From the IMG/VR virus record IMGVR_UViG_3300047586_000081, positions 1 to 64,000 of that record: a stretch of 64,000 bases of DNA; one strand, 5' to 3'. The notes beneath the pieces are model-generated. The model searched no databases and was not told where the DNA came from. It worked only from the letters and a program-made list of their open reading frames with translations. The position numbers and the translations under genes were made by a program. Shown here piece after piece: positions 1 to 64,000 of the stretch (within the stretch, counting starts at the first letter, position 1; each line of letters opens with the position of its first letter). This stretch comes from a virus.

Positions 1-12
1 TACGTCTTCTAA

Positions 13-105
13 GTAGGCTATGGCGGCTGTCTCACCAATGGTGGCTGCCTGATCGGCCTAATCGTGCTTTTCGTCATGATCGCCCTGGTCCTCACTCATG
101 GATGA
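13..105 (+). CDS. possible small membrane peptide, start unclear
   Basis: An open frame between a TAA at 10-12 and a TGA at 103-105 ends in a strongly hydrophobic stretch that would form one membrane helix. Its stop overlaps the ATG of the next gene, as is usual in this arm. No ATG start lies at a sensible place; GTG at 64 or CTG at 49 are possible. Similar tiny membrane peptides occur elsewhere in the window, but this one is weakly supported. Confidence 0.2.
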   Translation, partial: VGYGGCLTNGGCLIGLIVLFVMIALVLTHG

Positions 106-694
106 GTTCGACGTGCGCTCATCCTCTGGGCAGCTCAGCGCTGATGGAATGTCGCTGATCCGCGGCGACATCAAGGTCGAATGGTGCGACATAGGCGAAG
201 GACTCGATGGTGACTACAACCCGACTAATCCCAAGGATGTTCTCCTGCTACGCTTCTACGTCTCACAACGAGACATCGATGGCGTGTGGGCGGACGTTCA
301 AGACGGCTCGTACTGCACGCTCATGCCTGTTGGCACAGACTCCGCGTACCTGGCTTGGGGTTTGCAAGCCATCATGGCAGCGGCCGAGCAACCCTCACCC
401 AAGCACGAACTAGAGGCAATGTCGTGGATGACGCCCGCGTGGGCTGATCGCGACGGCGCATACGTGCCGCAAAACGCGGCAGCCGCGTACGATGCATCGG
501 CCCAAACTGGCAAACAAACGCTCGACAGGTACGGCAACCTGCATAGTGCGACCCGGCACACCGGGCTGCACACCATCACATTCACGGCTGTCGAGCTGGA
601 CGAGCTAGAACAGCTACTCATCGACCGCGTCTACGGCACAGACAATCCGCCCAAGTTCCTCGTGGACCTGCTGTTTCGACTGGAGAACCTATGA
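98..694 (+). CDS. hypothetical protein
   Basis: A 198-residue soluble protein I do not recognise. It is rich in acidic residues, has no signal peptide or membrane helix, and ends in a helical leucine-rich tail. The next gene starts inside its stop codon (ATGA), so it opens a translationally coupled run of small early-type genes. Coding is supported by length, composition and the coupled arrangement. Confidence 0.7.
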   Translation: MDEFDVRSSSGQLSADGMSLIRGDIKVEWCDIGEGLDGDYNPTNPKDVLLLRFYVSQRDIDGVWADVQDGSYCTLMPVGTDSAYLAWGLQAIMAAAEQPSPKHELEAMSWMTPAWADRDGAYVPQNAAAAYDASAQTGKQTLDRYGNLHSATRHTGLHTITFTAVELDELEQLLIDRVYGTDNPPKFLVDLLFRLENL

Positions 695-1020
695 GATCCG
701 TGACTCTGCGCGGCGCGCTGGTGGGCAAGATCTGGATGCCCGGCGTCACCGCGCAGCTCATCATCGCTGAGAACCTGCTCGACATCGATAGGCGCCGCGA
801 AGGCGGGCTGATCGATGCCATCAAGAGCGTGGTGGACAACGCTGGAGACTTTCAGTCGGCCAAGCTCACAGCCGACTCATTCGTGAGGATCGAGCACTCG
901 AAGTCATTCTACGACGGCAAGATTGGCAGAGCGGTCACCCTCACGCGCTACATCGATGTCGCCAACCTACCCAGCCTCGCCGACTACGTGTCGGATACGC
1001 CGACGATGTACCCAGAATGA
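691..1020 (+). CDS. hypothetical protein
   Basis: A 109-residue protein of unknown function starting at an ATG that overlaps the previous stop by four bases. Its stop in turn overlaps the next ATG. No motif is recognised. It belongs to the compact early gene run. Confidence 0.65.
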   Translation: MRSVTLRGALVGKIWMPGVTAQLIIAENLLDIDRRREGGLIDAIKSVVDNAGDFQSAKLTADSFVRIEHSKSFYDGKIGRAVTLTRYIDVANLPSLADYVSDTPTMYPE

Positions 1021-1325
1021 GACTCTATCGCGTCACCGAACTAGAGCGTTGGGTCCGACCGTGGTGGGTGCGGGCCGAGTCCATCGAGGAAGCACGAACC
1101 AAGTTCGATGCGTCTGCTGAGGCTGGCTACCCCTGGGACGGCGAGGTCACGATGGGCGAACCCGAGTACATGGACGACATCGAGAACAGCATCGAGATCA
1201 CGCTCTGGGACGAGGACACTCTGACCAGACGCGAGCAGGCCGCCGCCCTGCTCACGGATGCCGACATCGATGGCATCCTCAATAACACATTCGATCAGGC
1301 AATCAACGACACAGGAGAGAATTGA
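1017..1325 (+). CDS. hypothetical protein
   Basis: A 102-residue acidic protein. The N-terminal half (Y-R-V-T-E, W-V-R, then a helix rich in E and A) resembles the short ferredoxin-like 'ESIEEA' repeats common in small phage proteins, but no family can be named. It is coupled to the previous gene by an ATGA overlap. Confidence 0.65.
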   Translation: MRLYRVTELERWVRPWWVRAESIEEARTKFDASAEAGYPWDGEVTMGEPEYMDDIENSIEITLWDEDTLTRREQAAALLTDADIDGILNNTFDQAINDTGEN

Positions 1326-1326
1326 C

Positions 1327-1851
1327 ATGGGAAATCTAGGCGGACTCGCATTCAAGACACTCATCACCCAGCTCGAAGTCACGAGCGACGACAGCACCAA
1401 AGTGCTGGTGATCTCTCGCGGCCCAGAGTTCACAACCCTGAGCATTCGCGAGCCCTGGGAGCGCGACTGGGAGTCGAGCGGCCCCAAGTTCTCGGTCACC
1501 AACGAGGACATCCAGATGGTAATCGCCGCGATCAGCGGCGAGGACTCGCAGTGGAGGCTCAAGTACAACCAGGTCACCGCCACTCGGTTCGCGTACGACA
1601 ACCCGGCGCCCAAGGCTGACGAAGAGGCGCAGCGTTGCGCACAGCTCGATATCGAGCGCGCACGCGCCGCTAACGTCGCGGAAGAGCGCGAGCTGCTTCG
1701 GGCCAAGTTGGCATACGATCACAGCCACGACCTACACGTCACGCGCGATGAGGACAACTGCCCAACGTGCGAGGCCAAGCACCCCGTGCAAAAGCTGACC
1801 GGCGAGGACCCCTTCGCCGCGGCCCTGGACGAGGGTGTTCGGGATGAGTGA
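1327..1851 (+). CDS. hypothetical protein with C-terminal CxxC
   Basis: A 174-residue unknown protein. I chose ATG 1327 because an AGGAGAG ribosome-binding site lies just upstream at about 1313-1319; longer in-frame starts would read deep into the previous gene. The middle is a charged helical segment (E-R-A-R-A-A-N-V-A-E-E). Near the end a C-P-T-C-E-A-K-H cluster could hold a metal. Confidence 0.65.
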   Translation: MGNLGGLAFKTLITQLEVTSDDSTKVLVISRGPEFTTLSIREPWERDWESSGPKFSVTNEDIQMVIAAISGEDSQWRLKYNQVTATRFAYDNPAPKADEEAQRCAQLDIERARAANVAEERELLRAKLAYDHSHDLHVTRDEDNCPTCEAKHPVQKLTGEDPFAAALDEGVRDE

Positions 1852-2290
1852 CACATCTGACCAAGAGGCATGGCGGCGCGCAAACCTAGAGCTGAGCGAA
1901 GAGATCACGATCAAGATCCCCAACCTCACCGCGAAGGAATGCGGCGATCTCGCCATCACCGCGGCCGAGGGCGGCATCAGCTATTGGAGCCAGATCGAGG
2001 AATACAGGTGGTCGCGCTGGGACGACGGCGACCTATCGAAAGGGCCAGACAACAGCCACGCGGCCGACGACCCCGACTTCGTGTTCTACACGATCCGCGA
2101 GAACGACGGCACCGGCACCTGGGCTGGCCCGGCCCTCGACATCACACCGACCGTTCTGCGGCGCGGCTACAAGCTCTACCGCGAGCAGGGATACAAAGTC
2201 GAGGACCCCGAAGGCCCGAGCTTTGCCGATGCCAACGAAGCCGACCTCATCGTTCAGCTAGGGCTATTCGGAAGGGAGGTCTACGCATGA
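1844..2290 (+). CDS. hypothetical protein
   Basis: A 148-residue unknown protein starting at ATG 1844, which overlaps the previous stop; GTG 1835 is an alternative. It is acidic with many Trp and Tyr residues (YWSQIEEYRWSRW), typical of small soluble phage proteins. No catalytic motif is visible. Confidence 0.65.
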   Translation: MSDTSDQEAWRRANLELSEEITIKIPNLTAKECGDLAITAAEGGISYWSQIEEYRWSRWDDGDLSKGPDNSHAADDPDFVFYTIRENDGTGTWAGPALDITPTVLRRGYKLYREQGYKVEDPEGPSFADANEADLIVQLGLFGREVYA

Positions 2291-2550
2291 CTATCCGCGA
2301 GTTCATCGACAAGATCGGCGCGCTCCATCTTCGCTTCATCTATCGCATCCACGAGGAGCACGACTACCTCACCGACGGGACGCAGAGCGACTACCTCAGG
2401 CTGGAAATCGAAGAGTCCACCCGTTGGCGCGCGGTGGCCGATCTCGAACAGGACGATGGCATAGTCACCATATGCGATCCGTACCGGGACACCCTCTGGT
2501 CAGAGATCGCCCCCATCATGGCCATCTGGAACGAGGAGGGCGCGGCGTGA
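2287..2550 (+). CDS. hypothetical protein
   Basis: An 87-residue unknown protein beginning MTIREFIDKIGAL at ATG 2287, four bases inside the preceding gene's stop. A longer Arg/His-rich reading of the same frame overlaps the preceding gene and is not believed. No domain is recognised. Confidence 0.65.
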   Translation: MTIREFIDKIGALHLRFIYRIHEEHDYLTDGTQSDYLRLEIEESTRWRAVADLEQDDGIVTICDPYRDTLWSEIAPIMAIWNEEGAA

Positions 2551-2732
2551 CGAAGAAGGAGCGGACCTACCGCGTCATCGAAATCGTAGAGTACAGAGTG
2601 TCGGCCATGAGCAGAGCCGATGCCATCACGAAGGTGATCGACAACCCCAACCGAGACGAGTGGTGCATCGCGGTGCGTATCGCGCCATCAGGGCACCGGC
2701 CCTCGGGTCCGCCGCCGCGTGCGAGGCGATGA
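2547..2732 (+). CDS. hypothetical small protein
   Basis: A 61-residue protein with a GTG start at 2547 overlapping the previous TGA. The pattern of a beta strand (YRVIEIVEYRV) followed by a helix (SRADAITKVID) resembles the 'sensory' beta-alpha unit seen in many small phage proteins. The function is unknown. Confidence 0.55.
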   Translation: MTKKERTYRVIEIVEYRVSAMSRADAITKVIDNPNRDEWCIAVRIAPSGHRPSGPPPRARR

Positions 2733-3133
2733 TGGTTAGCCAATACGGGAGCGGCAACCCCTCATACTTTCACACTTACGGTTCCCATCGAACCGTAAAC
2801 TGCCAGACATGCGGGTCCGCCAACGTCACACACAATCGGGCGGACTGCGCATATAGCTATGGATATATCGGACAAGCTATGCTCGAAAGCCACCGAAGCC
2901 ACTGCGCTAACCCCGCTAAGCACGACATCGCACCCGGCCCATTCACCGTGTTCATCGCGGTAGAGAACGAGTCAGACGGCACCAAAGCCCGGTGGAGGAT
3001 CGATCACTTCGATAGCTCTACGGATGCCATCGAGCACGCAGAAGAGATGTGCGCGCAGGAGTATGCACGCACCGGGATCGAGCCCCATCGAGCCCGAAAG
3101 ACTCGACGATTGAGGTGGCCCACATGGACCTAA
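2729..3133 (+). CDS. hypothetical protein with zinc-like motif
   Basis: A 134-residue protein. The start is ATG 2729 (or 2732), overlapping the previous stop. A C-Q-T-C-G pair near residue 25 and later Cys/His residues suggest a small metal-binding N-terminus. The C-terminal half (FTVFIAVENE, then DAIEHAEEM) is a beta-alpha unit. The function is unknown. Confidence 0.6.
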   Translation: MMVSQYGSGNPSYFHTYGSHRTVNCQTCGSANVTHNRADCAYSYGYIGQAMLESHRSHCANPAKHDIAPGPFTVFIAVENESDGTKARWRIDHFDSSTDAIEHAEEMCAQEYARTGIEPHRARKTRRLRWPTWT

Positions 3134-3939
3134 GACCTATGACATTCGCAGAGGCAGACGCCGGACTTGGCAAGCGCACGTCACGGAAACTCTGCAACAA
3201 CACCTACGCCGAGCGTATCGGCCCAGACATGATCGGCATCCGACTCCATTGGACCACCGTCGCGACCATTCGCCGCGACGGGTGGGTCATTATCAGCCCC
3301 GGCGGGTGGGACACGGTTACGACCTGGGCGCGGATCAACGCCGTGCTGCCGCCGCGCTTCGGTTGCCATTCCCGCCGCGGAAATCGCACGCTCTGGCATG
3401 ATGGGCATCCGATCCTGCCGTTCGTAGATCTGATGGCTGTCAATGAGCGCGGCGAGATTGGCATCCTCCTGCCACATGGCGGTACTGCCGAGCTTCTCCT
3501 GTCTGTCGAGCAGGTCGCTGAAATCGAAGCCGAGGACGACGCTCGCCAGATGGCTCTGGCCGAGAAGCGAACCGCCCGACTGCTGCGCGAGCACCCGGTC
3601 GCGTTCGGGCCACGCAATCACAACCACAACGCATACGAAGGTCGGATCTGGTACTGCCAACGCTGCGAGGTCGAGAGAGCCAAGGAACGCGCTGACCTCC
3701 TAGCCAAGCTCAAGGCAGAGCATATGGCCCTGAACGCCACGCTCGCCCGCAACCCAACCGACGCAGACCCCTGGACCGAAGCCGAATACGAGGCTGCCGG
3801 TAGCCACGTGTATCGCACGCACCACTTCGAGTGGCCAAAGAGGCTGGACGGCACATCCGACTACAAGGTCGAGCCCAAACGCATCCCCTACATGGACATC
3901 ATGTGCCCGTGGGACTGCCCGGGAAGGAGTGCACGGTGA
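3124..3939 (+). CDS. conserved phage protein of unknown function
   Basis: A 271-residue protein starting at ATG 3124 after a GAGGTGG site. Its N-terminus (R-K-L-C-N-N-T-Y-A-E-R, then GIRLHWTTV, then GGWDTVTTWARIN) resembles a family I associate with phages of high-GC hosts; the family has no known function. Further on are a CQRCE motif, a charged helix and a C-terminal CPWDC. The two Cys pairs could form a zinc site. Confidence 0.7.
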   Translation: MDLRPMTFAEADAGLGKRTSRKLCNNTYAERIGPDMIGIRLHWTTVATIRRDGWVIISPGGWDTVTTWARINAVLPPRFGCHSRRGNRTLWHDGHPILPFVDLMAVNERGEIGILLPHGGTAELLLSVEQVAEIEAEDDARQMALAEKRTARLLREHPVAFGPRNHNHNAYEGRIWYCQRCEVERAKERADLLAKLKAEHMALNATLARNPTDADPWTEAEYEAAGSHVYRTHHFEWPKRLDGTSDYKVEPKRIPYMDIMCPWDCPGRSAR

Positions 3940-4571
3940 GCATACAGATCAATGGCGTGTTCGTCGGAACCGTAGACCATCCCCGCACCGTCCCCAAGGA
4001 AGGACGACCAGCACTCTACAAGATCGTCGGTCTCGAAGGGGAGCCCAGGAACGGCGGGCGCGGCAACTGGCCGCTGCCTCACGGCCAGCAGCCTGGGGAA
4101 TGGCGCGAAGTCGAAGGAACGCTTCAGCCCTGCGCCAACGGGCTGCACCTAACCGACGCCGACCACATCACCGCGTGGGTAATGGATGGACCCATATGCG
4201 TCGTCTACCGCGCAGAGGTCGATGGCGAGCTATTGGACGCGGGCGACAAGTATGTCGCTCGCCGGGTACGGCTGCTGCCGAGGTCTAAGCCGGTAGCCAG
4301 CCTCCAGAAGTTCATGCGACAAGAGGAACGAGCCGCAAGCAAGCAGGCGCGGCGCGTACGTGCCTCACTCAAGCGAGTCCTCAAGGGACTGGGGCCGGGC
4401 TGGTCCTACTATCTGACGGTCGCCGCCCCGTCCACCGTCAAGACGCTTCCCAAAGCCATCGGCGAGATTTGGCGAGTTCATCTGGACGAAGTCAAGGCTG
4501 CGACCACGGAGCTGACCAAGGTGCAGGCCCAAACCGCAGCGGCACGCCAGCAGGCTCTGCTCCCAGACTAG
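3936..4571 (+). CDS. hypothetical protein (DUF7666-like pattern)
   Basis: A 211-residue protein with a GTG start at 3936 overlapping the previous TGA. The central block (N-G-L-H-L-T-D-A-D, later a beta-rich V-Y-R-A-E-V-D-G and a V-A-R-R-V-R-L-L) resembles small phage proteins that share a 'GLH' and a 'K.VA..VRL' motif. The C-terminal third is helical and basic. The function is unknown and the family match is from memory only. Confidence 0.65.
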   Translation: MSIQINGVFVGTVDHPRTVPKEGRPALYKIVGLEGEPRNGGRGNWPLPHGQQPGEWREVEGTLQPCANGLHLTDADHITAWVMDGPICVVYRAEVDGELLDAGDKYVARRVRLLPRSKPVASLQKFMRQEERAASKQARRVRASLKRVLKGLGPGWSYYLTVAAPSTVKTLPKAIGEIWRVHLDEVKAATTELTKVQAQTAAARQQALLPD

Positions 4572-4579
4572 GAGACGAA

Positions 4580-4789
4580 GTGGCAAAGCGAACGATCACC
4601 GGGTTCACCGAAGAGGAAGCCAACGCATTCGCGGACGGCATCGAGTACGTCAATGACAGCGCAATCGAACACGTCAGACTGCGCCAATCCCCCGAGAACA
4701 AGCAGGAATGGGACGTGCTCTTCGACGACGAGGACGCCGAAGAAGATGAAGAGTTCACCATCCACGAAGTGAGGTACGGATACAAGTGA
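4580..4789 (+). CDS. hypothetical small acidic protein
   Basis: A 69-residue protein starting at GTG 4580 behind a GGAG site at 4571. It has an N-terminal T-G-F-T-E-E-E-A-N-A-F helix and a very acidic tail of Asp and Glu. No family is recognised. The stop overlaps the next GTG. Confidence 0.6.
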   Translation: MAKRTITGFTEEEANAFADGIEYVNDSAIEHVRLRQSPENKQEWDVLFDDEDAEEDEEFTIHEVRYGYK

Positions 4790-5172
4790 GCAAGATCAAC
4801 CTGGACGAACTGTTCGACAGGGCTGTCACGGTCGCGTCCGAGTACGGCACTGTCGATGGCCAGCGGGCAGGCTACTGGTTCGAGATCCCGGACAAAGACG
4901 ATGCAATGCGCCTGCTCGCAGCCATCAACAGCGGTGACAAGGCCGTCCTGTGTGAGCTGCCAATGGCCGACCTGTCTGGCCAGTTCGTTGACACCATCGA
5001 GGGGCCAGGGCTCTTCGCGCTGGCTTGCTCCAAGGTAGGGCTCGACTCGAACAACGAGGACAACTGGGACGCTCTATTCAGCGATGTATGCGACGCGTAC
5101 GAGGAAGCGTACGACATCGCTGCCCTGAATGAAATCCTAGCCCGCGCGAGCGACACTGTGGAGGCCAAGTGA
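4786..5172 (+). CDS. hypothetical protein
   Basis: A 128-residue acidic protein beginning at GTG 4786 (GTGA overlap). It appears mostly helical and carries no recognised motif. Its stop is coupled to the next gene's GTG in the same manner. Confidence 0.6.
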   Translation: MSKINLDELFDRAVTVASEYGTVDGQRAGYWFEIPDKDDAMRLLAAINSGDKAVLCELPMADLSGQFVDTIEGPGLFALACSKVGLDSNNEDNWDALFSDVCDAYEEAYDIAALNEILARASDTVEAK

Positions 5173-5537
5173 ACGACTACACCATGCTGCCCGAGCACAT
5201 GCGCGAGGGAGCCCGTCTCTACGTCGAGGAAGGTCTCGATCCGGGGGGCTTCCTGCGGGCGGTGCTGGAGAACAACCTGACGGAGTCCTTCGCCAGGGCC
5301 GACGGGATCGACCTCGCACACATCGCCGACTGGGTCGAATGGCTCTACTGGCAGATCCCCGCACCGGCGTGGAGATGCAGCGACAACATCTCGGCTCGTG
5401 GCAATGTCGAGAAGTGGATGAAGCATCAAGGCATGAAAGGCTGGAAGGTAACTTTTCAGGATATCGAGCGCGCACTAGGCCATGACGCGAGCGTCAAGGC
5501 CCTAGACGAAATGCATGACTCGTTGGTCAAGCCATGA
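5169..5537 (+). CDS. hypothetical protein
   Basis: A 122-residue protein with a GTG start at 5169 overlapping the previous TGA. It begins with a helical MREGARLYVEEGLDPGGFL segment of a kind found in small uncharacterised phage proteins. The function is unknown. Confidence 0.65.
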   Translation: MNDYTMLPEHMREGARLYVEEGLDPGGFLRAVLENNLTESFARADGIDLAHIADWVEWLYWQIPAPAWRCSDNISARGNVEKWMKHQGMKGWKVTFQDIERALGHDASVKALDEMHDSLVKP

Positions 5538-6268
5538 GCCTGGCCAACGAGATCGAGTCCTTCACGGTCGAGGGACTCAAGGTCACCATCGTCTACGACG
5601 ATAGGGCCGACGGCCCCCGCACAGAGGGCGACATGCTCTCGGTCATGGTGTGCGATCACCGGCGATACAGCCTGGGCGACCGCCATCCCAATGAGCGCGA
5701 GGAGAACATCCTCTCGAAGTGGGGGTGGCACGGGCTCAAGCGGTACCTGCATCTGACCGGGGCCATCGCCACCACCAAGCTCGGGCTGTACGACCACAGC
5801 GGCATCACGATGTACGCGGTGGGCGACGACAGCAATGGCCACGGGATCGGGGATGAAGCGGGCTGGGACAGCGGGATTGTGGGCTTCGCCTATGTCACCC
5901 GCGAGCGATGGAACGAACTATGCGGAGAGCAGTTCGATCCGCTGGAGTTGGTGGACGACGAGGAGCAGATCGGCTTCGGCAAGTTCCCGGTGAAGCGCAC
6001 CCGTGTCGAGAAGCAGATGCTGGGCGAGATCGAGGAGTACGACTCCTTCCTTCGAGGTGAGGTGTACGGCTACATCATCGAGCGCGACCATCCCTGCGAC
6101 CGCGGGCTCGAGCACCTGGACCTGGAGGAGTCCTGCTTCGGGTTCATCGGCGACATCGAGTACGTCAAGGCCGAGGCCACCGATGTGGCGAAGTCCATCG
6201 CAGCCGAGGCCAAAGCGGTACCAGTTGGTACCATAGCGGACCAGATTGGGGGCACAACGGTACAGTGA
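5534..6268 (+). CDS. conserved phage protein (DHSGITM / WDSG / GDVYGY-type family)
   Basis: A 244-residue protein. Landmarks in order are VMVCDHRRYSLGD (about residues 37-49), YDHSGITM, WDSGIVGFAYVTRE, EEYDSFLRGEVYGYIIE and SCFGF. I recall this motif series from a widespread phage and plasmid protein family with no assigned function. It is likely a soluble accessory protein. The gene's 3' end contains the paired GGTACC motif described separately. Confidence 0.75.
   Translation: MSLANEIESFTVEGLKVTIVYDDRADGPRTEGDMLSVMVCDHRRYSLGDRHPNEREENILSKWGWHGLKRYLHLTGAIATTKLGLYDHSGITMYAVGDDSNGHGIGDEAGWDSGIVGFAYVTRERWNELCGEQFDPLELVDDEEQIGFGKFPVKRTRVEKQMLGEIEEYDSFLRGEVYGYIIERDHPCDRGLEHLDLEESCFGFIGDIEYVKAEATDVAKSIAAEAKAVPVGTIADQIGGTTVQ
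6217..6232 (+). promoter_or_regulatory. paired GGTACC motif, possible operator or promoter
   Basis: Two GGTACC palindromes are separated by exactly four bases (6217-6222 and 6227-6232) and followed by AT. The same spacing recurs at 18781-18796. The second copy with its flanks reads TGGTACCAT, which fits an extended -10 element (TGnTANNNT). It could drive the gene at 6265 or bind a dimeric regulator. Confidence 0.3.
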
Positions 6269-6570
6269 ACAGAACAGGTTGCAACAAGCGCTGGGCACCT
6301 CTCACCCGTGAGGCGGTGACCATCTACAAGGTCAGCTACCGCAGCGCCGTCAACGGCAGGGCCGCGGCCTTCGTGACCAAGGTGCCGTACGGCGAGGTCT
6401 ATCACCTGTCCGAGTTGCTCACTCGGCTGGTGGCCAAGGGCCAGGTCGTGTGGTTCCGCATGCAGGCGGCGACCGCACAGGACATCGCGCTGCATCGGGC
6501 TGAGCTGGCACGCTGGCCTGATGGAATGCGCGCGACCCTGCCCGTCACCCAAGTCAACCAGGAGGTCTGA
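6265..6570 (+). CDS. hypothetical protein
   Basis: A 101-residue protein with a GTG start at 6265 in a GTGA overlap. The middle (YKVSYRSAVNGRAAAFVTKVPYGE) looks like a beta hairpin followed by a helix. No family is recognised. A GGTACA-containing stretch lies just before the start. Confidence 0.6.
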   Translation: MNRTGCNKRWAPLTREAVTIYKVSYRSAVNGRAAAFVTKVPYGEVYHLSELLTRLVAKGQVVWFRMQAATAQDIALHRAELARWPDGMRATLPVTQVNQEV

Positions 6571-6571
6571 C

Positions 6572-6931
6572 ATGAGCTACGAGACCCACGGGATGGTGCG
6601 CTTCGACGTGAGCGAGTTTATCGACTGGCAGGACCGCAAGAATACGCCCGCCTCGCTGGCGTTCATCTGGGCGGTCAACCGCGCCACCAGGCGCGAAGAC
6701 GACGAGAACGCGGTGGTGTTCGGTGAGCCCACCGAGATCGCCGTCACGGACAATGGGGACTTCTGCGTAGAGCACTACCCGCGAGCCCGCGTGATCTGGC
6801 CCACGGAGCGCATGAGGCGCACCGACCCCACCTGCCGCATCGTCACGGACGATCCCGACCTGATCCCGCTTTGGGACCAGCTCGCAAACGAGTTCTACGG
6901 CCACACCCACCCCGACCAACTGGAGATCTGA
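6572..6931 (+). CDS. hypothetical protein
   Basis: A 119-residue protein starting at ATG 6572 after a GGAGG site at 6561-6565. It is acidic and soluble, with no recognised motif. Upstream in-frame starts fall inside the previous gene and lack a ribosome-binding site. Confidence 0.65.
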   Translation: MSYETHGMVRFDVSEFIDWQDRKNTPASLAFIWAVNRATRREDDENAVVFGEPTEIAVTDNGDFCVEHYPRARVIWPTERMRRTDPTCRIVTDDPDLIPLWDQLANEFYGHTHPDQLEI

Positions 6932-6933
6932 CG

Positions 6934-7635
6934 ATGCAGATCAAGCGCAAGCTAGTGCAGGGCCTCTTCGATGACCTGCTAGAGCTGATGATGGGCGAGT
7001 CCTGCGATCACGATGTCGGCATCTGCTACTGCTCCATCCTGGAGCACATCGATGCCGCACAGCGCGCTCTCGCGGACGAGCCCGAACCCCTACGACGAGG
7101 CCAACCCGCCCCCAGACGATCCGATGCTGATGCCGTGATGGATCCCCTGATCGAGCAGCTCGCACGAGAAACTCGGCCACTCCCGCGGGGCGTGACCTTT
7201 GTCGCGGGCCGCACTCTCCAGGCTTGCGAGATCTGCGATAACCCGGTGGACTCTGCTGGCTGGCCCTTCACGGCCACGCGCTGCGGAGACCACCTGACAA
7301 CCCCGTATCCAATGCACCTAGACCTGCACGACTACCTCGATCAGAGGTGGGCCGCGGCGGTGACGTACCAGTGGTACCACAATCACATGAGGTTCTGGAT
7401 CATGGACGTAGGCGACGAACTCTACGACGACGGCGTGACCAGCGGACTGCTGGAGGACGACATCGTTGGCTACTTCAGCGAAACTGGCACTCCGTGCGGG
7501 TGCCCCATCGACTACCACCTGGCCGATTGTCCACTCCGCACTGGAGAGGGCGCGTCCGACTACGAGCGAGATCCCTACGGAGACGACCGGCCCCTTCGGA
7601 CTGACGACTACGACGACGACGAGACCGTATGGTAA
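6934..7635 (+). CDS. hypothetical protein with Cys motifs and acidic tail
   Basis: A 233-residue protein from ATG 6934. The N-terminal part contains a CDHDVGICYC cluster. A second Cys pair, CEICDNPVDSAGW, lies near residue 94, and CGCPIDYH near residue 189. The last 25 residues are mostly Asp, Tyr and Arg. The pattern suggests a metal-binding protein of unknown role. A low-complexity linker near residues 50-65 may mark a domain boundary. Confidence 0.6.
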   Translation: MQIKRKLVQGLFDDLLELMMGESCDHDVGICYCSILEHIDAAQRALADEPEPLRRGQPAPRRSDADAVMDPLIEQLARETRPLPRGVTFVAGRTLQACEICDNPVDSAGWPFTATRCGDHLTTPYPMHLDLHDYLDQRWAAAVTYQWYHNHMRFWIMDVGDELYDDGVTSGLLEDDIVGYFSETGTPCGCPIDYHLADCPLRTGEGASDYERDPYGDDRPLRTDDYDDDETVW

Positions 7636-8144
7636 AGATCAGACAGTCACCCATCCCGGGCTGGGCCTGGGACCTGATAGAGCAGGTTGAGCGCGGCGAG
7701 CGCCAGACCGGGCTGGTGCGGGAGATCCGCTGGCGGACGAAGCGCGGTGGTATCTACGACCGGATGATCGCCGACGCCAAGGCAGGACACATACGCGCCA
7801 CGCCCGAGCATCTCGACAAAGCCGTCCAGGGCTGGATCGAGCGACGGGATGAACGCGGCCGTTGGTCACACGGTTGGGCCAGGGGAGGCGTCGGAGCCTT
7901 CTGGCGGATCGGGACAATCTCCATCACGTGCGGTACCGACCCGGAGGACGCTCGTATGGTGGTGCTACACGAGATGGCCCATCTCCTGACTCCTCTGTGG
8001 TCGCACCACAACAAAGAATGGCAGCGCAACGCCGCCCGACTCTACCGCAAGTACGGCGGACCCCTCATCGTAGCGCACGCCATCGAGAACGAGCGGTACG
8101 CGCTCCTACAACGACGCTTAGCAAAGGAGTACCCCAGTGAATGA
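7629..8144 (+). CDS. SprT-like zinc metalloprotease
   Basis: A 171-residue protein with the gluzincin motif HEMAH at residues 114-118 and a further H-H-N-K-E-W at 126-131. This spacing is like the third ligand of SprT/Wss1-type proteases (HExxH then H). In cells that family cuts DNA-protein crosslinks or acts on chromatin. The phage role is unknown; protein cleavage near DNA or at capsids is possible. It overlaps both neighbours. Confidence 0.75.
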   Translation: MVKIRQSPIPGWAWDLIEQVERGERQTGLVREIRWRTKRGGIYDRMIADAKAGHIRATPEHLDKAVQGWIERRDERGRWSHGWARGGVGAFWRIGTISITCGTDPEDARMVVLHEMAHLLTPLWSHHNKEWQRNAARLYRKYGGPLIVAHAIENERYALLQRRLAKEYPSE

Positions 8145-8382
8145 TCTCGACAACCTATCCATCGACGAGCTGAAGGCCATGCTGCCTTTCGACAAGTTGC
8201 TGCGCTGGATCGTGGAGACCGACGAGCCAGACGATCAGTGGCTGGCCCGCATCTCTCTGCTGAGCAAGGCAGACATCCCCGTCAACGCGAAGAACCTGAG
8301 CCGTATCGGCGGCTGCTCCATAGACCTCGCCCTCGGAGCGATGGGCGGGCTGGTAGCCAAGGGCTATCTGGAGGAAGCGTGA
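8137..8382 (+). CDS. hypothetical protein, possible winged-helix
   Basis: An 81-residue protein with a GTG start at 8137. The C-terminal half (a helix, then N-L-S-R-I-G-G-C-S-I-D-L-A, then G-L-V-A-K-G-Y-L) has the rhythm of a small helix-turn-helix or winged-helix domain. DNA binding is an inference from that pattern only. Confidence 0.55.
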   Translation: MNDLDNLSIDELKAMLPFDKLLRWIVETDEPDDQWLARISLLSKADIPVNAKNLSRIGGCSIDLALGAMGGLVAKGYLEEA

Positions 8383-8385
8383 CAT

Positions 8386-8396
8386 CTATGCTACAC
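8386..8396 (+). promoter_or_regulatory. candidate extended -10 promoter
   Basis: The 46-base gap before the next gene contains TGCTACACT, which matches an extended -10 element (TGn followed by TACACT). No good -35 is seen. It would drive the gene at 8428 and the SSB gene behind it. Confidence 0.3.
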
Positions 8397-8427
8397 TCTG
8401 TAGCACCAAGTGGAGAGGCTTTATCGT

Positions 8428-8688
8428 ATGAACAGTAGCGCAGTCGTGTTGGTCACCGTGACCGGCGGCGTCGTGGACGTGGCAGAGCCCGTCTACGGAG
8501 ATGGTGCACGAGTCATCCTGATCGACTGGGACGACCTAGGCGAAGGCGGGTGGACGGGCCTCACTCGTACAGAGTGGATCAAGGGCAACATCCGCGATCT
8601 CGTGAGCATCCCCGGTCCCCTACACCCCGCAGTGCATGAGGCGCTGCGATCCCTCCAGCGCGAGCTAGAGAAAGACGAGGACAAGTAG
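8428..8688 (+). CDS. hypothetical protein
   Basis: An 86-residue acidic protein starting at ATG 8428 with a GGAGAGG site at 8411-8417. It is mostly beta strand then helix, ends in a charged tail, and abuts the SSB gene without a gap. The function is unknown. Confidence 0.6.
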   Translation: MNSSAVVLVTVTGGVVDVAEPVYGDGARVILIDWDDLGEGGWTGLTRTEWIKGNIRDLVSIPGPLHPAVHEALRSLQRELEKDEDK

Positions 8689-9102
8689 ATGTACCAGACC
8701 TATCTCGCAATCGGAAACCTCGGGGCTGACCCCGAGATGCGCTACACCGCCGACGGCAAGGCGGTGACCAACTTCCGCATGGCTATCAACGAGGGCTACG
8801 GGGATCGCCAATCCACCTTCTGGGTGAACGTCGTGGCCTGGGAGAAGACCGCAGAGGCGGTCGCCGAGTACGTCAGGAAAGGCGGGCTCGTCATGATCCA
8901 GGGTCGCTGGCAAATGCGCACCTGGACCGACAAGGAAGGCAACGAGCGCCAGACCTATGAGGTCGTGGCCCACACGGTCAAGTTCCTCAGCAGACCCAAG
9001 CAGGCCGACGGCGACGAGGAAGAGCCTGCGCCGCGGACGCGACAGGAAGCCCCCGCGCGAGAGCGCGAGGAACGCGACGAACTCCAGAAGCTGCCGTTCT
9101 GA
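8689..9102 (+). CDS. ssb: single-stranded DNA-binding protein
   Basis: A 137-residue OB-fold protein. The N-terminal 105 residues show the SSB pattern: an initial Y-L-A-I-G-N-L-G-A-D-P-E-M-R-Y, then F-R-M-A-I, then F-W-V-N-V-V-A-W-E-K-T-A-E and a G-G-L-V-M-I-Q-G-R strand. A charged linker follows and the protein ends L-P-F, like the usual partner-binding tip (DDIPF). It protects ssDNA during replication and recombination. Genes for an annealing protein and nucleases lie downstream in the same arm. Confidence 0.93.
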   Translation: MYQTYLAIGNLGADPEMRYTADGKAVTNFRMAINEGYGDRQSTFWVNVVAWEKTAEAVAEYVRKGGLVMIQGRWQMRTWTDKEGNERQTYEVVAHTVKFLSRPKQADGDEEEPAPRTRQEAPAREREERDELQKLPF

Positions 9103-9473
9103 TGAGACTCTCAGCCGACGACATCTTCGGTGAGGACCAATTCGACAGCCGAGACGTAGATGCGGTCATTAAGGACCTAGAGTCCTACAACGACGAAGAC
9201 CTGGACGAAGAGGACAAAGCCAATCTCACAGACCTGCTGGCCTTCCGAGAAGAGGCCCGCATCTGGAGCACCGAGTGGGAGTACGGAATGTCCTTCATCA
9301 AGGACTCCTGCTTCGAGGACTACGCACAGGAGCTGGCCGAGGAACTTGGCGCCGTCGGACGGGACAACCAGTGGCCACTGGTCTACATCGATTGGGAGGC
9401 CGCCGCGCACGCCCTCCAGGAGGACTACAGTATGTTCGAGCTGCGCGGAGAGACGTACTGGGCGCGGTCGTGA
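9102..9473 (+). CDS. hypothetical protein, ArdA-like C-terminal pattern
   Basis: A 123-residue very acidic protein. The C-terminal half (S-F-I-K-D-S-C-F-E-D-Y-A-Q-E-L-A-E-E-L-G, then W-P-L-V-Y-I-D-W-E-A-A-A, D-Y-S-M-F and G-E-T-Y-W) matches a motif series common in phage proteins often annotated as antirestriction-like. ArdA proteins mimic DNA with acidic surfaces, and the composition here agrees. Its start overlaps the ssb stop by one base. Confidence 0.6.
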   Translation: MRLSADDIFGEDQFDSRDVDAVIKDLESYNDEDLDEEDKANLTDLLAFREEARIWSTEWEYGMSFIKDSCFEDYAQELAEELGAVGRDNQWPLVYIDWEAAAHALQEDYSMFELRGETYWARS

Positions 9474-9778
9474 TCCGCGTTGAGTTTCGCCTAACCATGC
9501 CAGTCACGAACTCGTGGAACGGCGGGTGGACAGGTGAGGACAAGAACCTCACCATCATCCGTAAACTGGACTATGACACCGTCATCGACATGCTCGGGAC
9601 GGAACGTCGCCGCTCTTGGTTCCATGTTTGGGATGACGGGTGGCTGGCCTGCGTAGAGGCGCGCGTTCTCAAGTCAGGCGAGCGCGCCAAGAAGTCGGAC
9701 GGCTTCTGTGGCTATGACTGGATGGTGGACAACATCATCTCGTTCGGAGCCACCACCAAGCCAGGAGACACCGCGTGA
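9470..9778 (+). CDS. hypothetical protein
   Basis: A 102-residue unknown protein from GTG 9470, which overlaps the previous stop. It is rich in Trp and Gly (NSWNGGWTGEDKN). No catalytic motif is evident. Its own stop overlaps the RadC-like gene's GTG. Confidence 0.6.
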   Translation: MIRVEFRLTMPVTNSWNGGWTGEDKNLTIIRKLDYDTVIDMLGTERRRSWFHVWDDGWLACVEARVLKSGERAKKSDGFCGYDWMVDNIISFGATTKPGDTA

Positions 9779-10251
9779 TTGAACGGTTCGTTGACATCCA
9801 CCTGGATGTTCGCAGGGAAGTCATGCTTCCCGCGGGTCGCCCGATTGGCGACATGCTGACAGACTGGGGCCTGACCGATGCGTTGCAGGAACAGCTGTGG
9901 GTCGTGGCCTACGATGGGCAGAAGCGCGTCATGACCGTGATGCAGACCGCGATGGGCGGGTACAACGAGATGATCGTCTCGGTCACGCCTACCATCGCCG
10001 CCGTCCTGATGGCGGGCGCACAGCGCTTCATCCTGGCTCACAACCACCCAAGCGGCAATGTCCAGCCCACAAACGAAGACCTCGACCTAACCGAGATCAT
10101 GCGCAAAGCATCCAACACGGTCGGCGTCTATCTGGAGGACCACGTCATCGTAGGGCCACCAGATCGGTTCCTGTCCTTGCGGGCCGCCAGGCTCTACGCC
10201 CCGCCAATCATCCCTGAGTCCGCGGCGGTGCGGGCACGAGGTGGAAGATGA
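9775..10251 (+). CDS. RadC-like JAB/MPN (JAMM) domain protein
   Basis: A 158-residue protein consisting essentially of the RadC (DUF2466) domain. The JAMM metal motif is intact: H89-N-H91-P-S-G and D102, separated from H91 by ten residues. It is followed by the usual E-D-H-V-I-V-G-P strand and an S-L-R segment. RadC proteins are found on mobile elements and are thought to be metal-dependent hydrolases; the substrate is unsettled. The helix-hairpin-helix N-terminus of full RadC is missing. Confidence 0.85.
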   Translation: MIERFVDIHLDVRREVMLPAGRPIGDMLTDWGLTDALQEQLWVVAYDGQKRVMTVMQTAMGGYNEMIVSVTPTIAAVLMAGAQRFILAHNHPSGNVQPTNEDLDLTEIMRKASNTVGVYLEDHVIVGPPDRFLSLRAARLYAPPIIPESAAVRARGGR

Positions 10252-10415
10252 ACGAGACCATCCTGCATCCCATAGGCGGCGGCATGCCCCGCTCACCCAA
10301 GAAGCTCCACGGACGCAAGTGGGTTCATGACCGCGACCGGCATGGGCTCACGTGGACACGCCGCAAAGCCACCAGTCGAACCTACTGTCCGGCTACCAAG
10401 CAAGGAACCCGGTAG
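10248..10415 (+). CDS. hypothetical basic small protein
   Basis: A 55-residue protein starting ATG 10248 inside the RadC-like stop codon. It is strongly basic (many Arg, Lys and His) and could bind nucleic acid. No family is recognised. Coupling to the upstream gene supports it despite its length. Confidence 0.5.
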   Translation: MNETILHPIGGGMPRSPKKLHGRKWVHDRDRHGLTWTRRKATSRTYCPATKQGTR

Positions 10416-10418
10416 GCG

Positions 10419-10655
10419 ATGGCGGCGGGGCAGGGGCGCATCTCCAAAGGCCGACTCGCGCACCACAACCACCCGGCCGGGGCACACATCGAGACCCGGT
10501 TCAGCCCGCTGGACGGGGGGGCTGTAGTCATGGGGTACAGAGCGCACAGAACGATAGGAGCGGGACATCGCCCCCGCTCCATCCCGCCCTCGCTGGCGGA
10601 GAAAGGATGGCTGCCGTGCGGGAGCGCACCTATGCTGAAGTCGCCGACAAAGTAG
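10419..10655 (+). CDS. doubtful small ORF in a hairpin-containing gap
   Basis: A 78-residue ATG frame lies in the gap between 10416 and 10607 and overlaps the next gene's start by about 50 bases. Part of it (H-H-N-H-P-A-G-A-H-I-E-T-R-F) looks protein-like, but the second half is basic and low in information and spans a perfect hairpin. It may be untranslated leader instead. Confidence 0.25.
   Translation: MAAGQGRISKGRLAHHNHPAGAHIETRFSPLDGGAVVMGYRAHRTIGAGHRPRSIPPSLAEKGWLPCGSAPMLKSPTK
10557..10580 (+). terminator. hairpin upstream of the next gene
   Basis: A perfect 8-bp stem GGAGCGGG / CCCGCTCC with an 8-base loop sits 26 bases before the ATG at 10607. There is no T-run, so it is either a weak terminator or a leader structure affecting translation. 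Confidence 0.4.
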
Positions 10656-11053
10656 GGGTCACCCTCTGCGAGAAGGCGTTCGGGTCCTGCGCGAAGCTCG
10701 ATCATGAGGTCGGGACCGCGACGGCCACATCCGGCCCGGTCGTGCATTGGCGGCGCAAGCGCATGACACGCCCCGGCCTGAGGCACTTCCTCATGCTCGT
10801 CGCCGAAGCAAGGTTCTACCGGTGTCGATGGGGGCCGCGCTGGCTGCTCATCTACCATCGAAATGTAACCGCATGCATGCTGGCGAAGGCGCTCAGGACG
10901 CGACTCGACCAGCGTCACCTATCGATCACGGATCGGGCGAAGGTGCGCTTCATGCTCGACCACCTCGACCCGCGAGACTTCTCTTCAGAAGCCTATCGGG
11001 ACATCCTGCCGCGAGTGCGGGGCTGGACCCAAAGGTTCCCCGCCCACCGGTAA
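10607..11053 (+). CDS. hypothetical basic protein
   Basis: A 148-residue Arg-rich protein starting ATG 10607 with a GAAAGG site directly before it. A YRCRWGPRWLLIYHRNVTA segment and several helices follow. No domain is recognised. The longer in-frame reading from 10352 runs through the hairpin and the upstream gene and is not preferred. Confidence 0.55.
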   Translation: MAAVRERTYAEVADKVGVTLCEKAFGSCAKLDHEVGTATATSGPVVHWRRKRMTRPGLRHFLMLVAEARFYRCRWGPRWLLIYHRNVTACMLAKALRTRLDQRHLSITDRAKVRFMLDHLDPRDFSSEAYRDILPRVRGWTQRFPAHR

Positions 11054-11086
11054 AACCGCTTGCTATTACCGCTTGCGTGTGGAGAT

Positions 11087-11096
11087 GTGGTACAAT
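11087..11096 (+). promoter_or_regulatory. candidate extended -10 promoter
   Basis: TGTGGTACAAT contains TG-G-TACAAT, a good extended -10 element, inside the 75-base gap before the Pro-Thr repeat gene. The flanks GTGTGGA...TCCACAC form an inverted repeat (about 11076-11103) around it, so a regulator or RNA hairpin could act here. A GGTACC follows at about 11121 next to the start codon. Confidence 0.45.
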
Positions 11097-11128
11097 CCAC
11101 ACGATAGAGATCCGCAGTTAGGTACCAC

Positions 11129-11695
11129 ATGATCCGAAAACGGTTCGCAGCTTTGGCGGCGGCCTTCGCGCTGCTCGCCTTCCTCATCCCGGCCGCAGCC
11201 GGACCAGTAGCAGCCTGCCCGACGCCAACACCTTCGCCGACGCCAGTCGTGACGCCTACGCCGACTCCCACGCCGACTCCCACGCCGACGCCTACGCCGA
11301 CGGTAGAGCCGACGCCAACGCCGACCCCGGAAGTAACGCCAACGCCGACCCCACCTGTGGAACCGACACCGACACCGACACCGGTAGAACCGACGCCGAC
11401 GCCAATCGTGACGCCGACGCCCACGCCAGTCGTGACGCCCACGCCAGAACCGACGCGTGGTCTCCCTGTCGAGACGCCAACCCCGACGCCAGGCTTCGCC
11501 TGCCCGCCAGGGACTGAACCAGGCAAGACCACAGCCGAGGGCTGTGTCTTCGTCACGATGCCGCCAACCTCGACCCTACCGTGGACCTCGACGGACAGCG
11601 GCAGCAACGGACTGCCCATTCCCCTTCTCCTGCTCGTCGTTGTGCTCGCAAGCGCGGCCTCTGCCGTCCTCCTGTTCAGCCGACGTAGGAGCTAA
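11129..11695 (+). CDS. secreted, membrane-anchored Pro-Thr repeat protein
   Basis: A 188-residue protein with the architecture of a cell-surface stalk. It has a basic N-terminus and an Ala/Leu-rich signal peptide (about residues 1-30, likely cleaved near A-G-P-V-A-A-C). Some 95 residues of Pro-Thr dipeptide repeats follow, then a short Cys-bearing globular part, a C-terminal membrane helix (about residues 163-183) and an R-R-R-S stop-transfer tail. Such stalks are common on high-GC bacterial envelopes and are often O-glycosylated. In a phage it may change the host surface or act in superinfection exclusion; that is inference. The DNA is a degenerate CCGACGCC-type tandem repeat. Confidence 0.75.
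11230..11470 (+). repeat. degenerate Pro-Thr coding tandem repeat
   Basis: Units of 6 or 12 bases of the type ACGCCGACNCC encode alternating Pro and Thr over about 240 bases. The reverse strand reads as a Val-Gly repeat with no stop codons, which explains spurious long antisense frames here. Such repeats change length readily. Confidence 0.8.
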
Positions 11696-11697
11696 CA

Positions 11698-11946
11698 ATG
11701 TCCCGTCCTCCCCAGGACCAGCTCGGCCAGCGTCAGCTAGTCGTGGAGCTGCGCAACGCCATCGACGCCGCCCGCAAGGTGCGGCCGAAGGGCTGGTCCG
11801 GGGAGGATCTCGCGTGCATGGAGCGGGTTGAAATGCTCGTCATCGCCAACCCCCGCGCAGTCCGCAGCACGCACGTCAAGTACAATCTCGGACAGGAGCG
11901 CCTTGCGTGGCTCGCAGCGCTCATTACGCTGCGTCGCGCCGAATAG
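11698..11946 (+). CDS. hypothetical protein
   Basis: An 82-residue helical protein that follows the Pro-Thr gene by two bases. It is Arg- and Ala-rich with no signal peptide and no recognised family. It shares the upstream promoter region with the stalk gene. Confidence 0.6.
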   Translation: MSRPPQDQLGQRQLVVELRNAIDAARKVRPKGWSGEDLACMERVEMLVIANPRAVRSTHVKYNLGQERLAWLAALITLRRAE

Positions 11947-12186
11947 GCAGCGAACGCTATACCGCAGTGGTACAGCGAGTACAGTCGATGCCGGACCCGA
12001 CGCCGGTTGGCGCCAGGAGCGCCAAAGGTTTACCCGGCGCCGGTCCCGGCACCAAACCTTCAATCAGCATCCGAGAATGAAGGGTTAGTCAGGTGAGCCT
12101 AAGCGGCACGTACCGCTACGTTGGCTGGCTTCAAACGCAAGCACCGGTGAGAGCCCCGCGAACGGCCTGACCCAAGCAGGAGTCAC
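11947..12186 (+). ncRNA. structured intergenic region, candidate RNA or origin
   Basis: A 240-base stretch without a credible gene. In order: stem TTGGCGC/GCGCCAA (12007-12025); AAGGTTT/AAACCTT enclosing a CCGGCGCCGG palindrome (12025-12060); then a branched unit closed by GTCAGGT/GCCTGAC (12088-12094 with 12165-12171). The branched unit contains stems AGCGG/CCGCT (12102-12117) and GCTT/AAGC with a 7-base loop (12128-12142), plus a CCG/CGG arm (12144-12165). The last unit is cloverleaf-like but lacks tRNA signatures. It could be a noncoding RNA, a leader element for the gene at 12187, or an origin. Confidence 0.45.
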
Positions 12187-12432
12187 ATGGAAGAACTGAT
12201 CTACCCCGACGACATCGCCGCTGACTGGCTCGACGCGAGCTGGTTCGAGGATCTGGTTGTGATCGCGTACCAGGTGAGCGGCACCCTCGGCGTTACCGCG
12301 GAGGGCCGCTTGGTCATTTGCGGCCCTGGCGTAGACGCCATCGGCGTCCTGGCTGAGCAACACACCACCGAGGATCTCTATCCCTACCATCTCGTCGGCC
12401 TCGGCGTACACGTGCTGGGGATCGAGTTCTGA
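12187..12432 (+). CDS. hypothetical protein
   Basis: An 81-residue acidic protein from ATG 12187 with an AGGAG site at about 12178-12182. It is compact, alternates strands and helices, and carries no recognised motif. It lies directly after the structured intergenic region, which could regulate it. Confidence 0.65.
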   Translation: MEELIYPDDIAADWLDASWFEDLVVIAYQVSGTLGVTAEGRLVICGPGVDAIGVLAEQHTTEDLYPYHLVGLGVHVLGIEF

Positions 12433-12521
12433 TGGTTGACAAGAACAAGAAACCGCCCGTCAAAGGCGCCAAGGGTGGCAAGCAGATCAAAGGCACCGCA
12501 ACCCCAACGAAGCTAGGGTAG
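12432..12521 (+). CDS. small lysine-rich peptide
   Basis: A 29-residue peptide starting at ATG 12432 within the previous gene's TGA. Nearly a third of its residues are Lys. Small basic peptides coupled this way occur in phages, but nothing further can be said about its function. Confidence 0.4.
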   Translation: MVDKNKKPPVKGAKGGKQIKGTATPTKLG

Positions 12522-12525
12522 GAAC

Positions 12526-12738
12526 GTGACCACCGAACAGTACGCCAAGGTCTTCGCGGAATGGGATCGCCGCTGGCGCGAGAACCCAGAGTGGTTTACC
12601 AGCGAGGCCGTCCACCTGCTCAAGGAAACCCCGGACGAGTATGGGCCTCTGACCGCGGCCTACTTCGAGCTGCTCATCGCGCAGCTGTTTCCTGAGCTGC
12701 TCATAATCGCCATCTCGAAAAACCCCCCGGACGAGTAG
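12526..12738 (+). CDS. hypothetical protein
   Basis: A 70-residue helical protein with a GTG start at 12526 after an AGGAACG stretch. It contains W-R-E-N-P-E-W-F and a Leu-rich second helix. No family is recognised. Confidence 0.6.
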   Translation: MTTEQYAKVFAEWDRRWRENPEWFTSEAVHLLKETPDEYGPLTAAYFELLIAQLFPELLIIAISKNPPDE

Positions 12739-12740
12739 CC

Positions 12741-12965
12741 GTGCAGAGGCGGCTGGGCCGACCGCGCTGGTTCGATCTCATCATCGGCGGGCGCGAGTCA
12801 CAGTTCAGTCACCTTTTCGCCACCTCCGTGGAAGGCACCGACGGCACGCCGCACGTGCCGCTCTGCGGAATTGAGCCATATGATCACGGGGCCATGGTGC
12901 TCTTTGCCACGCCGGATGGCTTCAATGAGAGATGTCCCAAATGCCTGGAGGCCCAACGTGAGTAG
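12741..12965 (+). CDS. hypothetical protein with CPKC
   Basis: A 74-residue protein from GTG 12741. A Cys at about residue 42 (P-L-C-G-I-E) and a C-terminal C-P-K-C could form a zinc site. The pattern 'HV.LCG ... CPKCLEA' is common among tiny phage proteins of unknown role. Confidence 0.6.
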   Translation: MQRRLGRPRWFDLIIGGRESQFSHLFATSVEGTDGTPHVPLCGIEPYDHGAMVLFATPDGFNERCPKCLEAQRE

Positions 12966-13167
12966 ACAGTCTCGCCTCTGCTTCACCACCTTCGACGGTG
13001 GGATCGAGGCCCGCATCGGGCATGGCGCCGACTGCGCGTTCATCATGCTCCACGACCTCAAGAACAACGCGTACCTGGGAGCAGTCTTCACCGGCAAAGA
13101 GGCCGAGGCCCTTGGCCGCGCGCTGATCCGTCAAGCCCGTTACTTGCGGGAGCCCGTGCATGGCTGA
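12958..13167 (+). CDS. hypothetical protein
   Basis: A 69-residue protein from GTG 12958, which overlaps the previous gene by eight bases. Two strands followed by a helix (FTGKEAEALGRALIRQARY) make a compact fold. It resembles small proteins that precede recombination nucleases in phages, but the role is unknown. Confidence 0.6.
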   Translation: MSRQSRLCFTTFDGGIEARIGHGADCAFIMLHDLKNNAYLGAVFTGKEAEALGRALIRQARYLREPVHG

Positions 13168-13954
13168 ACCGGTCGCGCTCTCTGCCAGCTCCGTCAACAC
13201 CTATCTGCGATGTGGTTACCAGTGGTACCTGGCCTACGTCATGCAGATCAAGTCCCCGCCGTCCCTGAAGCAGGCCCGGGGCATCAGCGTGCACGCCGCC
13301 ATCGAAGTCAACATGACCCAGAAAAAGGAAAGCCAGCGCGACCTCCCTATACAAGACGTGCTGGACGCATACCGCACGTCCTTCGCTAAGACAGCAGAGG
13401 ATGTACCGGAACAGTCAAAGATCGGTGAGTTCACCGACAGCGGAGTTGCGCTGACGCGCAAGTACCAGGTCGAGGTCAGCCCCGGGATCCAGCCCATCTG
13501 GGTGGAGGAACCAGTCGCCTTCGATCTGGCCGTCGCACGCCCCGACGACAGCACCCTCATCATCCCCTGGACGGGGAGCGTGGACCTCGTGGACTCGTAC
13601 GGACGGGTCCGCGACACGAAAACCACCAGCCGCAAGCCCCACGGAGCCGATTACAAGCTGAATATGACGGGATACGCACTGGGCTACCGGCATTTTACCG
13701 GGCAAATTGAGGACGAGATCATCCTCGACTACCTCGTGGCCACCAAGAAGCCCTACTACTACCCCGTCAAGAGTGGCGGGCCAGTCCCCGGCGAAGACCT
13801 GCGGGCTTTCTCCGCAACGGCAGAGACCGTCATCAAAGGCATCACCGCCGGATCCTTCCCCCCGAATGGAGTGCAAAGCAATGCCTGCTCGTGGTGCGGC
13901 TACAGAAGCCGCTGCCCCTACGTCTCCCGAACCATCAGCCCCGAAGAAGAGTGA
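13160..13954 (+). CDS. PD-(D/E)XK nuclease, RecB/Cas4-like, with Cys cluster
   Basis: A 264-residue protein. The N-terminus S-A-S-S-V-N-T-Y-L-R-C-G-Y-Q-W is typical of PDDEXK_1 nucleases. A conserved His is at 45 and the catalytic strands read G-S-V-D142 and R-D152-T-K154. A Q/N-M-T-G-Y helix follows. Cys18 plus Cys243, 246 and 252 match the iron-sulphur arrangement of AddB and Cas4. It is probably a 5' exonuclease working with the annealing protein downstream, whose gene overlaps it. Confidence 0.85.
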   Translation: MAEPVALSASSVNTYLRCGYQWYLAYVMQIKSPPSLKQARGISVHAAIEVNMTQKKESQRDLPIQDVLDAYRTSFAKTAEDVPEQSKIGEFTDSGVALTRKYQVEVSPGIQPIWVEEPVAFDLAVARPDDSTLIIPWTGSVDLVDSYGRVRDTKTTSRKPHGADYKLNMTGYALGYRHFTGQIEDEIILDYLVATKKPYYYPVKSGGPVPGEDLRAFSATAETVIKGITAGSFPPNGVQSNACSWCGYRSRCPYVSRTISPEEE

Positions 13955-14717
13955 CCTGCCCAAGGGCCTGGCGGCGAAGATGGCCGCCATCATGGGTGGC
14001 ATCGGAGAGATCAAGCCCGAGGGTCGCAACCCTCACTTCAGTTACAGCTTCATCAAGGACACCCAGATCAGCGGCCTGTTCCGCGCCCGTTTCGCCCAAT
14101 ACGGGATCGTACTGATCCCCGATGTGATCGAAGAGTCCATCCGAGAACGCTCGACCAAGACCGGTACCAGCTACGTCACGGTGCTCAAGGTTCTGTTCAC
14201 CCTGGTGGACTCCGAGACCGGCGAGACACTGTCGGGCCACGGCATCGGCTACGGCGATGACCCAGCGGACAAGGGCGCCAACAAGGCGTTCACGGCTGCC
14301 GAGAAGTATTGGCTAATGAAGACCTTCCAGATCGGCGGCGAAGACGACGCAGAGTCGGACGCTGCCACCGACAAGCGCTACGCCGAGACGGACGAAGCCT
14401 CGCAAGGCCGGGCCGTGACGGTGCAGACCTCCTCGCTGACAAAGCCAGTGGGCAAAGGCGGACACCAGACCGTCGCCACGCAAGCCCAGGTGGTCGAGAT
14501 CGCGTCCGAGATGGCGCGTCTCAACCTCTCGTTCTCCGAGCTGAACTCGATCATCGAGGCCACAGTCGGACGCGGCGTCGAGCTGCCCGAGGACTCGGCC
14601 GACCAGCCCGCCGCCATGCGGTCCTTCATCAGCGCCCTGGAAGGAGCCGAGGCTGGCAAGATCATCGAGACCCTGAACAGCGTCGAGAGCAAGCTCTCCA
14701 GCGACGATGAGCAGTAA
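13881..14717 (+). CDS. ERF-family single-strand annealing protein
   Basis: A 278-residue protein. The core (I-K-P-E-G-R-N-P-H-F-S-Y-S-F-I-K-D, later T-G-E-T-L-S-G-H-G-I-G and D-K-G-A-N-K-A-F-T-A-A-E-K-Y-W-L-M-K-T-F) is the ERF signature. These proteins anneal complementary ssDNA in phage recombination. ATG 13881 is chosen because the family's first helix starts upstream of the next ATG (13980); this makes a 74-base overlap with the nuclease gene. The C-terminal 120 residues are a helical tail. Confidence 0.85.
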   Translation: MPARGAATEAAAPTSPEPSAPKKSDLPKGLAAKMAAIMGGIGEIKPEGRNPHFSYSFIKDTQISGLFRARFAQYGIVLIPDVIEESIRERSTKTGTSYVTVLKVLFTLVDSETGETLSGHGIGYGDDPADKGANKAFTAAEKYWLMKTFQIGGEDDAESDAATDKRYAETDEASQGRAVTVQTSSLTKPVGKGGHQTVATQAQVVEIASEMARLNLSFSELNSIIEATVGRGVELPEDSADQPAAMRSFISALEGAEAGKIIETLNSVESKLSSDDEQ

Positions 14718-14732
14718 GGTAGCTCATGCGCC

Positions 14733-15371
14733 ATGAACCTGAGTGACAACACCCGCCGAGGGCAGGTCTATCTCTACCTGCTGACCCACGTTGACCAGTG
14801 GATCGACGGGCCGGAACTTGCCAACGAAGAGGTTGGCGGCTCCGAGGGCCTGAAGCGCCTACGTGAGCTGCGCGCCGAAGGCGAGCGCCTGAGAACCTAT
14901 CGAGTCGAGTCGCGGCTACACCCCGACAAGACGCGGGACATCTGGCAATACCGCCTGGTACGCATCGCGCCGTCCGCAAAACACCCCCCTGAAGGTTCCG
15001 CAAACCGCCCCCCTGGCCGCGGGCAGGCCAGCTCCTTCCCAACCCAGGTGCGCCCGCTCTCCCAGGCCCTGACGCGCGACGCGGACGGCAACATCACCTA
15101 CACCCCGCCACCGGTCATCGGTCAGCTGGAGACGCCCGTAGAGGCACCACCCCAGCCGCCCGAGCGCCGGTTCGACTCTCTTCCAAAGCGCCTCATGTTC
15201 GGCGAGGCCGTCCTGTGCCCTCGCTGCAAAGGTAAGACCAAAGCGGTCAAGGAGTCCTTCCCACCGCTTCACCGAGACCCTGAGGCCGGGGCTCTCGTGC
15301 CGTGCGCGCGTTGTAGCGGCTGGGGCCTGGTCCCGAACGAGGGACCTATCGCCCCAGAAACGAACCCTTGA
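14733..15371 (+). CDS. winged-helix and zinc-ribbon protein
   Basis: A 212-residue protein with an N-terminal winged-helix-like domain (residues 5-70: R-R-G-Q-V-Y-L-Y-L, then L-K-R-L-R-E-L-R, then Y-R-V-E-S-R). A Pro-rich linker follows, then a C-terminal zinc site C-P-R-C-K-G-K and C-A-R-C-S-G-W-G like the DnaJ-type CxxCxGxG repeat. It is likely DNA binding, and a replication-initiator or loader role is possible from its position after the recombinase. That role is inference. Confidence 0.65.
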   Translation: MNLSDNTRRGQVYLYLLTHVDQWIDGPELANEEVGGSEGLKRLRELRAEGERLRTYRVESRLHPDKTRDIWQYRLVRIAPSAKHPPEGSANRPPGRGQASSFPTQVRPLSQALTRDADGNITYTPPPVIGQLETPVEAPPQPPERRFDSLPKRLMFGEAVLCPRCKGKTKAVKESFPPLHRDPEAGALVPCARCSGWGLVPNEGPIAPETNP

Positions 15372-15709
15372 TGCCACGCAAAGGATCCCTTTCATCCTGG
15401 CCCACGAAGGACCTTGCAGTCGTCGTGGCGGCAGCGCTAGAAGACCCTGACGCCTCCCACGTCTGTCTCATGCACGGTTGCGGCGGCGCGCTCCGCTTCA
15501 CCGAACACGGGTGGGGTCATCTCACCCACGTCAACTTCACGCACTACCCACAACCCATGGAGATCGAACGTGCAACGAACCATTTGGCTCATCGGCGCAC
15601 CGGACGCCCCAGGCACCGAGTGGGCGTTCTCAACCGAGGATCAAGCACTCTCCTACATCCGAGAGTGCGCAGAAATCAACTGGAAACAGAACGTCGAGGT
15701 AGCGGCTGA
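15371..15709 (+). CDS. hypothetical protein, C-terminus uncertain
   Basis: ATG 15371 overlaps the previous stop. The first 65 residues look genuine (V-C-L-M-H-G-C-G-G-A-L-R-F with nearby His residues, possibly metal binding). The last 45 are Arg-rich and are read out of frame through the next gene, which looks fully coding. Either the overlap is real or the frame was disrupted here. Confidence 0.45.
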   Translation: MPRKGSLSSWPTKDLAVVVAAALEDPDASHVCLMHGCGGALRFTEHGWGHLTHVNFTHYPQPMEIERATNHLAHRRTGRPRHRVGVLNRGSSTLLHPRVRRNQLETERRGSG

Positions 15710-16001
15710 ATACATGCGCCACCCCTGGGACGAGGCCGCGGCGCGCGAGCACGCGGCGCAGATGTTCGGCTCCGATATGACCGTCGTCATCGAGTCCTCG
15801 ATCCAGGCAGCACGCTCGATCTGGGAAAGCAAAAGCGAAGAGGCCAACTATCTGCTGACCCAGTCTCTTCCCGAGTGGATCGCGCGTCGGCTTGGAAGTC
15901 TGCCCGAGCCTCGCGAGGTCACCCTATTTCTGACATCGCCGCGGCCAGTATTCATCGGCGATCAGATCCGACCCGTAACTGAAGATGAGGTACAGGCATG
16001 A
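15570..16001 (+). CDS. hypothetical protein
   Basis: A 143-residue protein from GTG 15570. It begins with a strand (RTIWLIGAPDAPGTEWAFS) and continues as helices. It overlaps the preceding frame by 140 bases, and its stop overlaps the next ATG. No family is recognised. Confidence 0.65.
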   Translation: MQRTIWLIGAPDAPGTEWAFSTEDQALSYIRECAEINWKQNVEVAAEYMRHPWDEAAAREHAAQMFGSDMTVVIESSIQAARSIWESKSEEANYLLTQSLPEWIARRLGSLPEPREVTLFLTSPRPVFIGDQIRPVTEDEVQA

Positions 16002-16795
16002 AGACCCCCCTGCGCGACCTTGCGCAGACACGCGCCAAGGGCATCGTTCAAGACTACAAGTCAATCCCGATGTTTGACCTTGGTGAAGAGGCCACGCCGG
16101 AGGATGTGGCAACCATGAAAGCGGCCTGGCAAGCGGAGCATCACCCCACGGTTTACATCGCGGGGCCTATGCGAGGACTGCCCGAGTACAACTTCCCGGC
16201 ATTCTTCGCTGCGGAGAGGCTGCTGCTAGCGAAGGGCTGGTCCGTCTACAACCCGGCCCGCGTGGACATTGAGACGGACGGCTTTGACCCCAAGACTGGA
16301 GCCAATCTCCAACCCGTCGAGGTCTACATGCGGCGCGACTTCGACGCCATCCTCAACCAGTGCAACGCGCTGGCCGTACTGCCCGACTGGCGCGACAGCT
16401 CGGGTGCGACGCGCGAGCACACCATGGCCGAGGGCCTCGCCTACCCGATCCTCGATGCCACCACCGGTGAGCCTTTGGTCGAGGCCGGTGATCCGATCTA
16501 TCTCCAGACCCTGGCGCATATGGCCAGCCTGCACCGCCGCAAGGCCGCGGGCTACTCCGGCATTGGCGCCATGGACACGTGGTCGAACTTCCGTGAGGCC
16601 GAGCACTGGGGCGTTTCGCCGCTCGCTGGCTGCATGGTACGCATGGGCGACAAGTATCGCCGCTCACAGAACCTCTTCACCAACCCACTCAACGACCAGG
16701 TGGGCGAGCCAATGGTCGAGACCCTAGAAGACCTGGCCGCGTACGCCCTGATCGGCGTCTCTCTCATCAAGGAGGAGGCTAATGGAAACCCCTGA
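15998..16795 (+). CDS. DUF4406-NMAD1 fusion, nucleotide-metabolism protein
   Basis: A 265-residue two-domain protein. Residues 50-155 are a DUF4406 domain (Y-I-A-G-P-M-R-G, Y-N-F-P-A-F, then L-P-D-W-R-D-S-S-G-A-T-R-E), related to nucleoside 2-deoxyribosyltransferases. Residues 170-260 match DUF1599, also called nucleotide modification associated domain 1 (W-S-N-F-R-E-A-E-H-W-G-V, V-R-M-G-D-K-Y-R-R, then E-T-L-E-D-L-A-A-Y-A-L). The pairing suggests a role in making or clearing a modified nucleotide. The first 45 residues are extra. Confidence 0.75.
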   Translation: MKTPLRDLAQTRAKGIVQDYKSIPMFDLGEEATPEDVATMKAAWQAEHHPTVYIAGPMRGLPEYNFPAFFAAERLLLAKGWSVYNPARVDIETDGFDPKTGANLQPVEVYMRRDFDAILNQCNALAVLPDWRDSSGATREHTMAEGLAYPILDATTGEPLVEAGDPIYLQTLAHMASLHRRKAAGYSGIGAMDTWSNFREAEHWGVSPLAGCMVRMGDKYRRSQNLFTNPLNDQVGEPMVETLEDLAAYALIGVSLIKEEANGNP

Positions 16796-16976
16796 GAGCC
16801 TCTACGTCGCGCAGATCATCGACGACGAAACCCGGGAAGTGGAGTGGCAGTCAAAGCCCACCACTTTCAGCCAGGCCGAGCACATCGCGGCGGGCTCGTA
16901 CATCAACCTGAACCACGAGAAGTACTCCGTGGCCGTAGTCGCCGTAGAGGATCTGCCCCCGGAGGAGACGGCATGA
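16782..16976 (+). CDS. hypothetical small protein
   Basis: A 64-residue acidic protein whose ATG lies inside the end of the fusion gene after a GGAGGAGG site at about 16770. It alternates strands and a helix. No function is recognised. Confidence 0.6.
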   Translation: METPESLYVAQIIDDETREVEWQSKPTTFSQAEHIAAGSYINLNHEKYSVAVVAVEDLPPEETA

Positions 16977-17170
16977 CCGAGGCCGAACTCACAGCCACCG
17001 ATGCCCTGCTTCTTGAGCGGCTGCAAGATCTCCTGAAGACCCATCACATCACGTATTACGAGGTCTCCAACGAGATGTACGAGACCGGCATCTCCGACGT
17101 GTGGGCTGACTGGCGCCTGACGGGACGCCACAACATCCACCTAGTTTTCGATCCCAAGGAGAAACAATGA
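16973..17170 (+). CDS. hypothetical small protein
   Basis: A 65-residue protein starting ATG 16973 in an ATGA overlap. It is largely helical with several Tyr and His residues. No family is recognised. Confidence 0.6.
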   Translation: MTEAELTATDALLLERLQDLLKTHHITYYEVSNEMYETGISDVWADWRLTGRHNIHLVFDPKEKQ

Positions 17171-17385
17171 CCAAGCCCTACCACCTCGTCGGACCCATCG
17201 AGGCCGAAGAGGAACACGTCATCTGGCGCATGCCCACCTGGCAGGCCGACGACCTGGCCAACATACTCCAACGGGAGTTCCCGGACCCCAAAGACCTGTA
17301 CCAGATCGAGATTGAGGCCCTCCGCTCCGCCGCGGAAGAGGCTAGGTATGCCATCCGGCAGCGCAAGGGAGGTCAGACGGAATGA
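17167..17385 (+). CDS. hypothetical small protein
   Basis: A 72-residue protein, coupled by ATGA on both sides. The sequence H-V-I-W-R-M-P-T-W-Q-A-D-D-L-A followed by two helices resembles small proteins often found next to MazG-like genes in phages. The role is unknown. Confidence 0.6.
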   Translation: MTKPYHLVGPIEAEEEHVIWRMPTWQADDLANILQREFPDPKDLYQIEIEALRSAAEEARYAIRQRKGGQTE

Positions 17386-17609
17386 TCCAGGACCAGATCC
17401 TGCACGCCATCGTCAAGGAGCGCCACAACCAGGACGAGAAGTGGGGCATCCAGCAACACTCCCACGGCGTGTGGTACATCATCCTCGGAGAGGAAGTCGG
17501 TGAGGTGGCTCGCTCGATCCTGGAGAACGACTCTCAGGAGCGAGTGCGCGAAGAGCTGATCCAGTGCGCCGCGGTCTGCGTCGCCTGGTTGGAGGACATG
17601 AGCGCATGA
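17382..17609 (+). CDS. MazG-like nucleotide pyrophosphohydrolase
   Basis: A 75-residue all-helical protein. It shows the phage MazG-like pattern: E-R-H-N-Q-D-E-K-W-G, then the metal-binding E-E-V-G-E-V-A, then R-E-E-L-I-Q-C-A-A-V. Such proteins hydrolyse (d)NTPs to monophosphates or lower stress nucleotides. It is short but contains the core helices. With the DUF4406-NMAD1 fusion nearby it forms a nucleotide-metabolism patch. Confidence 0.75.
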   Translation: MIQDQILHAIVKERHNQDEKWGIQQHSHGVWYIILGEEVGEVARSILENDSQERVREELIQCAAVCVAWLEDMSA

Positions 17610-17692
17610 ACATCACAATCATTACCTTCATCGCCCTCACAATCATTGCTCTGTGCTGGGTATTCATTCCTGGCACGAGGCCCTGGCGATGA
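17606..17692 (+). CDS. small single-helix membrane peptide
   Basis: A 28-residue peptide that is almost entirely a membrane helix (T-I-I-T-F-I-A-L-T-I-I-A-L) followed by a short basic end. It starts in an ATGA overlap with the MazG-like gene and ends in another with the next gene, which supports real translation despite its size. Confidence 0.5.
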   Translation: MNITIITFIALTIIALCWVFIPGTRPWR

Positions 17693-17865
17693 AACGCGCC
17701 ACGCTGCGCGATCTCTACGTCCAAGAGGAGCGCCAGCGCATCGTTCGCGCCATGATGAAGATCCTCGCGACTGGCGAGTGGCATGCCATCCGCCACCTGG
17801 AGGACGGACAGTTCATCAGCGTGTACGCAGTGCTCCAGGTCGTCGCGGATACGTTTGATGCGTAG
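17689..17865 (+). CDS. hypothetical small protein
   Basis: A 58-residue helical basic protein from ATG 17689. A longer reading begins at 17653 within the membrane peptide gene and is less likely because ATG 17689 overlaps that gene's stop. No family is recognised. Confidence 0.5.
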   Translation: MKRATLRDLYVQEERQRIVRAMMKILATGEWHAIRHLEDGQFISVYAVLQVVADTFDA

Positions 17866-18172
17866 GACCTTCGCCCGAGAGCGCTGGCTTTGGCTGGCGC
17901 TCCTGGCCGCGACGATTGCAGACGCCTGGTCGTACTCGTTGCTTTCGCCGGGCCAGGTGGCCGCGGGCGAACTCAGCCCTCTGGCGCGGGTGTTTGGCGC
18001 TGGGGTCGGCGCCTCTTTGGTCACTAAGGTCGTCGGCGGAGTCTGCTTCCTGATCGCAACCTGGGCACTCGCCAAAGCCGGGGCTCAACGGAGGACATTC
18101 GTGTTTGTGCTACTCGTCGTCATCGCCCTGAGTCTTCTCGGGGCTTACTCGAACCTCGTGGGAGGCATCTAG
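17858..18172 (+). CDS. membrane protein, DUF5658-like
   Basis: A 104-residue protein with three predicted membrane helices (about residues 9-27, 45-70 and 80-98). The layout of a first helix with A-D-A, then G-E-L-S-P-L, then a Lys in the second helix resembles DUF5658 small membrane proteins. The role in the phage is unknown. Confidence 0.6.
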   Translation: MRRTFARERWLWLALLAATIADAWSYSLLSPGQVAAGELSPLARVFGAGVGASLVTKVVGGVCFLIATWALAKAGAQRRTFVFVLLVVIALSLLGAYSNLVGGI

Positions 18173-18174
18173 CC

Positions 18175-18576
18175 ATGCTGTCCTCGCGCCAGCGGTTCTG
18201 GGATCAACTGCGCGCCCTGGGCTTCGACACCTACGCCGCGTACCTACAGAGCCCCCACTGGCAGGAACTGCGGCGACGATACTTCGCGTCCAAGCTCTTC
18301 AAGGGGCAGTGCTATTCCTGTGGTGGACCCGGCCCCTTCCAGCTGCACCATCGCACCTACAGGCGACTGGGGCGCGAGTGGCTTCAGGATCTAGTCGCTG
18401 TCTGCGATCTCTGCCACGGCTTCACTCACGCTCTTGAGTCCAAGGCTCATCTCGGTCTGTGGAAGGCTACCAGGAAGGCCCGTGCTCCTAGATCTGTCCG
18501 AGGCCAGAGGAGGAGGAGGGCACACCGCCCCCTCGCGGGGACGGTGCGTGTCGTCGGCCGTGAGGTCGTCGGATGA
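18175..18576 (+). CDS. HNH nuclease-like protein
   Basis: A 133-residue protein. C46-Y-S-C49 and C77-D-L-C80 form the zinc knuckles, and Q-L-H58-H59-R-T-Y provides the HH of the HNH active site. The N-terminal W-Q-E-L-R-R-R-Y-F helix is also typical. The C-terminal 35 residues are an Arg-rich tail. It may be a homing-type or packaging-associated HNH enzyme. Confidence 0.75.
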   Translation: MLSSRQRFWDQLRALGFDTYAAYLQSPHWQELRRRYFASKLFKGQCYSCGGPGPFQLHHRTYRRLGREWLQDLVAVCDLCHGFTHALESKAHLGLWKATRKARAPRSVRGQRRRRAHRPLAGTVRVVGREVVG

Positions 18577-18690
18577 CACTTTCTCGCTGGGTACTCAGGG
18601 TCGGGTCTGCCTTCGAGGTACGCCCCACACCCAACGCCGTTAGCTCGCGCTACAGGACGGGGGAGCTTGCGCTCTTTCTCCGAGGGGGGT

Positions 18691-18833
18691 CCGCCACTCT
18701 CTGGCGGCTCGGGCTGACTGCCGAGGTACCACTTCGGCCGGATGGCCTAGCCTGGGATTTGCGGCTACTTGCACCGTTCTGGTACCGCGTGGTACCATTC
18801 TGTCTGCAACGGTTGGGTCAGCGACCTGTTGCA
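18691..18833 (+). ncRNA. hairpin-rich intergenic region, candidate RNA
   Basis: Between the HNH gene and 18917 lie successive stems: CCGCCA/TGGCGG (18691-18707), CTCGG/CCGAG (18708-18725), GGCC/GGCC (18736-18747) and TGCAAC/GTTGCA (18805-18833). A paired GGTACC (18781-18796) lies between, and a strong terminator follows. A 115-residue frame (18573-18920) covers the same DNA but runs through the terminator. The region looks more like a short transcribed RNA or leader than a gene. Confidence 0.4.
18781..18796 (+). promoter_or_regulatory. paired GGTACC motif, possible operator or promoter
   Basis: GGTACC-GCGT-GGTACC followed by AT repeats the arrangement seen at 6217-6232, with four bases between copies. 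The second copy reads TGGTACCAT, an extended -10 fit. It would transcribe a short stretch ending at the terminator 45 bases on. Confidence 0.35.
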
Positions 18834-18835
18834 TC

Positions 18836-18875
18836 GGCCCGGGCGGTGTCTAAACTTCGCCCGGGCCTCTTCATT
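18836..18875 (+). terminator. strong intrinsic terminator
   Basis: A perfect 9-bp GC stem GGCCCGGGC / GCCCGGGCC (18836-18844, 18859-18867) is followed by TCTTCATT. It ends transcription before the gene at 18917. Confidence 0.7.
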
Positions 18876-18916
18876 GGCTCTCCAGTAGATCGGTGCATGG
18901 ACGGTAGTCTAGCACA

Positions 18917-19459
18917 ATGAGCAGAAAGCACGTCAACCGACCCTGCATCTTTCTGGGGAAGGTGATCCGGGAGAAGGTAGATCCATGCGTCCAGGTAGAA
19001 TGGCAGCGTGCCACCGGCCATCCGGCCCCGTTTGGGAACCTGCGCCGCCTCTTCCGGGGCGAGCACTGCTCCCAGCTCGATCCCTATGGCACTGGAGCCT
19101 GCCCGTACAAGGAGCAGGAATGCGCTCTGGCGTTCCTCCAGGCCGTCAGATCCAGCCTGAGGCCCGGCGTGCGGGATCCGGGCGGATACTTCCGTAGCGT
19201 CGCCCGTAGCACAGGAGCAGCCCGTGCCGACCAAGCCAAAGACCGACTGGGAGACTCTCTGGCCCATCGTGTATCGGAGGGATCAGGAGACCATCTACTC
19301 GCGGACCCCGAGCCCGTGGAGTTTCATCGCGTTCTGGATGCGCCGCTCCATAGTCTGCGTCGCCCCTCTACTGGACCCGTCGCAATTGGGGATGTGCTCA
19401 GGACGCTCCACCTTGGACCACATCAAGTGGTTCCTACGAACCGGGAAGAAGGCAGATGA
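18917..19459 (+). CDS. hypothetical protein, C-terminal half uncertain
   Basis: From ATG 18917 the first 105 residues look coding (a C-P-Y-K-E-Q-E-C segment, then D-P-G-G-Y-F-R-S-V-A-R-S-T-G-A-A-R-A, a pattern seen in small phage DNA-binding proteins). The remaining 75 are read out of frame through the HNH gene at 19224 and look unnatural. The stop does overlap another ATG at 19456. Confidence 0.45.
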   Translation: MSRKHVNRPCIFLGKVIREKVDPCVQVEWQRATGHPAPFGNLRRLFRGEHCSQLDPYGTGACPYKEQECALAFLQAVRSSLRPGVRDPGGYFRSVARSTGAARADQAKDRLGDSLAHRVSEGSGDHLLADPEPVEFHRVLDAPLHSLRRPSTGPVAIGDVLRTLHLGPHQVVPTNREEGR

Positions 19460-19592
19460 CCTTGAAGAAAACCTCGTCACGATCTGTGAAGCGCACCACA
19501 TCTGGAGTGGGTGGGCGACGGCGCACCGCGTGGCTCTCCGTGCGTATCTGCGCTCCCTATACCCACTCGTTCACCCGGAGTCAGCGCTGTGA
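19224..19592 (+). CDS. HNH endonuclease
   Basis: A 122-residue protein from GTG 19224. The HNH core is C-S-G-R-S-T-L-D-H-I at about residues 58-67, then D-D-L-E-E-N-L-V-T-I-C-E-A-H-H at 78-92, giving the D-H, N and H-H catalytic positions. The N-terminal helix contains W-P-I-V-Y-R-R-D-Q-E. It overlaps the upstream frame by 236 bases. The core motif makes this the believed frame. Confidence 0.75.
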   Translation: MPTKPKTDWETLWPIVYRRDQETIYSRTPSPWSFIAFWMRRSIVCVAPLLDPSQLGMCSGRSTLDHIKWFLRTGKKADDLEENLVTICEAHHIWSGWATAHRVALRAYLRSLYPLVHPESAL

Positions 19593-19641
19593 CAAGTGCG
19601 GCAGCACAGCCTTAGAGCTGTACAAGATGGGTGTGCTATGA
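19456..19641 (+). CDS. possible small zinc-ribbon peptide
   Basis: This frame lies mostly inside the HNH gene, but its last 16 codons extend past that gene's stop and read R-C-D-K-C-G-S-T-A-L-E-L-Y, a convincing half zinc ribbon. Its stop overlaps the next ATG. GTG 19540 would give a 33-residue peptide and may be the true start. Confidence 0.35.
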   Translation: MTLKKTSSRSVKRTTSGVGGRRRTAWLSVRICAPYTHSFTRSQRCDKCGSTALELYKMGVL

Positions 19642-19946
19642 ACGGCCACTACTCAACCGTTGAACTCCCGATGGAAACATTCAGTGTTGCCGTCCACGCC
19701 CCGCGGTGGTACGCCCGCGAGCTGTTAGAGCGGGAGATCAAGCGGCTCAAGACTGCCACGGTCATCGCGGGCACTCTCCGCGTTCGTCAGATGCGTGAGA
19801 AAGGTCGGTTCGTAGGCGGCTGGTGGCTCTCCTGTAAGGCCATCACCAATGGCCAGCTGTACAACCTTGGCGAGCAGTACGACCCGAAACCCGATGACCT
19901 GCGGTACCAGAAGCTCTGGATCCGCTGCTGGGACGCCGATGCCTGA
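19638..19946 (+). CDS. hypothetical protein
   Basis: A 102-residue protein from ATG 19638. It includes V-H-A-P-R-W-Y-A-R-E-L-L and a G-R-F-V-G-G-W-W-L-S strand. It is soluble and slightly basic, with no family recognised. Confidence 0.6.
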   Translation: MNGHYSTVELPMETFSVAVHAPRWYARELLEREIKRLKTATVIAGTLRVRQMREKGRFVGGWWLSCKAITNGQLYNLGEQYDPKPDDLRYQKLWIRCWDADA

Positions 19947-20124
19947 GTTGACCGTCACCATAGCCTGTCGCTGGCGTCCTGCATGGCGATGGTACTTGGG
20001 CCTGATCGCTGCCCGGCTTCACTTGCACCGTCTGGTGCTTCACCTCGTAGACGGGGTGGTCCTGGAGATGCGGATAGAGAACCGGCCCTGGGAGGCCATC
20101 GGAAACATACGGTGGGTGCGATGA
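19939..20124 (+). CDS. hypothetical small protein
   Basis: A 61-residue protein from ATG 19939, overlapping the previous gene by eight bases. Trp- and Arg-rich, with a hydrophobic stretch (W-Y-L-G-L-I-A-A-R-L) that may be amphipathic. Unknown. Confidence 0.5.
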   Translation: MPELTVTIACRWRPAWRWYLGLIAARLHLHRLVLHLVDGVVLEMRIENRPWEAIGNIRWVR

Positions 20125-20570
20125 GCCAAGGGCCAGAACAACGCCGACTCGCCCGCATCGCATCGGCCTACAATGTAAAGGCGGAAAGACTTGGAAGACC
20201 TGGACGCATTGAGGCGGAGGATCTTGCTCGGATCGCGCTCCGAGATCGAGAGTGCCCTTACTGCGGGATCACGCTTGCAGAAAATGGGGGCACCTTCGAT
20301 CACCGAATGCCTCTCGACCGGGGGGGCGCTAACGCCCCTTCTAACATCGTTCGCTGCTGCTGGGAGTGCCAACGTGCCAAGTACACCAAAACCGACGCTG
20401 AGTTCATCGTCTTCCGTGCGCAAGAGTTTCACTGCACAGTCTGCGGCCGGACTTTCCAGCCGCGCTATGCCGACCTTGCCCGCGGCTACGCCAAGACGTG
20501 CAGCCGGTCTTGCGCCGCTCAGAGCCGATGGGCCGCCCAGGACCGCGGAGAGCTACCCGTTCCTGGTTGA
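20121..20570 (+). CDS. HNH endonuclease with second zinc knuckle
   Basis: A 149-residue protein. The HNH core is C45-P-Y-C48, then F-D60-H61-R-M-P-L-D-R-G-G, N-A-P-S-N75 and C-W-E-C83-Q-R-A-K, a complete and canonical set. The C-terminal third adds C-T-V-C-G-R-T-F and C-S-R-S-C, a further zinc site. It sits directly before RusA and overlaps its start. Confidence 0.85.
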   Translation: MSQGPEQRRLARIASAYNVKAERLGRPGRIEAEDLARIALRDRECPYCGITLAENGGTFDHRMPLDRGGANAPSNIVRCCWECQRAKYTKTDAEFIVFRAQEFHCTVCGRTFQPRYADLARGYAKTCSRSCAAQSRWAAQDRGELPVPG

Positions 20571-20922
20571 GCTGCCCGGCCAGCCGCCCTCCGTAAATCA
20601 CATGTACGCCATGGCTCACGGGAAGATCTACAAGAAGGCTGGCGTCGAGCGCTACCAGACCGATGTGGCCTGGATCGTGAAAGCCACGAAACCCTCCGGG
20701 CCGCCTCCGGCGGGCATGATCCGTCTGCGCTACCGCTTCTTCCTGGACCGGGACAGCGACGTGGACAATCTCCAGAAGGCCATCACAGATGCCATCGCAA
20801 CCGCTCTCGGCGTGAACGACAGGATGTTCGTAGCCGATGTGGCCTGCAAACACGTTGGCGTGAAGCAGCCCTATGTCCAGGTCCTGATCGGCTCAGCGGA
20901 GCCCTGCACGTGCGACATCTGA
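20467..20922 (+). CDS. rusA: RusA-family Holliday junction resolvase
   Basis: A protein of 151 residues if ATG 20467 is used. The RusA domain starts at L-P-G-Q-P-P-S-V-N-H and shows the catalytic acidic cluster D-R-D-S-D-V-D-N-L-Q-K, then D-A-I. RusA cuts four-way junctions and can debranch DNA before packaging. No ATG or GTG lies nearer the domain, so the gene must overlap the HNH gene by about 100 bases or use a rare start. Confidence 0.85.
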   Translation: MPTLPAATPRRAAGLAPLRADGPPRTAESYPFLVELPGQPPSVNHMYAMAHGKIYKKAGVERYQTDVAWIVKATKPSGPPPAGMIRLRYRFFLDRDSDVDNLQKAITDAIATALGVNDRMFVADVACKHVGVKQPYVQVLIGSAEPCTCDI

Positions 20923-21344
20923 CGATCACCCTGGTTGGCTCGCGCTCGCTTCCTATCACGCGTATGCGCGGGCCGCTGATTGTCCTGCTGGCCAAGCTCC
21001 CAAAGGGCACCAAGATCATGCTGCGTGCCCCGCGCACCGGCGAGATGGGCTCGTTCGAGGCCGCCGTCGAGAGCATCACCAGTAGCATGGGCATCACGAC
21101 CGAGCTGGTCCACCCCGGGGAGGGCGACCGCGCCGAGGTCTACCGTCGCGACTACGCCATGATCGAGCGCTCTGACTACGTGATGGCGTTCTTCACCGAG
21201 GGCGAGGAGATGCATGGCGGCACCGGGCACGTAGTCGAGGCCGCGCTGGCGAAACTCGCCCCGGTGTACGCGTGGTCCGTGAGTCCCCTGGGTCATCTGG
21301 AGCGTGTTGGCGAGTACAATGTGCTTCAGGATGGACCACCATGA
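20910..21344 (+). CDS. SLOG/Rossmann-like nucleotide-binding protein
   Basis: A 144-residue protein with a GTG start at 20910. It opens with a strand-loop (T-L-V-G-S-R-S-L) and ends with D-Y-V-M-A-F-F-T-E-G-E-E-M-H-G-G-T-G-H-V-V-E-A-A, the layout of SLOG/YspA-type proteins that bind nucleotides or sugar-nucleotides. The role is unknown. It lies close to nuclease genes in the early arm. Confidence 0.6.
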   Translation: MRHLTITLVGSRSLPITRMRGPLIVLLAKLPKGTKIMLRAPRTGEMGSFEAAVESITSSMGITTELVHPGEGDRAEVYRRDYAMIERSDYVMAFFTEGEEMHGGTGHVVEAALAKLAPVYAWSVSPLGHLERVGEYNVLQDGPP

Positions 21345-21385
21345 GGTGTCCTCATCTATACCGTTTAGAGAATAGTTGAGGCAAC

Positions 21386-21817
21386 ATGACCGACACCGCC
21401 GCCGCCAAGGCCGTCAAGCTGCTGTCTAAACCAGCCATCAACCGCATGCTTTTGTGGGCCAAGGAGTTCTCGCGCAGCTGGCACCTCGACATCCCCATGC
21501 GCATCCACAGCCGCGAGATCGGCGAGGACGGCGCGCCCCAGTGGCACCCGGAGTTCGCCGCCTGGATCTCCTCGGATGTCAAGGAGGAGAAACGCAGCCG
21601 CCAGCGCACCAAGAAGGCGTTCCGCAAGCTGCGCGATGCCTCGCCACGCGAGTTCGACGCGGTCTACCTGTACTGCGTGAAGGGGCTCAGCGTGCCGGAG
21701 ATCGCCGCCGCCATGTCGCAGCGAGCCATCACGCGCAGCCTGCCTGACCGCTACGATGAGGACTCCGTCCTGCTACTGCTCTACAGCGGCATCGACATGC
21801 TGGAGACGCTCTGGTGA
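21386..21817 (+). CDS. sigma-region-4-like or late-regulator protein
   Basis: A 143-residue basic protein. Residues 65-105 (K-A-F-R-K-L, then A-V-Y-L-Y-C-V-K-G-L-S-V-P-E-I-A-A-A-M) form a helix-turn-helix like sigma-70 region 4 and the late-activator proteins that end many phage early regions. It could switch on the opposing late arm. That is inference from fold and position. A 41-base AT-richer gap precedes it. Confidence 0.55.
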   Translation: MTDTAAAKAVKLLSKPAINRMLLWAKEFSRSWHLDIPMRIHSREIGEDGAPQWHPEFAAWISSDVKEEKRSRQRTKKAFRKLRDASPREFDAVYLYCVKGLSVPEIAAAMSQRAITRSLPDRYDEDSVLLLLYSGIDMLETLW

Positions 21818-22029
21818 GCACCAATGACTGGGGAGTGGGCGAGGACGGGACCACCCAACTGGTTCGCATCCGGCTGTGCCTCGCTGGCCGAGAGAAGCCG
21901 CGGTACACGGACGTGATGACACGCCTGCGCGCCGAGCAAGAGCTGGCTGATTGGATGTTCTACCTCGATCCGAAGTTCGAGGGCGATGTCGTCGCCAGCG
22001 CCCTGATTGAGCCGTACACCCACAACTAA
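21814..22029 (+). CDS. hypothetical small protein
   Basis: A 71-residue protein from GTG 21814 (GTGA overlap). It has mixed strands and helices. No motif is recognised. Confidence 0.55.
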   Translation: MSTNDWGVGEDGTTQLVRIRLCLAGREKPRYTDVMTRLRAEQELADWMFYLDPKFEGDVVASALIEPYTHN

Positions 22030-22041
22030 AAGGACCGTACC

Positions 22042-22254
22042 ATGAACTGGCGCCGTTTCCTGGGGCTCGCAGCCCCGAAGTTCTGCCGCTACTGCGGCCA
22101 GCCCATCATCCACGGATCGCGCACTGTCCACCTCGGCTATGACGAGGAGACCGGCACCGAGCGGAAGCGCACCACTCAGGAATGGTGGTGCCCCTGGATC
22201 CTTGGAGACTCGGCTTTCACGAACAAGCACCAGGCTAGCTACAGGCACGGCTGA
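22042..22254 (+). CDS. hypothetical small zinc-binding protein
   Basis: A 70-residue protein with C-R-Y-C-G-Q-P-I near residue 15 and W-W-C-P-W later, which could complete a zinc site. An AAAGGA site precedes the ATG. Unknown function. Confidence 0.6.
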   Translation: MNWRRFLGLAAPKFCRYCGQPIIHGSRTVHLGYDEETGTERKRTTQEWWCPWILGDSAFTNKHQASYRHG

Positions 22255-22472
22255 TGTGCACCTGTCGTCCCATCGTGCTGGACCTGGGGACGGTCAAGGG
22301 GCTCTCTCACGAGTGGCGACACAACTGCCCCGTGCATGGCACGCAGTCGGAGTGGTACGCTCGCGAGGGCAAGGCAAAGCTCATAGCGCGCAGCCAGAAG
22401 GCGGTCGAGATGCAGTTCGCCGCTGCCGCCGCTCGGGCCAAGGCCCTTGAGAAAGGAGGCGAGGAACCGTGA
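22254..22472 (+). CDS. hypothetical small protein with Cys/His pairs
   Basis: A 72-residue protein. C-T-C-R and H-N-C-P-V-H-G near the N-terminus may bind zinc; the rest is a basic helix. Its ATG overlaps the previous stop by one base. Unknown function. Confidence 0.55.
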   Translation: MCTCRPIVLDLGTVKGLSHEWRHNCPVHGTQSEWYAREGKAKLIARSQKAVEMQFAAAAARAKALEKGGEEP

Positions 22473-22615
22473 GTCTCTTCGGGCTGATCCTGCTCATCAT
22501 CATCATCATCCTGCTCCTGCGGGTCCTCTGGCCCACAGACACAGAGAAGCCCCCGCTACTTCAATCTAGCTCAGATCTGAGCCATATTGAAGGAACGGGG
22601 GCTTTTCTTGAATAA
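22469..22615 (+). CDS. small membrane peptide at end of left arm
   Basis: A 48-residue peptide with a GTG start at 22469 (GTGA overlap) behind a GGAGGCGAGG site. Residues 3-20 are a run of Leu and Ile forming one membrane helix. The tail is soluble and its codons double as the arm's terminator hairpin. It may be a small host-membrane effector. Confidence 0.5.
   Translation: MSLFGLILLIIIIILLLRVLWPTDTEKPPLLQSSSDLSHIEGTGAFLE
22547..22610 (+). terminator. triple-nested terminator at the arm junction
   Basis: Three perfect stems stack with 3-base internal loops: AAGCCCCCG/CGGGGGCTT (22547-22555, 22596-22604), CTTCAAT/ATTGAAG (22559-22565, 22586-22592) and GCTCAG/CTGAGC (22569-22582). TTTTCTT follows on the + strand. 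It lies where the two arms converge, so it probably stops both transcripts, with the + direction better supported by the T-run. Confidence 0.85.
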
Positions 22616-22640
22616 CCCATCCCCTTATGCAAGGGAACGC

Positions 22641-23627
22641 TTATTCAGGGGTTCGAGCCGATGGAGTGTTGGGGGTCCAGCCGCGGTTGACCTCGGCAGA
22701 GACCTCCGCGTCGTAGTCGGGCCGTTCGACCGCCTGGTAGCGGACGTACTCTTCCTTGATGCGACCGATGGCCCCGGCGTCCGTCATGGCGATGTCCAGG
22801 ATGATGCCACCGATGGCCGGGTGCAGGCCCTTCGCGGCCAGGTAGGGATACTGGCGCTGGAAGCAAGGCACCTGGAACGCGGTGATGCCGTGGATCTGGT
22901 CCTTGCAGTAGATGTGCAGGTGGCCCACCAGGAGCAGATCGACCGGGTCGCCGACCGGGAGGGCCTCCGCGATCTTCTGCAACCGGTAGCTGTCAGCGTA
23001 CGGCTTGCCGCCGGACGGGTGGGACATGTAGATCTTGAGAGGTCCGAGTTCGACGTAGGTCGCGGTGTGCCCCACGTACTTGATGTCTGGGCGGTACACG
23101 CCGATTTGCCGCACGACATTGACCCCGGAGTCCTTGTGGAAGGACATGTCGTGGTTGCCGCCCAGCACCAAGGTCTCCTGGCCGTCCTCGCCCCGAGGGT
23201 AAGTCTCGCTGGCGTAGGCGACCTGGCCATCGGATCCCTGGACGTGCAGCTCGTAGAGCCGCCCGATGTGCATCTTGGCGGTACCGTCGGTGATGTCACC
23301 GAGGTTGAGGAACTTGTCCACTCCCTCGCTCGAAGCGTAGTGGTAGAAGTCCTTGAGCGCGGTGAGCTGCTCGTAGCTCGATCCGAGATGCGGGTCCGAC
23401 ATGACCCCGAGCTTGATGTGCTCTTTGCCCCGGTCGATGGGGATCCTGACCGTCTGGCCCTCGGGCTCTTTCTCGGTAATGAGCTTGCCGCCAATGATCT
23501 TGACATCGAAGCCGCGCTCGTACATGGCCGCGGCTAGGCGTTCGAGATCGGCGGGCTTGGCAGTCTCAGGGTCGATAACCCGGGCCGCCCGGAGCTTCTC
23601 CTCGACGCTGTCCTTTAGAGCTGACAT
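22641..23627 (-). CDS. metallophosphoesterase
   Basis: A 328-residue calcineurin-like phosphoesterase. In order: S-D78-P-H80-L, N-L-G-D111, G-G-N158-H159-D, S-H203-P and G-H236-L-H238, the full dinuclear-metal motif set. Such phage enzymes may act on DNA ends, nucleotides or RNA caps; the substrate cannot be read here. ATG 23627 has a GGGAG site eight bases before it; GTG 23636 is less likely. It is the last gene of the right arm. Confidence 0.85.
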   Translation of the reverse strand: MSALKDSVEEKLRAARVIDPETAKPADLERLAAAMYERGFDVKIIGGKLITEKEPEGQTVRIPIDRGKEHIKLGVMSDPHLGSSYEQLTALKDFYHYASSEGVDKFLNLGDITDGTAKMHIGRLYELHVQGSDGQVAYASETYPRGEDGQETLVLGGNHDMSFHKDSGVNVVRQIGVYRPDIKYVGHTATYVELGPLKIYMSHPSGGKPYADSYRLQKIAEALPVGDPVDLLLVGHLHIYCKDQIHGITAFQVPCFQRQYPYLAAKGLHPAIGGIILDIAMTDAGAIGRIKEEYVRYQAVERPDYDAEVSAEVNRGWTPNTPSARTPE

Positions 23628-23869
23628 GTATGACACTCCCCGCGCCGATGGCGCTTGATGAGAGAGTCCGACATGGGGCGATCCAGCAGCGTACCGAGTT
23701 CTGAGGCAATCAGGGGAGCAGGGACATCACCGTCGGCTATCAGCGCTTGCAAGTCGGCCCAGGTCTCCTCGTCCATCTTCGTCTTGTGCAGAATGGAGAG
23801 AAGGCAGGGCCTACCTCCAGTGACGCGTGTAGTGCGCGCGGCGATCACGTGATCGTAGAACTTGCCCAA
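23615..23869 (-). CDS. hypothetical small protein, HTH-like
   Basis: An 84-residue protein. The only good start is TTG 23869, which has a strong AGGAGG seven bases upstream. Residues 45-70 (P-A-P-L-I-A-S-E-L-G-T-L-L) could form a helix-turn-helix, followed by a C-H-T-C end. It overlaps the phosphoesterase gene by 13 bases. Confidence 0.55.
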   Translation of the reverse strand: MGKFYDHVIAARTTRVTGGRPCLLSILHKTKMDEETWADLQALIADGDVPAPLIASELGTLLDRPMSDSLIKRHRRGECHTCQL

Positions 23870-23920
23870 GTAGTGTCCTCCTAGTGACGGGCACAGAATA
23901 CACCCACTGGACGGGTTGCG

Positions 23921-24073
23921 CTACCTGTGTTTCGGAGGACGCTTCGGGATCAGCGTGGTGCCGCAATTGGGGCACGGCACGGTCTTGAGACCCGGCAGCT
24001 TGAGGTAGCCGAAGTACTCCTTGGGCGGGCATTTCGGGCAGACAAGCGGCAGGCCGTACTTAGGCATGGCCAT
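23921..24073 (-). CDS. zinc-ribbon protein
   Basis: A 50-residue protein with two knuckles, C-P-K-C and C-P-N-C-G, 20 residues apart, plus a basic C-terminus. This is a complete zinc ribbon. ATG 24073 (or 24067) overlaps the end of the glycosyltransferase gene. Small ribbons like this bind nucleic acid or act as structural modules. Confidence 0.6.
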   Translation of the reverse strand: MAMPKYGLPLVCPKCPPKEYFGYLKLPGLKTVPCPNCGTTLIPKRPPKHR

Positions 24074-25157
24074 TCTCCACTAGAACGCGCCGCAAGTACT
24101 CGTCGTACTTCCAGCGGATCGTGTCCGTCGAGAAGCGGCCGTATGCACTACCAGCGATCTCGTGCCGGTCCAGTGAGGGGGCGTCCTGTGCCGCGGAGAT
24201 GTACTCCTCGGGTGAGGAGCAGCGCCAACCATCCACGCCCTGGCGCACCGTCTCGGTGAACGCACCCCAGTCCGACGTGATGACGGGTGTACCGGCCATC
24301 ATGCTCTCGGCGTGAACACCGCAGAAGGCTTCGAGGTACATGCTCGGGCAGAACGTCGCGATGGCGCCGCCCATCAACCGAGCGCGTCCGGCTGGCCCTA
24401 CCACACCAACGTGCTCGATGTGATCGCCAGACACCACGAGATCAATGCCGCGGAAGGTGTTGCCCTCCTGGGTACAGCCATTTCCGGCGATGATGAGTTT
24501 CGCCCCGATGGCGCGCGTAGCCTCGACGGCGCGCTCGATGCCCTTACGGCGGATGAAACGGCAGACCATCAGGTAGTAGCCGCCATCGCCAGGCCCAGGC
24601 GGGAAGTCCTCGGCCTCGAACGAGTTGGGGATCACGATGTCCCCGGTGCGCTCGTTATCGGGAATGCCCTGTACTTGCTGCCGCCCGGCAATGAAGTGTC
24701 GCAGGGCGTAGCTCTCGTACACGCGGTACGGCGCCCACACCCCCCAGTAGCCCACGCCGACCTCAACGGGGATCAGCTCGGGTAGGGCCTCGGCTACCGA
24801 CTTCTGGCTCCAGCCCATGGTCAGGCCCAGGATGTCCCCGGGCTCCATGCGCTGGCGAATGGCGTAGATCGCGCGGGCGTTCAGGGCCTGCCAGTACGGC
24901 AACTGGTCGTCCCACTGGTCGAAGGTTTCTTTGGCCCAGTCGCGACCCGCAAACCAGATCGCCTGGTCTTGACGAGTCACGATGGGAATGTGCTCAGTGC
25001 AACGAGCCTCGTTCTCTTCGCCCGCATAGAGCCGCACGTCCCACCCGGCATCGTGCAGCATGTTGGCTTCTTTGCGGGTCTTCTCGGTAAAGGCACACCA
25101 GCTGAATGCCTTTGTGGTTTCCGTGTGCGGAAACCCTAGGAGATGGATCCGGGGCAT
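24060..25157 (-). CDS. glycosyltransferase, GT-B fold (GT4-like)
   Basis: A 365-residue protein from ATG 25157 with a GGGAGAGC site upstream. The C-terminal nucleotide-sugar domain is clear: R-F-I-R-R-K-G-I-E-R-A, K-L-I-I-A-G-N-G, then E-A-F-C-G-V-H-A-E with the E-x7-E motif, then G-T-P-V-I-T-S-D. It retains the usual retaining-GT4 features. It lies directly downstream of the fibre genes, suggesting the virion or its fibres are the target; this is inference. Confidence 0.85.
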   Translation of the reverse strand: MPRIHLLGFPHTETTKAFSWCAFTEKTRKEANMLHDAGWDVRLYAGEENEARCTEHIPIVTRQDQAIWFAGRDWAKETFDQWDDQLPYWQALNARAIYAIRQRMEPGDILGLTMGWSQKSVAEALPELIPVEVGVGYWGVWAPYRVYESYALRHFIAGRQQVQGIPDNERTGDIVIPNSFEAEDFPPGPGDGGYYLMVCRFIRRKGIERAVEATRAIGAKLIIAGNGCTQEGNTFRGIDLVVSGDHIEHVGVVGPAGRARLMGGAIATFCPSMYLEAFCGVHAESMMAGTPVITSDWGAFTETVRQGVDGWRCSSPEEYISAAQDAPSLDRHEIAGSAYGRFSTDTIRWKYDEYLRRVLVENGHA

Positions 25158-25207
25158 TCTAGCTCTCCCGTGCGGGTTGGTTGACAACAGTGTACGCGTT
25201 TTCGGGA

Positions 25208-25876
25208 TCAGATAATCACCACGGCTTGTGACGCAGGAACTGCGGTAATTGCCGCCTCCTTGATGAAGATGTGTCCGCCCGCCGTCTTGGGGGTTCCGGC
25301 GGCATTGGTCCACGCCGCGGACAGCGCTCCGACATCCGCTACATCCGAGAGCGCCAGGTATGAGAGACAGATAGCGATCCAGTTGTTCGGGCCGCCAGCC
25401 GCGAGCCTATTGTAGCCAGCCGGATCTGCCGGTGTCGCCGCGACACCGTCTGTGTCCTCGGAACTCCACGCAAGATCGATCCCATTGCCGCTCGCCCAAG
25501 GGCCAATCGCCGGGATCGGGCACGTCGCGACAGAGGCGCCTTCGACTCCGCACTGGAGCGGGTCGGGAATAGCCTGGACCGCACCAGACACAGCGACGCA
25601 AACCGCCGCCGTGGCTTGGCCGGTAATCGTGATTTCCACGCTGTCCCCCAGCGCACCGGTATCCACTATGCCCCACAGGTAGAGGTACTTGTGATCGTAG
25701 GATGGGCCTACTGTCTGCTCGGCCAGCAAAGCCCAACCATCTGGCGTGGAAGGAGTCGCCGAGCCGTACACTCCGGCGACTAACACGTCACCGGCCACGT
25801 GCCCGATAGGGAGTAGTACCGACAGGGTCGAACCACTCCCACCACTGTAGATTGCTGCGCGCAAGTCGATACTCAT
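25208..25876 (-). CDS. fibre or tail-tip beta-sandwich protein, duplicated domain
   Basis: A 222-residue beta-rich protein. It aligns by eye with residues about 165-375 of the neighbouring fibre (shared G-H-V-x-G-D-V-L-V, S-T-P-x-G-W, I-V-D-T-G-x-L-G, A-I-P, D-P-A-G-Y and A-G-G-H-I/V-F-I). The gene therefore encodes one free copy of the fibre's middle domain. An AGGAGG site precedes ATG 25876. It is probably a virion surface or receptor-binding protein. Confidence 0.7.
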   Translation of the reverse strand: MSIDLRAAIYSGGSGSTLSVLLPIGHVAGDVLVAGVYGSATPSTPDGWALLAEQTVGPSYDHKYLYLWGIVDTGALGDSVEITITGQATAAVCVAVSGAVQAIPDPLQCGVEGASVATCPIPAIGPWASGNGIDLAWSSEDTDGVAATPADPAGYNRLAAGGPNNWIAICLSYLALSDVADVGALSAAWTNAAGTPKTAGGHIFIKEAAITAVPASQAVVII

Positions 25877-25896
25877 GATGTTTGCCTCCTAAGGAT

Positions 25897-27912
25897 CTAG
25901 GTGATGCTCGCTACCACAGCGGAGAAGTTTCCGCCATGTGAGTTGATGAAGTGACCCAGGGGTGCGGAGAGCCCCGGAAACCCGAAAGCAACAGCATACC
26001 CGGCGCTGTCACCCCCGGATGGATACGAGTGCGCAAACTGGAGCAGGCCCAGCCCGGCGTACGCATTGAAGCCCGCGCCGTACGTGCTTTCCGCACCGGC
26101 GGCGATCACGAGCGCCGTGCAGACAGATGGCGTGACTACCGGCAGGAAGCTGCCCTGGGCAGCTCCCGTGATGGCGCCTGACTGATCGAGAGTGCCTGTG
26201 AGCCCAGACCACTCACTCGCGTGGAACCCGCAGTATGTCGTGTCGCTGTACGTGACCGTAATGCCGGTATCCGCCGAGCCGGAAACGATACCGACCCAGA
26301 TCTCACAGTGGGGGCTAGAGCTGGCCGTGCTCTCAGCCAGCTTCGACCACGATACGTTCGTCTGTGTGATCGAGGAGATGTTGGTGCCGCCTTCGCTCTC
26401 CGAGCACAAGACGAGGACGTTCCCGTTCGTCGGAGTCGCGCCCAGGGTCGCCGTGGCACTCCCTTGGTCAGCCGCCGTAGAGGTGACTTCTTGCACAGGC
26501 AACCGCGCTCCCGTACTGCCACCCCCGCCCGGGGCGCCGGTTCCACCTGTAGGGCCAGTCGCACCAGTAGGACCACCAGAGGGGCCAGTTCCACCGGTGC
26601 CACCGGTCGCGCCAGCAGTTCCTGTCCCACCTGTTCCGCCAGCTGCGCCTGTACCGCCCGCAGCACCGGTGCCACCAGTGCCACCCGTGCCGCCGGTGCC
26701 ACCAGCAGATGACCAGGCCGGGGAGCCCGAGACAACTTCGAGGACCTGACCCTCGTCTCCAACGGGCAGCCGAGTAGGGGCACCGCTAACGCTACCCGCA
26801 GCCCTGATGAAGACGTGACCACCCGCGGCGTGAGGGCTCCCGGGGTTGGTCCATTCAGAAGTCAGCGCTCCGACCGTGGTTACATTCGAGAGAACCTTGT
26901 AGGAAAGAACAAAGTCGTGCCAGGTGTTTGGGTGACCCTCGATGCCCCTACTGTACCCAGCCGGGTCCGCCACGGTCGGCAAGCTGCCAGTGCTGGTGCT
27001 CTCACCGCAGAACGTCAGATCTACCCCGTTGCTGCCCGCCCAGGTGCCCAGTTCCGGGAGCGGGCACGTCTCCGAGGCGGCGGCCTGCGTCCCATACTGA
27101 GCCGAGCCTGGGATCGCTTGTTCTGCACCAGAAAGGGCGATGCAGATAGCCATCAGCCCACCGGCGGTCGCAGAAACGGTCACACTCGCCCCGAGCGAAC
27201 CGGTGTCCACGATAGCGAACAGGCTCAGGTACCTGTCGGTTGACGGCTGTGGCGAACCCAGCGGAGTCCATCCACTAGGGGTCGAAGGGCTGTTGTCACT
27301 AAACACACCGAGAACCAGCACGTCACCGACTACGTGCCCGGTCGGGAGCGTCACGACCACAGACGTGGTGTACCCATTGCCGTTGTAGGTGGGTGTGTCG
27401 CGCAAGGCTGCGGTTCCGCTACCAATACCGGTACCGCCCACGATCAGATCACCAATCTGCGTCATTGGGTTGGACATGCTGCTGCCATCACCAGAGCCCG
27501 CAGCACCAGTGCCGCCAGTACCGCCCGTGGCGCCCACCGCTCCGGTCCCGCCCGTGCCGCCTGTACCGCCTACGCCGCCGGTGCCGCCCGTATCGCCAGC
27601 CGCTCCTGTGCCACCAGTGCCACCAGTGCCGCCTGTACCGCCCGCGCCAGACCCACCAGAGCCAGCAGCTCCCGTGCCACCCGTTCCGCCAGTACCACCG
27701 GTGCCACCGGTGCCACCGGTGCCGCCCGCCCCAGAACCACCCGTGCCTCCGCCGCCATAGGTATGCAGAGACTCCAAGGCGGCGTGGACAGTGGTCCCAC
27801 TGCCGATGGTGCCCGTGGCGCCCGTAGCGCCGATCTGGCCATCGACCAGGACGTTGGAGTCGAGATCGGTGCCGTGGTGATCGTAGAGGCGGGAGTGGGT
27901 GTTTCGGCTCAT
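25897..27912 (-). CDS. collagen-like Gly-Gly-Thr repeat fibre protein
   Basis: A 671-residue fibre. An N-terminal attachment part (residues 1-50) precedes a first Gly-Gly-Thr/Ala repeat shaft (about 52-145). A beta-sandwich domain duplicated in the next gene follows (165-375), then a second repeat shaft (400-465) and a different C-terminal beta domain (470-671) that probably meets the receptor. The Thr at nearly every third position makes the shaft a plausible O-glycosylation substrate. It overlaps the tail-tip gene by one base. Confidence 0.75.
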   Translation of the reverse strand: MSRNTHSRLYDHHGTDLDSNVLVDGQIGATGATGTIGSGTTVHAALESLHTYGGGGTGGSGAGGTGGTGGTGGTGGTGGTGAAGSGGSGAGGTGGTGGTGGTGAAGDTGGTGGVGGTGGTGGTGAVGATGGTGGTGAAGSGDGSSMSNPMTQIGDLIVGGTGIGSGTAALRDTPTYNGNGYTTSVVVTLPTGHVVGDVLVLGVFSDNSPSTPSGWTPLGSPQPSTDRYLSLFAIVDTGSLGASVTVSATAGGLMAICIALSGAEQAIPGSAQYGTQAAASETCPLPELGTWAGSNGVDLTFCGESTSTGSLPTVADPAGYSRGIEGHPNTWHDFVLSYKVLSNVTTVGALTSEWTNPGSPHAAGGHVFIRAAGSVSGAPTRLPVGDEGQVLEVVSGSPAWSSAGGTGGTGGTGGTGAAGGTGAAGGTGGTGTAGATGGTGGTGPSGGPTGATGPTGGTGAPGGGGSTGARLPVQEVTSTAADQGSATATLGATPTNGNVLVLCSESEGGTNISSITQTNVSWSKLAESTASSSPHCEIWVGIVSGSADTGITVTYSDTTYCGFHASEWSGLTGTLDQSGAITGAAQGSFLPVVTPSVCTALVIAAGAESTYGAGFNAYAGLGLLQFAHSYPSGGDSAGYAVAFGFPGLSAPLGHFINSHGGNFSAVVASIT
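26520..26710 (-). repeat. Gly-Gly-Thr coding repeat, distal shaft
   Basis: A degenerate 9-base repeat (GCCACCGGT-like on the + strand) encodes Gly-Gly-Thr/Ala. It resembles the repeats at 27480-27760 and 48085-48255, so these can recombine or change length. Confidence 0.8.
27480..27760 (-). repeat. Gly-Gly-Thr coding repeat, proximal shaft
   Basis: About 280 bases of 9-base GC-rich units encode the first collagen-like shaft. Antisense frames rich in Val and Pro are by-products of this composition. Confidence 0.8.
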
Positions 27913-29456
27913 TACGTGGTCCTACACTCGATCACTAGATCGTCGGTGGTGTGCAAGCCCTCACTGAAGGTGACCGTCGATGTATCCGTCTCAGCATAGT
28001 CGGTGCCAAGCCGCTGGAGTAGCCCATTGAGGTAGCACAGCGTCGAGCCCAGGATGTACGTGAAGGGCATTACGAAGACCGTCTGTCCCTCCGTCGGCGT
28101 AAAGGTGAAGGATCCATACGACCCCGCGCTGGCGGAAGAAGAGTCATTGTTAGTGAACGACACGGCCGCACTGGTAACCTGTTGGGTGGTACGCAGGCCC
28201 ATGATGAAGGCCCACAGCCAGCCTGGATCGGCCAGCTGCAAACCAAACTGCCCAGTGAACTTCACGTACGGGTTGCCGCCGGGATCCAACGAGGGAAAGC
28301 TAAAGCTCAGGCTTCGCAACGGCAGATTTACGATGAGGGGGTCTCCGTCCACTCCGAATGAGTAGAGCACCATTGGCATAACATAGCCAGGGACAACGTG
28401 TTGGCGCGTTCCTCCGCTGAGCGGCACATCATGAGCAAACCAGGTGCATTCGTACTGTGGTTGGACATTCTTCATGCCGCGTGCTGTTCCAAATGAAGTG
28501 CCAGGCATGCCGTTGACGATGAGGTCGGCCCGCACCCAGACTTCATTATAAATGCCGTAGCCATCCTCTCCCATGTGGTTCTCGGGCCACTGCCAAAGGT
28601 TGTGGTCAATAATCGAGGCCGAGTCTGTCGATCTCGCAAAGACCGTGCCTCCATCTGTGCCCGCCCACAGGCCGCCGCCCCACACGAAGGCATCGTTGAC
28701 CAGCCCGCCACCGTCGTCGGTTTGGGTACACTCCCGCATCCCGTACGTGGCGAGTGCCTCGGATGGAAGTGGCAGCTCGTTCGGCTTATCCGAGAAGCCC
28801 CAGGGCATCAAGGTGCTCTCGACCGCATGCAGATGAAGATGGAAGCCCGGATCGATGTAGTACAGCGCTCCCCATTTGGCCAGCTCTGTCATAAGTTCGC
28901 GCCAGTAGGTGCCCTGTTGGATCGCAGTGAACTTGGTTCCCGCCGCGGGTGCTCCACCGTCAGGATTGCGCTCAAGCCAACCGACATCATCCACAAACGT
29001 AGTGATGTCCAATCCGTCTGGCACATCGAGGTAGTGAGCGAGATATACGTCCTTCAGCCAAGGCCCCATCTTGTAACTTGGCGCATCCCAAGGGCCAGGG
29101 GTCTTCAGGTAGTTGCCTGGGTCTCGGTAAACGCGCTTATCGAAGAGGATGTTGTAGTCCACACATTGAAGCGTCCACTGGCGGGCCTTTACCGTGCTCG
29201 GAGTAGAGGTATCCACTACCGGGAAAGCAAACCCCCGCTGCACCTGCGAGATGTAGCCGCCCCACAGAGGCACACCATCGAGGGTCACCACCAGCTTCTT
29301 GCCCGTGATGAAGTCATAGATCTGATCCGGGTCTTTGACCACCACCGTAGCCGTGCCGGGGGCGCCACCCATCTGGGTCTGAAAACGGGTCTGGGCGTAA
29401 AGCACAGAGGAATGGATGTCGCCGATGTCCTCTACGTCGATTGAGATCGTACTCAT
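27912..29456 (-). CDS. tail-tip / minor tail protein
   Basis: A 514-residue protein. Its first 110 residues (I-D-V-E-D-I, then A-P-G-T-A-T-V-V-V-K-D, W-G-G-Y-I-S-Q-V-Q-R-G-F-A-F) match the start of the larger upstream protein, so the two are paralogues from duplication. The C-terminal 80 residues form a short adhesin-like beta domain of a type I associate with fibre ends. It probably forms part of the tail hub between tape measure and fibre. Confidence 0.75.
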   Translation of the reverse strand: MSTISIDVEDIGDIHSSVLYAQTRFQTQMGGAPGTATVVVKDPDQIYDFITGKKLVVTLDGVPLWGGYISQVQRGFAFPVVDTSTPSTVKARQWTLQCVDYNILFDKRVYRDPGNYLKTPGPWDAPSYKMGPWLKDVYLAHYLDVPDGLDITTFVDDVGWLERNPDGGAPAAGTKFTAIQQGTYWRELMTELAKWGALYYIDPGFHLHLHAVESTLMPWGFSDKPNELPLPSEALATYGMRECTQTDDGGGLVNDAFVWGGGLWAGTDGGTVFARSTDSASIIDHNLWQWPENHMGEDGYGIYNEVWVRADLIVNGMPGTSFGTARGMKNVQPQYECTWFAHDVPLSGGTRQHVVPGYVMPMVLYSFGVDGDPLIVNLPLRSLSFSFPSLDPGGNPYVKFTGQFGLQLADPGWLWAFIMGLRTTQQVTSAAVSFTNNDSSSASAGSYGSFTFTPTEGQTVFVMPFTYILGSTLCYLNGLLQRLGTDYAETDTSTVTFSEGLHTTDDLVIECRTT

Positions 29457-32308
29457 TCCCAGCCTCCGTGGTTGAAGCGCACGTAGACATTGTGCTCTCC
29501 GAAATCGCCAAACGTGATTAGGCCCGCACTGGTCACGGTATAGTCACGGCCCTGCATCTGGAAGATGCCGTTGTCCCAGAGCTGTACCGAGGCCGGGATG
29601 ACCGCGACCCCCAGGTCGAGTGTGTCGCCGTATATTGCCTCGTCGTCCGTGTACCATGCAGAAGCGGAGAGTCCGATCCACGGGCCGCCATCTAGAATGT
29701 CCACCTTCTCCAGAGTCAAAACGCCTTGGGCTGATCCTGGCGGGAGTGGTTCTGGCCACACCGGGGGCGGCGAGGGCGCGGTCCACGTTGCGGACGCATC
29801 CAAAGTCAAGAAGTCGCTCTCGTACAGACTGATCCAGACCCACTCGATGTGGCCGAGCCCTATCGTGTTCCCCATCCAGCCTTCAAACCACCCCACTGGG
29901 GTCATCACTGGCCCGTAGGGAATGCCGGTATCCGTAAAGTCGGCCCTGTGAGTGCTGATGACAATGCTGCCGTGCGAGGGGTCGTACTCGAACGCGAGGC
30001 CGTACGGGAGGCCGTCTCCGGGGGGGTGGCCCCCGGCGGCCAGGTAGGCTGCGATGTCGTCGCCCTCGGGGGGAGGCCAGCTAAATGGGTTATAGGCGAT
30101 AGGAGTCCCGTCTTCATATTTGATTGTGACATCGCCGTAACAGTATCCAAAGGCCGACAGAGAATATGTCACGTCTACCGTGGTCGGCACTATCACAGAT
30201 GGGTGGAGGGAAATAGAAACATCCGGCGTCCAGTGGGTGGAGTCGCCGGGCAGGACGTAGGATTTGGCCTCTCCTGATACGGTCTCAGAGTGGGCGTGGG
30301 TAATAGGCCAGGGAGAGAGAGTGGTGATGAACCCAGAGGTGCCCGTCAGGTCTTCGATGGCAATTGCGCGTGGTGCGTAGTCTTGCTTGGCCAGGTTGGA
30401 GATGGTGACCTCGGGCAAAAACGCAGGCTTCCAGGGGCAGCTATTGGTCCACAAAGCGGGCTCGCCCTCGCTCGACTTCCAGGCGCGCATGTGAAGCCCC
30501 AGCTCATCAACACGAGCACGAAGATTGATGGGAACGCCAATCCACTCTTCTGGCGCTCCCATATTGGTCGGTACCCGCGCGCTGTCATCGAACCAGTCAC
30601 ATCGGTCCCAGTCCGCCACCGCCATTACCGCCGAGCTATCGGTTGCCACATACATAGCAAACACGATGTACGGGTATTCGGCGTAGTCCGCCTCGTGAAC
30701 CCCCCAGGCGTACTGTAGAAGGACACGCCAGATCCACCATTCTGGGTTGGTCGGCGCCGTGACGGTCACGTTTCTCCAGAGGTACTCGAAGGGGTAGGTG
30801 AAAGCATCGTCAAACACAACGCCCATCCCTGGCCAGGAGTGCATCCCGGCCGCGAGCATGGCCTCGGCGTCCATCGTAGCGACGCCGTCCGAGACCGAGG
30901 CGCCGCCAAGCGAGTCGTCATCCTCCGTGGGGCGCAGCCATGTCCCGGTGGGCGCGGACCCGTAGCCTTCCCCAGCAGGCAAGAAGCTGTAGGAATAGCC
31001 ACTGGGCGGGAAGTGGTCTGGGTCTCCCCAGGTACCTGCACTGAGCGTGCGGTGGAAGTAGTCGTACCAGTGCGGGAGGCTGTAGTCTATTCTGGGGATG
31101 CGGGGGAAATACGGGTTGAACGTGTCGCCCCAGAAGCTCTGGAACATGCTCCACGGCTCGTCGATCTCGTGAGAAAGAGTCAGGACGTATTGCGGATCCG
31201 ATTTGGTGGGAAACGAGATCGTCATGGCTCGTATGGGCACTACGTCGGATATGTCCTCGCCCCCAGTGGAGAACACCTGACTCTCGATCTGCACCTTGGT
31301 GCCCACCTGAAGGGCCATCCCGGGATTGTCGAAGATCGTGCAGGTGAAGCTCACCTGGTCATCCTTGTGGCCACGCTTATTCTCGGCAGAGCCGTAAACG
31401 ACCGAGTCGGCGCGTCTCTGAAGAGCGTCGGGCTTGGAGATGTTTTGTCGATACTCGCCCCACTGCCAGAGCCCATGGCGCACGGCCGAGGCATCATCGT
31501 AGGCACGTGCGAAGCCCATCGTGGGATCACCCATTGCCGAGCCCCACTCCATTGCTTCGTTCGCCAGGTTGGAGCCGTTGGAGTTATGGGTCAGCTCACG
31601 ATAGCCGATATGGTTGCTGGCGGTCGGGTTATCGGTCAGCACGTAGTCCGTGGTTGGAGTGTCAACATCTACCCAGAAGACCTTGAAGGAGGGGTCGATA
31701 TAGTACACGCCCATCGGAACACGGTTGATGATCTGCATTAGCTCAGCTACGGTCAGCCCGCCGTTATAGTAGGCGGTCTGGTCGGGGTTGGGGCTCCCTA
31801 CGTTTTGGATAGAGGAGCTATCCCAGGTACACAGCTCCCCTAGGTCAGTATAGTGAGTCAGGTTATAATCGACCACCACATCTCCCGGAGACCCTTCCGC
31901 CCACCAGTAATCGTAGCCATTGACGGTGGCGGAATGCTCCGAGGGAGATGGTAGGGGATACTGCTCTGGATGCGCTTTGTTGTATGTTACACGCTTCGAC
32001 CACAGGATGTTGACATCGGTGCCCTCCAGGGTCCAGATCAGGTCGCCAAGTTTGGCGGCAGATGTGTCGGCTACGGTGAAAGCGAACCCGCGTCGTATGC
32101 GCAGTAGGAAGCCGGTGAATGCCAGCACGTCATCTAGGAAACACTGGACCAGGGAGCCAGCCACGAAGCTATATTTATGGGTCGTGTCCTTGACGCGGAT
32201 CGTGAGGTTACCGGGCGTCCCATTTGCTCGCATCGTGAAGTTTGTCTGCGCGAACTCCACGTCGGCGGTGATGTCTGTCGCCGCCACTTCGATGCGCACT
32301 ACGGTCAT
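29453..32308 (-). CDS. large tail-tip protein
   Basis: A 951-residue tail protein. The N-terminal domain is shared with the downstream paralogue (I-E-V-A-A-T-D-I, G-T-P-G-N-L-T-I-R-V-K-D, R-I-R-R-G-F-A-F). The middle holds hub-like domains, and long beta-rich, Trp- and Pro-rich modules follow to the C-terminus. The last part resembles the same C-terminal beta domain as its paralogue. It follows the tape measure with a four-base overlap, the usual place for distal tail or baseplate-hub proteins. Confidence 0.8.
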   Translation of the reverse strand: MTVVRIEVAATDITADVEFAQTNFTMRANGTPGNLTIRVKDTTHKYSFVAGSLVQCFLDDVLAFTGFLLRIRRGFAFTVADTSAAKLGDLIWTLEGTDVNILWSKRVTYNKAHPEQYPLPSPSEHSATVNGYDYWWAEGSPGDVVVDYNLTHYTDLGELCTWDSSSIQNVGSPNPDQTAYYNGGLTVAELMQIINRVPMGVYYIDPSFKVFWVDVDTPTTDYVLTDNPTASNHIGYRELTHNSNGSNLANEAMEWGSAMGDPTMGFARAYDDASAVRHGLWQWGEYRQNISKPDALQRRADSVVYGSAENKRGHKDDQVSFTCTIFDNPGMALQVGTKVQIESQVFSTGGEDISDVVPIRAMTISFPTKSDPQYVLTLSHEIDEPWSMFQSFWGDTFNPYFPRIPRIDYSLPHWYDYFHRTLSAGTWGDPDHFPPSGYSYSFLPAGEGYGSAPTGTWLRPTEDDDSLGGASVSDGVATMDAEAMLAAGMHSWPGMGVVFDDAFTYPFEYLWRNVTVTAPTNPEWWIWRVLLQYAWGVHEADYAEYPYIVFAMYVATDSSAVMAVADWDRCDWFDDSARVPTNMGAPEEWIGVPINLRARVDELGLHMRAWKSSEGEPALWTNSCPWKPAFLPEVTISNLAKQDYAPRAIAIEDLTGTSGFITTLSPWPITHAHSETVSGEAKSYVLPGDSTHWTPDVSISLHPSVIVPTTVDVTYSLSAFGYCYGDVTIKYEDGTPIAYNPFSWPPPEGDDIAAYLAAGGHPPGDGLPYGLAFEYDPSHGSIVISTHRADFTDTGIPYGPVMTPVGWFEGWMGNTIGLGHIEWVWISLYESDFLTLDASATWTAPSPPPVWPEPLPPGSAQGVLTLEKVDILDGGPWIGLSASAWYTDDEAIYGDTLDLGVAVIPASVQLWDNGIFQMQGRDYTVTSAGLITFGDFGEHNVYVRFNHGGWE

Positions 32309-35300
32309 TGCACAATCCTTCGCAGACCGAGCAGGGCGGCTTTCTGGTCGAACGCCTTCATGGCGGCATCAGTCAGGCTCTGGATGTCGGAGTCGCTGCG
32401 GACCTGTGGATTGTTGAACTGGAAGACAACCGTGTAGTTGCCTCCGCCAGTGCCGCCGCCATCGGCCATGCTGACGGCCCGCGGGTTGCGCAAGACGGCG
32501 ACGTGTTCAGCCCCCGCCTCGCCGACAATCATCTGAGTCGCCCCGGCGGTCATGCCCACAATGCCAGCGGCACGGTTCTGTCGCCCACTGCCGACATCAG
32601 TGGACCCAGCCACAGGGCCAAAGTTCTTCAGGAAATCCGAAGCCCCAACATTCATCATGCCCCAGGCCGTCTTGATGTCCACGAAGATCTGGCCGAATGC
32701 CGCACCGGTCTGATTGAAGATCGCGGCGGAGTCGTTGATGATAGTCGTAGCGGCCTGAGCACCCTCGGTGAGCCAAGTCTGTGCTTTGTTGAGGTATGGC
32801 TGCTGGGCAGCATCCAGATACTTCATGGCGGCTTCGACCTTGGCGGTGTCAATGGTGATCTGGCGCCCGGTCGTCAGCAAGTAGAGCTGCTGACCCAAGT
32901 CCACCGCTTGCCGCAGGTTCCCAATATCGACGATGTTCACTTCGTTGCCGAACATCTGCTTCTGGATGTCCAGCTGCTTCTGGGCGTACTGTGCTTCGAG
33001 CTGGGCCTCCTGCATGCGCGCGGCCCGCTCTTCCGGCGTCTCTCCGGGGGCCATGAAGCCCGCAATCGCCAGCTGAAGGTTGATCTGCCGCTGAGAAAGC
33101 TGGAAGGAGAGTTCCTGCGATTGGCGACCCAACAGGATGTTCTGCCGCTCGTAGTAGCCCAGGTTGTCAGACGCGCCCTTGCCGATCTTGCCGGTCAGCT
33201 GCTCGGCATCCACCATAGAGCGGTTCGCGATACGCAGCTCATTGTTGTACTGAGCGGTCTGATAGACCACTTGCTCTCTGGCCAGAGACTCCTGGAGGGC
33301 TTCCTTCTGGATCCCCAGCTCGGCGACCTTGGTGATGTCCATCTGGGCATTGAGCTGGGTTTGCGAGGTGGCGGCATCCTGAGCATTCTGCTTAGCCAGC
33401 AAACCCGCCTGCGATGCCCCGGCTCCCGCCCACCGTGCCCCCGTATAGGCATTGATCTGGTCCTGTGTTAGCGATGCCCCAGCGCCCTGGTCCCCCTGCT
33501 GAGTGTAGAGAGTGCCATACGGAGCCCCGCCAACCATGGGTCCTCGTGGGAGATCACCCGTCTTGCCCGTGTACGGGCTGCCGCCGTAGGCAGCGCCGCC
33601 GGTCACAGAGTTAGGGGGTGGGGTGGTAGGAGTAACGGTGGGCAAAGTCGGGATAGCGGGCGCAGCGGCTGGCGTTTGCACCTCACCAGTGGGCATGGCG
33701 GGGATCTGGGCAACCAGCCCAGCGATATCAGTCTTACCGGCATCTATTAGCGCCTGGTATGTGTCCTGGGCGCCTGGGACAATGCCCTGCAAGAGGCTTT
33801 GCATCGCGTCCGTGCCACCCGTCGTGGGAAAAGTCGCGCCATAGGGCAGGATCGGATTGGCCAGCTGACCCAGTGCGAAGTTGGCCGGAATGACTTGCTG
33901 AGCCTGAAGCTGAGCAGTGGCCGCCATCTGGTACTGTTCAGCGGGGATGGTGCGCGAGACCATCTGCTGAATGATCTGCTGGTAGGACGGCATGGCATTG
34001 CCCTGGGCCTCCTGCTGGCCCATCAAAGCAACATCGGCCGCGGTCAAATCCCGGGTGGCGTTGGTGGTGTCTACCATAGCCACGCCCATGTCATCCAGCT
34101 TCTGGATGGTCGGTTCATCTACGCCAGCCGCCTCCATGGCCTTGCGGCTCTTGATGAGCTGATCCGAAGTGGAGTTGAACTGGAGCTTGAAAGTGCTGCC
34201 CGTCTTGCCCAGGTTGTCATTCCAGGACTTCAGGGCCAGCGTGCCCGTATCAAGCTGACGCTTCCAGTCCTGGGCAATGGGACCTGCCTGGCTCACATCA
34301 AGAGCGGAGACGCCCTGGGCGTTCAATGGCGCGTTCTGGTAAGCCTGGATAAAGCCTTTCGCCGGGAACGGTCCAGAAGCGGACCCTCCCGCCAGCAGTC
34401 CGGCACCCAAGCCGATGGCTCCACCAGCCAGAGCGCCCAACGGGTTGAACCCGGTGCCCACAAAACCCATCGCAGCGCCTGCGGCCATGCCAGCGAAGGG
34501 GGCCACCTGGGCAGCCTGACTTGGGCCACCGAGAACGCTACCCAGCTGCTCGAACTCGCTAGGAGTGGCTCCAATAGGAGTTCCGAACAACCCGCCCGTG
34601 GAGCGAGTCACACCTGGAATGCCCCCGGCAGGCTGGAAGGGGCCTGTGGTAAAGCCCGCGTTCGCCGCCATTCCCTGGTTTTGCTCCATCACGTACACAC
34701 CGGAGCGAATGAGATCGTATTGGTCAGAGAGCGCCTTGTTCCCAGCCTCCATCAGGGAGCGCTGTGCTACATATGGAGTGATGACCTGGGCCGCGGAGTC
34801 TCCAAGCCCTGATTGTGCCATGGTGGCGGCCACGGCCGCCTGGGTGTTGCCGCCCGAGGCCAAGATCTGAGCGCCGGTGGCTTGTGTCAGTTTGCCCATG
34901 ACATTGACAAAGCCCTGACCGCGTTCCGTGGTCTGACCAACGATGGTGCTTAGCTCTGACAGCCCTGCATCGAGGCCCTTCTCAGCTACCTGGAAAAGCT
35001 GCATACCTACCAGCATGCCGCCCGCACCGGCCAGGATCGACCGCGCCATCATCGGCTTCGTCAAGAACTCCGATGTCTTGGCTGCCGCTTCCTCCGCAGC
35101 AGCTGTCTTACCCTTTTGCCCCGCGATGAGGGGCTCCAGGACCGTCATTTGCTTGCGAATGTCCGCCGCCTGCTTTTTGGCGCCTACGGCCTCGGCGTCT
35201 CGCAGCGATGACTGCTTGACTGCGTAGTCACCTTCGAGCTGGGCGAGCTTGGACGCCTCTCCCTGAGCCTGTTGGATGTCGAAGCGAGCCATGCCTGCTA

Positions 35301-38300
35301 GGTGCTTGATCTTGCCCCGGCCGCCCAGGGTCTGAGCTGTAATCTGCTCGAACAAGACCGGCAGGGCGCGAACAGGGGTCATTGACTCTTGCTCGCTGAT
35401 ACGAGCGCTCATCTCAGCTAGACTGCGTCGCCGTTCCTGCTGCGCTTCACGGGCTGGTTCTTTGGCCTCGTACCTCTGGCCACTGGTAACCCGCACGCGC
35501 TCCTCCGCTGGCTCGCGAGCTGGCTTCTTGGCCGCCGCCTGCGCGGCTTTGGTCGCGGCATTTGCCTGCGCTACATACGCATCCAGCTGACCGGCGGGGA
35601 TAGTCTCCTGCTCTCCGGTGATGATCGCGGACTTCCGCCCGCGTCCCTTGAAGATGTCGCCGATGTTGACTGTCCCGCCCATCGCGACGTTGCCCTGCGG
35701 GCCGCCAGCCTCGCCCTTGCCCATCAGGATCGGAGGCCAGTTCTCGACCGTGACTGGAGTGGGGCCGCCGCCGCCGCCGTGCGGTGTCAGCTTGACGAAC
35801 TTGCCCGCAGGATCATGCCAGTTGCCAGCCGCATCTTGGACGATGCCGCCTTTGTCAAAGCCCGTCAGGTCCTTGGCGTTGTCCTGCATGCGCGCGACCC
35901 AGCTGGGAACGGTGTGTAGCTGGTCGTGGGGGATCACCACTCCGCCCTGGGGTGGACGACGCCATACCTGCTCCCCGTGCATGCCCAGCATCTCGACCTG
36001 GCCGGTGTCGCTGACCCAGGTCTCGTGCCCCTTTTCGCCAACGCGGAACTTCTGGGCATCAGCATAGCGCCCCAACAGGCCGCCTCCGGCCATAGGACGG
36101 TACTTGCCTCGCCCGCGCAGCCCACTAGACATGCGCACTTCGTCGTATGGTCGGCCCTCAGTGGCAACATTGTGCATATGCTGGCGGACGTGCAGTGCTT
36201 CTATGCGCTGATCTCGAAGCTGCTCATAGCCCAGATCGGCTGCCTCAATGAGTTTGTCGGATAGGCGGCTCTCTTCGTAGGGGCGACCTTCGTGCTCGAC
36301 ATTCCAGTCGCGCATGTGGCCAAGAATGGTGGTTTCCAGCGTATCTGATGGTGTCTTTTGGCCGATACCCCCAAGGACCGCGTCCCAGGTTGCGGTAGGA
36401 CCGCCAGGGATCTGGCCCTCGAAGATGCCGCCCTTGCTCAGGCCACCCTGACTTCGAGCAGAGTCCTTGATGCGTCCGGTGTTGTCCACCAGGGGTAGGC
36501 TGTGTTCCTGCGCGCGCCGCACCCACGGAGAGACGCGAGGCTCTTCCATATACGGAGAGACGGGGGCCGCCGCTGGCTGCTCGCGCAGAGCGCGCAGCTT
36601 CTCCATGTAGCGGCTCTCGCGGGCCTGCGTATCCCCCTCGATACCTCCCAGGCCCCGCAACTGGTCCATGCTGGCAAACATCCCACCCCAGGCCAGGCCA
36701 GGGAGCTTGGTATGCATCGCGTCTTCTATGGTCAGGCCGACGCGCTCCTTGGCTATGCCCGTCGCTGCTGAACCCGTGGCAGCCACGACGGCCTTAGCCT
36801 GGTCGCGAGCGATGGCCTTCGTGCGCTTGCGTGCTTCGATAGCGTCCAGTGCCGCCTCGTAGGTCTTGGTCGGTCCACCGACCCCTCCTGCGGGCTTGAC
36901 GGTTGGCTCTGACTCGGGGATCCGGGTGCCAGTCAGGTCCGCAAGCGAGTCCACCGGCGGCAGGCCCTTGGCCCTACGCGCCTGGTTGGCCTCGAACAGC
37001 TCGGTGCCGACGTTGACAATGCCGGTGCCGCCCTCGAAGCCAAGCGTCGCGCCTGGGCTAAAGGGCACGTCTGTCCTGCTTACAGCGAACTTCTTCTTGT
37101 CGGCCTCAGACAGCAACCCAAAGCCCTTGTCCGAGGCGTCCAATGCCTTCTTGCGAGCGAGGGTCTCTTCACTGCGCTGCTTGGAGACCAGGCCCCCAAT
37201 GCCGCCCTTGATACTGGAGGTCGCCATGTCGAGAGCGCTGGCACGGTCGGCATGGATGTAGGGCCGCGCGGCGCGACGAGTAGCGCGCTGCTGCTTGCCC
37301 ACCGTCTTGGCGCCTCGGCCAGCCGTCAGCGAAGACAGGATCGACTGGGCTTCGACGTGCTGCCCCCCCATGCCCAGCTTCAGCGCTTTGGCCAGCTGGG
37401 GGTTGAACTTGGAGAAGTCTGCCTCCTGGAAAGCCTTGAGCAGTTCAGGCGGCATCGGCGCAGGAGCCGTTTGCTCGGGCTCCTTATACAGGACCTGCCG
37501 TGCCGCGTCACTCATCGCGAACTTGAACTCGGGGCTAAGTCCCGTCAGTAGGCTGGTGTCAATGCCCGCCTTCTTGGCTGCCGCCGTCCACTCCTTATCC
37601 GACAGATCTAGCGTTGGATCATGACGAGCAAACGAGCGGTTCCAGTAGCGCTTGTCAGGCCCGAGTGGCGCCTGTAGAGCCGGAGGCACATTCTGGACCT
37701 TGCTCTTCTTGGCTCCTACAGATGGGGCCGGGTGGGCAAACCCCCCGGGCGCCACCTGGAGCGCACCGTGGCGCGGGGTAGTCGGCCTGGGCGTGGTCTT
37801 GGGATAGGTGGGACGCGCGACGATAGGCCCCTCCTCCTCATACACGTCTTGGGCCGCACCAGTGGGGACACCCGTTGTTGGCCGAGACGGTCGGCCACCG
37901 CTCGGTCGCACTCCGCCGCCGCCACCGCTCGGTCGTGCTCCGCCACCGCCACCCGCGGGCCTGCCACCCGTAGTGCCGCCGCCGCCAGGGCGGGCAACCT
38001 CAAGCACAGCCGGGATCACAACCGGCTGCATGTTCTTGAGATCTGACTGGATCTGGCTGCGGATCTGGCCGAGCTGGGTCTTGTTCCAACGGATTGTGGC
38101 CGGGACAAGGACCTCGTGGCCTTTCTCGACTTCCTTGAACCCGTCGTCCACGGAGTGAGTCAGGGCCTTACCAGAGAACTTGACTTTGGGCTCGACTACC
38201 TGCTCACCGATTTTGGCGATCTCGTCTTTGATGCCCTGCCAGTCCCCAGACTTTTGCAGGCCAATCCTGACACGCCGCTCCCTGGAGGTTATGCCCTTCA

Positions 38301-38388
38301 GCTTCTCTTCGAGCGTGCTTGTATCGGTCTCCAGTTTGGAGAGATCAACGCCAATTCCAATCTTGAGATCGCCAAGGTCGGTACTCAT
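32305..38388 (-). CDS. tape measure protein
   Basis: A 2027-residue protein, the longest here. An N-terminal helical region precedes a Gly/Pro-rich linker (about residues 140-230). Long alpha-helical stretches follow, then hydrophobic segments near 1110-1130 and 1290-1335 that may enter the host membrane, and a helical C-terminus. Position directly after the frameshifted chaperones confirms the role. At about 0.15 nm per residue it predicts a tail near 300 nm. No lysozyme or peptidase domain was recognised in it. Confidence 0.92.
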   Translation of the reverse strand: MSTDLGDLKIGIGVDLSKLETDTSTLEEKLKGITSRERRVRIGLQKSGDWQGIKDEIAKIGEQVVEPKVKFSGKALTHSVDDGFKEVEKGHEVLVPATIRWNKTQLGQIRSQIQSDLKNMQPVVIPAVLEVARPGGGGTTGGRPAGGGGGARPSGGGGGVRPSGGRPSRPTTGVPTGAAQDVYEEEGPIVARPTYPKTTPRPTTPRHGALQVAPGGFAHPAPSVGAKKSKVQNVPPALQAPLGPDKRYWNRSFARHDPTLDLSDKEWTAAAKKAGIDTSLLTGLSPEFKFAMSDAARQVLYKEPEQTAPAPMPPELLKAFQEADFSKFNPQLAKALKLGMGGQHVEAQSILSSLTAGRGAKTVGKQQRATRRAARPYIHADRASALDMATSSIKGGIGGLVSKQRSEETLARKKALDASDKGFGLLSEADKKKFAVSRTDVPFSPGATLGFEGGTGIVNVGTELFEANQARRAKGLPPVDSLADLTGTRIPESEPTVKPAGGVGGPTKTYEAALDAIEARKRTKAIARDQAKAVVAATGSAATGIAKERVGLTIEDAMHTKLPGLAWGGMFASMDQLRGLGGIEGDTQARESRYMEKLRALREQPAAAPVSPYMEEPRVSPWVRRAQEHSLPLVDNTGRIKDSARSQGGLSKGGIFEGQIPGGPTATWDAVLGGIGQKTPSDTLETTILGHMRDWNVEHEGRPYEESRLSDKLIEAADLGYEQLRDQRIEALHVRQHMHNVATEGRPYDEVRMSSGLRGRGKYRPMAGGGLLGRYADAQKFRVGEKGHETWVSDTGQVEMLGMHGEQVWRRPPQGGVVIPHDQLHTVPSWVARMQDNAKDLTGFDKGGIVQDAAGNWHDPAGKFVKLTPHGGGGGPTPVTVENWPPILMGKGEAGGPQGNVAMGGTVNIGDIFKGRGRKSAIITGEQETIPAGQLDAYVAQANAATKAAQAAAKKPAREPAEERVRVTSGQRYEAKEPAREAQQERRRSLAEMSARISEQESMTPVRALPVLFEQITAQTLGGRGKIKHLAGMARFDIQQAQGEASKLAQLEGDYAVKQSSLRDAEAVGAKKQAADIRKQMTVLEPLIAGQKGKTAAAEEAAAKTSEFLTKPMMARSILAGAGGMLVGMQLFQVAEKGLDAGLSELSTIVGQTTERGQGFVNVMGKLTQATGAQILASGGNTQAAVAATMAQSGLGDSAAQVITPYVAQRSLMEAGNKALSDQYDLIRSGVYVMEQNQGMAANAGFTTGPFQPAGGIPGVTRSTGGLFGTPIGATPSEFEQLGSVLGGPSQAAQVAPFAGMAAGAAMGFVGTGFNPLGALAGGAIGLGAGLLAGGSASGPFPAKGFIQAYQNAPLNAQGVSALDVSQAGPIAQDWKRQLDTGTLALKSWNDNLGKTGSTFKLQFNSTSDQLIKSRKAMEAAGVDEPTIQKLDDMGVAMVDTTNATRDLTAADVALMGQQEAQGNAMPSYQQIIQQMVSRTIPAEQYQMAATAQLQAQQVIPANFALGQLANPILPYGATFPTTGGTDAMQSLLQGIVPGAQDTYQALIDAGKTDIAGLVAQIPAMPTGEVQTPAAAPAIPTLPTVTPTTPPPNSVTGGAAYGGSPYTGKTGDLPRGPMVGGAPYGTLYTQQGDQGAGASLTQDQINAYTGARWAGAGASQAGLLAKQNAQDAATSQTQLNAQMDITKVAELGIQKEALQESLAREQVVYQTAQYNNELRIANRSMVDAEQLTGKIGKGASDNLGYYERQNILLGRQSQELSFQLSQRQINLQLAIAGFMAPGETPEERAARMQEAQLEAQYAQKQLDIQKQMFGNEVNIVDIGNLRQAVDLGQQLYLLTTGRQITIDTAKVEAAMKYLDAAQQPYLNKAQTWLTEGAQAATTIINDSAAIFNQTGAAFGQIFVDIKTAWGMMNVGASDFLKNFGPVAGSTDVGSGRQNRAAGIVGMTAGATQMIVGEAGAEHVAVLRNPRAVSMADGGGTGGGNYTVVFQFNNPQVRSDSDIQSLTDAAMKAFDQKAALLGLRRIVQ

Positions 38389-38395
38389 GGTGCAC

Positions 38396-38940
38396 CTAGC
38401 CCATATCCGCGTCCCCTAGTGACATTCCTGGGGTGTACTCGATAGAGTCGCCGCCGCCACTCGACTGTTGCTGCTGAGTGAAGTAGTCCCGCTTGAGCAT
38501 GCTGTAGTGGCGGTACGGCAGAGCGGCCACCTCGTGTGGCCACTTACCATAGAGGCGGCCCAGCTTGCAGAAGAGAGCTGGGCCGCCCAGGACTACGCTT
38601 TTCCCAGATCCTCGTCTTCGGGCTCGGGCTCTTCATCCGCGAAGTGCAGCTCCACTGTCGCAGAGAGCAGCTGGCGGAGCTGACGATAGCCCATCTTGGC
38701 CACGTCACGCGTGGTGAGGGCGGGCTCCTTGCAGCTGGCGAGCAACATCAGCTTGTACTGAAGCTGTGTGTCGATGCGTTCGCCGTCGGCAGTGGTAGCC
38801 TTCTTGAGGATGTCCTCGAAGTCCTCACCCGAGATCTCCACGAGGTGGTAGTTCTTGCCACGAGAGACCACATCCATCCAGGCGTAGCCTTCGGGGTTGA
38901 TGCCCTTGGTGGGCCTGTTCGTCTTCACGCGAGTAGGCAC
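38396..38940 (-). CDS. tail assembly chaperone, -1 frameshift product (gpGT-like)
   Basis: Reading the upstream chaperone to its end and slipping back one base at GGGAAAA (38599-38605 on the complement) opens a second frame. That frame encodes about 68 more residues and stops at 38396-38398, seven bases before the tape measure start. The extension (G-R-L-Y-G-K-W-P-H-E-V-A-A-L-P-Y, then Y-S-M-L-K-R-D-Y-F) looks like the T part of lambda gpGT-type chaperones. Total product is about 181 residues. The slippery site lies two codons before the zero-frame stop. Confidence 0.85.
38593..38940 (-). CDS. tail assembly chaperone, zero-frame product (gpG-like)
   Basis: A 115-residue acidic-tailed helical protein upstream of the tape measure gene, the standard place for the G-type chaperone that coats it during tail assembly. 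It ends E-D-E-D-L-G-K-A just after the slippery site. It overlaps the previous gene by 16 bases. Confidence 0.8.
   Translation of the reverse strand: MPTRVKTNRPTKGINPEGYAWMDVVSRGKNYHLVEISGEDFEDILKKATTADGERIDTQLQYKLMLLASCKEPALTTRDVAKMGYRQLRQLLSATVELHFADEEPEPEDEDLGKA
38599..38605 (-). promoter_or_regulatory. -1 ribosomal frameshift slippery site
   Basis: The coding-strand heptamer is G GGA AAA in zero frame, a fit to the X-XXY-YYZ rule; lambda uses GGGAAAG. Both tRNAs can re-pair after a one-base backward slip. Confidence 0.85.
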
Positions 38941-39242
38941 AGTCGAACTCCATCTATCTCCAAGCTCCGGCCGTTGAGCGCAGTTCGCTTGAATGGGCCG
39001 TCGAGCTTATAGAGCTTGCCCCCCATCTTGATGCGGTACTCGCGTTCGAGTTCGCTCTCAAAGGTGAAGGTATTGACATATGAAAAGACGGCACGAAAGT
39101 CGTAATCGCCAGACCCCTGGCTAGGACCTTCGTGCCGTCTGATGGACCAATTCTCGAAGCTACCGATCACCATGCCGAGGGGGCCATAGGCTCCTTCAAC
39201 ACGAGGATCCGCCTTCGGGTTCCTGAAGTTGAGAACCGGCAT
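38925..39242 (-). CDS. small tail-region protein
   Basis: A 105-residue beta-rich protein between the tail tube and chaperone genes. It may be a tail accessory protein, but no family is recognised. The start is ATG 39242. Confidence 0.65.
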   Translation of the reverse strand: MPVLNFRNPKADPRVEGAYGPLGMVIGSFENWSIRRHEGPSQGSGDYDFRAVFSYVNTFTFESELEREYRIKMGGKLYKLDGPFKRTALNGRSLEIDGVRLCLLA

Positions 39243-39263
39243 TTCCTTCTCCGGTAAGAGAAT

Positions 39264-39294
39264 GGGGCAACCACTTGTAGGCCGCCGTTGCCCC
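39264..39294 (-). terminator. hairpin after the tail tube gene
   Basis: A perfect 8-bp stem GGGGCAAC/GTTGCCCC, followed on the - strand by ATTCTCTT, lies 15 bases past the tail tube stop. A partial terminator here would keep tail tube mRNA in excess over downstream genes. Confidence 0.6.
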
Positions 39295-39308
39295 GGAAGC
39301 GGTCTCGT

Positions 39309-39749
39309 CTACAGGTTGACGGCCCACGGGCCGGAAGCGCGGAAGTTACCCGTCATCTTCACGGCATCGTTGATCGCAGCGGTGACGTTGGCGTCAAAGA
39401 GCGCCGGTCCCGAGGCGATCAGTGTACCATCCGTCGAGGTGTCCTCGGCGTACAGGTACAGCAGGATCGTGTCTGAGGTGGTGGCTTCGAGGAGCAGGTC
39501 GCCCGACACGTCGAGGAAGCCGGTGTAGTTACCCTGAAGGTCGCGCAGACCGACGAGGTAGGTCTTGTTGGTGTCGCCGAACACAGTGGACTCGACGTAG
39601 TCGCGTCCGAGGTTCAGAGACCACTCGGTCTTGTTGGCAACGCGGATGCCGTAGCCGACGCCGGGGGTCAAGGGGGTGCTGGGATCCTTGGGACCACCGA
39701 TGTAGAGCGAGGCATGCTTGCCGTGGATCTTGGTTCCTGAGTTGCTCAT
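39309..39749 (-). CDS. major tail (tube) protein
   Basis: A 146-residue protein with tail-tube features: a beta-sandwich with A-S-L-Y-I-G-G near the start, G-N-Y-T-G-F-L-D in the middle and a C-terminal A-I-N-D-A-V-K-M-T-G-N-F-R-A-S-G strand. These resemble siphovirus tube proteins. Its place between the tail terminator and the chaperones agrees. Confidence 0.8.
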   Translation of the reverse strand: MSNSGTKIHGKHASLYIGGPKDPSTPLTPGVGYGIRVANKTEWSLNLGRDYVESTVFGDTNKTYLVGLRDLQGNYTGFLDVSGDLLLEATTSDTILLYLYAEDTSTDGTLIASGPALFDANVTAAINDAVKMTGNFRASGPWAVNL

Positions 39750-39808
39750 GTGCGTGTCTCCGCAGTTAGTCGATCACGGCATCGGCAGCGCCGGGCCGAG
39801 GAGTCGCC

Positions 39809-40255
39809 CTAGTAGTAGGGAAGAGGCTGATCGGTCCAGACCTCGTAGGTCCCACCGATGGCGTAGTAGGTCTTCCCTTCTGCATCGACATCCTTGGCGT
39901 ACAAGTCCGCGACACGTCGGCAGAGGAGGGTGGTTTGCCCGTATCCAACATCCAACGACGCATCGTGGAGAGCGTTGGCGACGAGCTGATCGATGTTACC
40001 GGCATCGACCGGGTTGTCATCGAGCACGCTGATGTCGAAGCCCGCCACGTGCATGACTGACATGTGGGTATACCGCATGGGGTCAAACACGGGGACGTAA
40101 ACCAGGAACGGGTACTTCGCGTTGGTGTCGGCGAAGTCCTCATAGAAGCCCGTCAGCGGGGGTTTCAGGCCCGTCGCTGCGCGGAGCTTTCTCACCAGAG
40201 CTGCCCGGATATGAATGGAGGTGGAAGGTGCCACCGCAGGCGTTGTCACGGTCAC
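39809..40255 (-). CDS. tail terminator-like protein
   Basis: A 148-residue protein from GTG 40255 with GGGAGG directly upstream. It starts with a helix (I-R-A-A-L-V-R-K-L) followed by strands, and ends in alternating strands. Together with its place after an HK97 gp10-like gene and before the tube gene, this suggests the tail terminator. The sequence alone does not prove it. Confidence 0.6.
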   Translation of the reverse strand: MTVTTPAVAPSTSIHIRAALVRKLRAATGLKPPLTGFYEDFADTNAKYPFLVYVPVFDPMRYTHMSVMHVAGFDISVLDDNPVDAGNIDQLVANALHDASLDVGYGQTTLLCRRVADLYAKDVDAEGKTYYAIGGTYEVWTDQPLPYY

Positions 40256-41040
40256 CTCCCGAGTTCTTGCTTGAGGTGCGTCTTGAGCATCTGGGGGAAG
40301 TAGAATTCTGCTTCCTTCAGGGCGGGTCTCATGAAGGGCTGAGCTGCCCCATGCCGCCTGGTGCCGAACTCGACGTACTTCGCGTACGGCGCCTTCGAGC
40401 CACCAGCGAGGATGAGGCGCCGGATGACGCTACCTTCGTCGGCGTCCTCGACATGGATGGAGTCACGCAGGTTGCCGCCCGTGCGCGGCTCTCCACCTGT
40501 GTTGGACAGCGCCCGACCTGACCTCAGCTCTCGCTTACCGGCCTCAGTCAATCTCGCCTCAGCGGCTGTGTTGATGGCGTATCGCGGCTGGCCCCACTTG
40601 GGCGCGGGCAGCTCGGTAACTAGTCGGAGCGCTCCGCCTTCTCCTGCGCGCATCGTGCGTCGCAGATCGCCAGCGGGTCCACCCTTGAGCTGCGGCAGGA
40701 AGGCGTTTGCCTTGTTCCGCATTGGAACCAGCGAGTGCTGACGAGCCGTCTCGCGCATCTTGATCGTGGCCGCGTAGCCCGTCTTGCGGTACGCCGCCCG
40801 CGAGTATGGCGTGCTCGCCGGAGCGGCCTTCTGAGCTGGTAGACCCAGTGCCTTCAGCATAGGCGCTTCGGTGGCGACTTCGGAGGAGGTCTTCCAGCGC
40901 CGGTGAGTGCTCTGGCCGTGGAAGAGCTTGCGTACCGGGGCCTTCTTCTGGGCAGAAGTCAGGATGCGCTCGGCAACATCATCCATGGCGCTCTGAACAG
41001 CGAGCTTGATCCCGGCATAGACGCGGTCCATGTCAATCAT
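40252..41040 (-). CDS. HK97 gp10-like head-tail protein
   Basis: A 262-residue basic protein. The last 60 residues (S-K-A-P-Y-A-K-Y-V-E-F-G-T-R-R-H-G-A-A-Q-P-F-M-R-P-A-L) carry the HK97 gp10 signature. About 100 extra N-terminal residues are rich in Arg and Ala. It probably acts at the head-tail junction or tail completion. It is coupled to both neighbours. Confidence 0.8.
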   Translation of the reverse strand: MIDMDRVYAGIKLAVQSAMDDVAERILTSAQKKAPVRKLFHGQSTHRRWKTSSEVATEAPMLKALGLPAQKAAPASTPYSRAAYRKTGYAATIKMRETARQHSLVPMRNKANAFLPQLKGGPAGDLRRTMRAGEGGALRLVTELPAPKWGQPRYAINTAAEARLTEAGKRELRSGRALSNTGGEPRTGGNLRDSIHVEDADEGSVIRRLILAGGSKAPYAKYVEFGTRRHGAAQPFMRPALKEAEFYFPQMLKTHLKQELGR

Positions 41041-41399
41041 CGCTGCCGCCTGATCGTGACCTCAAGGGCCTCTTGCCAGGTGGCGTTGCGAATGTCGATG
41101 ACCTGGTAGGAGTCACCGAGGATGGTCACGCGGTCATTCGGAATGATGTCCGTGGCCACAGGCACCCACAGGCGGTGGGTTTGCACGGTAACCTTGCGGC
41201 CACCTTCCTGAGTCGAGTCATTGACCGGCGTTGAGAACAGCCAGCCCCAGACCGTCTCGACCTCCACGTCCGCCCGGGCGTCGTCGCCGTAGATGCCCTC
41301 GGTGAAGGCGGGCCGAAAGATCGTGATCTGCACCTTCTCGTTGGGATCCACCATAGCCTGAACCGCAGCCAGCTGCGAAGTGGAGAGAAGCGGTTTCAT
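41037..41399 (-). CDS. head closure / stopper protein
   Basis: A 120-residue beta-barrel-like protein (V-Q-I-T-I-F-R-P, then W-G-W-L-F-S-T-P, then R-V-T-I-L-G-D-S-Y-Q-V). It fits phage head-tail joining or stopper proteins in size, motif order and position after the connector gene. Confidence 0.7.
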   Translation of the reverse strand: MKPLLSTSQLAAVQAMVDPNEKVQITIFRPAFTEGIYGDDARADVEVETVWGWLFSTPVNDSTQEGGRKVTVQTHRLWVPVATDIIPNDRVTILGDSYQVIDIRNATWQEALEVTIRRQR

Positions 41400-42343
41400 C
41401 TGAAGCCGCCAAAGATGTAGTCTCCGAGCAACAGCTTGGCCGCGTCAGGCATCTGGTTGCCAGGCATCTGTACTCCCCGCAGAGGCCGCGGCTTACGAAC
41501 AGAGAGTTCGCCGAGGTGAACTTCCTCCAGCGGCTCCATGCCCTTAGAGGCCAACTCGCGCTGCCCCAGTAGGTAGACGATGGTCTCACCGGTGGCCGCG
41601 GCGACCGCGCCGGGCAGGTTGTGGCGATACGTTAGCGTCACTAGACCCGCGGTCGGCGTAACCAGCTTCACGGTTCCCTCGATGGAGTTGAATGTATAGT
41701 CAGAGGTGGGGGTCTTTGTGACGCCATCGATCTTCACGACGGGCGTAACCGTCAAATCCCAGAACTGGTTCTGGGCGCGGTACGTGTCCGGCATGACCGA
41801 GTCCGACGTGGTGGCCTCGATGTCGTCGAGGACCTCGACCATCAGCGGCTCATCCACCTCATCAAAGTCGTAGCCATAGGTGTACTTCATCACACCAACA
41901 GGGCGAGCCAGCCCCAAGTTGGGGACCAGGCCGGATCCGAAGACACCGATGGAGGTGACGGCCAGGGCGACGACTTCCACGTAGCCGCTGGACTCGTTGA
42001 CGTACATCGACTGACGACTGACGGAGTCTGTCTCGGTCACGATGTCCACGTGCTGCGAGTTGGTCACGTCGATGCGGAAGGCCAACACATCCTTGATCGG
42101 AGTGTGCCATGGCCAGAAGCGCCGCGTCCCGTACTGCTGGTCGGTGCCGATGTCCCAGTTGTGCTTCTCGTTGGTGATGGTGCCGCCCAGGAAAGAGTGG
42201 CGCTGAGGCAAGAGAGGGACGTTGCAATAGGTATCCACCATGGCCGACGCTTCGTCACAGAGCGAGCGCAGCGCCAGGTCGGAAATACCCACGAGGTCGA
42301 TGCCCGATCCGATGCTTCGGAGTCGAGCGGGCGTCATGTACAT
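41396..42343 (-). CDS. head-tail connector (adaptor) protein
   Basis: A 315-residue protein. The first 40 residues (T-P-A-R-L-R-S-I-G-S, then L-R-S-L-C-D-E-A-S-A-M-V-D-T-Y-C-N-V-P) are helices of the kind found in gp6-type connectors. The rest is beta-rich and larger than usual, so it may include an extra domain. ATG 42343 follows AGGAGG by four bases; ATG 42337 is also possible. The longer reading to 42541 passes through hairpins and is rejected. Confidence 0.7.
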   Translation of the reverse strand: MYMTPARLRSIGSGIDLVGISDLALRSLCDEASAMVDTYCNVPLLPQRHSFLGGTITNEKHNWDIGTDQQYGTRRFWPWHTPIKDVLAFRIDVTNSQHVDIVTETDSVSRQSMYVNESSGYVEVVALAVTSIGVFGSGLVPNLGLARPVGVMKYTYGYDFDEVDEPLMVEVLDDIEATTSDSVMPDTYRAQNQFWDLTVTPVVKIDGVTKTPTSDYTFNSIEGTVKLVTPTAGLVTLTYRHNLPGAVAAATGETIVYLLGQRELASKGMEPLEEVHLGELSVRKPRPLRGVQMPGNQMPDAAKLLLGDYIFGGFR

Positions 42344-42720
42344 CGACCCTCCTTGAGAGCAGGGGGTCAGCCTCCTGCGTACCATCGCAGGGCACGACCC
42401 CCTGGAAGTGAGAATGACCCCAGGCCCCGCGTTGCTGTCGGCTGGTGGCTTCCCGGCTAGACCCCACAACCCCCCACTCGGGGGTTGAAGGGGTCGTGGA
42501 CGTGTCCACTTTTGCCGGAACCAGCGGGGTAGAAACCCCATCTAGGTTGTCGGAGCAGCCCCTCGCTCCCGGGGGGGAGGGCTTCGGCGCGGTGGCAGCG
42601 CCCATCGCTAAAAAAGGCGATGGTGCAAGCCGTGGCCTGGGATCAAGCCGGGAGCCACCCGGCGTAGACGGCGAGACAGGGTGGGCCGCTGGAGGCCAGC
42701 CCACCCCTCGCCGCGAAAGG
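42344..42720 (-). other. hairpin-dense noncoding region between capsid and connector genes
   Basis: About 375 bases with no credible gene. Perfect inverted repeats are CGGCGAG/CTCGCCG around GGGTGGGC/GCCCACCC (42669-42713), CCATCGC/GCGATGG (42602-42623), GGGGT/ACCCC (42526-42539), GTGGAC/GTCCAC (42496-42509), GACCCC-CAACCCCC/GGGGGTTG-GGGGTC (42460-42495), and AGGGGGTC/GACCCCCT with CCTGCG/CGCAGG nested inside (42361-42403). The first follows the capsid stop and the last precedes the connector ribosome-binding site. Together they could stop or process the abundant capsid mRNA or form a stable RNA. Confidence 0.6.
42669..42713 (-). terminator. hairpin after the major capsid gene
   Basis: Two stacked perfect stems (7 and 8 bp) start seven bases after the capsid stop codon. 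No T-run follows, so it may act as an mRNA stabiliser or a weak terminator. Confidence 0.5.
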
Positions 42721-44049
42721 CTATGACCGGCGAATACGGACCTTGGTGGAGAAGGTTGGAGCCTTCACCGCCAGACCCCACATGCCGAAGATGATGTACA
42801 GGTGGGTGAGCTGTCCGCTGATCCCGATGGGGATGTCGAGGACGGTCGGCCCATCCGTGCCCAGGTACGGCATGGAGATGGTCTCTTCGTCGAGCAGGTA
42901 GAGGTCCGCACAGGTCGTCGCAGCCGAGAAGGCTGAAGACGGGCTGTAGGCCCCGATGGAGTCGCCCGGAACGGTGGCGAAGGGCAGAGGACCGAACACG
43001 GTGTTCACCGCATTGGTCAGCACGCCGACGCCGACGTTGACGAGGTTCTCGGGAGCCATGTAGCGGACGTTCTTGTCCTGCTGGATGTCGAACGCATGCT
43101 TGTCGAGCGGGTTGCCCCAAATGATGGAAATCGTTCCACCGAGGTTCTCCACAATCGCGCAAGCCATGTCGATCTTGGCGCGCATGTCATCCGGCGAACC
43201 CGCCAGGACATCCGCGTTCTCAGCACCAGGGCTGGAGCGCAGGATGTACCGGAGGCCGTCGAAGCCATTCACATCGTACACACCGGACTCATTGGACGTG
43301 GTGCCCGCGGAGTCGGTGCTTGTGCCCGAGAAGATCTGCTTCTGCATGGTGTGCGCAATGGCGCGCAGACCACCGGTCAGCTCAAGCTGCTCGGGATTGT
43401 ACCCGGCACCACCCTGAAGGACAGCGAACTGGCTCTTCAGCGAGATACCACGCCTGGTGGCGACCACCGCGACGTTGGTCGTCTGGCGGAGGTACACGTT
43501 CTGATCGTCGGTGACGGTGCCCAACTCAGCCATAAACTGAGCAGCGCCGAACGCCGTGATCTGGTTGTAGGCATGCACGAGGCCGTTCGCCGGTTCCTTG
43601 GGGAACCGCTCCCACGCCGGGAACATGCGAACGTACAGCTCGTACAGCACCGGCTCAAGGTCCTGACGGATCAGGGCGGTGGCGCCAGTGGTGTCCAGGG
43701 CCTTGCGAAGCGTCGGGTTGCCCGACATCTCGATGGCGTGCTGGACAGCGTAGCCGCCTGCGTTGGCCCAGGCGCTGAACGGGATGCCGCCATCCTTCTC
43801 CGCCTGCATGGCGAAGAGGGCGAGCAGCTCCGGGAGCGTCTTCTTGCGAAGCTCCTGGCGCACTGCCAGAAGATCCTGGCGGCTCATGAAGCCGCGTTGG
43901 GTCAACGCGCTTCCGCCATCGACGATGCCGACGGGCGGGGTGGCGGGAGTGGTGTTGGGGGCCTCATTGCGGGCCGCCAACTGAGCCTGGATCTTCTCCA
44001 GGGTTTCATTTGCGGACTTGAGCAGGTTGGCCTGCTCTTCGGGATCCAT
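42721..44049 (-). CDS. major capsid protein, HK97-like
   Basis: A 442-residue protein. The first 70 residues are helical and charged, like a delta/scaffold segment removed by the protease. The body has an E-loop-like and spine-helix layout and ends in strands (L-P-F-A-T-V-P, then I-F-G-M-W-G-L-A-V-K). It follows the prohead protease gene, as in HK97-type phages. ATG 44049 has a GGAGAG site. Confidence 0.85.
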   Translation of the reverse strand: MDPEEQANLLKSANETLEKIQAQLAARNEAPNTTPATPPVGIVDGGSALTQRGFMSRQDLLAVRQELRKKTLPELLALFAMQAEKDGGIPFSAWANAGGYAVQHAIEMSGNPTLRKALDTTGATALIRQDLEPVLYELYVRMFPAWERFPKEPANGLVHAYNQITAFGAAQFMAELGTVTDDQNVYLRQTTNVAVVATRRGISLKSQFAVLQGGAGYNPEQLELTGGLRAIAHTMQKQIFSGTSTDSAGTTSNESGVYDVNGFDGLRYILRSSPGAENADVLAGSPDDMRAKIDMACAIVENLGGTISIIWGNPLDKHAFDIQQDKNVRYMAPENLVNVGVGVLTNAVNTVFGPLPFATVPGDSIGAYSPSSAFSAATTCADLYLLDEETISMPYLGTDGPTVLDIPIGISGQLTHLYIIFGMWGLAVKAPTFSTKVRIRRS

Positions 44050-44051
44050 GT

Positions 44052-45842
44052 CTAGCTCTCCTTCTGGAGCAATTCGATGAACTCGTCGCTGTAGATCTCC
44101 CGAAGGTTCTCGAACTTCGAGACGGCCTCGGTAAACCTGGTGCGGCGACCCATCGGGGTCGATGCGATCTTGTCGATCACCTCAGAGGTGCGGCTGAGCA
44201 AGGTAGCTGATACCTCGCGGGTTCGGGCCTCGGATGCCTCGGCATTGATGCGGAGTACGCGTTCTGCTACGAGATCTTTCCGGGCGGTGACCAACTCGTT
44301 GGTGGTTGCCGTCAGGGTCGCCAAAAGATCCGTGATCGTTTTGGCAACTTCAGGAAGTGCCTCTCGCGCCAGTTCGCGCGTGACCGTGTCGCCGAGGGCC
44401 GCGTCGTCACCCTCTGCCGTCTCGTCGGCAAGAGCCCCATCGGTCTCAGGATTGCTCGCGGGAGCGCCCTGTGGAGGAGCGTCGTCGGACGGGCTGTCCG
44501 TATCGATCTGGATAATTGTAACCTTCGCGTCCTCAAGATCAAGAGCCTTCTCGCTCTTGTCGTCGTCGTCGCCATCCTTGCGCTCGTCGCTGGTGTTACC
44601 AGCTCCGTCGTCGGAGTCGCGATCTGACTCATGAGGATGCTCTCCACCGTCGTCGCCATGTGAATGGTCGTGCTCGGGGGAGTTCATGGCTTCGCTATGA
44701 GGATGATCCTCTTCGCCGCCATGGCCATGATCGTGGCTGTGCTGATGAGCGTGGTCGTGAGTGTGGGTTGTCCCATCCTCGTGACTGTGCTCGTGCTCGT
44801 GCTCGTGTGCATGGTCATGCTCATGACTGAAGTCAGGGCTGGCCGCGTCGGTCAGGAAGTGATGCACATCGAAGTCATCCGTGAGGGCTTCGAGGAAGTC
44901 GGCTTCGGCGAGGGCGTCCGTCTTTTCGCGGTCGCCTATCCCGGCCGACTTAGCGTGGGCTTCGAGGTGGGCCTTGCCGCACTGCTCGTTACCCGGATCG
45001 CCAATTCGGGCCAAGGCATTCTTTTCCAGGTAGCTCTTGAGCAGAGCCGTGTCGAGTGCGCCACTCATCGTGTGATGTGGGTAGTGACGCAAGCTGCGCG
45101 GCGTGGTCTTGCCAGACGAGTCCTTCTTGCCACCCGGGCTGATGCAGGCGAACGCGGAGTCGGGAAGCTCGTTGTGACTCTTCGCCACCATGCCGTCCGT
45201 GACCATCGCAACGCCGTCGAGCTGACCTTCGATGCGATACATGCCAGTCTCGGCATCGAGCGTGATCGTCGGCGCTGAGGTTTCCAGCTTGACTGCATCC
45301 TTCTGGATCCCCTTCAACGCCTTCACGGCGTAGTCGATCCAGGAACGCGGGTTCGCCGGAATGCCAACGATGCTGGCCTCCAGCAGGTTGACGTGGGAGA
45401 TCAGGTACGTGCCGTCCTTGCGGCGGGTAGCCCCGCCTTCGGGGATCATGGCCCCGATGGACAGCCCGACCTTCGCCTTGCCCTTGCTGTTGTAGATGCC
45501 CTCCCAGGACGCAACGGCACGCGGGTTGACGCCGTTGATGAGGACATCGAAGTCCAGGTCCCAGATCGGAGACCCGTCCTCCTTGGTGCCCCGCTTGGCT
45601 ACGGCGGCGCGCTCGACCCAGCCGCCCATGTCCTCGGGGACTTCGTAGGAATGGTTGAGGAAGATGGTCAGACCCGCGTTCGCGGTGGCCATCATATCGT
45701 CGAGAGCGCTTTGCTCCATGTCGTCGCCGTGCAGGTCCTTGACCGTGGAACTAGCAACGCCATGCAGACGCATCGCTCCCTCAGCGTCCTTGGACGCCTT
45801 GAGGAGACCTGAGAAGATGTTGAACTTCACATCAGGCTGCAT
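44052..45842 (-). CDS. prohead protease with His-rich insert and scaffold-like tail
   Basis: A 596-residue protein. Residues 1-180 are an S78-type prohead protease: F-L-N-H64-S, G-L-S128-I-G and L-L-E155-A-S-I-V-G-I-P. Next is a DUF6582-like block (L-P-D-S-A-F-A, G-G-K-K-D, S-L-R-H-Y-P). Residues about 335-405 hold some 23 His in alternating H-x-H pattern with Asp and Glu. The last 130 residues are helical like a scaffold. ATG 45842 overlaps the glycosyltransferase gene by 11 bases. Confidence 0.85.
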   Translation of the reverse strand: MQPDVKFNIFSGLLKASKDAEGAMRLHGVASSTVKDLHGDDMEQSALDDMMATANAGLTIFLNHSYEVPEDMGGWVERAAVAKRGTKEDGSPIWDLDFDVLINGVNPRAVASWEGIYNSKGKAKVGLSIGAMIPEGGATRRKDGTYLISHVNLLEASIVGIPANPRSWIDYAVKALKGIQKDAVKLETSAPTITLDAETGMYRIEGQLDGVAMVTDGMVAKSHNELPDSAFACISPGGKKDSSGKTTPRSLRHYPHHTMSGALDTALLKSYLEKNALARIGDPGNEQCGKAHLEAHAKSAGIGDREKTDALAEADFLEALTDDFDVHHFLTDAASPDFSHEHDHAHEHEHEHSHEDGTTHTHDHAHQHSHDHGHGGEEDHPHSEAMNSPEHDHSHGDDGGEHPHESDRDSDDGAGNTSDERKDGDDDDKSEKALDLEDAKVTIIQIDTDSPSDDAPPQGAPASNPETDGALADETAEGDDAALGDTVTRELAREALPEVAKTITDLLATLTATTNELVTARKDLVAERVLRINAEASEARTREVSATLLSRTSEVIDKIASTPMGRRTRFTEAVSKFENLREIYSDEFIELLQKES

Positions 45843-47085
45843 TTGGCTTGACCTCCGTTGATGTATCAGTTCCCGCCGCGGCCTTGCGGAGGAACTCATC
45901 GAACCGGGTCGCTGCCTCGTCCCAATTGAACGCGGCGACTACATGTTCCCGGCCAGCCTGCCCGAGTGATCGCCGTGCCCCTGCGGATTTGTAGAGGCGC
46001 TCGATGGCCTGGGTGAAGGCTGAGATGTCGGCGAGCTTCAGTTCCTCGCCTGAGGGGACCGTGACCTCGCGGTCGAGCGGTTCGACAAGCACACCGCCTG
46101 GCCCTACCGTCTCCGGTATGGCCGAGCAGTTCTGTGCGATGACAGGCACGCCGCATGCCAGTGACTCTGCCAGGGTCAGGCCGAAGCCCTCACCACCAGA
46201 GGTGGAGACGAAGATGTCTGCGGCGTTGTAGAGGGCCGCCAGATCCGACTCTGGCCAGCCTTGGAAGCTGTTCATGTTGGCTGGCAGGAAGAACCGCTTG
46301 TGCAGGTCTTCACGGCGGGACAACATCGATGTGATCCAGACCCCCGTCTGAACCCGGTCTTCGCACTGGAAGTGCACCTGGATGTCGGCGTGCCGCTCCA
46401 TCGCGGGCCAAAGCGCATGCACCGTAGCCCCGAAGTCTTTGCGGGCCGAGTTCTTGTCCACCCGGAGTACCAAAAACCCATCAGGGTCGTAACCAAACGC
46501 CTTCTTGCATTCGCGTTTGGTGCTGACCTTGTTTCCGTTCGAGAGCGTGATGGGTTCCTTTGGGCTCACCGGGTGATATGTGATCGTGTCTACCCCGTGA
46601 GGCACGAGGTGTGAGTCCTTCAGCTGACCCTGTCCAAACTTCGACATCGCCACCACGAGCGATGCCTCGGCCAGCCCTTCGCTCCATATGGGCGGTAGGT
46701 TATATCCGTCGATGGGGACGTATGTGACGATGGGGCGGTACTGGAGCAGGATCTTCTTTGCGTCGTATGGGTTCTCGTGCAGCATCGAGAGGATGACGTT
46801 TGCGTCCTGAAGGATGAACACCACATCAGGTTCGACCGTTCCGAGCATCTCGATGTATCTGCTACGCCCATAGCTGTCGTTACCGACCAGCATGTTGGGC
46901 CGGTACAGTTTGAGTGGCGTTGGCTTGCTTGGATCCCTCAGCGAGGGCCAGAAGTCGCCGCGGTAGTTGACCCCCAGGACCGAGATGTCCCAGCCGAAGT
47001 CCTCTACCAGTCGTTCGCCGATGCTGTGCGTGACCCTACCAAACCCGGTGTGGCACCCAGCATCTGAGAGAAACAGAGCCTTCAC
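45832..47085 (-). CDS. glycosyltransferase, GT-B fold (GT4-like)
   Basis: A 417-residue protein with a GTG start behind an AAAGGA site. It opens with a Rossmann strand and a G-F-G-R loop. The C-terminal half shows V-L-R-V-D-K-N-S-A-R-K-D, then S-G-G-E-G-F-G-L-T-L-A-E (E-x7-E) and G-V-P-V-I-A-Q-N, the GT4 donor-binding site. Its place between structural genes suggests head or fibre decoration; that is inference. Confidence 0.88.
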   Translation of the reverse strand: MKALFLSDAGCHTGFGRVTHSIGERLVEDFGWDISVLGVNYRGDFWPSLRDPSKPTPLKLYRPNMLVGNDSYGRSRYIEMLGTVEPDVVFILQDANVILSMLHENPYDAKKILLQYRPIVTYVPIDGYNLPPIWSEGLAEASLVVAMSKFGQGQLKDSHLVPHGVDTITYHPVSPKEPITLSNGNKVSTKRECKKAFGYDPDGFLVLRVDKNSARKDFGATVHALWPAMERHADIQVHFQCEDRVQTGVWITSMLSRREDLHKRFFLPANMNSFQGWPESDLAALYNAADIFVSTSGGEGFGLTLAESLACGVPVIAQNCSAIPETVGPGGVLVEPLDREVTVPSGEELKLADISAFTQAIERLYKSAGARRSLGQAGREHVVAAFNWDEAATRFDEFLRKAAAGTDTSTEVKPNAA

Positions 47086-47393
47086 TGCATTCCTTTCGCG
47101 CCAGCCTTGAATGTCTTACTTCGGAGCTTGATGCCAACCCAGACAGCCACGCAGAACAGCACCCACAGCACCGAGAGTCCAGCCTGTCTGGCTGGCGCGG
47201 TGCCATCTAGCCATCGCGTGACCGTGAGCGGGATCGAGAACGCCTCCCCGGCCACGAACAACTGGAGCGGGGGGTTGATAGGCGCTGTGTGGCGCTGGGC
47301 TAGATAGATGGCTCCCACCACCAGCCCGATCAATGTCACCGTCAGGAGCATCGCCGGGCTGAGCATGGCACAGAAGTCATCGAGTTCAGGCAT
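47082..47393 (-). CDS. membrane protein, holin-like size
   Basis: A 103-residue protein with a clear N-terminal membrane helix (residues 12-33), a second hydrophobic part and a C-terminal helix (72-90) with a basic tail. It may be a holin or envelope protein. It sits amid virion genes with another membrane gene. Confidence 0.55.
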   Translation of the reverse strand: MPELDDFCAMLSPAMLLTVTLIGLVVGAIYLAQRHTAPINPPLQLFVAGEAFSIPLTVTRWLDGTAPARQAGLSVLWVLFCVAVWVGIKLRSKTFKAGAKGMQ

Positions 47394-47682
47394 CTGGGTC
47401 TTTCTCCTGGAGGTGAATTCGCAGGATGCGGATCTCGTTCTTGAAATCCGTGGCCTGCTGTTCTAGGTAGGAGATCCGTTCGTACAGATCTGCGTTCTCT
47501 GCCTCAAGAAGGGCGATGCGCTTGGTGGCGGCATCGAGGGTGTCTTTCAGGGTGCTCACTAGGGCTCCTGTGGCTGCGTTGAGCCCCAGTTTGCGATTGG
47601 CCCATAGGCCGACCAGGGCAATGATCGCGGCGACAGCAGTCGCTACGATGATCGGGGCAAGAGATCGCAGGTCTGCGTCCAT
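47386..47682 (-). CDS. membrane-anchored coiled-coil protein
   Basis: A 98-residue protein: a membrane helix at residues 9-27, then a long heptad-like coiled coil (about 45-92) with a charged end. The plan resembles i-spanin or phage membrane accessory proteins, but no lipobox partner was found next to it. Confidence 0.6.
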   Translation of the reverse strand: MDADLRSLAPIIVATAVAAIIALVGLWANRKLGLNAATGALVSTLKDTLDAATKRIALLEAENADLYERISYLEQQATDFKNEIRILRIHLQEKDPDA

Positions 47683-47700
47683 GTTTTAGCCCCTTCGGGG

Positions 47701-48372
47701 TTATGTGCGTTGAACCTTTAGACTGACCAGGAGGCGGTTGCCACCTGAGCAGCTATCGACGTTGTAGCGCAGGATATCCCCGGCGGCGATGTCGGTTGTC
47801 CAGCTCGCGAGAGTTGCGTCCGTCTCCAGGCCGCCGCCCGAGAGCGTCGGTGGAGTTGCGTCGCAGATCGAGTCCGAGTCGGTCGCGGGCCAATCGCCCG
47901 CAGCGACCTTCCAGATGTCTACGATTGCCGTGGCAACCCCGACATCAGAGCATTCCCGCAACGAAGCGGATTGGATGGCCGCGTCGAAGTCCACCACGAC
48001 ATCACCCTTGATGCCAGGTGTGATCGTCGCTCCACCGCCGTCGATGAGGAAGTTGATCGTCTCGGTTGCCAGGCCAGTCGCGCCAGTGCCACCGGTTCCG
48101 CCAATGCCACCGGTTCCACCGGTACCACCCGGATCACCGGTTCCGCCAGTTCCACCGGTTCCACCGGCCGCGCCAGTACCGCCAGTACCGCCAGTACCGC
48201 CAGCCGAGCCAGCCGCACCGGTTCCACCAGTCCCGCCAGTGCCACCGGCGAAACCTGAACCGCCCAGCTCAACCTCGACGCCGACCCCAGTGGCCTCATC
48301 GATGATCTGAGAGAGCGCGTGTTGATGGTTGCCGAATGGTACCTTTTCAGACCAATCGACTGGCGGGCTCAT
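47701..48372 (-). CDS. collagen-like fibre, possible head fibre
   Basis: A 223-residue protein: an N-terminal 40 residues for attachment (W-S-E-K-V-P-F-G-N), a Gly-Gly-Thr/Ala shaft (about 41-100) and a C-terminal beta domain (110-223) with W-K-V-A, S-I-C-D-A and I-L-R-Y-N-V-D-S motifs recalled from phage fibre tips. It lies between portal and protease genes, not in the tail module, which suggests a head-associated fibre. Confidence 0.65.
   Translation of the reverse strand: MSPPVDWSEKVPFGNHQHALSQIIDEATGVGVEVELGGSGFAGGTGGTGGTGAAGSAGGTGGTGGTGAAGGTGGTGGTGDPGGTGGTGGIGGTGGTGATGLATETINFLIDGGGATITPGIKGDVVVDFDAAIQSASLRECSDVGVATAIVDIWKVAAGDWPATDSDSICDATPPTLSGGGLETDATLASWTTDIAAGDILRYNVDSCSGGNRLLVSLKVQRT
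48085..48255 (-). repeat. Gly-Gly-Thr coding repeat
   Basis: A 9-base repeat like that of the tail fibre gene 20 kb away. Shared repeats allow recombination or exchange of fibre tips. Confidence 0.8.
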
Positions 48373-48662
48373 GCTCGGGCCTGCACGACTATGGTGGCCG
48401 CCGCAGCGACAGTGGAGTCGTCGGAGACCTGCTTGGCAGTGACAACCCAGGAGCCAGCCTCTGGGAAGACGACGCCCAGGTACGTGTGCTTGCCATCAGA
48501 CGAGCCCACGAACGGGTAGCTCTGCCACTCGTCACCCTCGGAGGTCGGAGCCTCGAAATCGAGGTAGACCTCGGTGGTGCTGTCGAGCCCGGTGATGTCG
48601 AGGCGGGTGCTGCTTTCCTCTGCGAACGGGGAAGCGGGAACGGGGGTAATGAGAACAGACAT
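48369..48662 (-). CDS. Ig-like beta-sandwich protein
   Basis: A 97-residue protein with an Ig-like strand order (Y-L-D-F-E-A-P, then G-V-V-F-P-E-A-G-S-W-V-V-T-A-K). Small Ig-like proteins decorate capsids or fibres. It is coupled to the fibre gene by ATGA, so the two products may act together. Confidence 0.6.
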   Translation of the reverse strand: MSVLITPVPASPFAEESSTRLDITGLDSTTEVYLDFEAPTSEGDEWQSYPFVGSSDGKHTYLGVVFPEAGSWVVTAKQVSDDSTVAAAATIVVQARA

Positions 48663-48678
48663 TGGAGTTCCTTCCTTG

Positions 48679-50037
48679 CTACTCGACCGACTGGCCCTTG
48701 CCAGAAGGCTGAGGTGCTGTGTCCGTGGGTTCGGGTTCGCCGCTCATAACCTCGGCGGCCGACAGGACATCGTCGAGCGTAACTGCGCCGACCGATGTCG
48801 CCATGATGAGCTTATCGAAGCCAGGGCCAAGCGGGGGCCGACCCTCTTCGATGCGAGCCTCGTTGATGGTCTTCCACGGCACGTTGGCAAGTGCGATCTT
48901 GTTGACCGTGGCCTTGGACGTTGACTCCCGCAGGTTGAGCTGCGTGAAGGCAAACATGAGGTTGTTGGCCCGACCGCCGAAGCCCATATCCCAGACGACT
49001 TCACGTGTGAAGTAGCCCGAGATCAGGGAGAGCAGAGGCCGCAGGCCGCGGTCCTCCGTGCCCTGTGACTGTTGCTCGGCATTGGCCCGGTTGATGTCGA
49101 AGGTGATGCCCAGGTCCTGGGGGCTGATCTGGTAGACCGCACAGATCTTTCGGACGAGGTAGGTCTGCCATTCGAGGAACTGCATGTCTCGGTTGGTGCC
49201 GCGGAACGGGACGAACTTCGACCCGCGCGTACCGCCGATGAACGCCATCGCGCCCCTACCGGCGACTTCGGCCTCAAAGTAGGAGCGGAACTTCTCAACC
49301 TGATCTGGTCGCGCTCCCTCGCCCAGGTCCAGCATGCCGTCGGGGGCTGCATTGGTGACCTGGCGCACGTTGTAGCTGGCCGCTGAAAGCTCCGCGTCAA
49401 TCGCCAGCTTGAGGGTTTCGAGCGGCGAGAGCCCCATGACCGAGTGGGTGCGCGGGTGGCTCTTGATGTAGAGCATGTCCCGGTTCTTGAAAGCAGCTCG
49501 CTCGAAGTTGTCCGGGTACCAGAAGTACCGCTTCTCTTCAGGATCGCCATCCCAGGTAGCGGAGATGCGGATCGTGCCACCATCTACCGGCCACAGCTCG
49601 CCCACCTGGCCACGCAGGTCGCGGACCTTCTCGACGATACCAGCGTCCAGGACCAGGATGTCCTCAAGGACCGGCTCTACAAAGGACCGGAACGAGTCGA
49701 TGGCGGGGTTGGCGTTGTCGAAGAGGATGCGGATCTGGTCGCGCAGGGTCTCGTCGAACGGCTTGGTCATATCGGCCGGGACAATGTCCCACTCTGCCGC
49801 GGCGACCTGGTTCTTGCGGGTATCGATGGCCGCCCGGATCCACTCGCTGTGATCGGCCCAGTTGCGAAAGACTTTGACGTTGGCCTTGCCGACCTTGCCG
49901 CGCTCCTGGAAGGTCAAGGCCGCAGACGATGCAGAGCCCGGGTATCCCTGGTTGCCAGGCACCACCTTGGGGGTGGTGCGCGGCGCACGGGTGATCGTCG
50001 GGTGGGGTGCGCGGCGGTTGACGCGACGACGGCTCAT
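48679..50037 (-). CDS. portal protein
   Basis: A 452-residue HK97/SPP1-type portal. The Arg-rich N-terminus leads to W-I-R-A-A-I-D-T-R-K-N-Q-V, the wing region with D-A-G-I-V-E-K-V-R, then G-L-S-P-L-E-T-L-K-L-A-I-D and I-S-P-Q-D-L-G-I, all typical. Its place next to the large terminase fits. It forms the dodecameric DNA entry ring. Confidence 0.88.
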   Translation of the reverse strand: MSRRRVNRRAPHPTITRAPRTTPKVVPGNQGYPGSASSAALTFQERGKVGKANVKVFRNWADHSEWIRAAIDTRKNQVAAAEWDIVPADMTKPFDETLRDQIRILFDNANPAIDSFRSFVEPVLEDILVLDAGIVEKVRDLRGQVGELWPVDGGTIRISATWDGDPEEKRYFWYPDNFERAAFKNRDMLYIKSHPRTHSVMGLSPLETLKLAIDAELSAASYNVRQVTNAAPDGMLDLGEGARPDQVEKFRSYFEAEVAGRGAMAFIGGTRGSKFVPFRGTNRDMQFLEWQTYLVRKICAVYQISPQDLGITFDINRANAEQQSQGTEDRGLRPLLSLISGYFTREVVWDMGFGGRANNLMFAFTQLNLRESTSKATVNKIALANVPWKTINEARIEEGRPPLGPGFDKLIMATSVGAVTLDDVLSAAEVMSGEPEPTDTAPQPSGKGQSVE

Positions 50038-50252
50038 TCGTACCCCCTGTTCCTGGAGAAGTGCTCTGCGATGAGTCGCCGCTGGCCCAGGTTGATCCTG
50101 TCGGCAAGGGCCTTCTGATTGGCCTCTTCGACAGCCTGGGTGTAGGTGAACCGGATCGTATCGATGGTCGCCATCATGTCGGCCAAGTAACGTGGGATGT
50201 CGCGGTCGCCGTCACGGAAGCTCACAGTGACCACGAGGTCGGAGTCGAACAT
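50034..50252 (-). CDS. hypothetical small protein
   Basis: A 72-residue protein between large terminase and portal genes. It is an N-terminal strand followed by helices ending in a basic tail. Unknown, but its placement suggests a packaging or portal-linked role. Confidence 0.55.
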   Translation of the reverse strand: MFDSDLVVTVSFRDGDRDIPRYLADMMATIDTIRFTYTQAVEEANQKALADRINLGQRRLIAEHFSRNRGYE

Positions 50253-50258
50253 ACTTCT

Positions 50259-51728
50259 CTACCTTCGCTTCACGGAGCCGTAAAAGAACATGTCACCGCC
50301 CAGGTCCATCGAGTAGCCAAGGGCGTCAACCATGTCGTCGTGGCCACGCGGGAAGCTCAGCAATTCGTGTACGAACTCTGAGTCCACGAGCGAGCGGTGG
50401 AAAAAGACCTTGTGGGCCTCGATCTTGGCCGCCACCGCGCGTGCGCGCGTGACCTTGTCTACGTCAGCGCGCTTCCCTTGAACCGGGATCCTGGGATAGT
50501 CGCGCATGATCTCTTGTATCAGGGTGGACTGGAACTGCTGGTTCTCGATGATGACGGCACCCATATGCGGATGTGCCATCCAGCCGTCCGCGACGAACTC
50601 GGCATGATGTGACTCGCGCTTATCGCGGACCACTGAGAGCACGAAGTAGTTGCCCTCCTGGTCCTCGGCGGTGGTAGCACGAGCCGTGTAGTCGGCGCGC
50701 TCTTTCTCCGAGGAGGCCAGGTCCACGCCCATGCGGACGGTGAAGATGCTATCGGGCTCCAGTATGTCGAAGTACCTGAAGTACTCGTTGCGGAAGACAT
50801 TGCCGCGCATGAGGCCCGTCACGTCGTTTTGGTATGCGCAGTTGAAGAGATCGGCGCCCAGCTCTTCCTGGCGCTTGAGCAGCGTAGCGACCGGCCATTC
50901 CTCGGGCCAGTAGGACGAAAGCTCGCCGGTCTCTCGGTCCTCAAGCAGAGCGCTGCGCACCAGGAACTTCCATCCCAGGCCACCGTCCGTGACCGGAGCC
51001 ATCAGCTTCGCGTAGAGATCCTCGTCGGCCCAGCGGGTGCCCAGGATCAGGACCGCGCCACCCGGCACCAAGCAGGGCAGCAGCGTCTTGAGGAACCACG
51101 TCTCGACCTTCTCGCGCTGTTCGAGCGTCTGCGTGTTCTCCTCATCGAGGATGTCGTCGCAGACGATCAGATCGAACCGCTTGCTGATGATTGCGCCGCC
51201 CACCCCGACGGCGTACATCGACACATCCTTGGAGGTGCGCCAGCGCGACTGGGCGTGGATCCACTCCGCGTCGGTCCACTTGTCGCCCCGCTGGAACCCA
51301 AACAGCTCGATATGCCGCGGGTTGGAGGAGATCGTGGTGTGGATGGCGCGAGAGAAGTCGAGCGCCTGCTTGGCGGTGTTGGATGCTAGGCAGACCCGAA
51401 GATCTGGATTGCGTGCGATGACGTACGAAAGGAAGCCCGTGTTGCCCCAGGTGGTCTTAGCGGCACCTCGCGGCTCAATCGCTCCGCCCTTGTCGTGATC
51501 CCGCACGAGCTTGAGGAGATGGTCCACCATCTCACGATGATGAGGCGCAGGGGCATATCCGTGAACGTACTCGACATAGGAGAAGACATCATCCTTCGCC
51601 AATGCCTTGAGCGAGAGGAGGTAAACCTGATCCCAGTCTTCGGGGCTCAGTTCCTCGGCGTTGTCGCGCAAGCTCTGCAAGAGCGACTGCCACATCTGGG
51701 GGGAGTTCAGCTGAGAAGTTGAGTCCAA
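50259..51728 (-). CDS. terL: terminase large subunit
   Basis: A 489-residue packaging motor. The ATPase has P-R-G-A-A-K-T-T at residues 86-93 (Walker A-like) and F-D-L-I-V-C-D-D at 185-192 (Walker B). A C-terminal nuclease domain begins near G-V-D-L-A-S (about 335) and has further acidic residues. The start used is TTG 51728 with a GGAGAA site; a later ATG near 51695 lacks one. It overlaps the small terminase frame by 140 bases. Confidence 0.92.
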   Translation of the reverse strand: MDSTSQLNSPQMWQSLLQSLRDNAEELSPEDWDQVYLLSLKALAKDDVFSYVEYVHGYAPAPHHREMVDHLLKLVRDHDKGGAIEPRGAAKTTWGNTGFLSYVIARNPDLRVCLASNTAKQALDFSRAIHTTISSNPRHIELFGFQRGDKWTDAEWIHAQSRWRTSKDVSMYAVGVGGAIISKRFDLIVCDDILDEENTQTLEQREKVETWFLKTLLPCLVPGGAVLILGTRWADEDLYAKLMAPVTDGGLGWKFLVRSALLEDRETGELSSYWPEEWPVATLLKRQEELGADLFNCAYQNDVTGLMRGNVFRNEYFRYFDILEPDSIFTVRMGVDLASSEKERADYTARATTAEDQEGNYFVLSVVRDKRESHHAEFVADGWMAHPHMGAVIIENQQFQSTLIQEIMRDYPRIPVQGKRADVDKVTRARAVAAKIEAHKVFFHRSLVDSEFVHELLSFPRGHDDMVDALGYSMDLGGDMFFYGSVKRR

Positions 51729-52128
51729 GGTTCAGGTTCTCCGTTCGGGAGGTCGGTTCGCCACGCAGGATCAGGAGCTTCTCCGCGGCGAGGATGGCCT
51801 CGCGCGGGGCAATGATGGGGCGCTTGCTCTCGTCCTCGCTGGCCAGCCTCTCGGCAAATCGCGCCAGTATTCCTTGGAGAACTAGTGCAACCTGCTCTCG
51901 GTCGGCGAGGGCGCGCTCAGCCTCGACATCAGCCAGCTTGTCAATCGTCTTGTTCGTCTTCCGGCGGCGGTAGTCCTCGCGCTTGCGTTTCCACTCGCGC
52001 TTACGGGACTGGGTTGCCACCGAGGACCAGGAGCGTATGTCGTGCTGGCGACACAGCTCGCGGATCGTCATCTCGCCCTGGATGAACTCGATCTCCAGGG
52101 CCTCGTAGTCCTGCTTATATGCGGTCAT
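51589..52128 (-). CDS. terminase small subunit-like protein
   Basis: A 179-residue basic protein. Residues 5-45 form a helix-turn-helix (E-F-I-Q-G-E-M-T-I-R-E-L-C-R-Q-H-D-I) followed by an Arg/Lys-rich W-K-R-K-R-E-D segment. Such proteins recognise the packaging site. Position just before terL supports it. The C-terminal part is helical and overlaps terL in another frame. Confidence 0.7.
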   Translation of the reverse strand: MTAYKQDYEALEIEFIQGEMTIRELCRQHDIRSWSSVATQSRKREWKRKREDYRRRKTNKTIDKLADVEAERALADREQVALVLQGILARFAERLASEDESKRPIIAPREAILAAEKLLILRGEPTSRTENLNLGLNFSAELPPDVAVALAELARQRRGTEPRRLGSGLPPLAQGIGEG

Positions 52129-52136
52129 GGCTTCAC

Positions 52137-52787
52137 CTACTCGGCCAGGAAGTCCACGGCAATCGCGGCCAACGCCTCATCGTCATTGTCAAGCGCGAGC
52201 TGCTCCTTGGCTGTAGCCAGGGCGCGGTCCAAGACTGCTGCGGTATCGTCGCTGACGCGAAAGAGCCGCTCCACCCAATGTCGTGTCTCTCTGGACACGG
52301 GTTCGGCTGGCTGTTGCGCCTTCTTCTCGAAAGCGGACCAGTCGAAGTTCTTGTTCATGTCCGCCAGTCGGGCAAACACGCCGTCGTCGTAGGGGATCGT
52401 CTTGCGCAGCTTGTCAATGCTTGTCGAATTGACAAGTAGCTTGAGGATCTCCTGAACGCGGGCCGGGTCGTGGGTGCCATGGATCTCGCGCAGGACCAGC
52501 GTGAGCTGCATGGCCATGTTGTCGTCGATCTCGCCCAGGTTCCAACACGGAACCTCTTCCATGCCCAGCTCGTTGGCCACCAGCCAGCGGTGCTCGCCGT
52601 CGATAATCTCATACACGCCCGGGCGTTCCGGGTGGGTGCGCACGATGATCTGGTCCACGAACCCGAACTCTTCAATGGACGCGCGCTCACGTGCGAGCAT
52701 GTCGGCATCCATGACGTTTGGGTTCCACGGGTTTGGGTAGAGGCGGCTGACCGGCAGGTTCATGGCCTCGCCGTTGATACGGTTCAT
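52137..52787 (-). CDS. ParB-like nuclease-domain protein
   Basis: A 216-residue protein. It has the ParB/Srx fold: L-Y-P-N-P-W-N-P, then a helix, I-I-V-R and the catalytic-type motif G-E-H-R (64-67). The remaining 140 residues are helical, possibly DNA binding. In phages such proteins occur near terminase genes and may nick or mark DNA. It is coupled to the QueD-like gene. Confidence 0.8.
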   Translation of the reverse strand: MNRINGEAMNLPVSRLYPNPWNPNVMDADMLARERASIEEFGFVDQIIVRTHPERPGVYEIIDGEHRWLVANELGMEEVPCWNLGEIDDNMAMQLTLVLREIHGTHDPARVQEILKLLVNSTSIDKLRKTIPYDDGVFARLADMNKNFDWSAFEKKAQQPAEPVSRETRHWVERLFRVSDDTAAVLDRALATAKEQLALDNDDEALAAIAVDFLAE

Positions 52788-53113
52788 CGCTTCGTCCGGG
52801 TGACGCCCCCGGCCAGACCGCGACCGTCCTCGACCTCTATCATCTCCAGGTTCGGGAATGCCTCGACAAGGCGCTCCGCGAGCCAGCGGGCAATGCCGGA
52901 GAGGGTGGGCTCGCCGCCTATCATCATCAGGTTGAGATCGCGGTCGTTCAGCTCATAGAGGATCGTGCTCAGTAGGTCTTGCAGCTGGGGTGCGTCCGCA
53001 CGCACGAAGACGCGCACGGTAAAGGTATGACCGTGCAGGCTGGCGCAGCGCGCCGGGTGGGCTACCTGGTGGCTGGCGTCAAACTTCGCCGTTACCTCGG
53101 TGAAAGACTCCAT
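52784..53113 (-). CDS. QueD-like (6-pyruvoyl-tetrahydropterin synthase family) protein
   Basis: A 109-residue protein. F-D-A-S-H15-Q, C23, and L-H27-G-H29 give three zinc ligands and the catalytic Cys of the QueD/PTPS family. The usual L-D-H and P-T-x-E motifs are altered (N-D-R-D-L-N, P-T-L-S-G), so activity is uncertain. QueD makes a precursor of 7-deazaguanine bases. No FolE, QueE, QueC or DpdA was recognised in this window. ATG 53113 with a GGAGAA site is preferred over longer readings. Confidence 0.75.
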   Translation of the reverse strand: MESFTEVTAKFDASHQVAHPARCASLHGHTFTVRVFVRADAPQLQDLLSTILYELNDRDLNLMMIGGEPTLSGIARWLAERLVEAFPNLEMIEVEDGRGLAGGVTRTKR

Positions 53114-53365
53114 GGTTCTCCAGAAAGAAGGGACGGGCTCACACCAACGTGGGCGAGCCCGTCCATTCGGGGGTGGCATGCGCCTCGGTGCAGGTCTACC
53201 GGGTGCACACCTGTGGCTATGTGTGTCGATTACTTGCGGAGAATACACCTCCGCGTAGCACAAGCCAAGGGCTTGTGCGCCTTTATTCCTCAGTCTGTGC
53301 TCTTAGCAGGCGTCCAAGAACCCAAAACGCGCACACCTGAGCGCACGCGATAGACCACGACGGGC
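53114..53365 (-). other. hairpin-rich leader before the QueD-like gene
   Basis: About 250 bases without a believable gene. Stems include GCACAAGCC/GGCTTGTGC with a 3-base loop (53258-53278), GCGGAG/CTCCGC (53236-53254) and a terminator just before the QueD-like start. No preQ1 riboswitch signature was seen. The stretch may hold a promoter and attenuator. Confidence 0.45.
53131..53164 (-). terminator. terminator or attenuator before the QueD-like gene
   Basis: A perfect 10-bp stem GGACGGGCTC/GAGCCCGTCC, followed on the - strand by CTTCTTTCT, lies just before the ribosome-binding site at about 53117-53123. It could end the upstream transcript or attenuate this gene. Confidence 0.65.
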
Positions 53366-53719
53366 TCAGTCAAGGTCGGGAACGTCTCTCGAAACTCTCT
53401 CTGAGTCATCATCCTCTTGGGTTTCTTCTTCGTCGAAGAGGTTGTGGGAGTACTTGAACTCGGAGCCGACGGCGGTGTCGCTCCATTCGGCGACCCAGAC
53501 GGCGTCATTGGGATCGAAATGCCACCCGAAACTGACGAACTCGGCGCGGCATCTTCCGGGCTTGCCGGAGCTATCGACATACCAAGCCTCCATTGCCTGG
53601 GGGACGGATGTGTCCACCCAGAAGTCCGGTGGATCCTGCACGAGCGCCAGGACCAGGATCGGCTCCTGATCCAGCATGGCACAGCGGAAGTCTTCTGGGA
53701 CCGCGAGAACCGTAGACAT
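53366..53719 (-). CDS. hypothetical protein
   Basis: A 117-residue acidic protein from ATG 53719 with GGAGGT upstream. Trp-rich (V-S-F-G-W-H-F-D-P-N-D-A-V-W-V-A-E-W) and ending in Asp/Glu. Unknown. It is isolated between two hairpin-bearing gaps, so it may have its own transcript. Confidence 0.65.
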   Translation of the reverse strand: MSTVLAVPEDFRCAMLDQEPILVLALVQDPPDFWVDTSVPQAMEAWYVDSSGKPGRCRAEFVSFGWHFDPNDAVWVAEWSDTAVGSEFKYSHNLFDEEETQEDDDSERVSRDVPDLD

Positions 53720-53734
53720 GCGACCTCCAACTAA

Positions 53735-53764
53735 AAGTGCCCGCCGCGGGGACGACGGGCACTT
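53735..53764 (-). terminator. terminator between gene clusters
   Basis: A perfect 9-bp stem AAGTGCCCG/CGGGCACTT followed on the - strand by TTTAG. It separates the glycan cluster from the gene at 53366-53719. Confidence 0.7.
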
Positions 53765-53823
53765 GCTCGAACCCCCTTCTATCGCTCGGGGAGCGGCAGC
53801 TTACGGAGCTATCTTCCCATTTT

Positions 53824-53850
53824 GGTACCGTTCTGTCAACTTACGGTACC
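53824..53850 (-). promoter_or_regulatory. GGTACC pair in intergenic gap, possible promoter
   Basis: Two GGTACC palindromes (53824-53829 and 53845-53850) lie in a 139-base gap, with TTGGTACCGT on the - strand. Similar copies occur in gaps at 6.2 and 18.8 kb but here they are 15 bases apart. A promoter or operator is possible. Confidence 0.3.
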
Positions 53851-53858
53851 AACTTGGG

Positions 53859-54578
53859 TCACCTGTCCCAGGCCAACTCCTTCAGGCGCTTGAAGGGAGG
53901 GTCGATGGTAATGGAAGGGTCTAGCCCAGAGGCGAAGGGCGTCTTGAAGCCAGGACCCTCCATCTTCGCTTCCCAGGGCTCGCAGCCCCACTTCTGGCGG
54001 AAGAGGATGCGGTTCTGCGGGTAGGTGCGGTTGTTGGCCGCCCTCTGTGTGGGCTGCGCGATGGTCTGGCTGGACAAGTGGCTGGTGGAAGAAGGAGTAT
54101 CGACCCACTCCACGCCGAGCAGTATCGCACGCCAGGACCAGTCCGAGTCCTCGCAGTAGGCGGGGTAGAAGTTCTCGTCGAACCAACCGACCCGCTCCAC
54201 GGCAGCTGCGTTGATGGCGAACGCGGAGAACCCGCAACCAGCCAAGGTTCTCATGACCGGGCCTGTAGCAGCGCTCATCTCTGAGTCCATCCGCGCCAAG
54301 TCGCCGCGACCGAAGACGATGTCATCGTTCACGAACATCCACCACGGTGCCTTGATGTTGGCCCGAATGACGAGGTTCAGGGCCGCGCCGAAGCCCATGT
54401 TGTAGCCAGGATCGCAGACGTGCATTCCCTCGGCCCAGGACAGTTCGCCGTCGGCCTTGTCATACAGGCCGCCGTTGTCCACGACGAAGTAGCGCTGGAC
54501 CTCGTGGTCAACGCTGGCCTCCATGTTGGCCAGGAGATCATACCGGTTGAGCACCGGGCATCCGAGGACAGGGATCAT
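53859..54578 (-). CDS. GT2-family glycosyltransferase
   Basis: A 239-residue GT-A protein: I-P-V-L-G-C-P-V-L-N-R at the start, Y-N-M-G-F-G-A-A-L-N in the donor region, the metal motif N-D-D-I-V-F and a later Y-C-E-D-S-D-W-S-W-R acceptor-site motif. The layout is that of rhamnosyl- or hexosyl-transferases of GT2. It ends the glycan-type cluster. Confidence 0.85.
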   Translation of the reverse strand: MIPVLGCPVLNRYDLLANMEASVDHEVQRYFVVDNGGLYDKADGELSWAEGMHVCDPGYNMGFGAALNLVIRANIKAPWWMFVNDDIVFGRGDLARMDSEMSAATGPVMRTLAGCGFSAFAINAAAVERVGWFDENFYPAYCEDSDWSWRAILLGVEWVDTPSSTSHLSSQTIAQPTQRAANNRTYPQNRILFRQKWGCEPWEAKMEGPGFKTPFASGLDPSITIDPPFKRLKELAWDR

Positions 54579-55183
54579 GCTTTCACCGCAATGGCGAGTC
54601 CGTTGATGATCGTTAGAGACTCAACCTTGAAATCGTCATTCGTCGGCGATGCGGGCGAATTGTGGACGGACTTGCGAGCTATATCGTCGGCAGCGACCGA
54701 GTCTACGAGGTCCTTGATGAACCCAACCATGCCCGCGTAGTGGTGGGACTCGAACTGTGCGCCGTCTGGCCAGTCGCCCCAATAGCCAGTGCCCCAGTCC
54801 TCGATGGCATAGATGCCGCCCGTGCGCATTCTTGGGAAGAGATAGAGGAACGAGGCACGAGCGCTGCGCGCGATGTGGGCACAGTCGTCAATCACAATGT
54901 CGAACGTGTCCCCGCAGCGCGCCAGAGCGGCAGGGTCCTCCTGGTCGCCCTCCACGGCGCGGATCCGAGGATGGCCAATAGCTGGAACCTGGCGATCCAG
55001 GCCAACGATCTGGCCCTTGGGAAAGTACTCGGCCCAGTAGCGCAGAGAGCCGCCCCCGGCGACACCAAGCTCAAGAAGTCGCACCGGCTGGGCGCGCAAC
55101 CCCGCGAAAAAGCGCTCGTAGAGCCGCAGGTAGTGGAGACCCTTGTCACTGTCCGGGATGCCTAGAGTGATGTCTGAGATCAT
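54575..55183 (-). CDS. SAM-dependent methyltransferase, class I
   Basis: A 202-residue protein. L-L-E-L-G-V-A-G-G-G-S (36-46) binds SAM, D63 follows in G-L-D-R and V-I-D-D (97-100) is the later acidic motif. It resembles sugar O-methyltransferases of the MycE/Cephalosporin-hydroxylase type. In this cluster a sugar substrate is likely. The start overlaps the upstream gene by four bases. Confidence 0.8.
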   Translation of the reverse strand: MISDITLGIPDSDKGLHYLRLYERFFAGLRAQPVRLLELGVAGGGSLRYWAEYFPKGQIVGLDRQVPAIGHPRIRAVEGDQEDPAALARCGDTFDIVIDDCAHIARSARASFLYLFPRMRTGGIYAIEDWGTGYWGDWPDGAQFESHHYAGMVGFIKDLVDSVAADDIARKSVHNSPASPTNDDFKVESLTIINGLAIAVKA

Positions 55184-55821
55184 GGTGGTGGCCAATTCCT
55201 GTGGTAGTGAAGGACCAGATGGGGTAGGAAGTAGAACCGCACCGCGCCGCTTTCCCACATGCGCATCCATAGGTCGGCGTCGCCGTAGCGTCTGCGATTG
55301 GTGTAGCAATCGAGATCGTAGCGGAACGGCAAAGAGGTACGGTACAGGTTGGCGCCATTGCTGAGCTGCCCGCCCCCGGGCGGCCAGGCCCCGTAGCGTT
55401 GGCCGGTGCTGACGCCCGCCTTGTTGTAGACCTCGCTAATGCCGTAAACGTGGTCAGCATGCTCGCGCTCGGCCGCGGCTAGCAAGACCTCATTGTGGTC
55501 GGGCGTCCAGGCATCATCGTCGGCCAACACCGCGATCCAGTCGCCCAGCGCGTGGTCTATCCCATAGTTGAGACTGGCCAGCCCAATGACGGCCCAGCGG
55601 GCGTCGAAGTCCTCGGGGTAACTCTGGTGGGGCAGATTGGTAAACCTGAAGCGCGGATCCTCTAACGCAAGTTTCTCCATCAGAGCAACTGTCTCGTCGT
55701 CGGTCCCATCGCCAACGACGTGGCACTCCCAGTCGGTATGGGTCTGGGCCAGCACAGACGGGATGGCACGATGCATGAGGGTATCCGGGCGGTTGTAGGT
55801 GGGAATGATGACGGAGATCAT
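55180..55821 (-). CDS. GT2-family glycosyltransferase
   Basis: A 213-residue GT-A protein: I-S-V-I-I-P-T-Y-N-R-P-D at the N-terminus, G-D-G-T-D-D-E-T, and the metal-binding L-A-D-D-D-A-W. This is the canonical GT2 set. The last part (Y-G-D-A-D-L-W-M-R-M) is an acceptor-side motif. ATG 55821 overlaps the previous gene. Confidence 0.9.
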   Translation of the reverse strand: MISVIIPTYNRPDTLMHRAIPSVLAQTHTDWECHVVGDGTDDETVALMEKLALEDPRFRFTNLPHQSYPEDFDARWAVIGLASLNYGIDHALGDWIAVLADDDAWTPDHNEVLLAAAEREHADHVYGISEVYNKAGVSTGQRYGAWPPGGGQLSNGANLYRTSLPFRYDLDCYTNRRRYGDADLWMRMWESGAVRFYFLPHLVLHYHRNWPPP

Positions 55822-56735
55822 CGCATCGCCATCGCCTTCTGCCAGATGAGGTCGAGCTGCCTGGCGACTTTGCTCTCGTCGTGCCAACGCTCGACGTGAG
55901 CCGTCCCAGCAGCGGCGAAGAGCCTGCGGACCTCGGGGTCGCGCATGTGTTCGAGCTGCTCGCCGAGGGTATGCTCATTCGCTAGCAGGAACGGTAGATC
56001 GCCAAACAGGTTGAGCATCAGGTCGATGGTCCGCTGGTCGGATGCGCCAGACACCACCGGGATACCCATCGCCATCGCCTCGATGCTTGAGAGGGCGTAA
56101 CCGATGCGGAGCTGGTCATAGAATATGTCGGCCTGCGCCTTGCGCGCCAGGCACTCATCCCAGGTCTCCCCTTCAATCACATCGGTTGTGAAGTCGGACG
56201 GCACAACACTCAGGAAAAGGTCAGTGTCCTTCCGTACGCGATCTGTTGGAGAGTGGGCAATCCGCAGACCTTCGTGCAGGACGAAGTTGTCGTGCCGGAT
56301 TTGCCGCATCCGGTCCAGGTTGCATGGGTTGGGCAGCCATTCGAGGCTCGGACCGTTCAGCAGCAGATCAGGCGTTGAGACAATCCCATAGGCCCTATAT
56401 TCCGCAACCTCGCGGATCAACTCCTGGGTACGAAACTCGTCGAACTCCGCCCCGTGGTGGTGCATAACCAGCGGCTTGTCGCGCCAACCCGCGAAAGGAG
56501 TGACCGCGTTCCAGCGTTCCACGACATGGATGACATCGGCCTCGCGGAACAGATCCGCGTATCCGGCAGGCATCGGTGCCCCGAGTGCCCAATACAGATC
56601 AGTTGGATAGGCCATGTAGCGGTGGAGACGGTGAATGACGCGCACCGACCAATCGGTGTACTTCTCCATGGCGTACTTGAGGGCGATCCCAATCCCCGCG
56701 GTATCCATGTTGGACGAGAGAATGAGCGCCTTCAC
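55818..56735 (-). CDS. GT-B glycosyltransferase-like protein
   Basis: A 305-residue protein from GTG 56735. N-terminal K-A-L-I-L-S-S-N, a V-M-H-H-H-G-A-E-F segment and C-terminal S-S-I-E-A-M-A-M-G-I-P-V-V-S-G resemble GT4 enzymes, with a reduced E-x7-E region. It is shorter than usual GT4 enzymes. Part of the coupled cluster. Confidence 0.75.
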   Translation of the reverse strand: MKALILSSNMDTAGIGIALKYAMEKYTDWSVRVIHRLHRYMAYPTDLYWALGAPMPAGYADLFREADVIHVVERWNAVTPFAGWRDKPLVMHHHGAEFDEFRTQELIREVAEYRAYGIVSTPDLLLNGPSLEWLPNPCNLDRMRQIRHDNFVLHEGLRIAHSPTDRVRKDTDLFLSVVPSDFTTDVIEGETWDECLARKAQADIFYDQLRIGYALSSIEAMAMGIPVVSGASDQRTIDLMLNLFGDLPFLLANEHTLGEQLEHMRDPEVRRLFAAAGTAHVERWHDESKVARQLDLIWQKAMAMR

Positions 56736-57505
56736 GCGGGCGGCTCCGTCTTGTAATCGAGCTGCGGTTCGGGCAGCCCCTCCTGGTTATCTTCCTGACC
56801 AGTCAGGCGCACGACCAGCGCGCGGTCATTCTGATAGGCGCGGGATGCCAGCATGTATTCCTCGGTGCGGAACATGCAACGGTGCTCGATCCAGTATTCG
56901 GCCGTTAGCCGATAGGCCGGAAGATGCGGGTGAGCGTCGTCGCCGTGCATTAGCCAGACTCGCTCCCCGTTCTTCAAGGCACTAATGAAGAAGTGGCGCC
57001 TCTCGGCCTGGATGCCGGGCAAAGCCCGATACAGGATCGAGTGGTACTGCACGCCACGCGCTCCTTGCTCGTGCCACGGCCCGGGCGTCATCGTGCCCAT
57101 CGGGTTGCTCGGAGTCACGAATGGGATCTCGTACACGTCGGCTTGGCTCTGCTCAAGTTCCTTCCGCACTGCCTCCCACTTGGCGTGCAGCACATAGTCT
57201 GCATCCATGACAGCGATCCAGTCAGAGCCCTGGGCTGCGCGCTGATAGAGGAAGGTCCGCTTCTCAACCTGGCCAAGCCAGCCCCGGACTGGGATGTAGA
57301 TGTCGCAGTCCAGGCCGACGCGCTGGGCAGCCTCCCGAATGGCATCTTCCTCGGCCTGGGAGCTTCTGATGGTTCCACCCGGATAGCGGCCCCAGGACCC
57401 GTCTACAGCCACGATCCGGTCGGCCACCTTGGCAGTACTGCGAACACATGCCTCCAGAAGTTCTGGGTCTTCGTTCGACCACATCAGCGCAGCGGTCACG
57501 ATCAT
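56732..57505 (-). CDS. GT2-like glycosyltransferase
   Basis: A 257-residue protein: T-A-A-L-M-W-S-N-E, then V-D-G-S-W-G, then a metal motif I-A-V-M-D-A-D-Y. The C-terminal half has Trp- and His-rich strands. It fits GT2-type domains acting as glycosyltransferases. Both ends are coupled by ATGA overlaps. Confidence 0.7.
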   Translation of the reverse strand: MIVTAALMWSNEDPELLEACVRSTAKVADRIVAVDGSWGRYPGGTIRSSQAEEDAIREAAQRVGLDCDIYIPVRGWLGQVEKRTFLYQRAAQGSDWIAVMDADYVLHAKWEAVRKELEQSQADVYEIPFVTPSNPMGTMTPGPWHEQGARGVQYHSILYRALPGIQAERRHFFISALKNGERVWLMHGDDAHPHLPAYRLTAEYWIEHRCMFRTEEYMLASRAYQNDRALVVRLTGQEDNQEGLPEPQLDYKTEPPA

Positions 57506-58335
57506 GGTCGGCACATCTCCAGCCACCAGCCACGGTCCCACGGCTTGGTGGGATCCGGCAGATAGCCAATACGATTGAGGACGAAAGAGCGGACGGGTTC
57601 TCGCTGCGCCCAGGCCACGAGCGGGGCCGGGAAGCCCATCTTGTCCTTGCGGTCGATGATCGCGTCAGGCACGATCCCGCGGACGGCTTCGCGGAGGTAT
57701 GTCTTGCCGACGCGCCGCTCCACCGGCAGCGCCAGGGCGAAGTCCACCACCCGCTGATCGGTGAACGGAGCGCGAGCCTCGATCCCAAACGCGCCGGTCA
57801 TCTGGTCGTCCACCGCCAGAAGCTCCGGCAGGAGGGCGTAGTCGTAGTCGAGCGCCTCCTTCAGGGTCGTGGGGTAGCCCTCGGGGAGCTGGTAGTTCTC
57901 GTAGCCCTGGGGAGGCTCCATGCCAGCGACCATCATCTGGCGGGCGTATCCGCCGAACAGCTCGTCACTGCCCTCGCCCGACAGGGCGATGTCGATGTCG
58001 CAACTGGCGAGGTAGCTGGCCACCATGAACTGGCCGAATGTGCCCATGCCCATGATCGGAGGCTTCTGCGCGGTCTTCATTTCGTCGAAGTGTTCCACGA
58101 AATCCTCCGGCCTGATGAGGATCTCGTAATGGCGAGTGTGGGCTGCGCGAATAGCCCAGTGGCGCTCGTCGAAGCCGATCTCATCGTAGTAGCCGGTGAA
58201 GGTCGGCAAGTGCGCCGGAGCGAGACAGGCAACAGTCGAGGAGTCGATCCCGCCCGAGAGGACGATGCCGACATTGCCGCCATCGAGTCGGTCTGCGATA
58301 GCCGCTCGAAGCAAGGAGATAAGGGGCTGGTCCAT
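57502..58335 (-). CDS. asparagine-synthase-like PP-loop enzyme lacking glutaminase domain
   Basis: A 277-residue protein: the ATP PP-loop S-G-G-I-D-S-S (27-33), then L-S-G-E-G-S-D-E-L-F-G-G-Y (118-130) typical of AsnB synthetase domains, and E-A-R-A-P-F-T-D-Q-R-V-V-D. The N-terminal glutaminase half is absent. It may use ammonia or another partner, perhaps to amidate a sugar acid or peptide. It starts the glycan cluster; GGAGGT precedes ATG 58335. Confidence 0.82.
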   Translation of the reverse strand: MDQPLISLLRAAIADRLDGGNVGIVLSGGIDSSTVACLAPAHLPTFTGYYDEIGFDERHWAIRAAHTRHYEILIRPEDFVEHFDEMKTAQKPPIMGMGTFGQFMVASYLASCDIDIALSGEGSDELFGGYARQMMVAGMEPPQGYENYQLPEGYPTTLKEALDYDYALLPELLAVDDQMTGAFGIEARAPFTDQRVVDFALALPVERRVGKTYLREAVRGIVPDAIIDRKDKMGFPAPLVAWAQREPVRSFVLNRIGYLPDPTKPWDRGWWLEMCRP

Positions 58336-58355
58336 GTGACCTCCGAGAATTGGAA

Positions 58356-58381
58356 AGAGCCGGGGGTGGAAGCCCGGCTCT
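58356..58381 (-). terminator. terminator between lysis and glycan clusters
   Basis: A perfect 9-bp stem AGAGCCGGG/CCCGGCTCT followed on the - strand by TTCC. It lies 15 bases past the holin-like stop and just before the next ribosome-binding site. Confidence 0.6.
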
Positions 58382-58396
58382 CCAGACGTTGGGGGT

Positions 58397-58600
58397 TTAC
58401 TTCCCAGAGAACTTGTTGAGCTGGGAACCCACGGTCGAGGCATTCGCGAGAAGCGCGATGACGGCTGCGGCTGCGGCATCGACCGCGGCCACGAGGTCGC
58501 CGTTCACCTTGACGCCGTTGGCGATGGCCGCCAGAACGATCACGTTCACGACGGCCACGACGGTGGCGGTCCACTGCGTGTACGGACGGTTGAGGATCAT
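58397..58600 (-). CDS. holin-like membrane protein
   Basis: A 67-residue protein with two hydrophobic segments (about residues 9-28 and 36-54) separated by a short turn and a charged C-terminus. With the putative lysin directly upstream it fits a small class II holin. A GGAGAG site precedes ATG 58600. Confidence 0.6.
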   Translation of the reverse strand: MILNRPYTQWTATVVAVVNVIVLAAIANGVKVNGDLVAAVDAAAAAVIALLANASTVGSQLNKFSGK

Positions 58601-58607
58601 GTCTCTC

Positions 58608-59789
58608 CTACGGTGCGGCTATTGAAAAGCCAGATGGATCGAAGATCGCCTGGCAGGTCGCGCCCGCGGTGGGGGACTCGAAGGCAATCCACATCTTGCC
58701 GCTGGCGTCCAGCGGACACTCCACGAAGTTGGCCCGGTCGTCTCCCTTGGGGAAGTTGAGCGAGCTGTTGGGCGGCTCGACAGCCGGGAGAGTCGAGCGG
58801 TCGCCCACGGCGAGGTAGCCCATCGCGGTCTGTTGTGTGACAGTCAGGTTTCCGCGAACGCTGATGGCATTCGTCGGGATCCCAGCCACTCCAGCGACCT
58901 GGAGCGCGTGGCTTGTGTGCGCCGCAATAGGGCCGGTAAGACCCAACGCGATGCGCGTATCGAGGATGCGCGGGATCGGACTGAGGATCCCAGGATCAAC
59001 CATGATTGCCTCCGGTGATAGCGGTGGGGGTGTCGCAGTGACAGGCACCACGCGCCCGGTCACAGCGAGATACCTGGCGGCCAGGTCTGTTTGACGTACC
59101 CAGCTGAGCTGGTCCCAGATGTGCTGCCACACGATAACGTGATGCTCGTTCAGCTTCGCGCCGACGTATGACCGGGTCATCTTGGCAACCTTCGCCCACG
59201 TTGCGCACTTGAGGTAGGCAGAGTCGTAAGCGCCGCCGCACGTCTCGTGGTAACCCTGGAGCGCGCTGCCGATCACATCGTCCCAGACCCAACCGTGCGC
59301 GGATGAATAGGAGTAGGTCTGGGCCGCGTCGATCTCGACACCGTAGATGCCCGCGACGAACTCGTAGTCCACCTGTGCGTCGCTGTCCCACAGATCCGAG
59401 AGAGAGCACCACATGATGGGCTTCTGCCCGGCCAGCCCGTTCTTGACGAGCCAGGTCAGGAACTTCTCGGTGATGAGGCCACCGCCGGGCGGGGCCGTAT
59501 CGCCGCTCGCGGCTTTGTAGGCGTCGATGCAGTTCTTTTCGGTGATGACCGGGACAGGCACACCCGGGAAGAGCTTCATCCAGGTGACAACGAAGTGGTT
59601 CTTGCATGCAACCACAACGCAGTTGCTCCACTGGTCGTTGCCATCCATGGCAAGCGGGACGCCGGTGAGGTTGTCCTCGGATGCGGGGTAGACCGCGGCG
59701 ATGGCGGCGTAGAGCGGATCGATGCTGATGCGCGGAGCTGAGGGGTCGGCGGGCAATCGCCCGTACAGGCCCTGCTGGTCTTTGGTCAT
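58608..59789 (-). CDS. putative lysin: papain-like peptidase with actinobacterial-type C-terminal domain
   Basis: A 393-residue protein. Residues 45-260 look like a papain-fold peptidase with Q53-W-S-N-C57 as the nucleophile motif and later H-H-V-I-V-W. The C-terminal 120 residues (R-I-L-D-T-R, V-A-G-V-A-G-I-P, N-L-T-V-T-Q-Q-T-A-M-G-Y-L-A-V and S-S-L-N-F) match a repeat domain recalled from secreted actinobacterial proteins. No signal peptide. It lies next to the holin-like gene. GGAGG precedes ATG 59789. Confidence 0.6.
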   Translation of the reverse strand: MTKDQQGLYGRLPADPSAPRISIDPLYAAIAAVYPASEDNLTGVPLAMDGNDQWSNCVVVACKNHFVVTWMKLFPGVPVPVITEKNCIDAYKAASGDTAPPGGGLITEKFLTWLVKNGLAGQKPIMWCSLSDLWDSDAQVDYEFVAGIYGVEIDAAQTYSYSSAHGWVWDDVIGSALQGYHETCGGAYDSAYLKCATWAKVAKMTRSYVGAKLNEHHVIVWQHIWDQLSWVRQTDLAARYLAVTGRVVPVTATPPPLSPEAIMVDPGILSPIPRILDTRIALGLTGPIAAHTSHALQVAGVAGIPTNAISVRGNLTVTQQTAMGYLAVGDRSTLPAVEPPNSSLNFPKGDDRANFVECPLDASGKMWIAFESPTAGATCQAIFDPSGFSIAAP

Positions 59790-59847
59790 ATAGTCCTCCT
59801 GTAGTGTCCGCTCATTCTACCCGCCCCGGCCCGGATAGGCCAGGGCC

Positions 59848-60015
59848 TCAGCCAAAGTACCACTGGGCCACCGCGCGCCAGGGAGCAGGGTACTGGTGCG
59901 GGCCGCGGTGCCAGAGATGCAGGGTACAATGCTGCATCCCAATCAGCGCCTTCTCGGGCACTTCGACGATCCCGACGTACCCACAGCCAAAGAACAGGCC
60001 CAGCAGGTGCTTCAC
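59848..60015 (-). CDS. hypothetical small protein
   Basis: A 55-residue protein from GTG 60015 with a GAGGG site. Cys-, His- and Trp-rich (M-Q-H-C-T-L-H-L-W-H-R-G-P-H), so metal binding is possible. It fills most of the gap between the lysin gene and 60035. An overlapping 79-residue frame in another register is judged spurious. Confidence 0.45.
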   Translation of the reverse strand: MKHLLGLFFGCGYVGIVEVPEKALIGMQHCTLHLWHRGPHQYPAPWRAVAQWYFG

Positions 60016-60034
60016 AAGCCCTCACTTAGGTGGT

Positions 60035-60262
60035 TCACAGGCCCTCAACTCCCATCTCTGCCAGAGCCGCTTTCACGGCCGCAAACTTGATGCAGCAGGA
60101 GTAGGCCACGATCTTGTACGGAAAGGGCCAGACATCCATACGTGCCTCGATCTCCAGACTGTCGTAACCCTCGTCCGCGTCATCGTGGCAGGAGTCACAG
60201 CAGCTGCCCTCGAAGTCCACGCAGGAGAGAGGGAGCACCCCGTCCAGGTTCTCGCTCACCAC
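60035..60262 (-). CDS. hypothetical small Cys-rich protein
   Basis: A 75-residue acidic protein from GTG 60262. The sequence C-V-D-F-E-G-S-C-C-D-S-C-H and a later S-C-C suggest metal binding. Unknown. Confidence 0.55.
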   Translation of the reverse strand: MVSENLDGVLPLSCVDFEGSCCDSCHDDADEGYDSLEIEARMDVWPFPYKIVAYSCCIKFAAVKAALAEMGVEGL

Positions 60263-60585
60263 TCTGTCCTCACTTCTATGTCGGGAAAGCCACGCTGCGC
60301 TAGATAAGCGGCGATGTACTCTTTGAGTTCCTGGTTGTTCTCGTTGGCCTCTTCGATCCAGACTCGGCGGAACGCGGTGACCTCACCGTAGTAGAGCGAC
60401 TCTCCGCACTCGACCGAGACGCAGTGGAGATCGGCCCAGTTGATCGCCCCATCGATGACGTTACGTCTCCGGTACGCGGCGTGGCAAGCAGCTTCGGCGG
60501 CGTCCCCAAGTGCCTGCAACCCCTGAATGTCAATTTCCTTTGCCATTTGGGTTGGAGATCCCAGAATGTCAACCTTCGTTTGCAT
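60256..60585 (-). CDS. hypothetical protein
   Basis: A 109-residue mostly helical protein from ATG 60585 with a GGAGG site. No motif recognised. It overlaps both neighbours. Confidence 0.6.
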   Translation of the reverse strand: MQTKVDILGSPTQMAKEIDIQGLQALGDAAEAACHAAYRRRNVIDGAINWADLHCVSVECGESLYYGEVTAFRRVWIEEANENNQELKEYIAAYLAQRGFPDIEVRTEW

Positions 60586-60916
60586 CAGGAGCCTCCGGCG
60601 TGATGGACTGAACCGCAGAGGTTGTTTGGACGTGACCTTGATCTAACTCGTCCCAGTAGACGAACTCCATGTGCGCATCGAGGTAGAGACGGTCGATAGC
60701 GATCATCGAGCCGCCAAACGTCGCGCCGTCTATCCGGGCGCGCTTGCCAATCCCACAGTGTCCGCCGCTCATGATGCCTCGGTCTGCGTCCCAAGTATAG
60801 ACCGTGTTCACGGTCGTGATGAGCCACCGGCCCGAAGTCGGTACGGGGATGGCTCCTTCGAGCTGGGCCGCGAACATAGCAGCGTCTACGACCTGCCCGT
60901 CATGGTTGTTTGGCAT
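60569..60916 (-). CDS. hypothetical protein
   Basis: A 115-residue beta-rich protein (W-L-I-T-T-V-N-T-V-Y-T-W-D, then G-A-T-F-G-G-S-M). Probably a small globular protein of unknown role. A GAGGAGG site precedes ATG 60916. Confidence 0.6.
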   Translation of the reverse strand: MPNNHDGQVVDAAMFAAQLEGAIPVPTSGRWLITTVNTVYTWDADRGIMSGGHCGIGKRARIDGATFGGSMIAIDRLYLDAHMEFVYWDELDQGHVQTTSAVQSITPEAPDANEG

Positions 60917-61142
60917 CGTAAGCCTCCTCGGATGGCATGATGCGCCGAACGGTGAGCCAGGCCACGAACATGCCCGTCGCCTGTTCCATTGACCATTCGA
61001 CCTTGCTGACCAGCACCTCGGCCATCACGCGGCCTCGTGTCAAAGAACCAAGCCAGAGGAAGTCGCCCTTGCGAGGGGCAACCGGCATCGTTAGCGTCTC
61101 GTAGATGTCGCGGCCCTGGATACAGACCTGGATGTCAGGCAT
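60900..61142 (-). CDS. hypothetical protein
   Basis: An 80-residue beta-rich protein (D-I-Q-V-C-I-Q-G, then K-G-D-F-L-W-L-G) that ends in a helix. Unknown. It overlaps the genes on both sides. Confidence 0.6.
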   Translation of the reverse strand: MPDIQVCIQGRDIYETLTMPVAPRKGDFLWLGSLTRGRVMAEVLVSKVEWSMEQATGMFVAWLTVRRIMPSEEAYDAKQP

Positions 61143-61500
61143 CGATCAGCTCCTGTAGGGCTATGCGGGCTGCGGATTGACAAACCTTCAGGTTGGGCGT
61201 GGCGGCGATCTGTCGCAGTGCCGCGCGCAGCCGCTTGTTCTCCGCTAGGTGCAACCGCAATGCCTTCTGGTAGGCTTTGTAGGCACGCGCACCGCTCACC
61301 GACTCGGCCCAGGCAGCGCGACCGGCGAAATCTGCCAATCGAGCCTCTTGTTCGTCTGCGGCTAGGTCGGCGTCGGCGCGGGCCTGCGCTTCGATGGCGA
61401 GGATTGATTGGCGGTCGTAGTAGGAGAAGGTCCCTCTCAGGGTTCCCAGTATTCCGAGTAGCTCCCGTCCAGCCTCGGTGCTAGGTGTAGTCACTGTCAT
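61135..61500 (-). CDS. hypothetical coiled-coil-like protein
   Basis: A 121-residue Ala/Arg/Glu-rich protein, almost all helical with coiled-coil-like spacing. Unknown. Confidence 0.6.
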   Translation of the reverse strand: MTVTTPSTEAGRELLGILGTLRGTFSYYDRQSILAIEAQARADADLAADEQEARLADFAGRAAWAESVSGARAYKAYQKALRLHLAENKRLRAALRQIAATPNLKVCQSAARIALQELIDA

Positions 61501-61748
61501 CGTCCGCTGACCATCCCTTTCGCGTGGTCCCAGAGCAAGCGCGCAACTTCGCGCTTCGTGTACCCGGTGCTAGTGCCTGCAAGCATGATGTAGCAGAAGC
61601 GGTTGACGTGTGTGCGGCGATCCACCCGGTCGCGCTTCATCCGGTGATGTAGCGATGAGCAGAGGCACCAATCTTCGCGGTGAGCCCGGACGCAGGAGCT
61701 ATGCAAGCCCCGGCTGCAATCCTCACAGACGAACTCCACGTCAGGCAT
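61497..61748 (-). CDS. hypothetical zinc-finger-like protein
   Basis: An 83-residue protein from ATG 61748. F-V-C-E-D-C, H-S-S-C, H-R-E-D-W-C-L-C and S-L-H-H make a likely double zinc site, then a basic C-terminus. DNA or RNA binding is possible. Confidence 0.6.
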   Translation of the reverse strand: MPDVEFVCEDCSRGLHSSCVRAHREDWCLCSSLHHRMKRDRVDRRTHVNRFCYIMLAGTSTGYTKREVARLLWDHAKGMVSGR

Positions 61749-61852
61749 TACCAGCCCAACCCGTATCCGAGCACGGCCAGGGCGCAGATCACGCAAATGG
61801 CCACAACGAACCACATGTAGGCCATCAGAATAGGATCGCCGTTGCCCTTCAT
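61748..61852 (-). CDS. small single-helix membrane peptide
   Basis: A 34-residue peptide: a short polar start then a membrane helix (W-F-V-V-A-I-C-V-I-C-A-L-A-V-L). Its stop overlaps the ATG of the zinc-finger gene (TAATG), and its start overlaps the upstream gene, supporting translation. Confidence 0.5.
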   Translation of the reverse strand: MKGNGDPILMAYMWFVVAICVICALAVLGYGLGW

Positions 61853-62343
61853 AGTCGGTTCGCCAAAACGGCGCAGATGGAGGCGGCCTCGTAGGTCGCC
61901 CACTGCGCGTCCCAGCCCCAGGCATCGATGAAGGCTTGTGCGAGCTGCTGAACGGTCAGCGACCCCCTCCCTGGCCGAACCCAGCCCCAGCAATTGTCCT
62001 GACAGACGTAGCAGATCAGCGGCTCGTGGGGGCAGGGCTCACCGCGGTCGTCGCAGATGGTGCAGCCGCACCGGGGCGGCTTGACCGGCAGCGAGGCCAG
62101 GGTTTCAAGCGCGATGGAGGAGCGTACCAGGTTGAGCGCGTGGTCGATGTACTCGCCCGAGAGACCGGGAGGAAGCTCGGCGCGCAGCAGGGCCTTCATG
62201 TCGTGAACGGCTTGCGCCGCGGCCTGGTCTTCGACATCGAGGATCAGCTTGTCGTGGTCACACTCTCCCGGCAGCGCAAAGCAGAGGTGCTCAGACACCA
62301 GCTGTCTCCCGGCGGAGGTATACGGAGTGCCACGTCTGCTCAT
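61849..62343 (-). CDS. hypothetical zinc-binding protein
   Basis: A 164-residue protein from ATG 62343. A helical N-terminal half is followed by C-G-C-T-I-C-D-D-R-G-E-P-C-P-H and C-Y-V-C-Q-D-N-C, at least two zinc knuckles, and a helical end. Longer in-frame readings are Arg/His-rich and overlap the upstream gene. Unknown role. Confidence 0.6.
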   Translation of the reverse strand: MSRRGTPYTSAGRQLVSEHLCFALPGECDHDKLILDVEDQAAAQAVHDMKALLRAELPPGLSGEYIDHALNLVRSSIALETLASLPVKPPRCGCTICDDRGEPCPHEPLICYVCQDNCWGWVRPGRGSLTVQQLAQAFIDAWGWDAQWATYEAASICAVLANRL

Positions 62344-62633
62344 GACAGTGGATCCCCGCCGACGCCGACGACGCTCCCGGGTGCCATTGTTTCGTCGCAG
62401 ACCATCTTGTGTCCGACTATCTTCTCGCAGCCACAGTCGTGACCGACCAGCATGTGGAAGACATCGGGCGCCATGTGGACTACCGCGTCCACCGGCATGG
62501 TGCTGATGAGGGCCGCGGCGTCGCGCCACGTCTCACACTCATGGGCTACGCGGGGATGCTTGGCAAACGTGGTGCATGTGGCCAGAGTTCCGACGGGATC
62601 GAAGTCTCGGTGGAAGTTGAACTCGGTGCTCAA
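62340..62633 (-). CDS. hypothetical protein
   Basis: A 97-residue protein. TTG 62633 overlaps the upstream stop (TTGA) and is the only good start. Cys/His residues (H-D-C-G-C-E-K, C-E-T-W) may bind metal. Unknown. Confidence 0.5.
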   Translation of the reverse strand: MSTEFNFHRDFDPVGTLATCTTFAKHPRVAHECETWRDAAALISTMPVDAVVHMAPDVFHMLVGHDCGCEKIVGHKMVCDETMAPGSVVGVGGDPLS

Positions 62634-63037
62634 TTGACCCTGCCTCCTGTGCGGGCTAGAAAGACGGTGGTGATGTCGGCGGCGGCGCGCTCGATCCAGT
62701 ACGTGCCCAGCGGCGCGTTGGGGGTTTCGCACTTGGGATCGTTGCACTCCGCGGTATGGATCTCGGTGGCCTTGCAGATCATGCAGGTGTCATCCAGAGC
62801 CCTGGCTCCGAAGGCATGGGCGATGTTCTGCAATAGCACCATCTGCATGGAGATCATCGGCTCGAAGTTGCCGAGAGTCGGCCCGTGCAGGTTCTGGTCC
62901 TGGAGCCGCTCCATGGCCACGTCGGGGTCGTGGGTGATATATGCCCCCAGCCCGTTAGCGACGAGACGCTCCTCGATCATCTTCCAGTGGGCTGTGCAGA
63001 TGACGGACTCGCGAGAGATGGCGGACTGATCGCTCAT
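62630..63037 (-). CDS. hypothetical protein with Cys motif
   Basis: A 135-residue protein from ATG 63037 with GAGGT upstream. Residues 83-104 (C-M-I-C-K-A, then E-C-N-D-P-K-C-E) could bind zinc. Helical elsewhere. Unknown. Confidence 0.6.
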   Translation of the reverse strand: MSDQSAISRESVICTAHWKMIEERLVANGLGAYITHDPDVAMERLQDQNLHGPTLGNFEPMISMQMVLLQNIAHAFGARALDDTCMICKATEIHTAECNDPKCETPNAPLGTYWIERAAADITTVFLARTGGRVN

Positions 63038-63402
63038 CGTGACCTCTGGCTGGGATCGGGGTGACTGACGAGGCTGACCACCGACAGGGTAAGCCCGTCG
63101 GCAATGAGACCGGCCTCGGCCCGGCGAATGCTCACGACCTTGCCGCCGATGGAGAAGCGCAGCCGGTCGTAGCGTCCCTTACGGATGTCGTTGGTGTTGC
63201 GAGGGAAGAGCGAGATGTCTGCCAGCAGGGCTCCATCTTCTACCGCGAAGTTGCTGGCGGCCCCGATGGGAGGCTTGGAGTAGTCGAAGTTCACGTACAC
63301 CGGCATCTCGCCTTCCGGGAGGGTGACGCCCGCGGGATCGATGATGGATGGATCGCACGCGGCCACCTGGGCGTCGAGCGTCGGGAGCAGGGTGACTCTC
63401 AT
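63034..63402 (-). CDS. S78-protease-like beta protein lacking catalytic His
   Basis: A 122-residue protein. The order M-P-V-Y-V-N-F-D-Y, then I-G-A-A-S-N-F, L-R-F-S-I-G-G-K-V and L-T-L-S-V-V-S-L-V-S-H-P resembles S78-type prohead-protease folds. The His that would follow N (N-H) is replaced by Phe here, so a non-catalytic role is possible. The match is by eye. Confidence 0.5.
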   Translation of the reverse strand: MRVTLLPTLDAQVAACDPSIIDPAGVTLPEGEMPVYVNFDYSKPPIGAASNFAVEDGALLADISLFPRNTNDIRKGRYDRLRFSIGGKVVSIRRAEAGLIADGLTLSVVSLVSHPDPSQRSR

Positions 63403-63989
63403 CGAGTCCTCTTCGGCTTGCGGACGGGTTTGGGTTGCGGGCTGAAGGGGTGGGTGTTGAACTCGTGCCCCAGCGCCTCGGTCACTCCGGTGGCGCTCTC
63501 GTGCTGTGGGTGCAGGAGGATCGGCTTGTCCGGCAGCATGTGGTCTGTGTGCTGGGGAGCTACCGATTTGTATTCTTGCGCGACATGGACCTTCTCTTTA
63601 CCGCGTGAGCCGACGATGTTGACCTCCACGCCCGATACCGGATCTGACATCAGGATCCCGATCTCGGCGGGCTGGTCCAGTTCTGCCAGCGTATGACCGG
63701 CCCAGGTTCTCGGGAGGTCTTCGACTGTCCTGACCGTCTCGCGTATCGGGATCCCGCTGAAGGCTGGGGGGGCGCCGGGCGAGGTGGGGGAGTCCAAAAG
63801 TCGTTGGGCATCGCTCCGTATGTCGGGCGGAGCGCTCTCGACGTTCACCTTGTTCAACTCGTGCCACGGGTCGATAGCGTCGATCCCGGCACGGATCAGC
63901 TCGCTGATCGAGCGGCGCTGAAGGAAGGACGCCTGGCGGAGGTGGTCCCACGTCTGATCGTCAACGTAGATCGTTCGTGCCTTTGTCAC
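63399..63989 (-). CDS. ribbon-helix-helix-like protein
   Basis: A 196-residue protein with a GTG start at 63989. Residues 5-40 (R-T-I-Y-V-D-D-Q-T-W, then R-S-I-S-E-L-I-R-A-G-I) resemble the CopG-type ribbon-helix-helix. The long remainder is Pro-rich and low in structure, ending in a basic tail. It may be a transcription regulator at the head of this operon segment; upstream DNA is outside the window. Confidence 0.65.
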   Translation of the reverse strand: MTKARTIYVDDQTWDHLRQASFLQRRSISELIRAGIDAIDPWHELNKVNVESAPPDIRSDAQRLLDSPTSPGAPPAFSGIPIRETVRTVEDLPRTWAGHTLAELDQPAEIGILMSDPVSGVEVNIVGSRGKEKVHVAQEYKSVAPQHTDHMLPDKPILLHPQHESATGVTEALGHEFNTHPFSPQPKPVRKPKRTR

Positions 63990-64000
63990 TGGTCAAAAGC

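Follow-up and report, generated by a model that had tools for sequence, protein, structure and literature searches.

Phage glycosyltransferases tend to be classed as modifiers of the host surface or of DNA; the eight predicted enzymes described here may act on the virion instead. The window, 64,000 nt of a 67,013-bp IMG/VR virus record (IMGVR_UViG_3300047586_000081), comes from an uncultured bacterial virus and contains at 53859–58335 a minus-strand operon of six genes, encoding an AsnB-like PP-loop enzyme, three GT2-like glycosyltransferases, one GT-B-fold glycosyltransferase and one methyltransferase. Start and stop codons overlap by 4 bp at each of the five junctions, and a GGAGG Shine-Dalgarno sequence lies ahead of the first gene, so the six genes form one coupled unit. 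By families, fold and overlaps, this is the combination of several glycosyltransferases and a methyltransferase in one phage operon that is expected of a virion-glycosylation cluster. GT2a, GT2c and the GT-B protein have no Pfam match, and the predicted structures of the AsnB-like and GT-B proteins agree with the AsnB synthetase domain and a PimA-like GT-B fold, respectively. Outside the operon, GT4a and GT4b both score above the PF00534 (Glycos_transf_1) cut-off and are thus GT4-type enzymes; all genes of the original prediction lie where it placed them. Of the eight enzyme genes in the window, GT4a and GT4b alone belong to the virion module; the operon sits upstream of the terminase genes and not between portal and capsid, so that any argument from head modules rests on the relatives.

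Features of the window discussed in the text, in order of position, with the match or observation behind each assignment
Feature	Position	Strand	Evidence
GT4b glycosyltransferase, putative partner of collagen-like fibres	24060..25157	-	PF00534 5.7e-15
Knob-like protein between fibre and GT4b	25208..25876	-	by eye resembles a fibre domain
Tail-fibre-like protein with Gly-X-Y stretches (mainly Gly-Gly-Thr)	25897..27912	-	runs 26503-26703, 27490-27840
Major capsid protein (MCP)	42721..44049	-	PHROG 752 major head protein 3.3e-11; homologues
Capsid maturation protease-like	44052..45842	-	annotation inferred from position; in relatives, homologues lie between GT4a and MCP
GT4a glycosyltransferase, immediately ahead of capsid protease and MCP	45832..47085	-	PF00534 5.9e-16
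Head-structural-like protein, Gly-Gly-Thr stalk 48067-48264 (22 triplets) and C-terminal domain	47701..48372	-	repeats
Terminase large subunit	50259..51728	-	cultured terminase matches
GT2c, GT2-like glycosyltransferase, last gene of operon	53859..54578	-	PHROG 29879 2.9e-29
SAM-dependent methyltransferase (MT)	54575..55183	-	PHROG 21658 2.2e-23
GT2b, GT2 glycosyltransferase	55180..55821	-	PF00535 1.1e-25
GT-B-fold glycosyltransferase, GTG start	55818..56735	-	model pLDDT 84; PimA best PDB match 1.5e-11
GT2a, GT2-like glycosyltransferase	56732..57505	-	PHROG 7009 8.7e-24
AsnB-like PP-loop enzyme, 277 aa, first gene of operon	57502..58335	-	PF00733 8.1e-53

The AsnB-like protein belongs to the asparagine synthase superfamily (180.7 bits against a PF00733 cut-off of 21) and consists of the synthetase domain alone, beginning there without an N-terminal glutaminase. 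The SGGxDSS and GEGxDELFGGY motifs and Lys232 are invariant across nine aligned phage AsnB-like sequences, and the modelled fold matches the AsnB synthetase domain with middling confidence (pLDDT 66). This PP-loop fold and its motifs are shared with asparagine synthetase B, beta-lactam synthetase, carbapenam synthetase and TsnB9, whereas the N-terminal glutaminase domain of asparagine synthetase B and its relatives is missing from the phage enzyme. Assignment as a glutamine-dependent asparagine synthetase B (TIGR01536) was rejected, with 136.5 bits against an equivalog cut-off of 267.1 and no class II glutaminase. Its ten relatives are all on phage contigs, nine in IMG/VR and one (L209) binned with an actinobacterial genome; the latter contig encodes its own portal, protease and capsid homologues and is therefore phage DNA. 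L209 was also the sole match in 84,980 species of bacteria and archaea, scanned twice, although absence from such pattern scans is weak evidence because they miss relatives: in IMG/VR a one-sequence query found one AsnB-like relative and a two-sequence alignment nine, and a single-sequence GT2a scan returned none, yet GT2a homologues were later seen beside AsnB-like genes. Cellular AsnB homologues in 40 relatives of the actinobacterial bin gave piecewise matches (28–45%) inside much longer open frames, mostly of 500–1400 aa. As judged from these sequence comparisons, the glutaminase-less AsnB-like clade is phage-only and a new element of the cluster, and a literature search joining such an enzyme with phage glycosylation found no description.

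In the ten other contigs the AsnB-like gene is always adjoined by a sugar-nucleotide epimerase, and GT2a lies downstream of it in seven of the eight loci, window included, that could be read that far; three of these loci also have genes for an SGNH protein and a NeuD-like sugar acetyltransferase further on. Unlike all other loci, the window lacks the epimerase beside its AsnB-like gene, so its sugar may differ from that of the relatives. Further relatives were collected by the terminase large subunit (80 loci in IMG/VR), and at least one of these glycosyltransferases follows the portal gene in 20 of the 29 that have at least 3 kb there. One contig (L090) has the order GT2b-MT-GT2c-GT4a-protease-MCP, with its MT homologue (61%) flanked by the GT2b and GT2c homologues, and GT4a-protease-MCP is kept in eight other contigs. 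GT-B homologues come after portal genes in L024, L026 and L087, and the one in L089 forms a single protein with a methyltransferase-like domain; GT2b homologues occur in the head modules of many relatives. Ties to virion genes thus recur in L090, the eight GT4a-protease-MCP contigs and L209, and also in the cultured phages phiPsal1, with a GT2c homologue between capsid and neck genes (MCP-GT-MT-GT2-neck), and S-CBS4 (portal-GT4-GT2c-MT-MCP). Cultured phages gave no match to the portal-to-AsnB region in a near-identity DNA search, nor to the GT-B protein by tblastn. With its genes coupled, its relatives in phage head modules and its AsnB-like enzyme accompanied by glycosyltransferases and epimerases, the proposed glycan-building cluster stands.

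The embedding of these relatives among portal, protease and capsid genes argues against a target on the host surface, where the cluster would modify wall glycan or peptidoglycan in a Gtr- or LtsA-like manner and so block superinfection or alter lysis. This view draws on the cellular AsnB relatives, which include wall-modifying enzymes; AsnB enzymes of the LtsA type amidate the peptidoglycan of actinobacteria. GT2b has weak GtrB-like PHROG matches, and a host-surface role is the usual reading for aquatic-phage glycosyltransferases (PMC7029224, PMC10202952). We nevertheless consider it rather unlikely here, as hydropathy gives no transmembrane helix for any of the eight enzymes, and the protein families recognised across the window include neither a flippase nor a polymerase or lipid-carrier enzyme. 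Gtr-type O-antigen conversion was rejected, with no membrane-bound GtrB among the eight enzymes and no GtrA flippase family in the window scans.

The original prediction was that all of the enzymes together could decorate Thr-rich virion fibres. Threonine does occupy nearly every third residue inside the Gly-X-Y stretches, but this does not extend across the whole proteins, where Thr amounts to 12.6% (head-structural-like protein) and 13.9% (tail fibre). The former, which matches PHROG 10330 (virion structural protein, head and packaging, 6.1e-15), has third-position Thr in 14 of its 22 Gly-X-Y triplets; the latter has about 50 triplets and weak PHROG tail-fibre matches, mostly across the repeats. 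Their longest runs, 22 and 17 triplets, are far above chance, as 1000 shuffles gave at most 8 and 9. Despite these runs, the Pfam Collagen family (PF01391) has no match in the window; being blind to Gly-Gly-Thr repeats, it was supplemented by a direct pattern count. Collagen-like proteins of prokaryotes commonly carry threonine at Y, at 48% in Gram-positives and 32% across all bacteria (PMC8968730), so Thr richness is itself no pointer to glycosylation and we dropped it as evidence.

Gene order was then compared for GT4b. With 15 triplets as the minimum for a collagen-like run, a Gly-X-Y gene lies no more than 3 kb upstream of GT4b in 16 of 29 non-redundant relatives and downstream in 2 of 26, and none of the GT4b relatives has such a run nearby on the opposite strand. 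Control phage DNA (1.56 Mb) contained no such run; most of it stems from other phages of higher GC, so that part of the association may be due to lineage. A cultured GT4b homologue, in Synechococcus phage ACG-2014f, likewise comes after a collagen triple-helix gene. Four of the 34 loci have a GT25 gene separating the collagen-like gene from GT4b, and in some phages GT25 and a 2OG-Fe(II) oxygenase are neighbours of GT4b. Within GT4b, Glu276 and Glu284 of the E-x7-E motif are invariant in the alignment. Consistently placed downstream of collagen-like genes, GT4b is, on this gene-order evidence, the fibre's partner. Glycosyltransferases beside Gly-X-Y proteins are also known from BclA of Bacillus, from mimivirus and from the animal GT25 collagen galactosyltransferases; GT4b differs from the last in being a GT4-type enzyme, and the window from such collagen-modification systems in having a Gly-Gly-Thr fibre that Pfam Collagen does not recognise.

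The fibre link stops at GT4b. Neither the AsnB-positive contigs nor the near-whole relatives examined that carry GT4a, GT2b, GT2c or GT-B homologues contain a Gly-X-Y run. Homologues mainly in phages without Thr-rich fibres had been named in advance as an outcome that would refute the original prediction, and for the six genes this is the outcome seen. A link between the six genes and the Thr-rich fibres is left unsupported, since their relatives occur without such fibres; the operon and the GT4b-fibre pair, which had been joined in one proposal, travel separately in these genomes as far as their gene content indicates. That the six genes, GT4a and GT4b all decorate the fibres is improbable, even though they share one genome, GT4b adjoins a fibre and the Gly-Gly-Thr-stalk protein is three genes from GT4a. 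Far more improbable is hypermodification of phage DNA bases with sugars, as done by other phage glycosyltransferases: there is a QueD-like gene nearby (52784–53113), but many relatives have it next to a ParB-like gene, often with none of these glycosyltransferases in the available stretch, and Pfam detects no dioxygenase, hydroxymethylase, C5-methyltransferase or TGT/DpdA-like gene among about 50 further window ORFs. A defence-system role, suggested by a weak methyltransferase match and nothing else, was rejected.

We put at about even chances that the window encodes two separable virion-glycosylation systems, the operon with GT4a acting on a head or other virion protein and GT4b acting on the fibre stalk. 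In the first, a short glycan would be assembled in the cytosol with nucleotide sugars as direct donors, the soluble GT2 and GT-B enzymes attaching sugars sequentially and the methyltransferase capping or methylating one of them. The AsnB-like enzyme would activate a carboxylate with ATP, most likely that of a uronic-acid-type sugar, and convert it to an amide, or form a similar amide, with ammonia or another amine; lacking a glutaminase domain, it would have to rely on free ammonia, on a partner protein or on some other amine. In the second, GT4b would glycosylate the collagen-like Gly-X-Y stalk of the tail fibre whose gene immediately precedes its own, most likely at threonine. More tentatively, we speculate that both are undescribed systems: a phage-only sugar-amide module, in which epimerase, glutaminase-less AsnB-like ligase and GT2a may equip virion heads with glycans that bear uronamide-type or other amides, and a collagen-glycosylation cassette, widespread among phages, whose GT4 enzyme may glycosylate the Gly-X-Y fibre encoded next to it, in some cases together with a GT25 enzyme or hydroxylase. 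Should virions be the target, the particles of a large lineage of uncultured phages would be coated with a methylated, probably amidated glycan, a chemistry that we did not find reported for phage virions in the literature consulted, and GT4b-collagen adjacency would offer a simple rule for which phage fibres are likely glycosylated and by which enzyme.

The claim that the system is unlike that of any described phage holds, as far as the literature search shows, for its AsnB-like part and not for the rest. Methyltransferase and glycosyltransferase clusters of mycobacteriophages, with examples in Che8, Corndog and Myrna, glycosylate capsid and tail-tube proteins, and cluster O phages have three tandem glycosyltransferases downstream of an O-methyltransferase (PMC11600133, PMC12363180, citing Freeman 2023). 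These actinobacterial phages resemble the window in having several glycosyltransferases, but their sequences are not close to the window enzymes, Corndog and Che8 being absent among the matches listed in cultured-phage searches with AsnB, GT-B, GT2a, GT2c, MT, GT4a and GT4b, and none of them is reported with an AsnB-like enzyme or nucleotide-sugar epimerase in those papers (PMC11600133, PMC12363180). In Thibault, of cluster J (Omegavirus), gp12–gp19 comprise a methyltransferase and four glycosyltransferases between the major capsid and head-to-tail adaptor genes; the cluster has a kinase-like gene and, unlike the window, no AsnB-like gene, and we found no report in the literature of glycosylation of its virions. 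Its order is MCP-x-kinase-MT-GT-GT-GT, and gp19 is homologous to GT2a. Cultured homologues in cluster J mycobacteriophages for GT2a and in ACG-2014f for GT4b put both ideas within reach of the bench.

All six genes named in the original prediction are present and real, and they lie on the minus strand, as does the structural module of the window, which covers bases 1–64000 of a viral record in IMG/VR that is 67,013 bp long and listed as linear. Their description as coupled holds in detail: a 4-bp start/stop overlap occurs at 5/5 junctions and a GGAGG ribosome site precedes the AsnB-like gene, the first of the operon, so the genes form a single translationally coupled unit. The GT-B-like protein has no supporting Pfam model, and its assignment was confirmed by structure prediction, with a confident model (pLDDT 84) whose top PDB match is PimA. 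By hydropathy, we found no transmembrane helices in any of eight enzymes (the six-gene set plus GT4a and GT4b, two further glycosyltransferases of the window).

Genes of the six-gene operon
Gene	Position	Strand	Remark
AsnB-like	57502–58335	minus	
GT2a	56732–57505	minus	
GT-B protein	55818–56735	minus	predicted model, best PDB match PimA
GT2b	55180–55821	minus	
Methyltransferase	54575–55183	minus	
GT2c	53859–54578	minus	

The notable element is the AsnB-like enzyme, phage-only and without a glutaminase. The 277-aa protein is a synthetase domain alone that begins directly at the PP-loop domain, the N-terminal cysteine glutaminase being absent, and it scores far above the Pfam superfamily threshold and well below that of the asparagine synthase equivalog (136.5 bits vs a cut-off of 267.1). 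In an alignment of nine phage sequences, the PP-loop, GEGxDELFGGY and Lys232 show no variation, and the K-M-G-F pattern suggests that Lys232 is the usual catalytic lysine. The structural model, of middling confidence, has a fold like that of human and E. coli asparagine synthetase, with beta-lactam synthetase a less close match. Nine IMG/VR contigs and a 6.9-kb contig (L209) binned with an actinobacterial metagenome-assembled genome carry relatives at 57–73% identity; L209 has epimerase, AsnB-like and GT2 genes and is phage DNA, since homologues of portal, protease and capsid genes are present there too. Because these relatives are on phage contigs and cellular homologues in 40 related genomes match only as separated pieces, at 28–45%, within much longer frames, the enzyme represents a separate phage clade, from which other phage proteins with an asparagine synthase annotation are distant.

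Gene neighbors indicate that this enzyme acts in nucleotide-sugar or glycan chemistry, with sugar-carboxylate amidation as the favored reading. An SDR-family sugar-nucleotide epimerase adjoins the AsnB-like gene in 10/10 other contigs; none does so in the window, where it was either lost or never present. GT2a follows in 7/8 loci with downstream sequence (window counted), and in three of these loci there follow genes for an SGNH protein and for a left-handed beta-helix protein that most resembles NeuD-type sugar acetyltransferases. No uronic-acid-forming enzyme adjoins the AsnB-like gene, so a uronic-acid donor would be supplied by the host.

Gene position and analogy point to the virion as the glycan target, and the system would then belong to already known phage virion glycosylation. 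Its relatives sit among head genes, and there is a mycobacteriophage precedent, in which such genes reportedly add glycans to capsid and tail-tube proteins (PMC11600133, PMC12363180). Among 80 terminase relatives fetched, 29 extend 3 kb or more past the portal gene, and 20 of these have at least one of the same glycosyltransferase families in that stretch. GT4a directly precedes the capsid protease and major capsid protein (MCP) genes in the window and eight other contigs, and one relative (L090) has the contiguous order GT2b–methyltransferase–GT2c–GT4a–protease–MCP, the first three being 54–61% identical to their window counterparts. In another (L089, 10001–11575), a GT-B glycosyltransferase has a methyltransferase-like domain fused at its C-terminus, which links both activities. 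The cultured phages Thibault, phiPsal1 and S-CBS4 have the same pattern. Genes in relatives were called by a simple caller, with only homology-supported ones relied on, and pattern scans overlook some relatives.

In cluster J phages, the glycosyltransferase cluster beside the capsid gene includes a kinase-like gene, Thibault gp12 (L083:4509–5003), which could be a sugar kinase. A conserved ~160-aa protein (L087:6794–7279 and equivalents), a candidate glycan acceptor, follows the portal in 26/29 relatives and immediately precedes the glycosyltransferase island. A QueD-like gene (52784–53113) adjoins a ParB-like gene, a pair that recurs in many terminase relatives.

The original prediction also tied the six genes to Thr-rich fibers. 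Counted directly, Gly-X-Y runs were absent from the first 104 loci other than the window and L089, and from near-whole relative contigs and every AsnB-positive contig; relatives of the six genes thus occur without such fibers, which counts against the link. Between portal and GT4a, the 47701–48372 protein, possibly a head fiber, matches a head-structural PHROG family and has a 22-triplet Gly-Gly-Thr stalk.

GT4b is a separate case and better supported, as a fiber-linked glycosyltransferase. We reduced its best 80 IMG/VR relatives to 34 by near-duplicate removal and scored runs of at least 15 Gly-X-Y triplets. On GT4b's own strand, such a run occurs no more than 3 kb upstream in 16/29 relatives with enough sequence there, and no more than 3 kb downstream in 2/26; the opposite strand has none nearby, and 1.56 Mb of other phage DNA, differing from these loci in lineage and base composition, had none. 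The window and L089 have both GT4b and runs, and the near-whole and AsnB-positive contigs have neither. Thr occupies the Y position in 42–75% of triplets near GT4b, which we dropped as evidence of glycosylation because Gram-positives normally show a similar value, 48% (PMC8968730).

In four uncultured phage contigs (L112, L119, L135, L151), the collagen-like gene is followed by a GT25 gene and then, about 600 bases on, by GT4b; animal collagen galactosyltransferases belong to the GT25 family. Synechococcus phage ACG-2014f has the cultured GT4b homologue a short distance past a collagen triple-helix gene, and this homologue is directly followed, near the tail fibers, by a 2OG-Fe(II) oxygenase gene (L108:8070–8663), whose product could hydroxylate the collagen-like protein.
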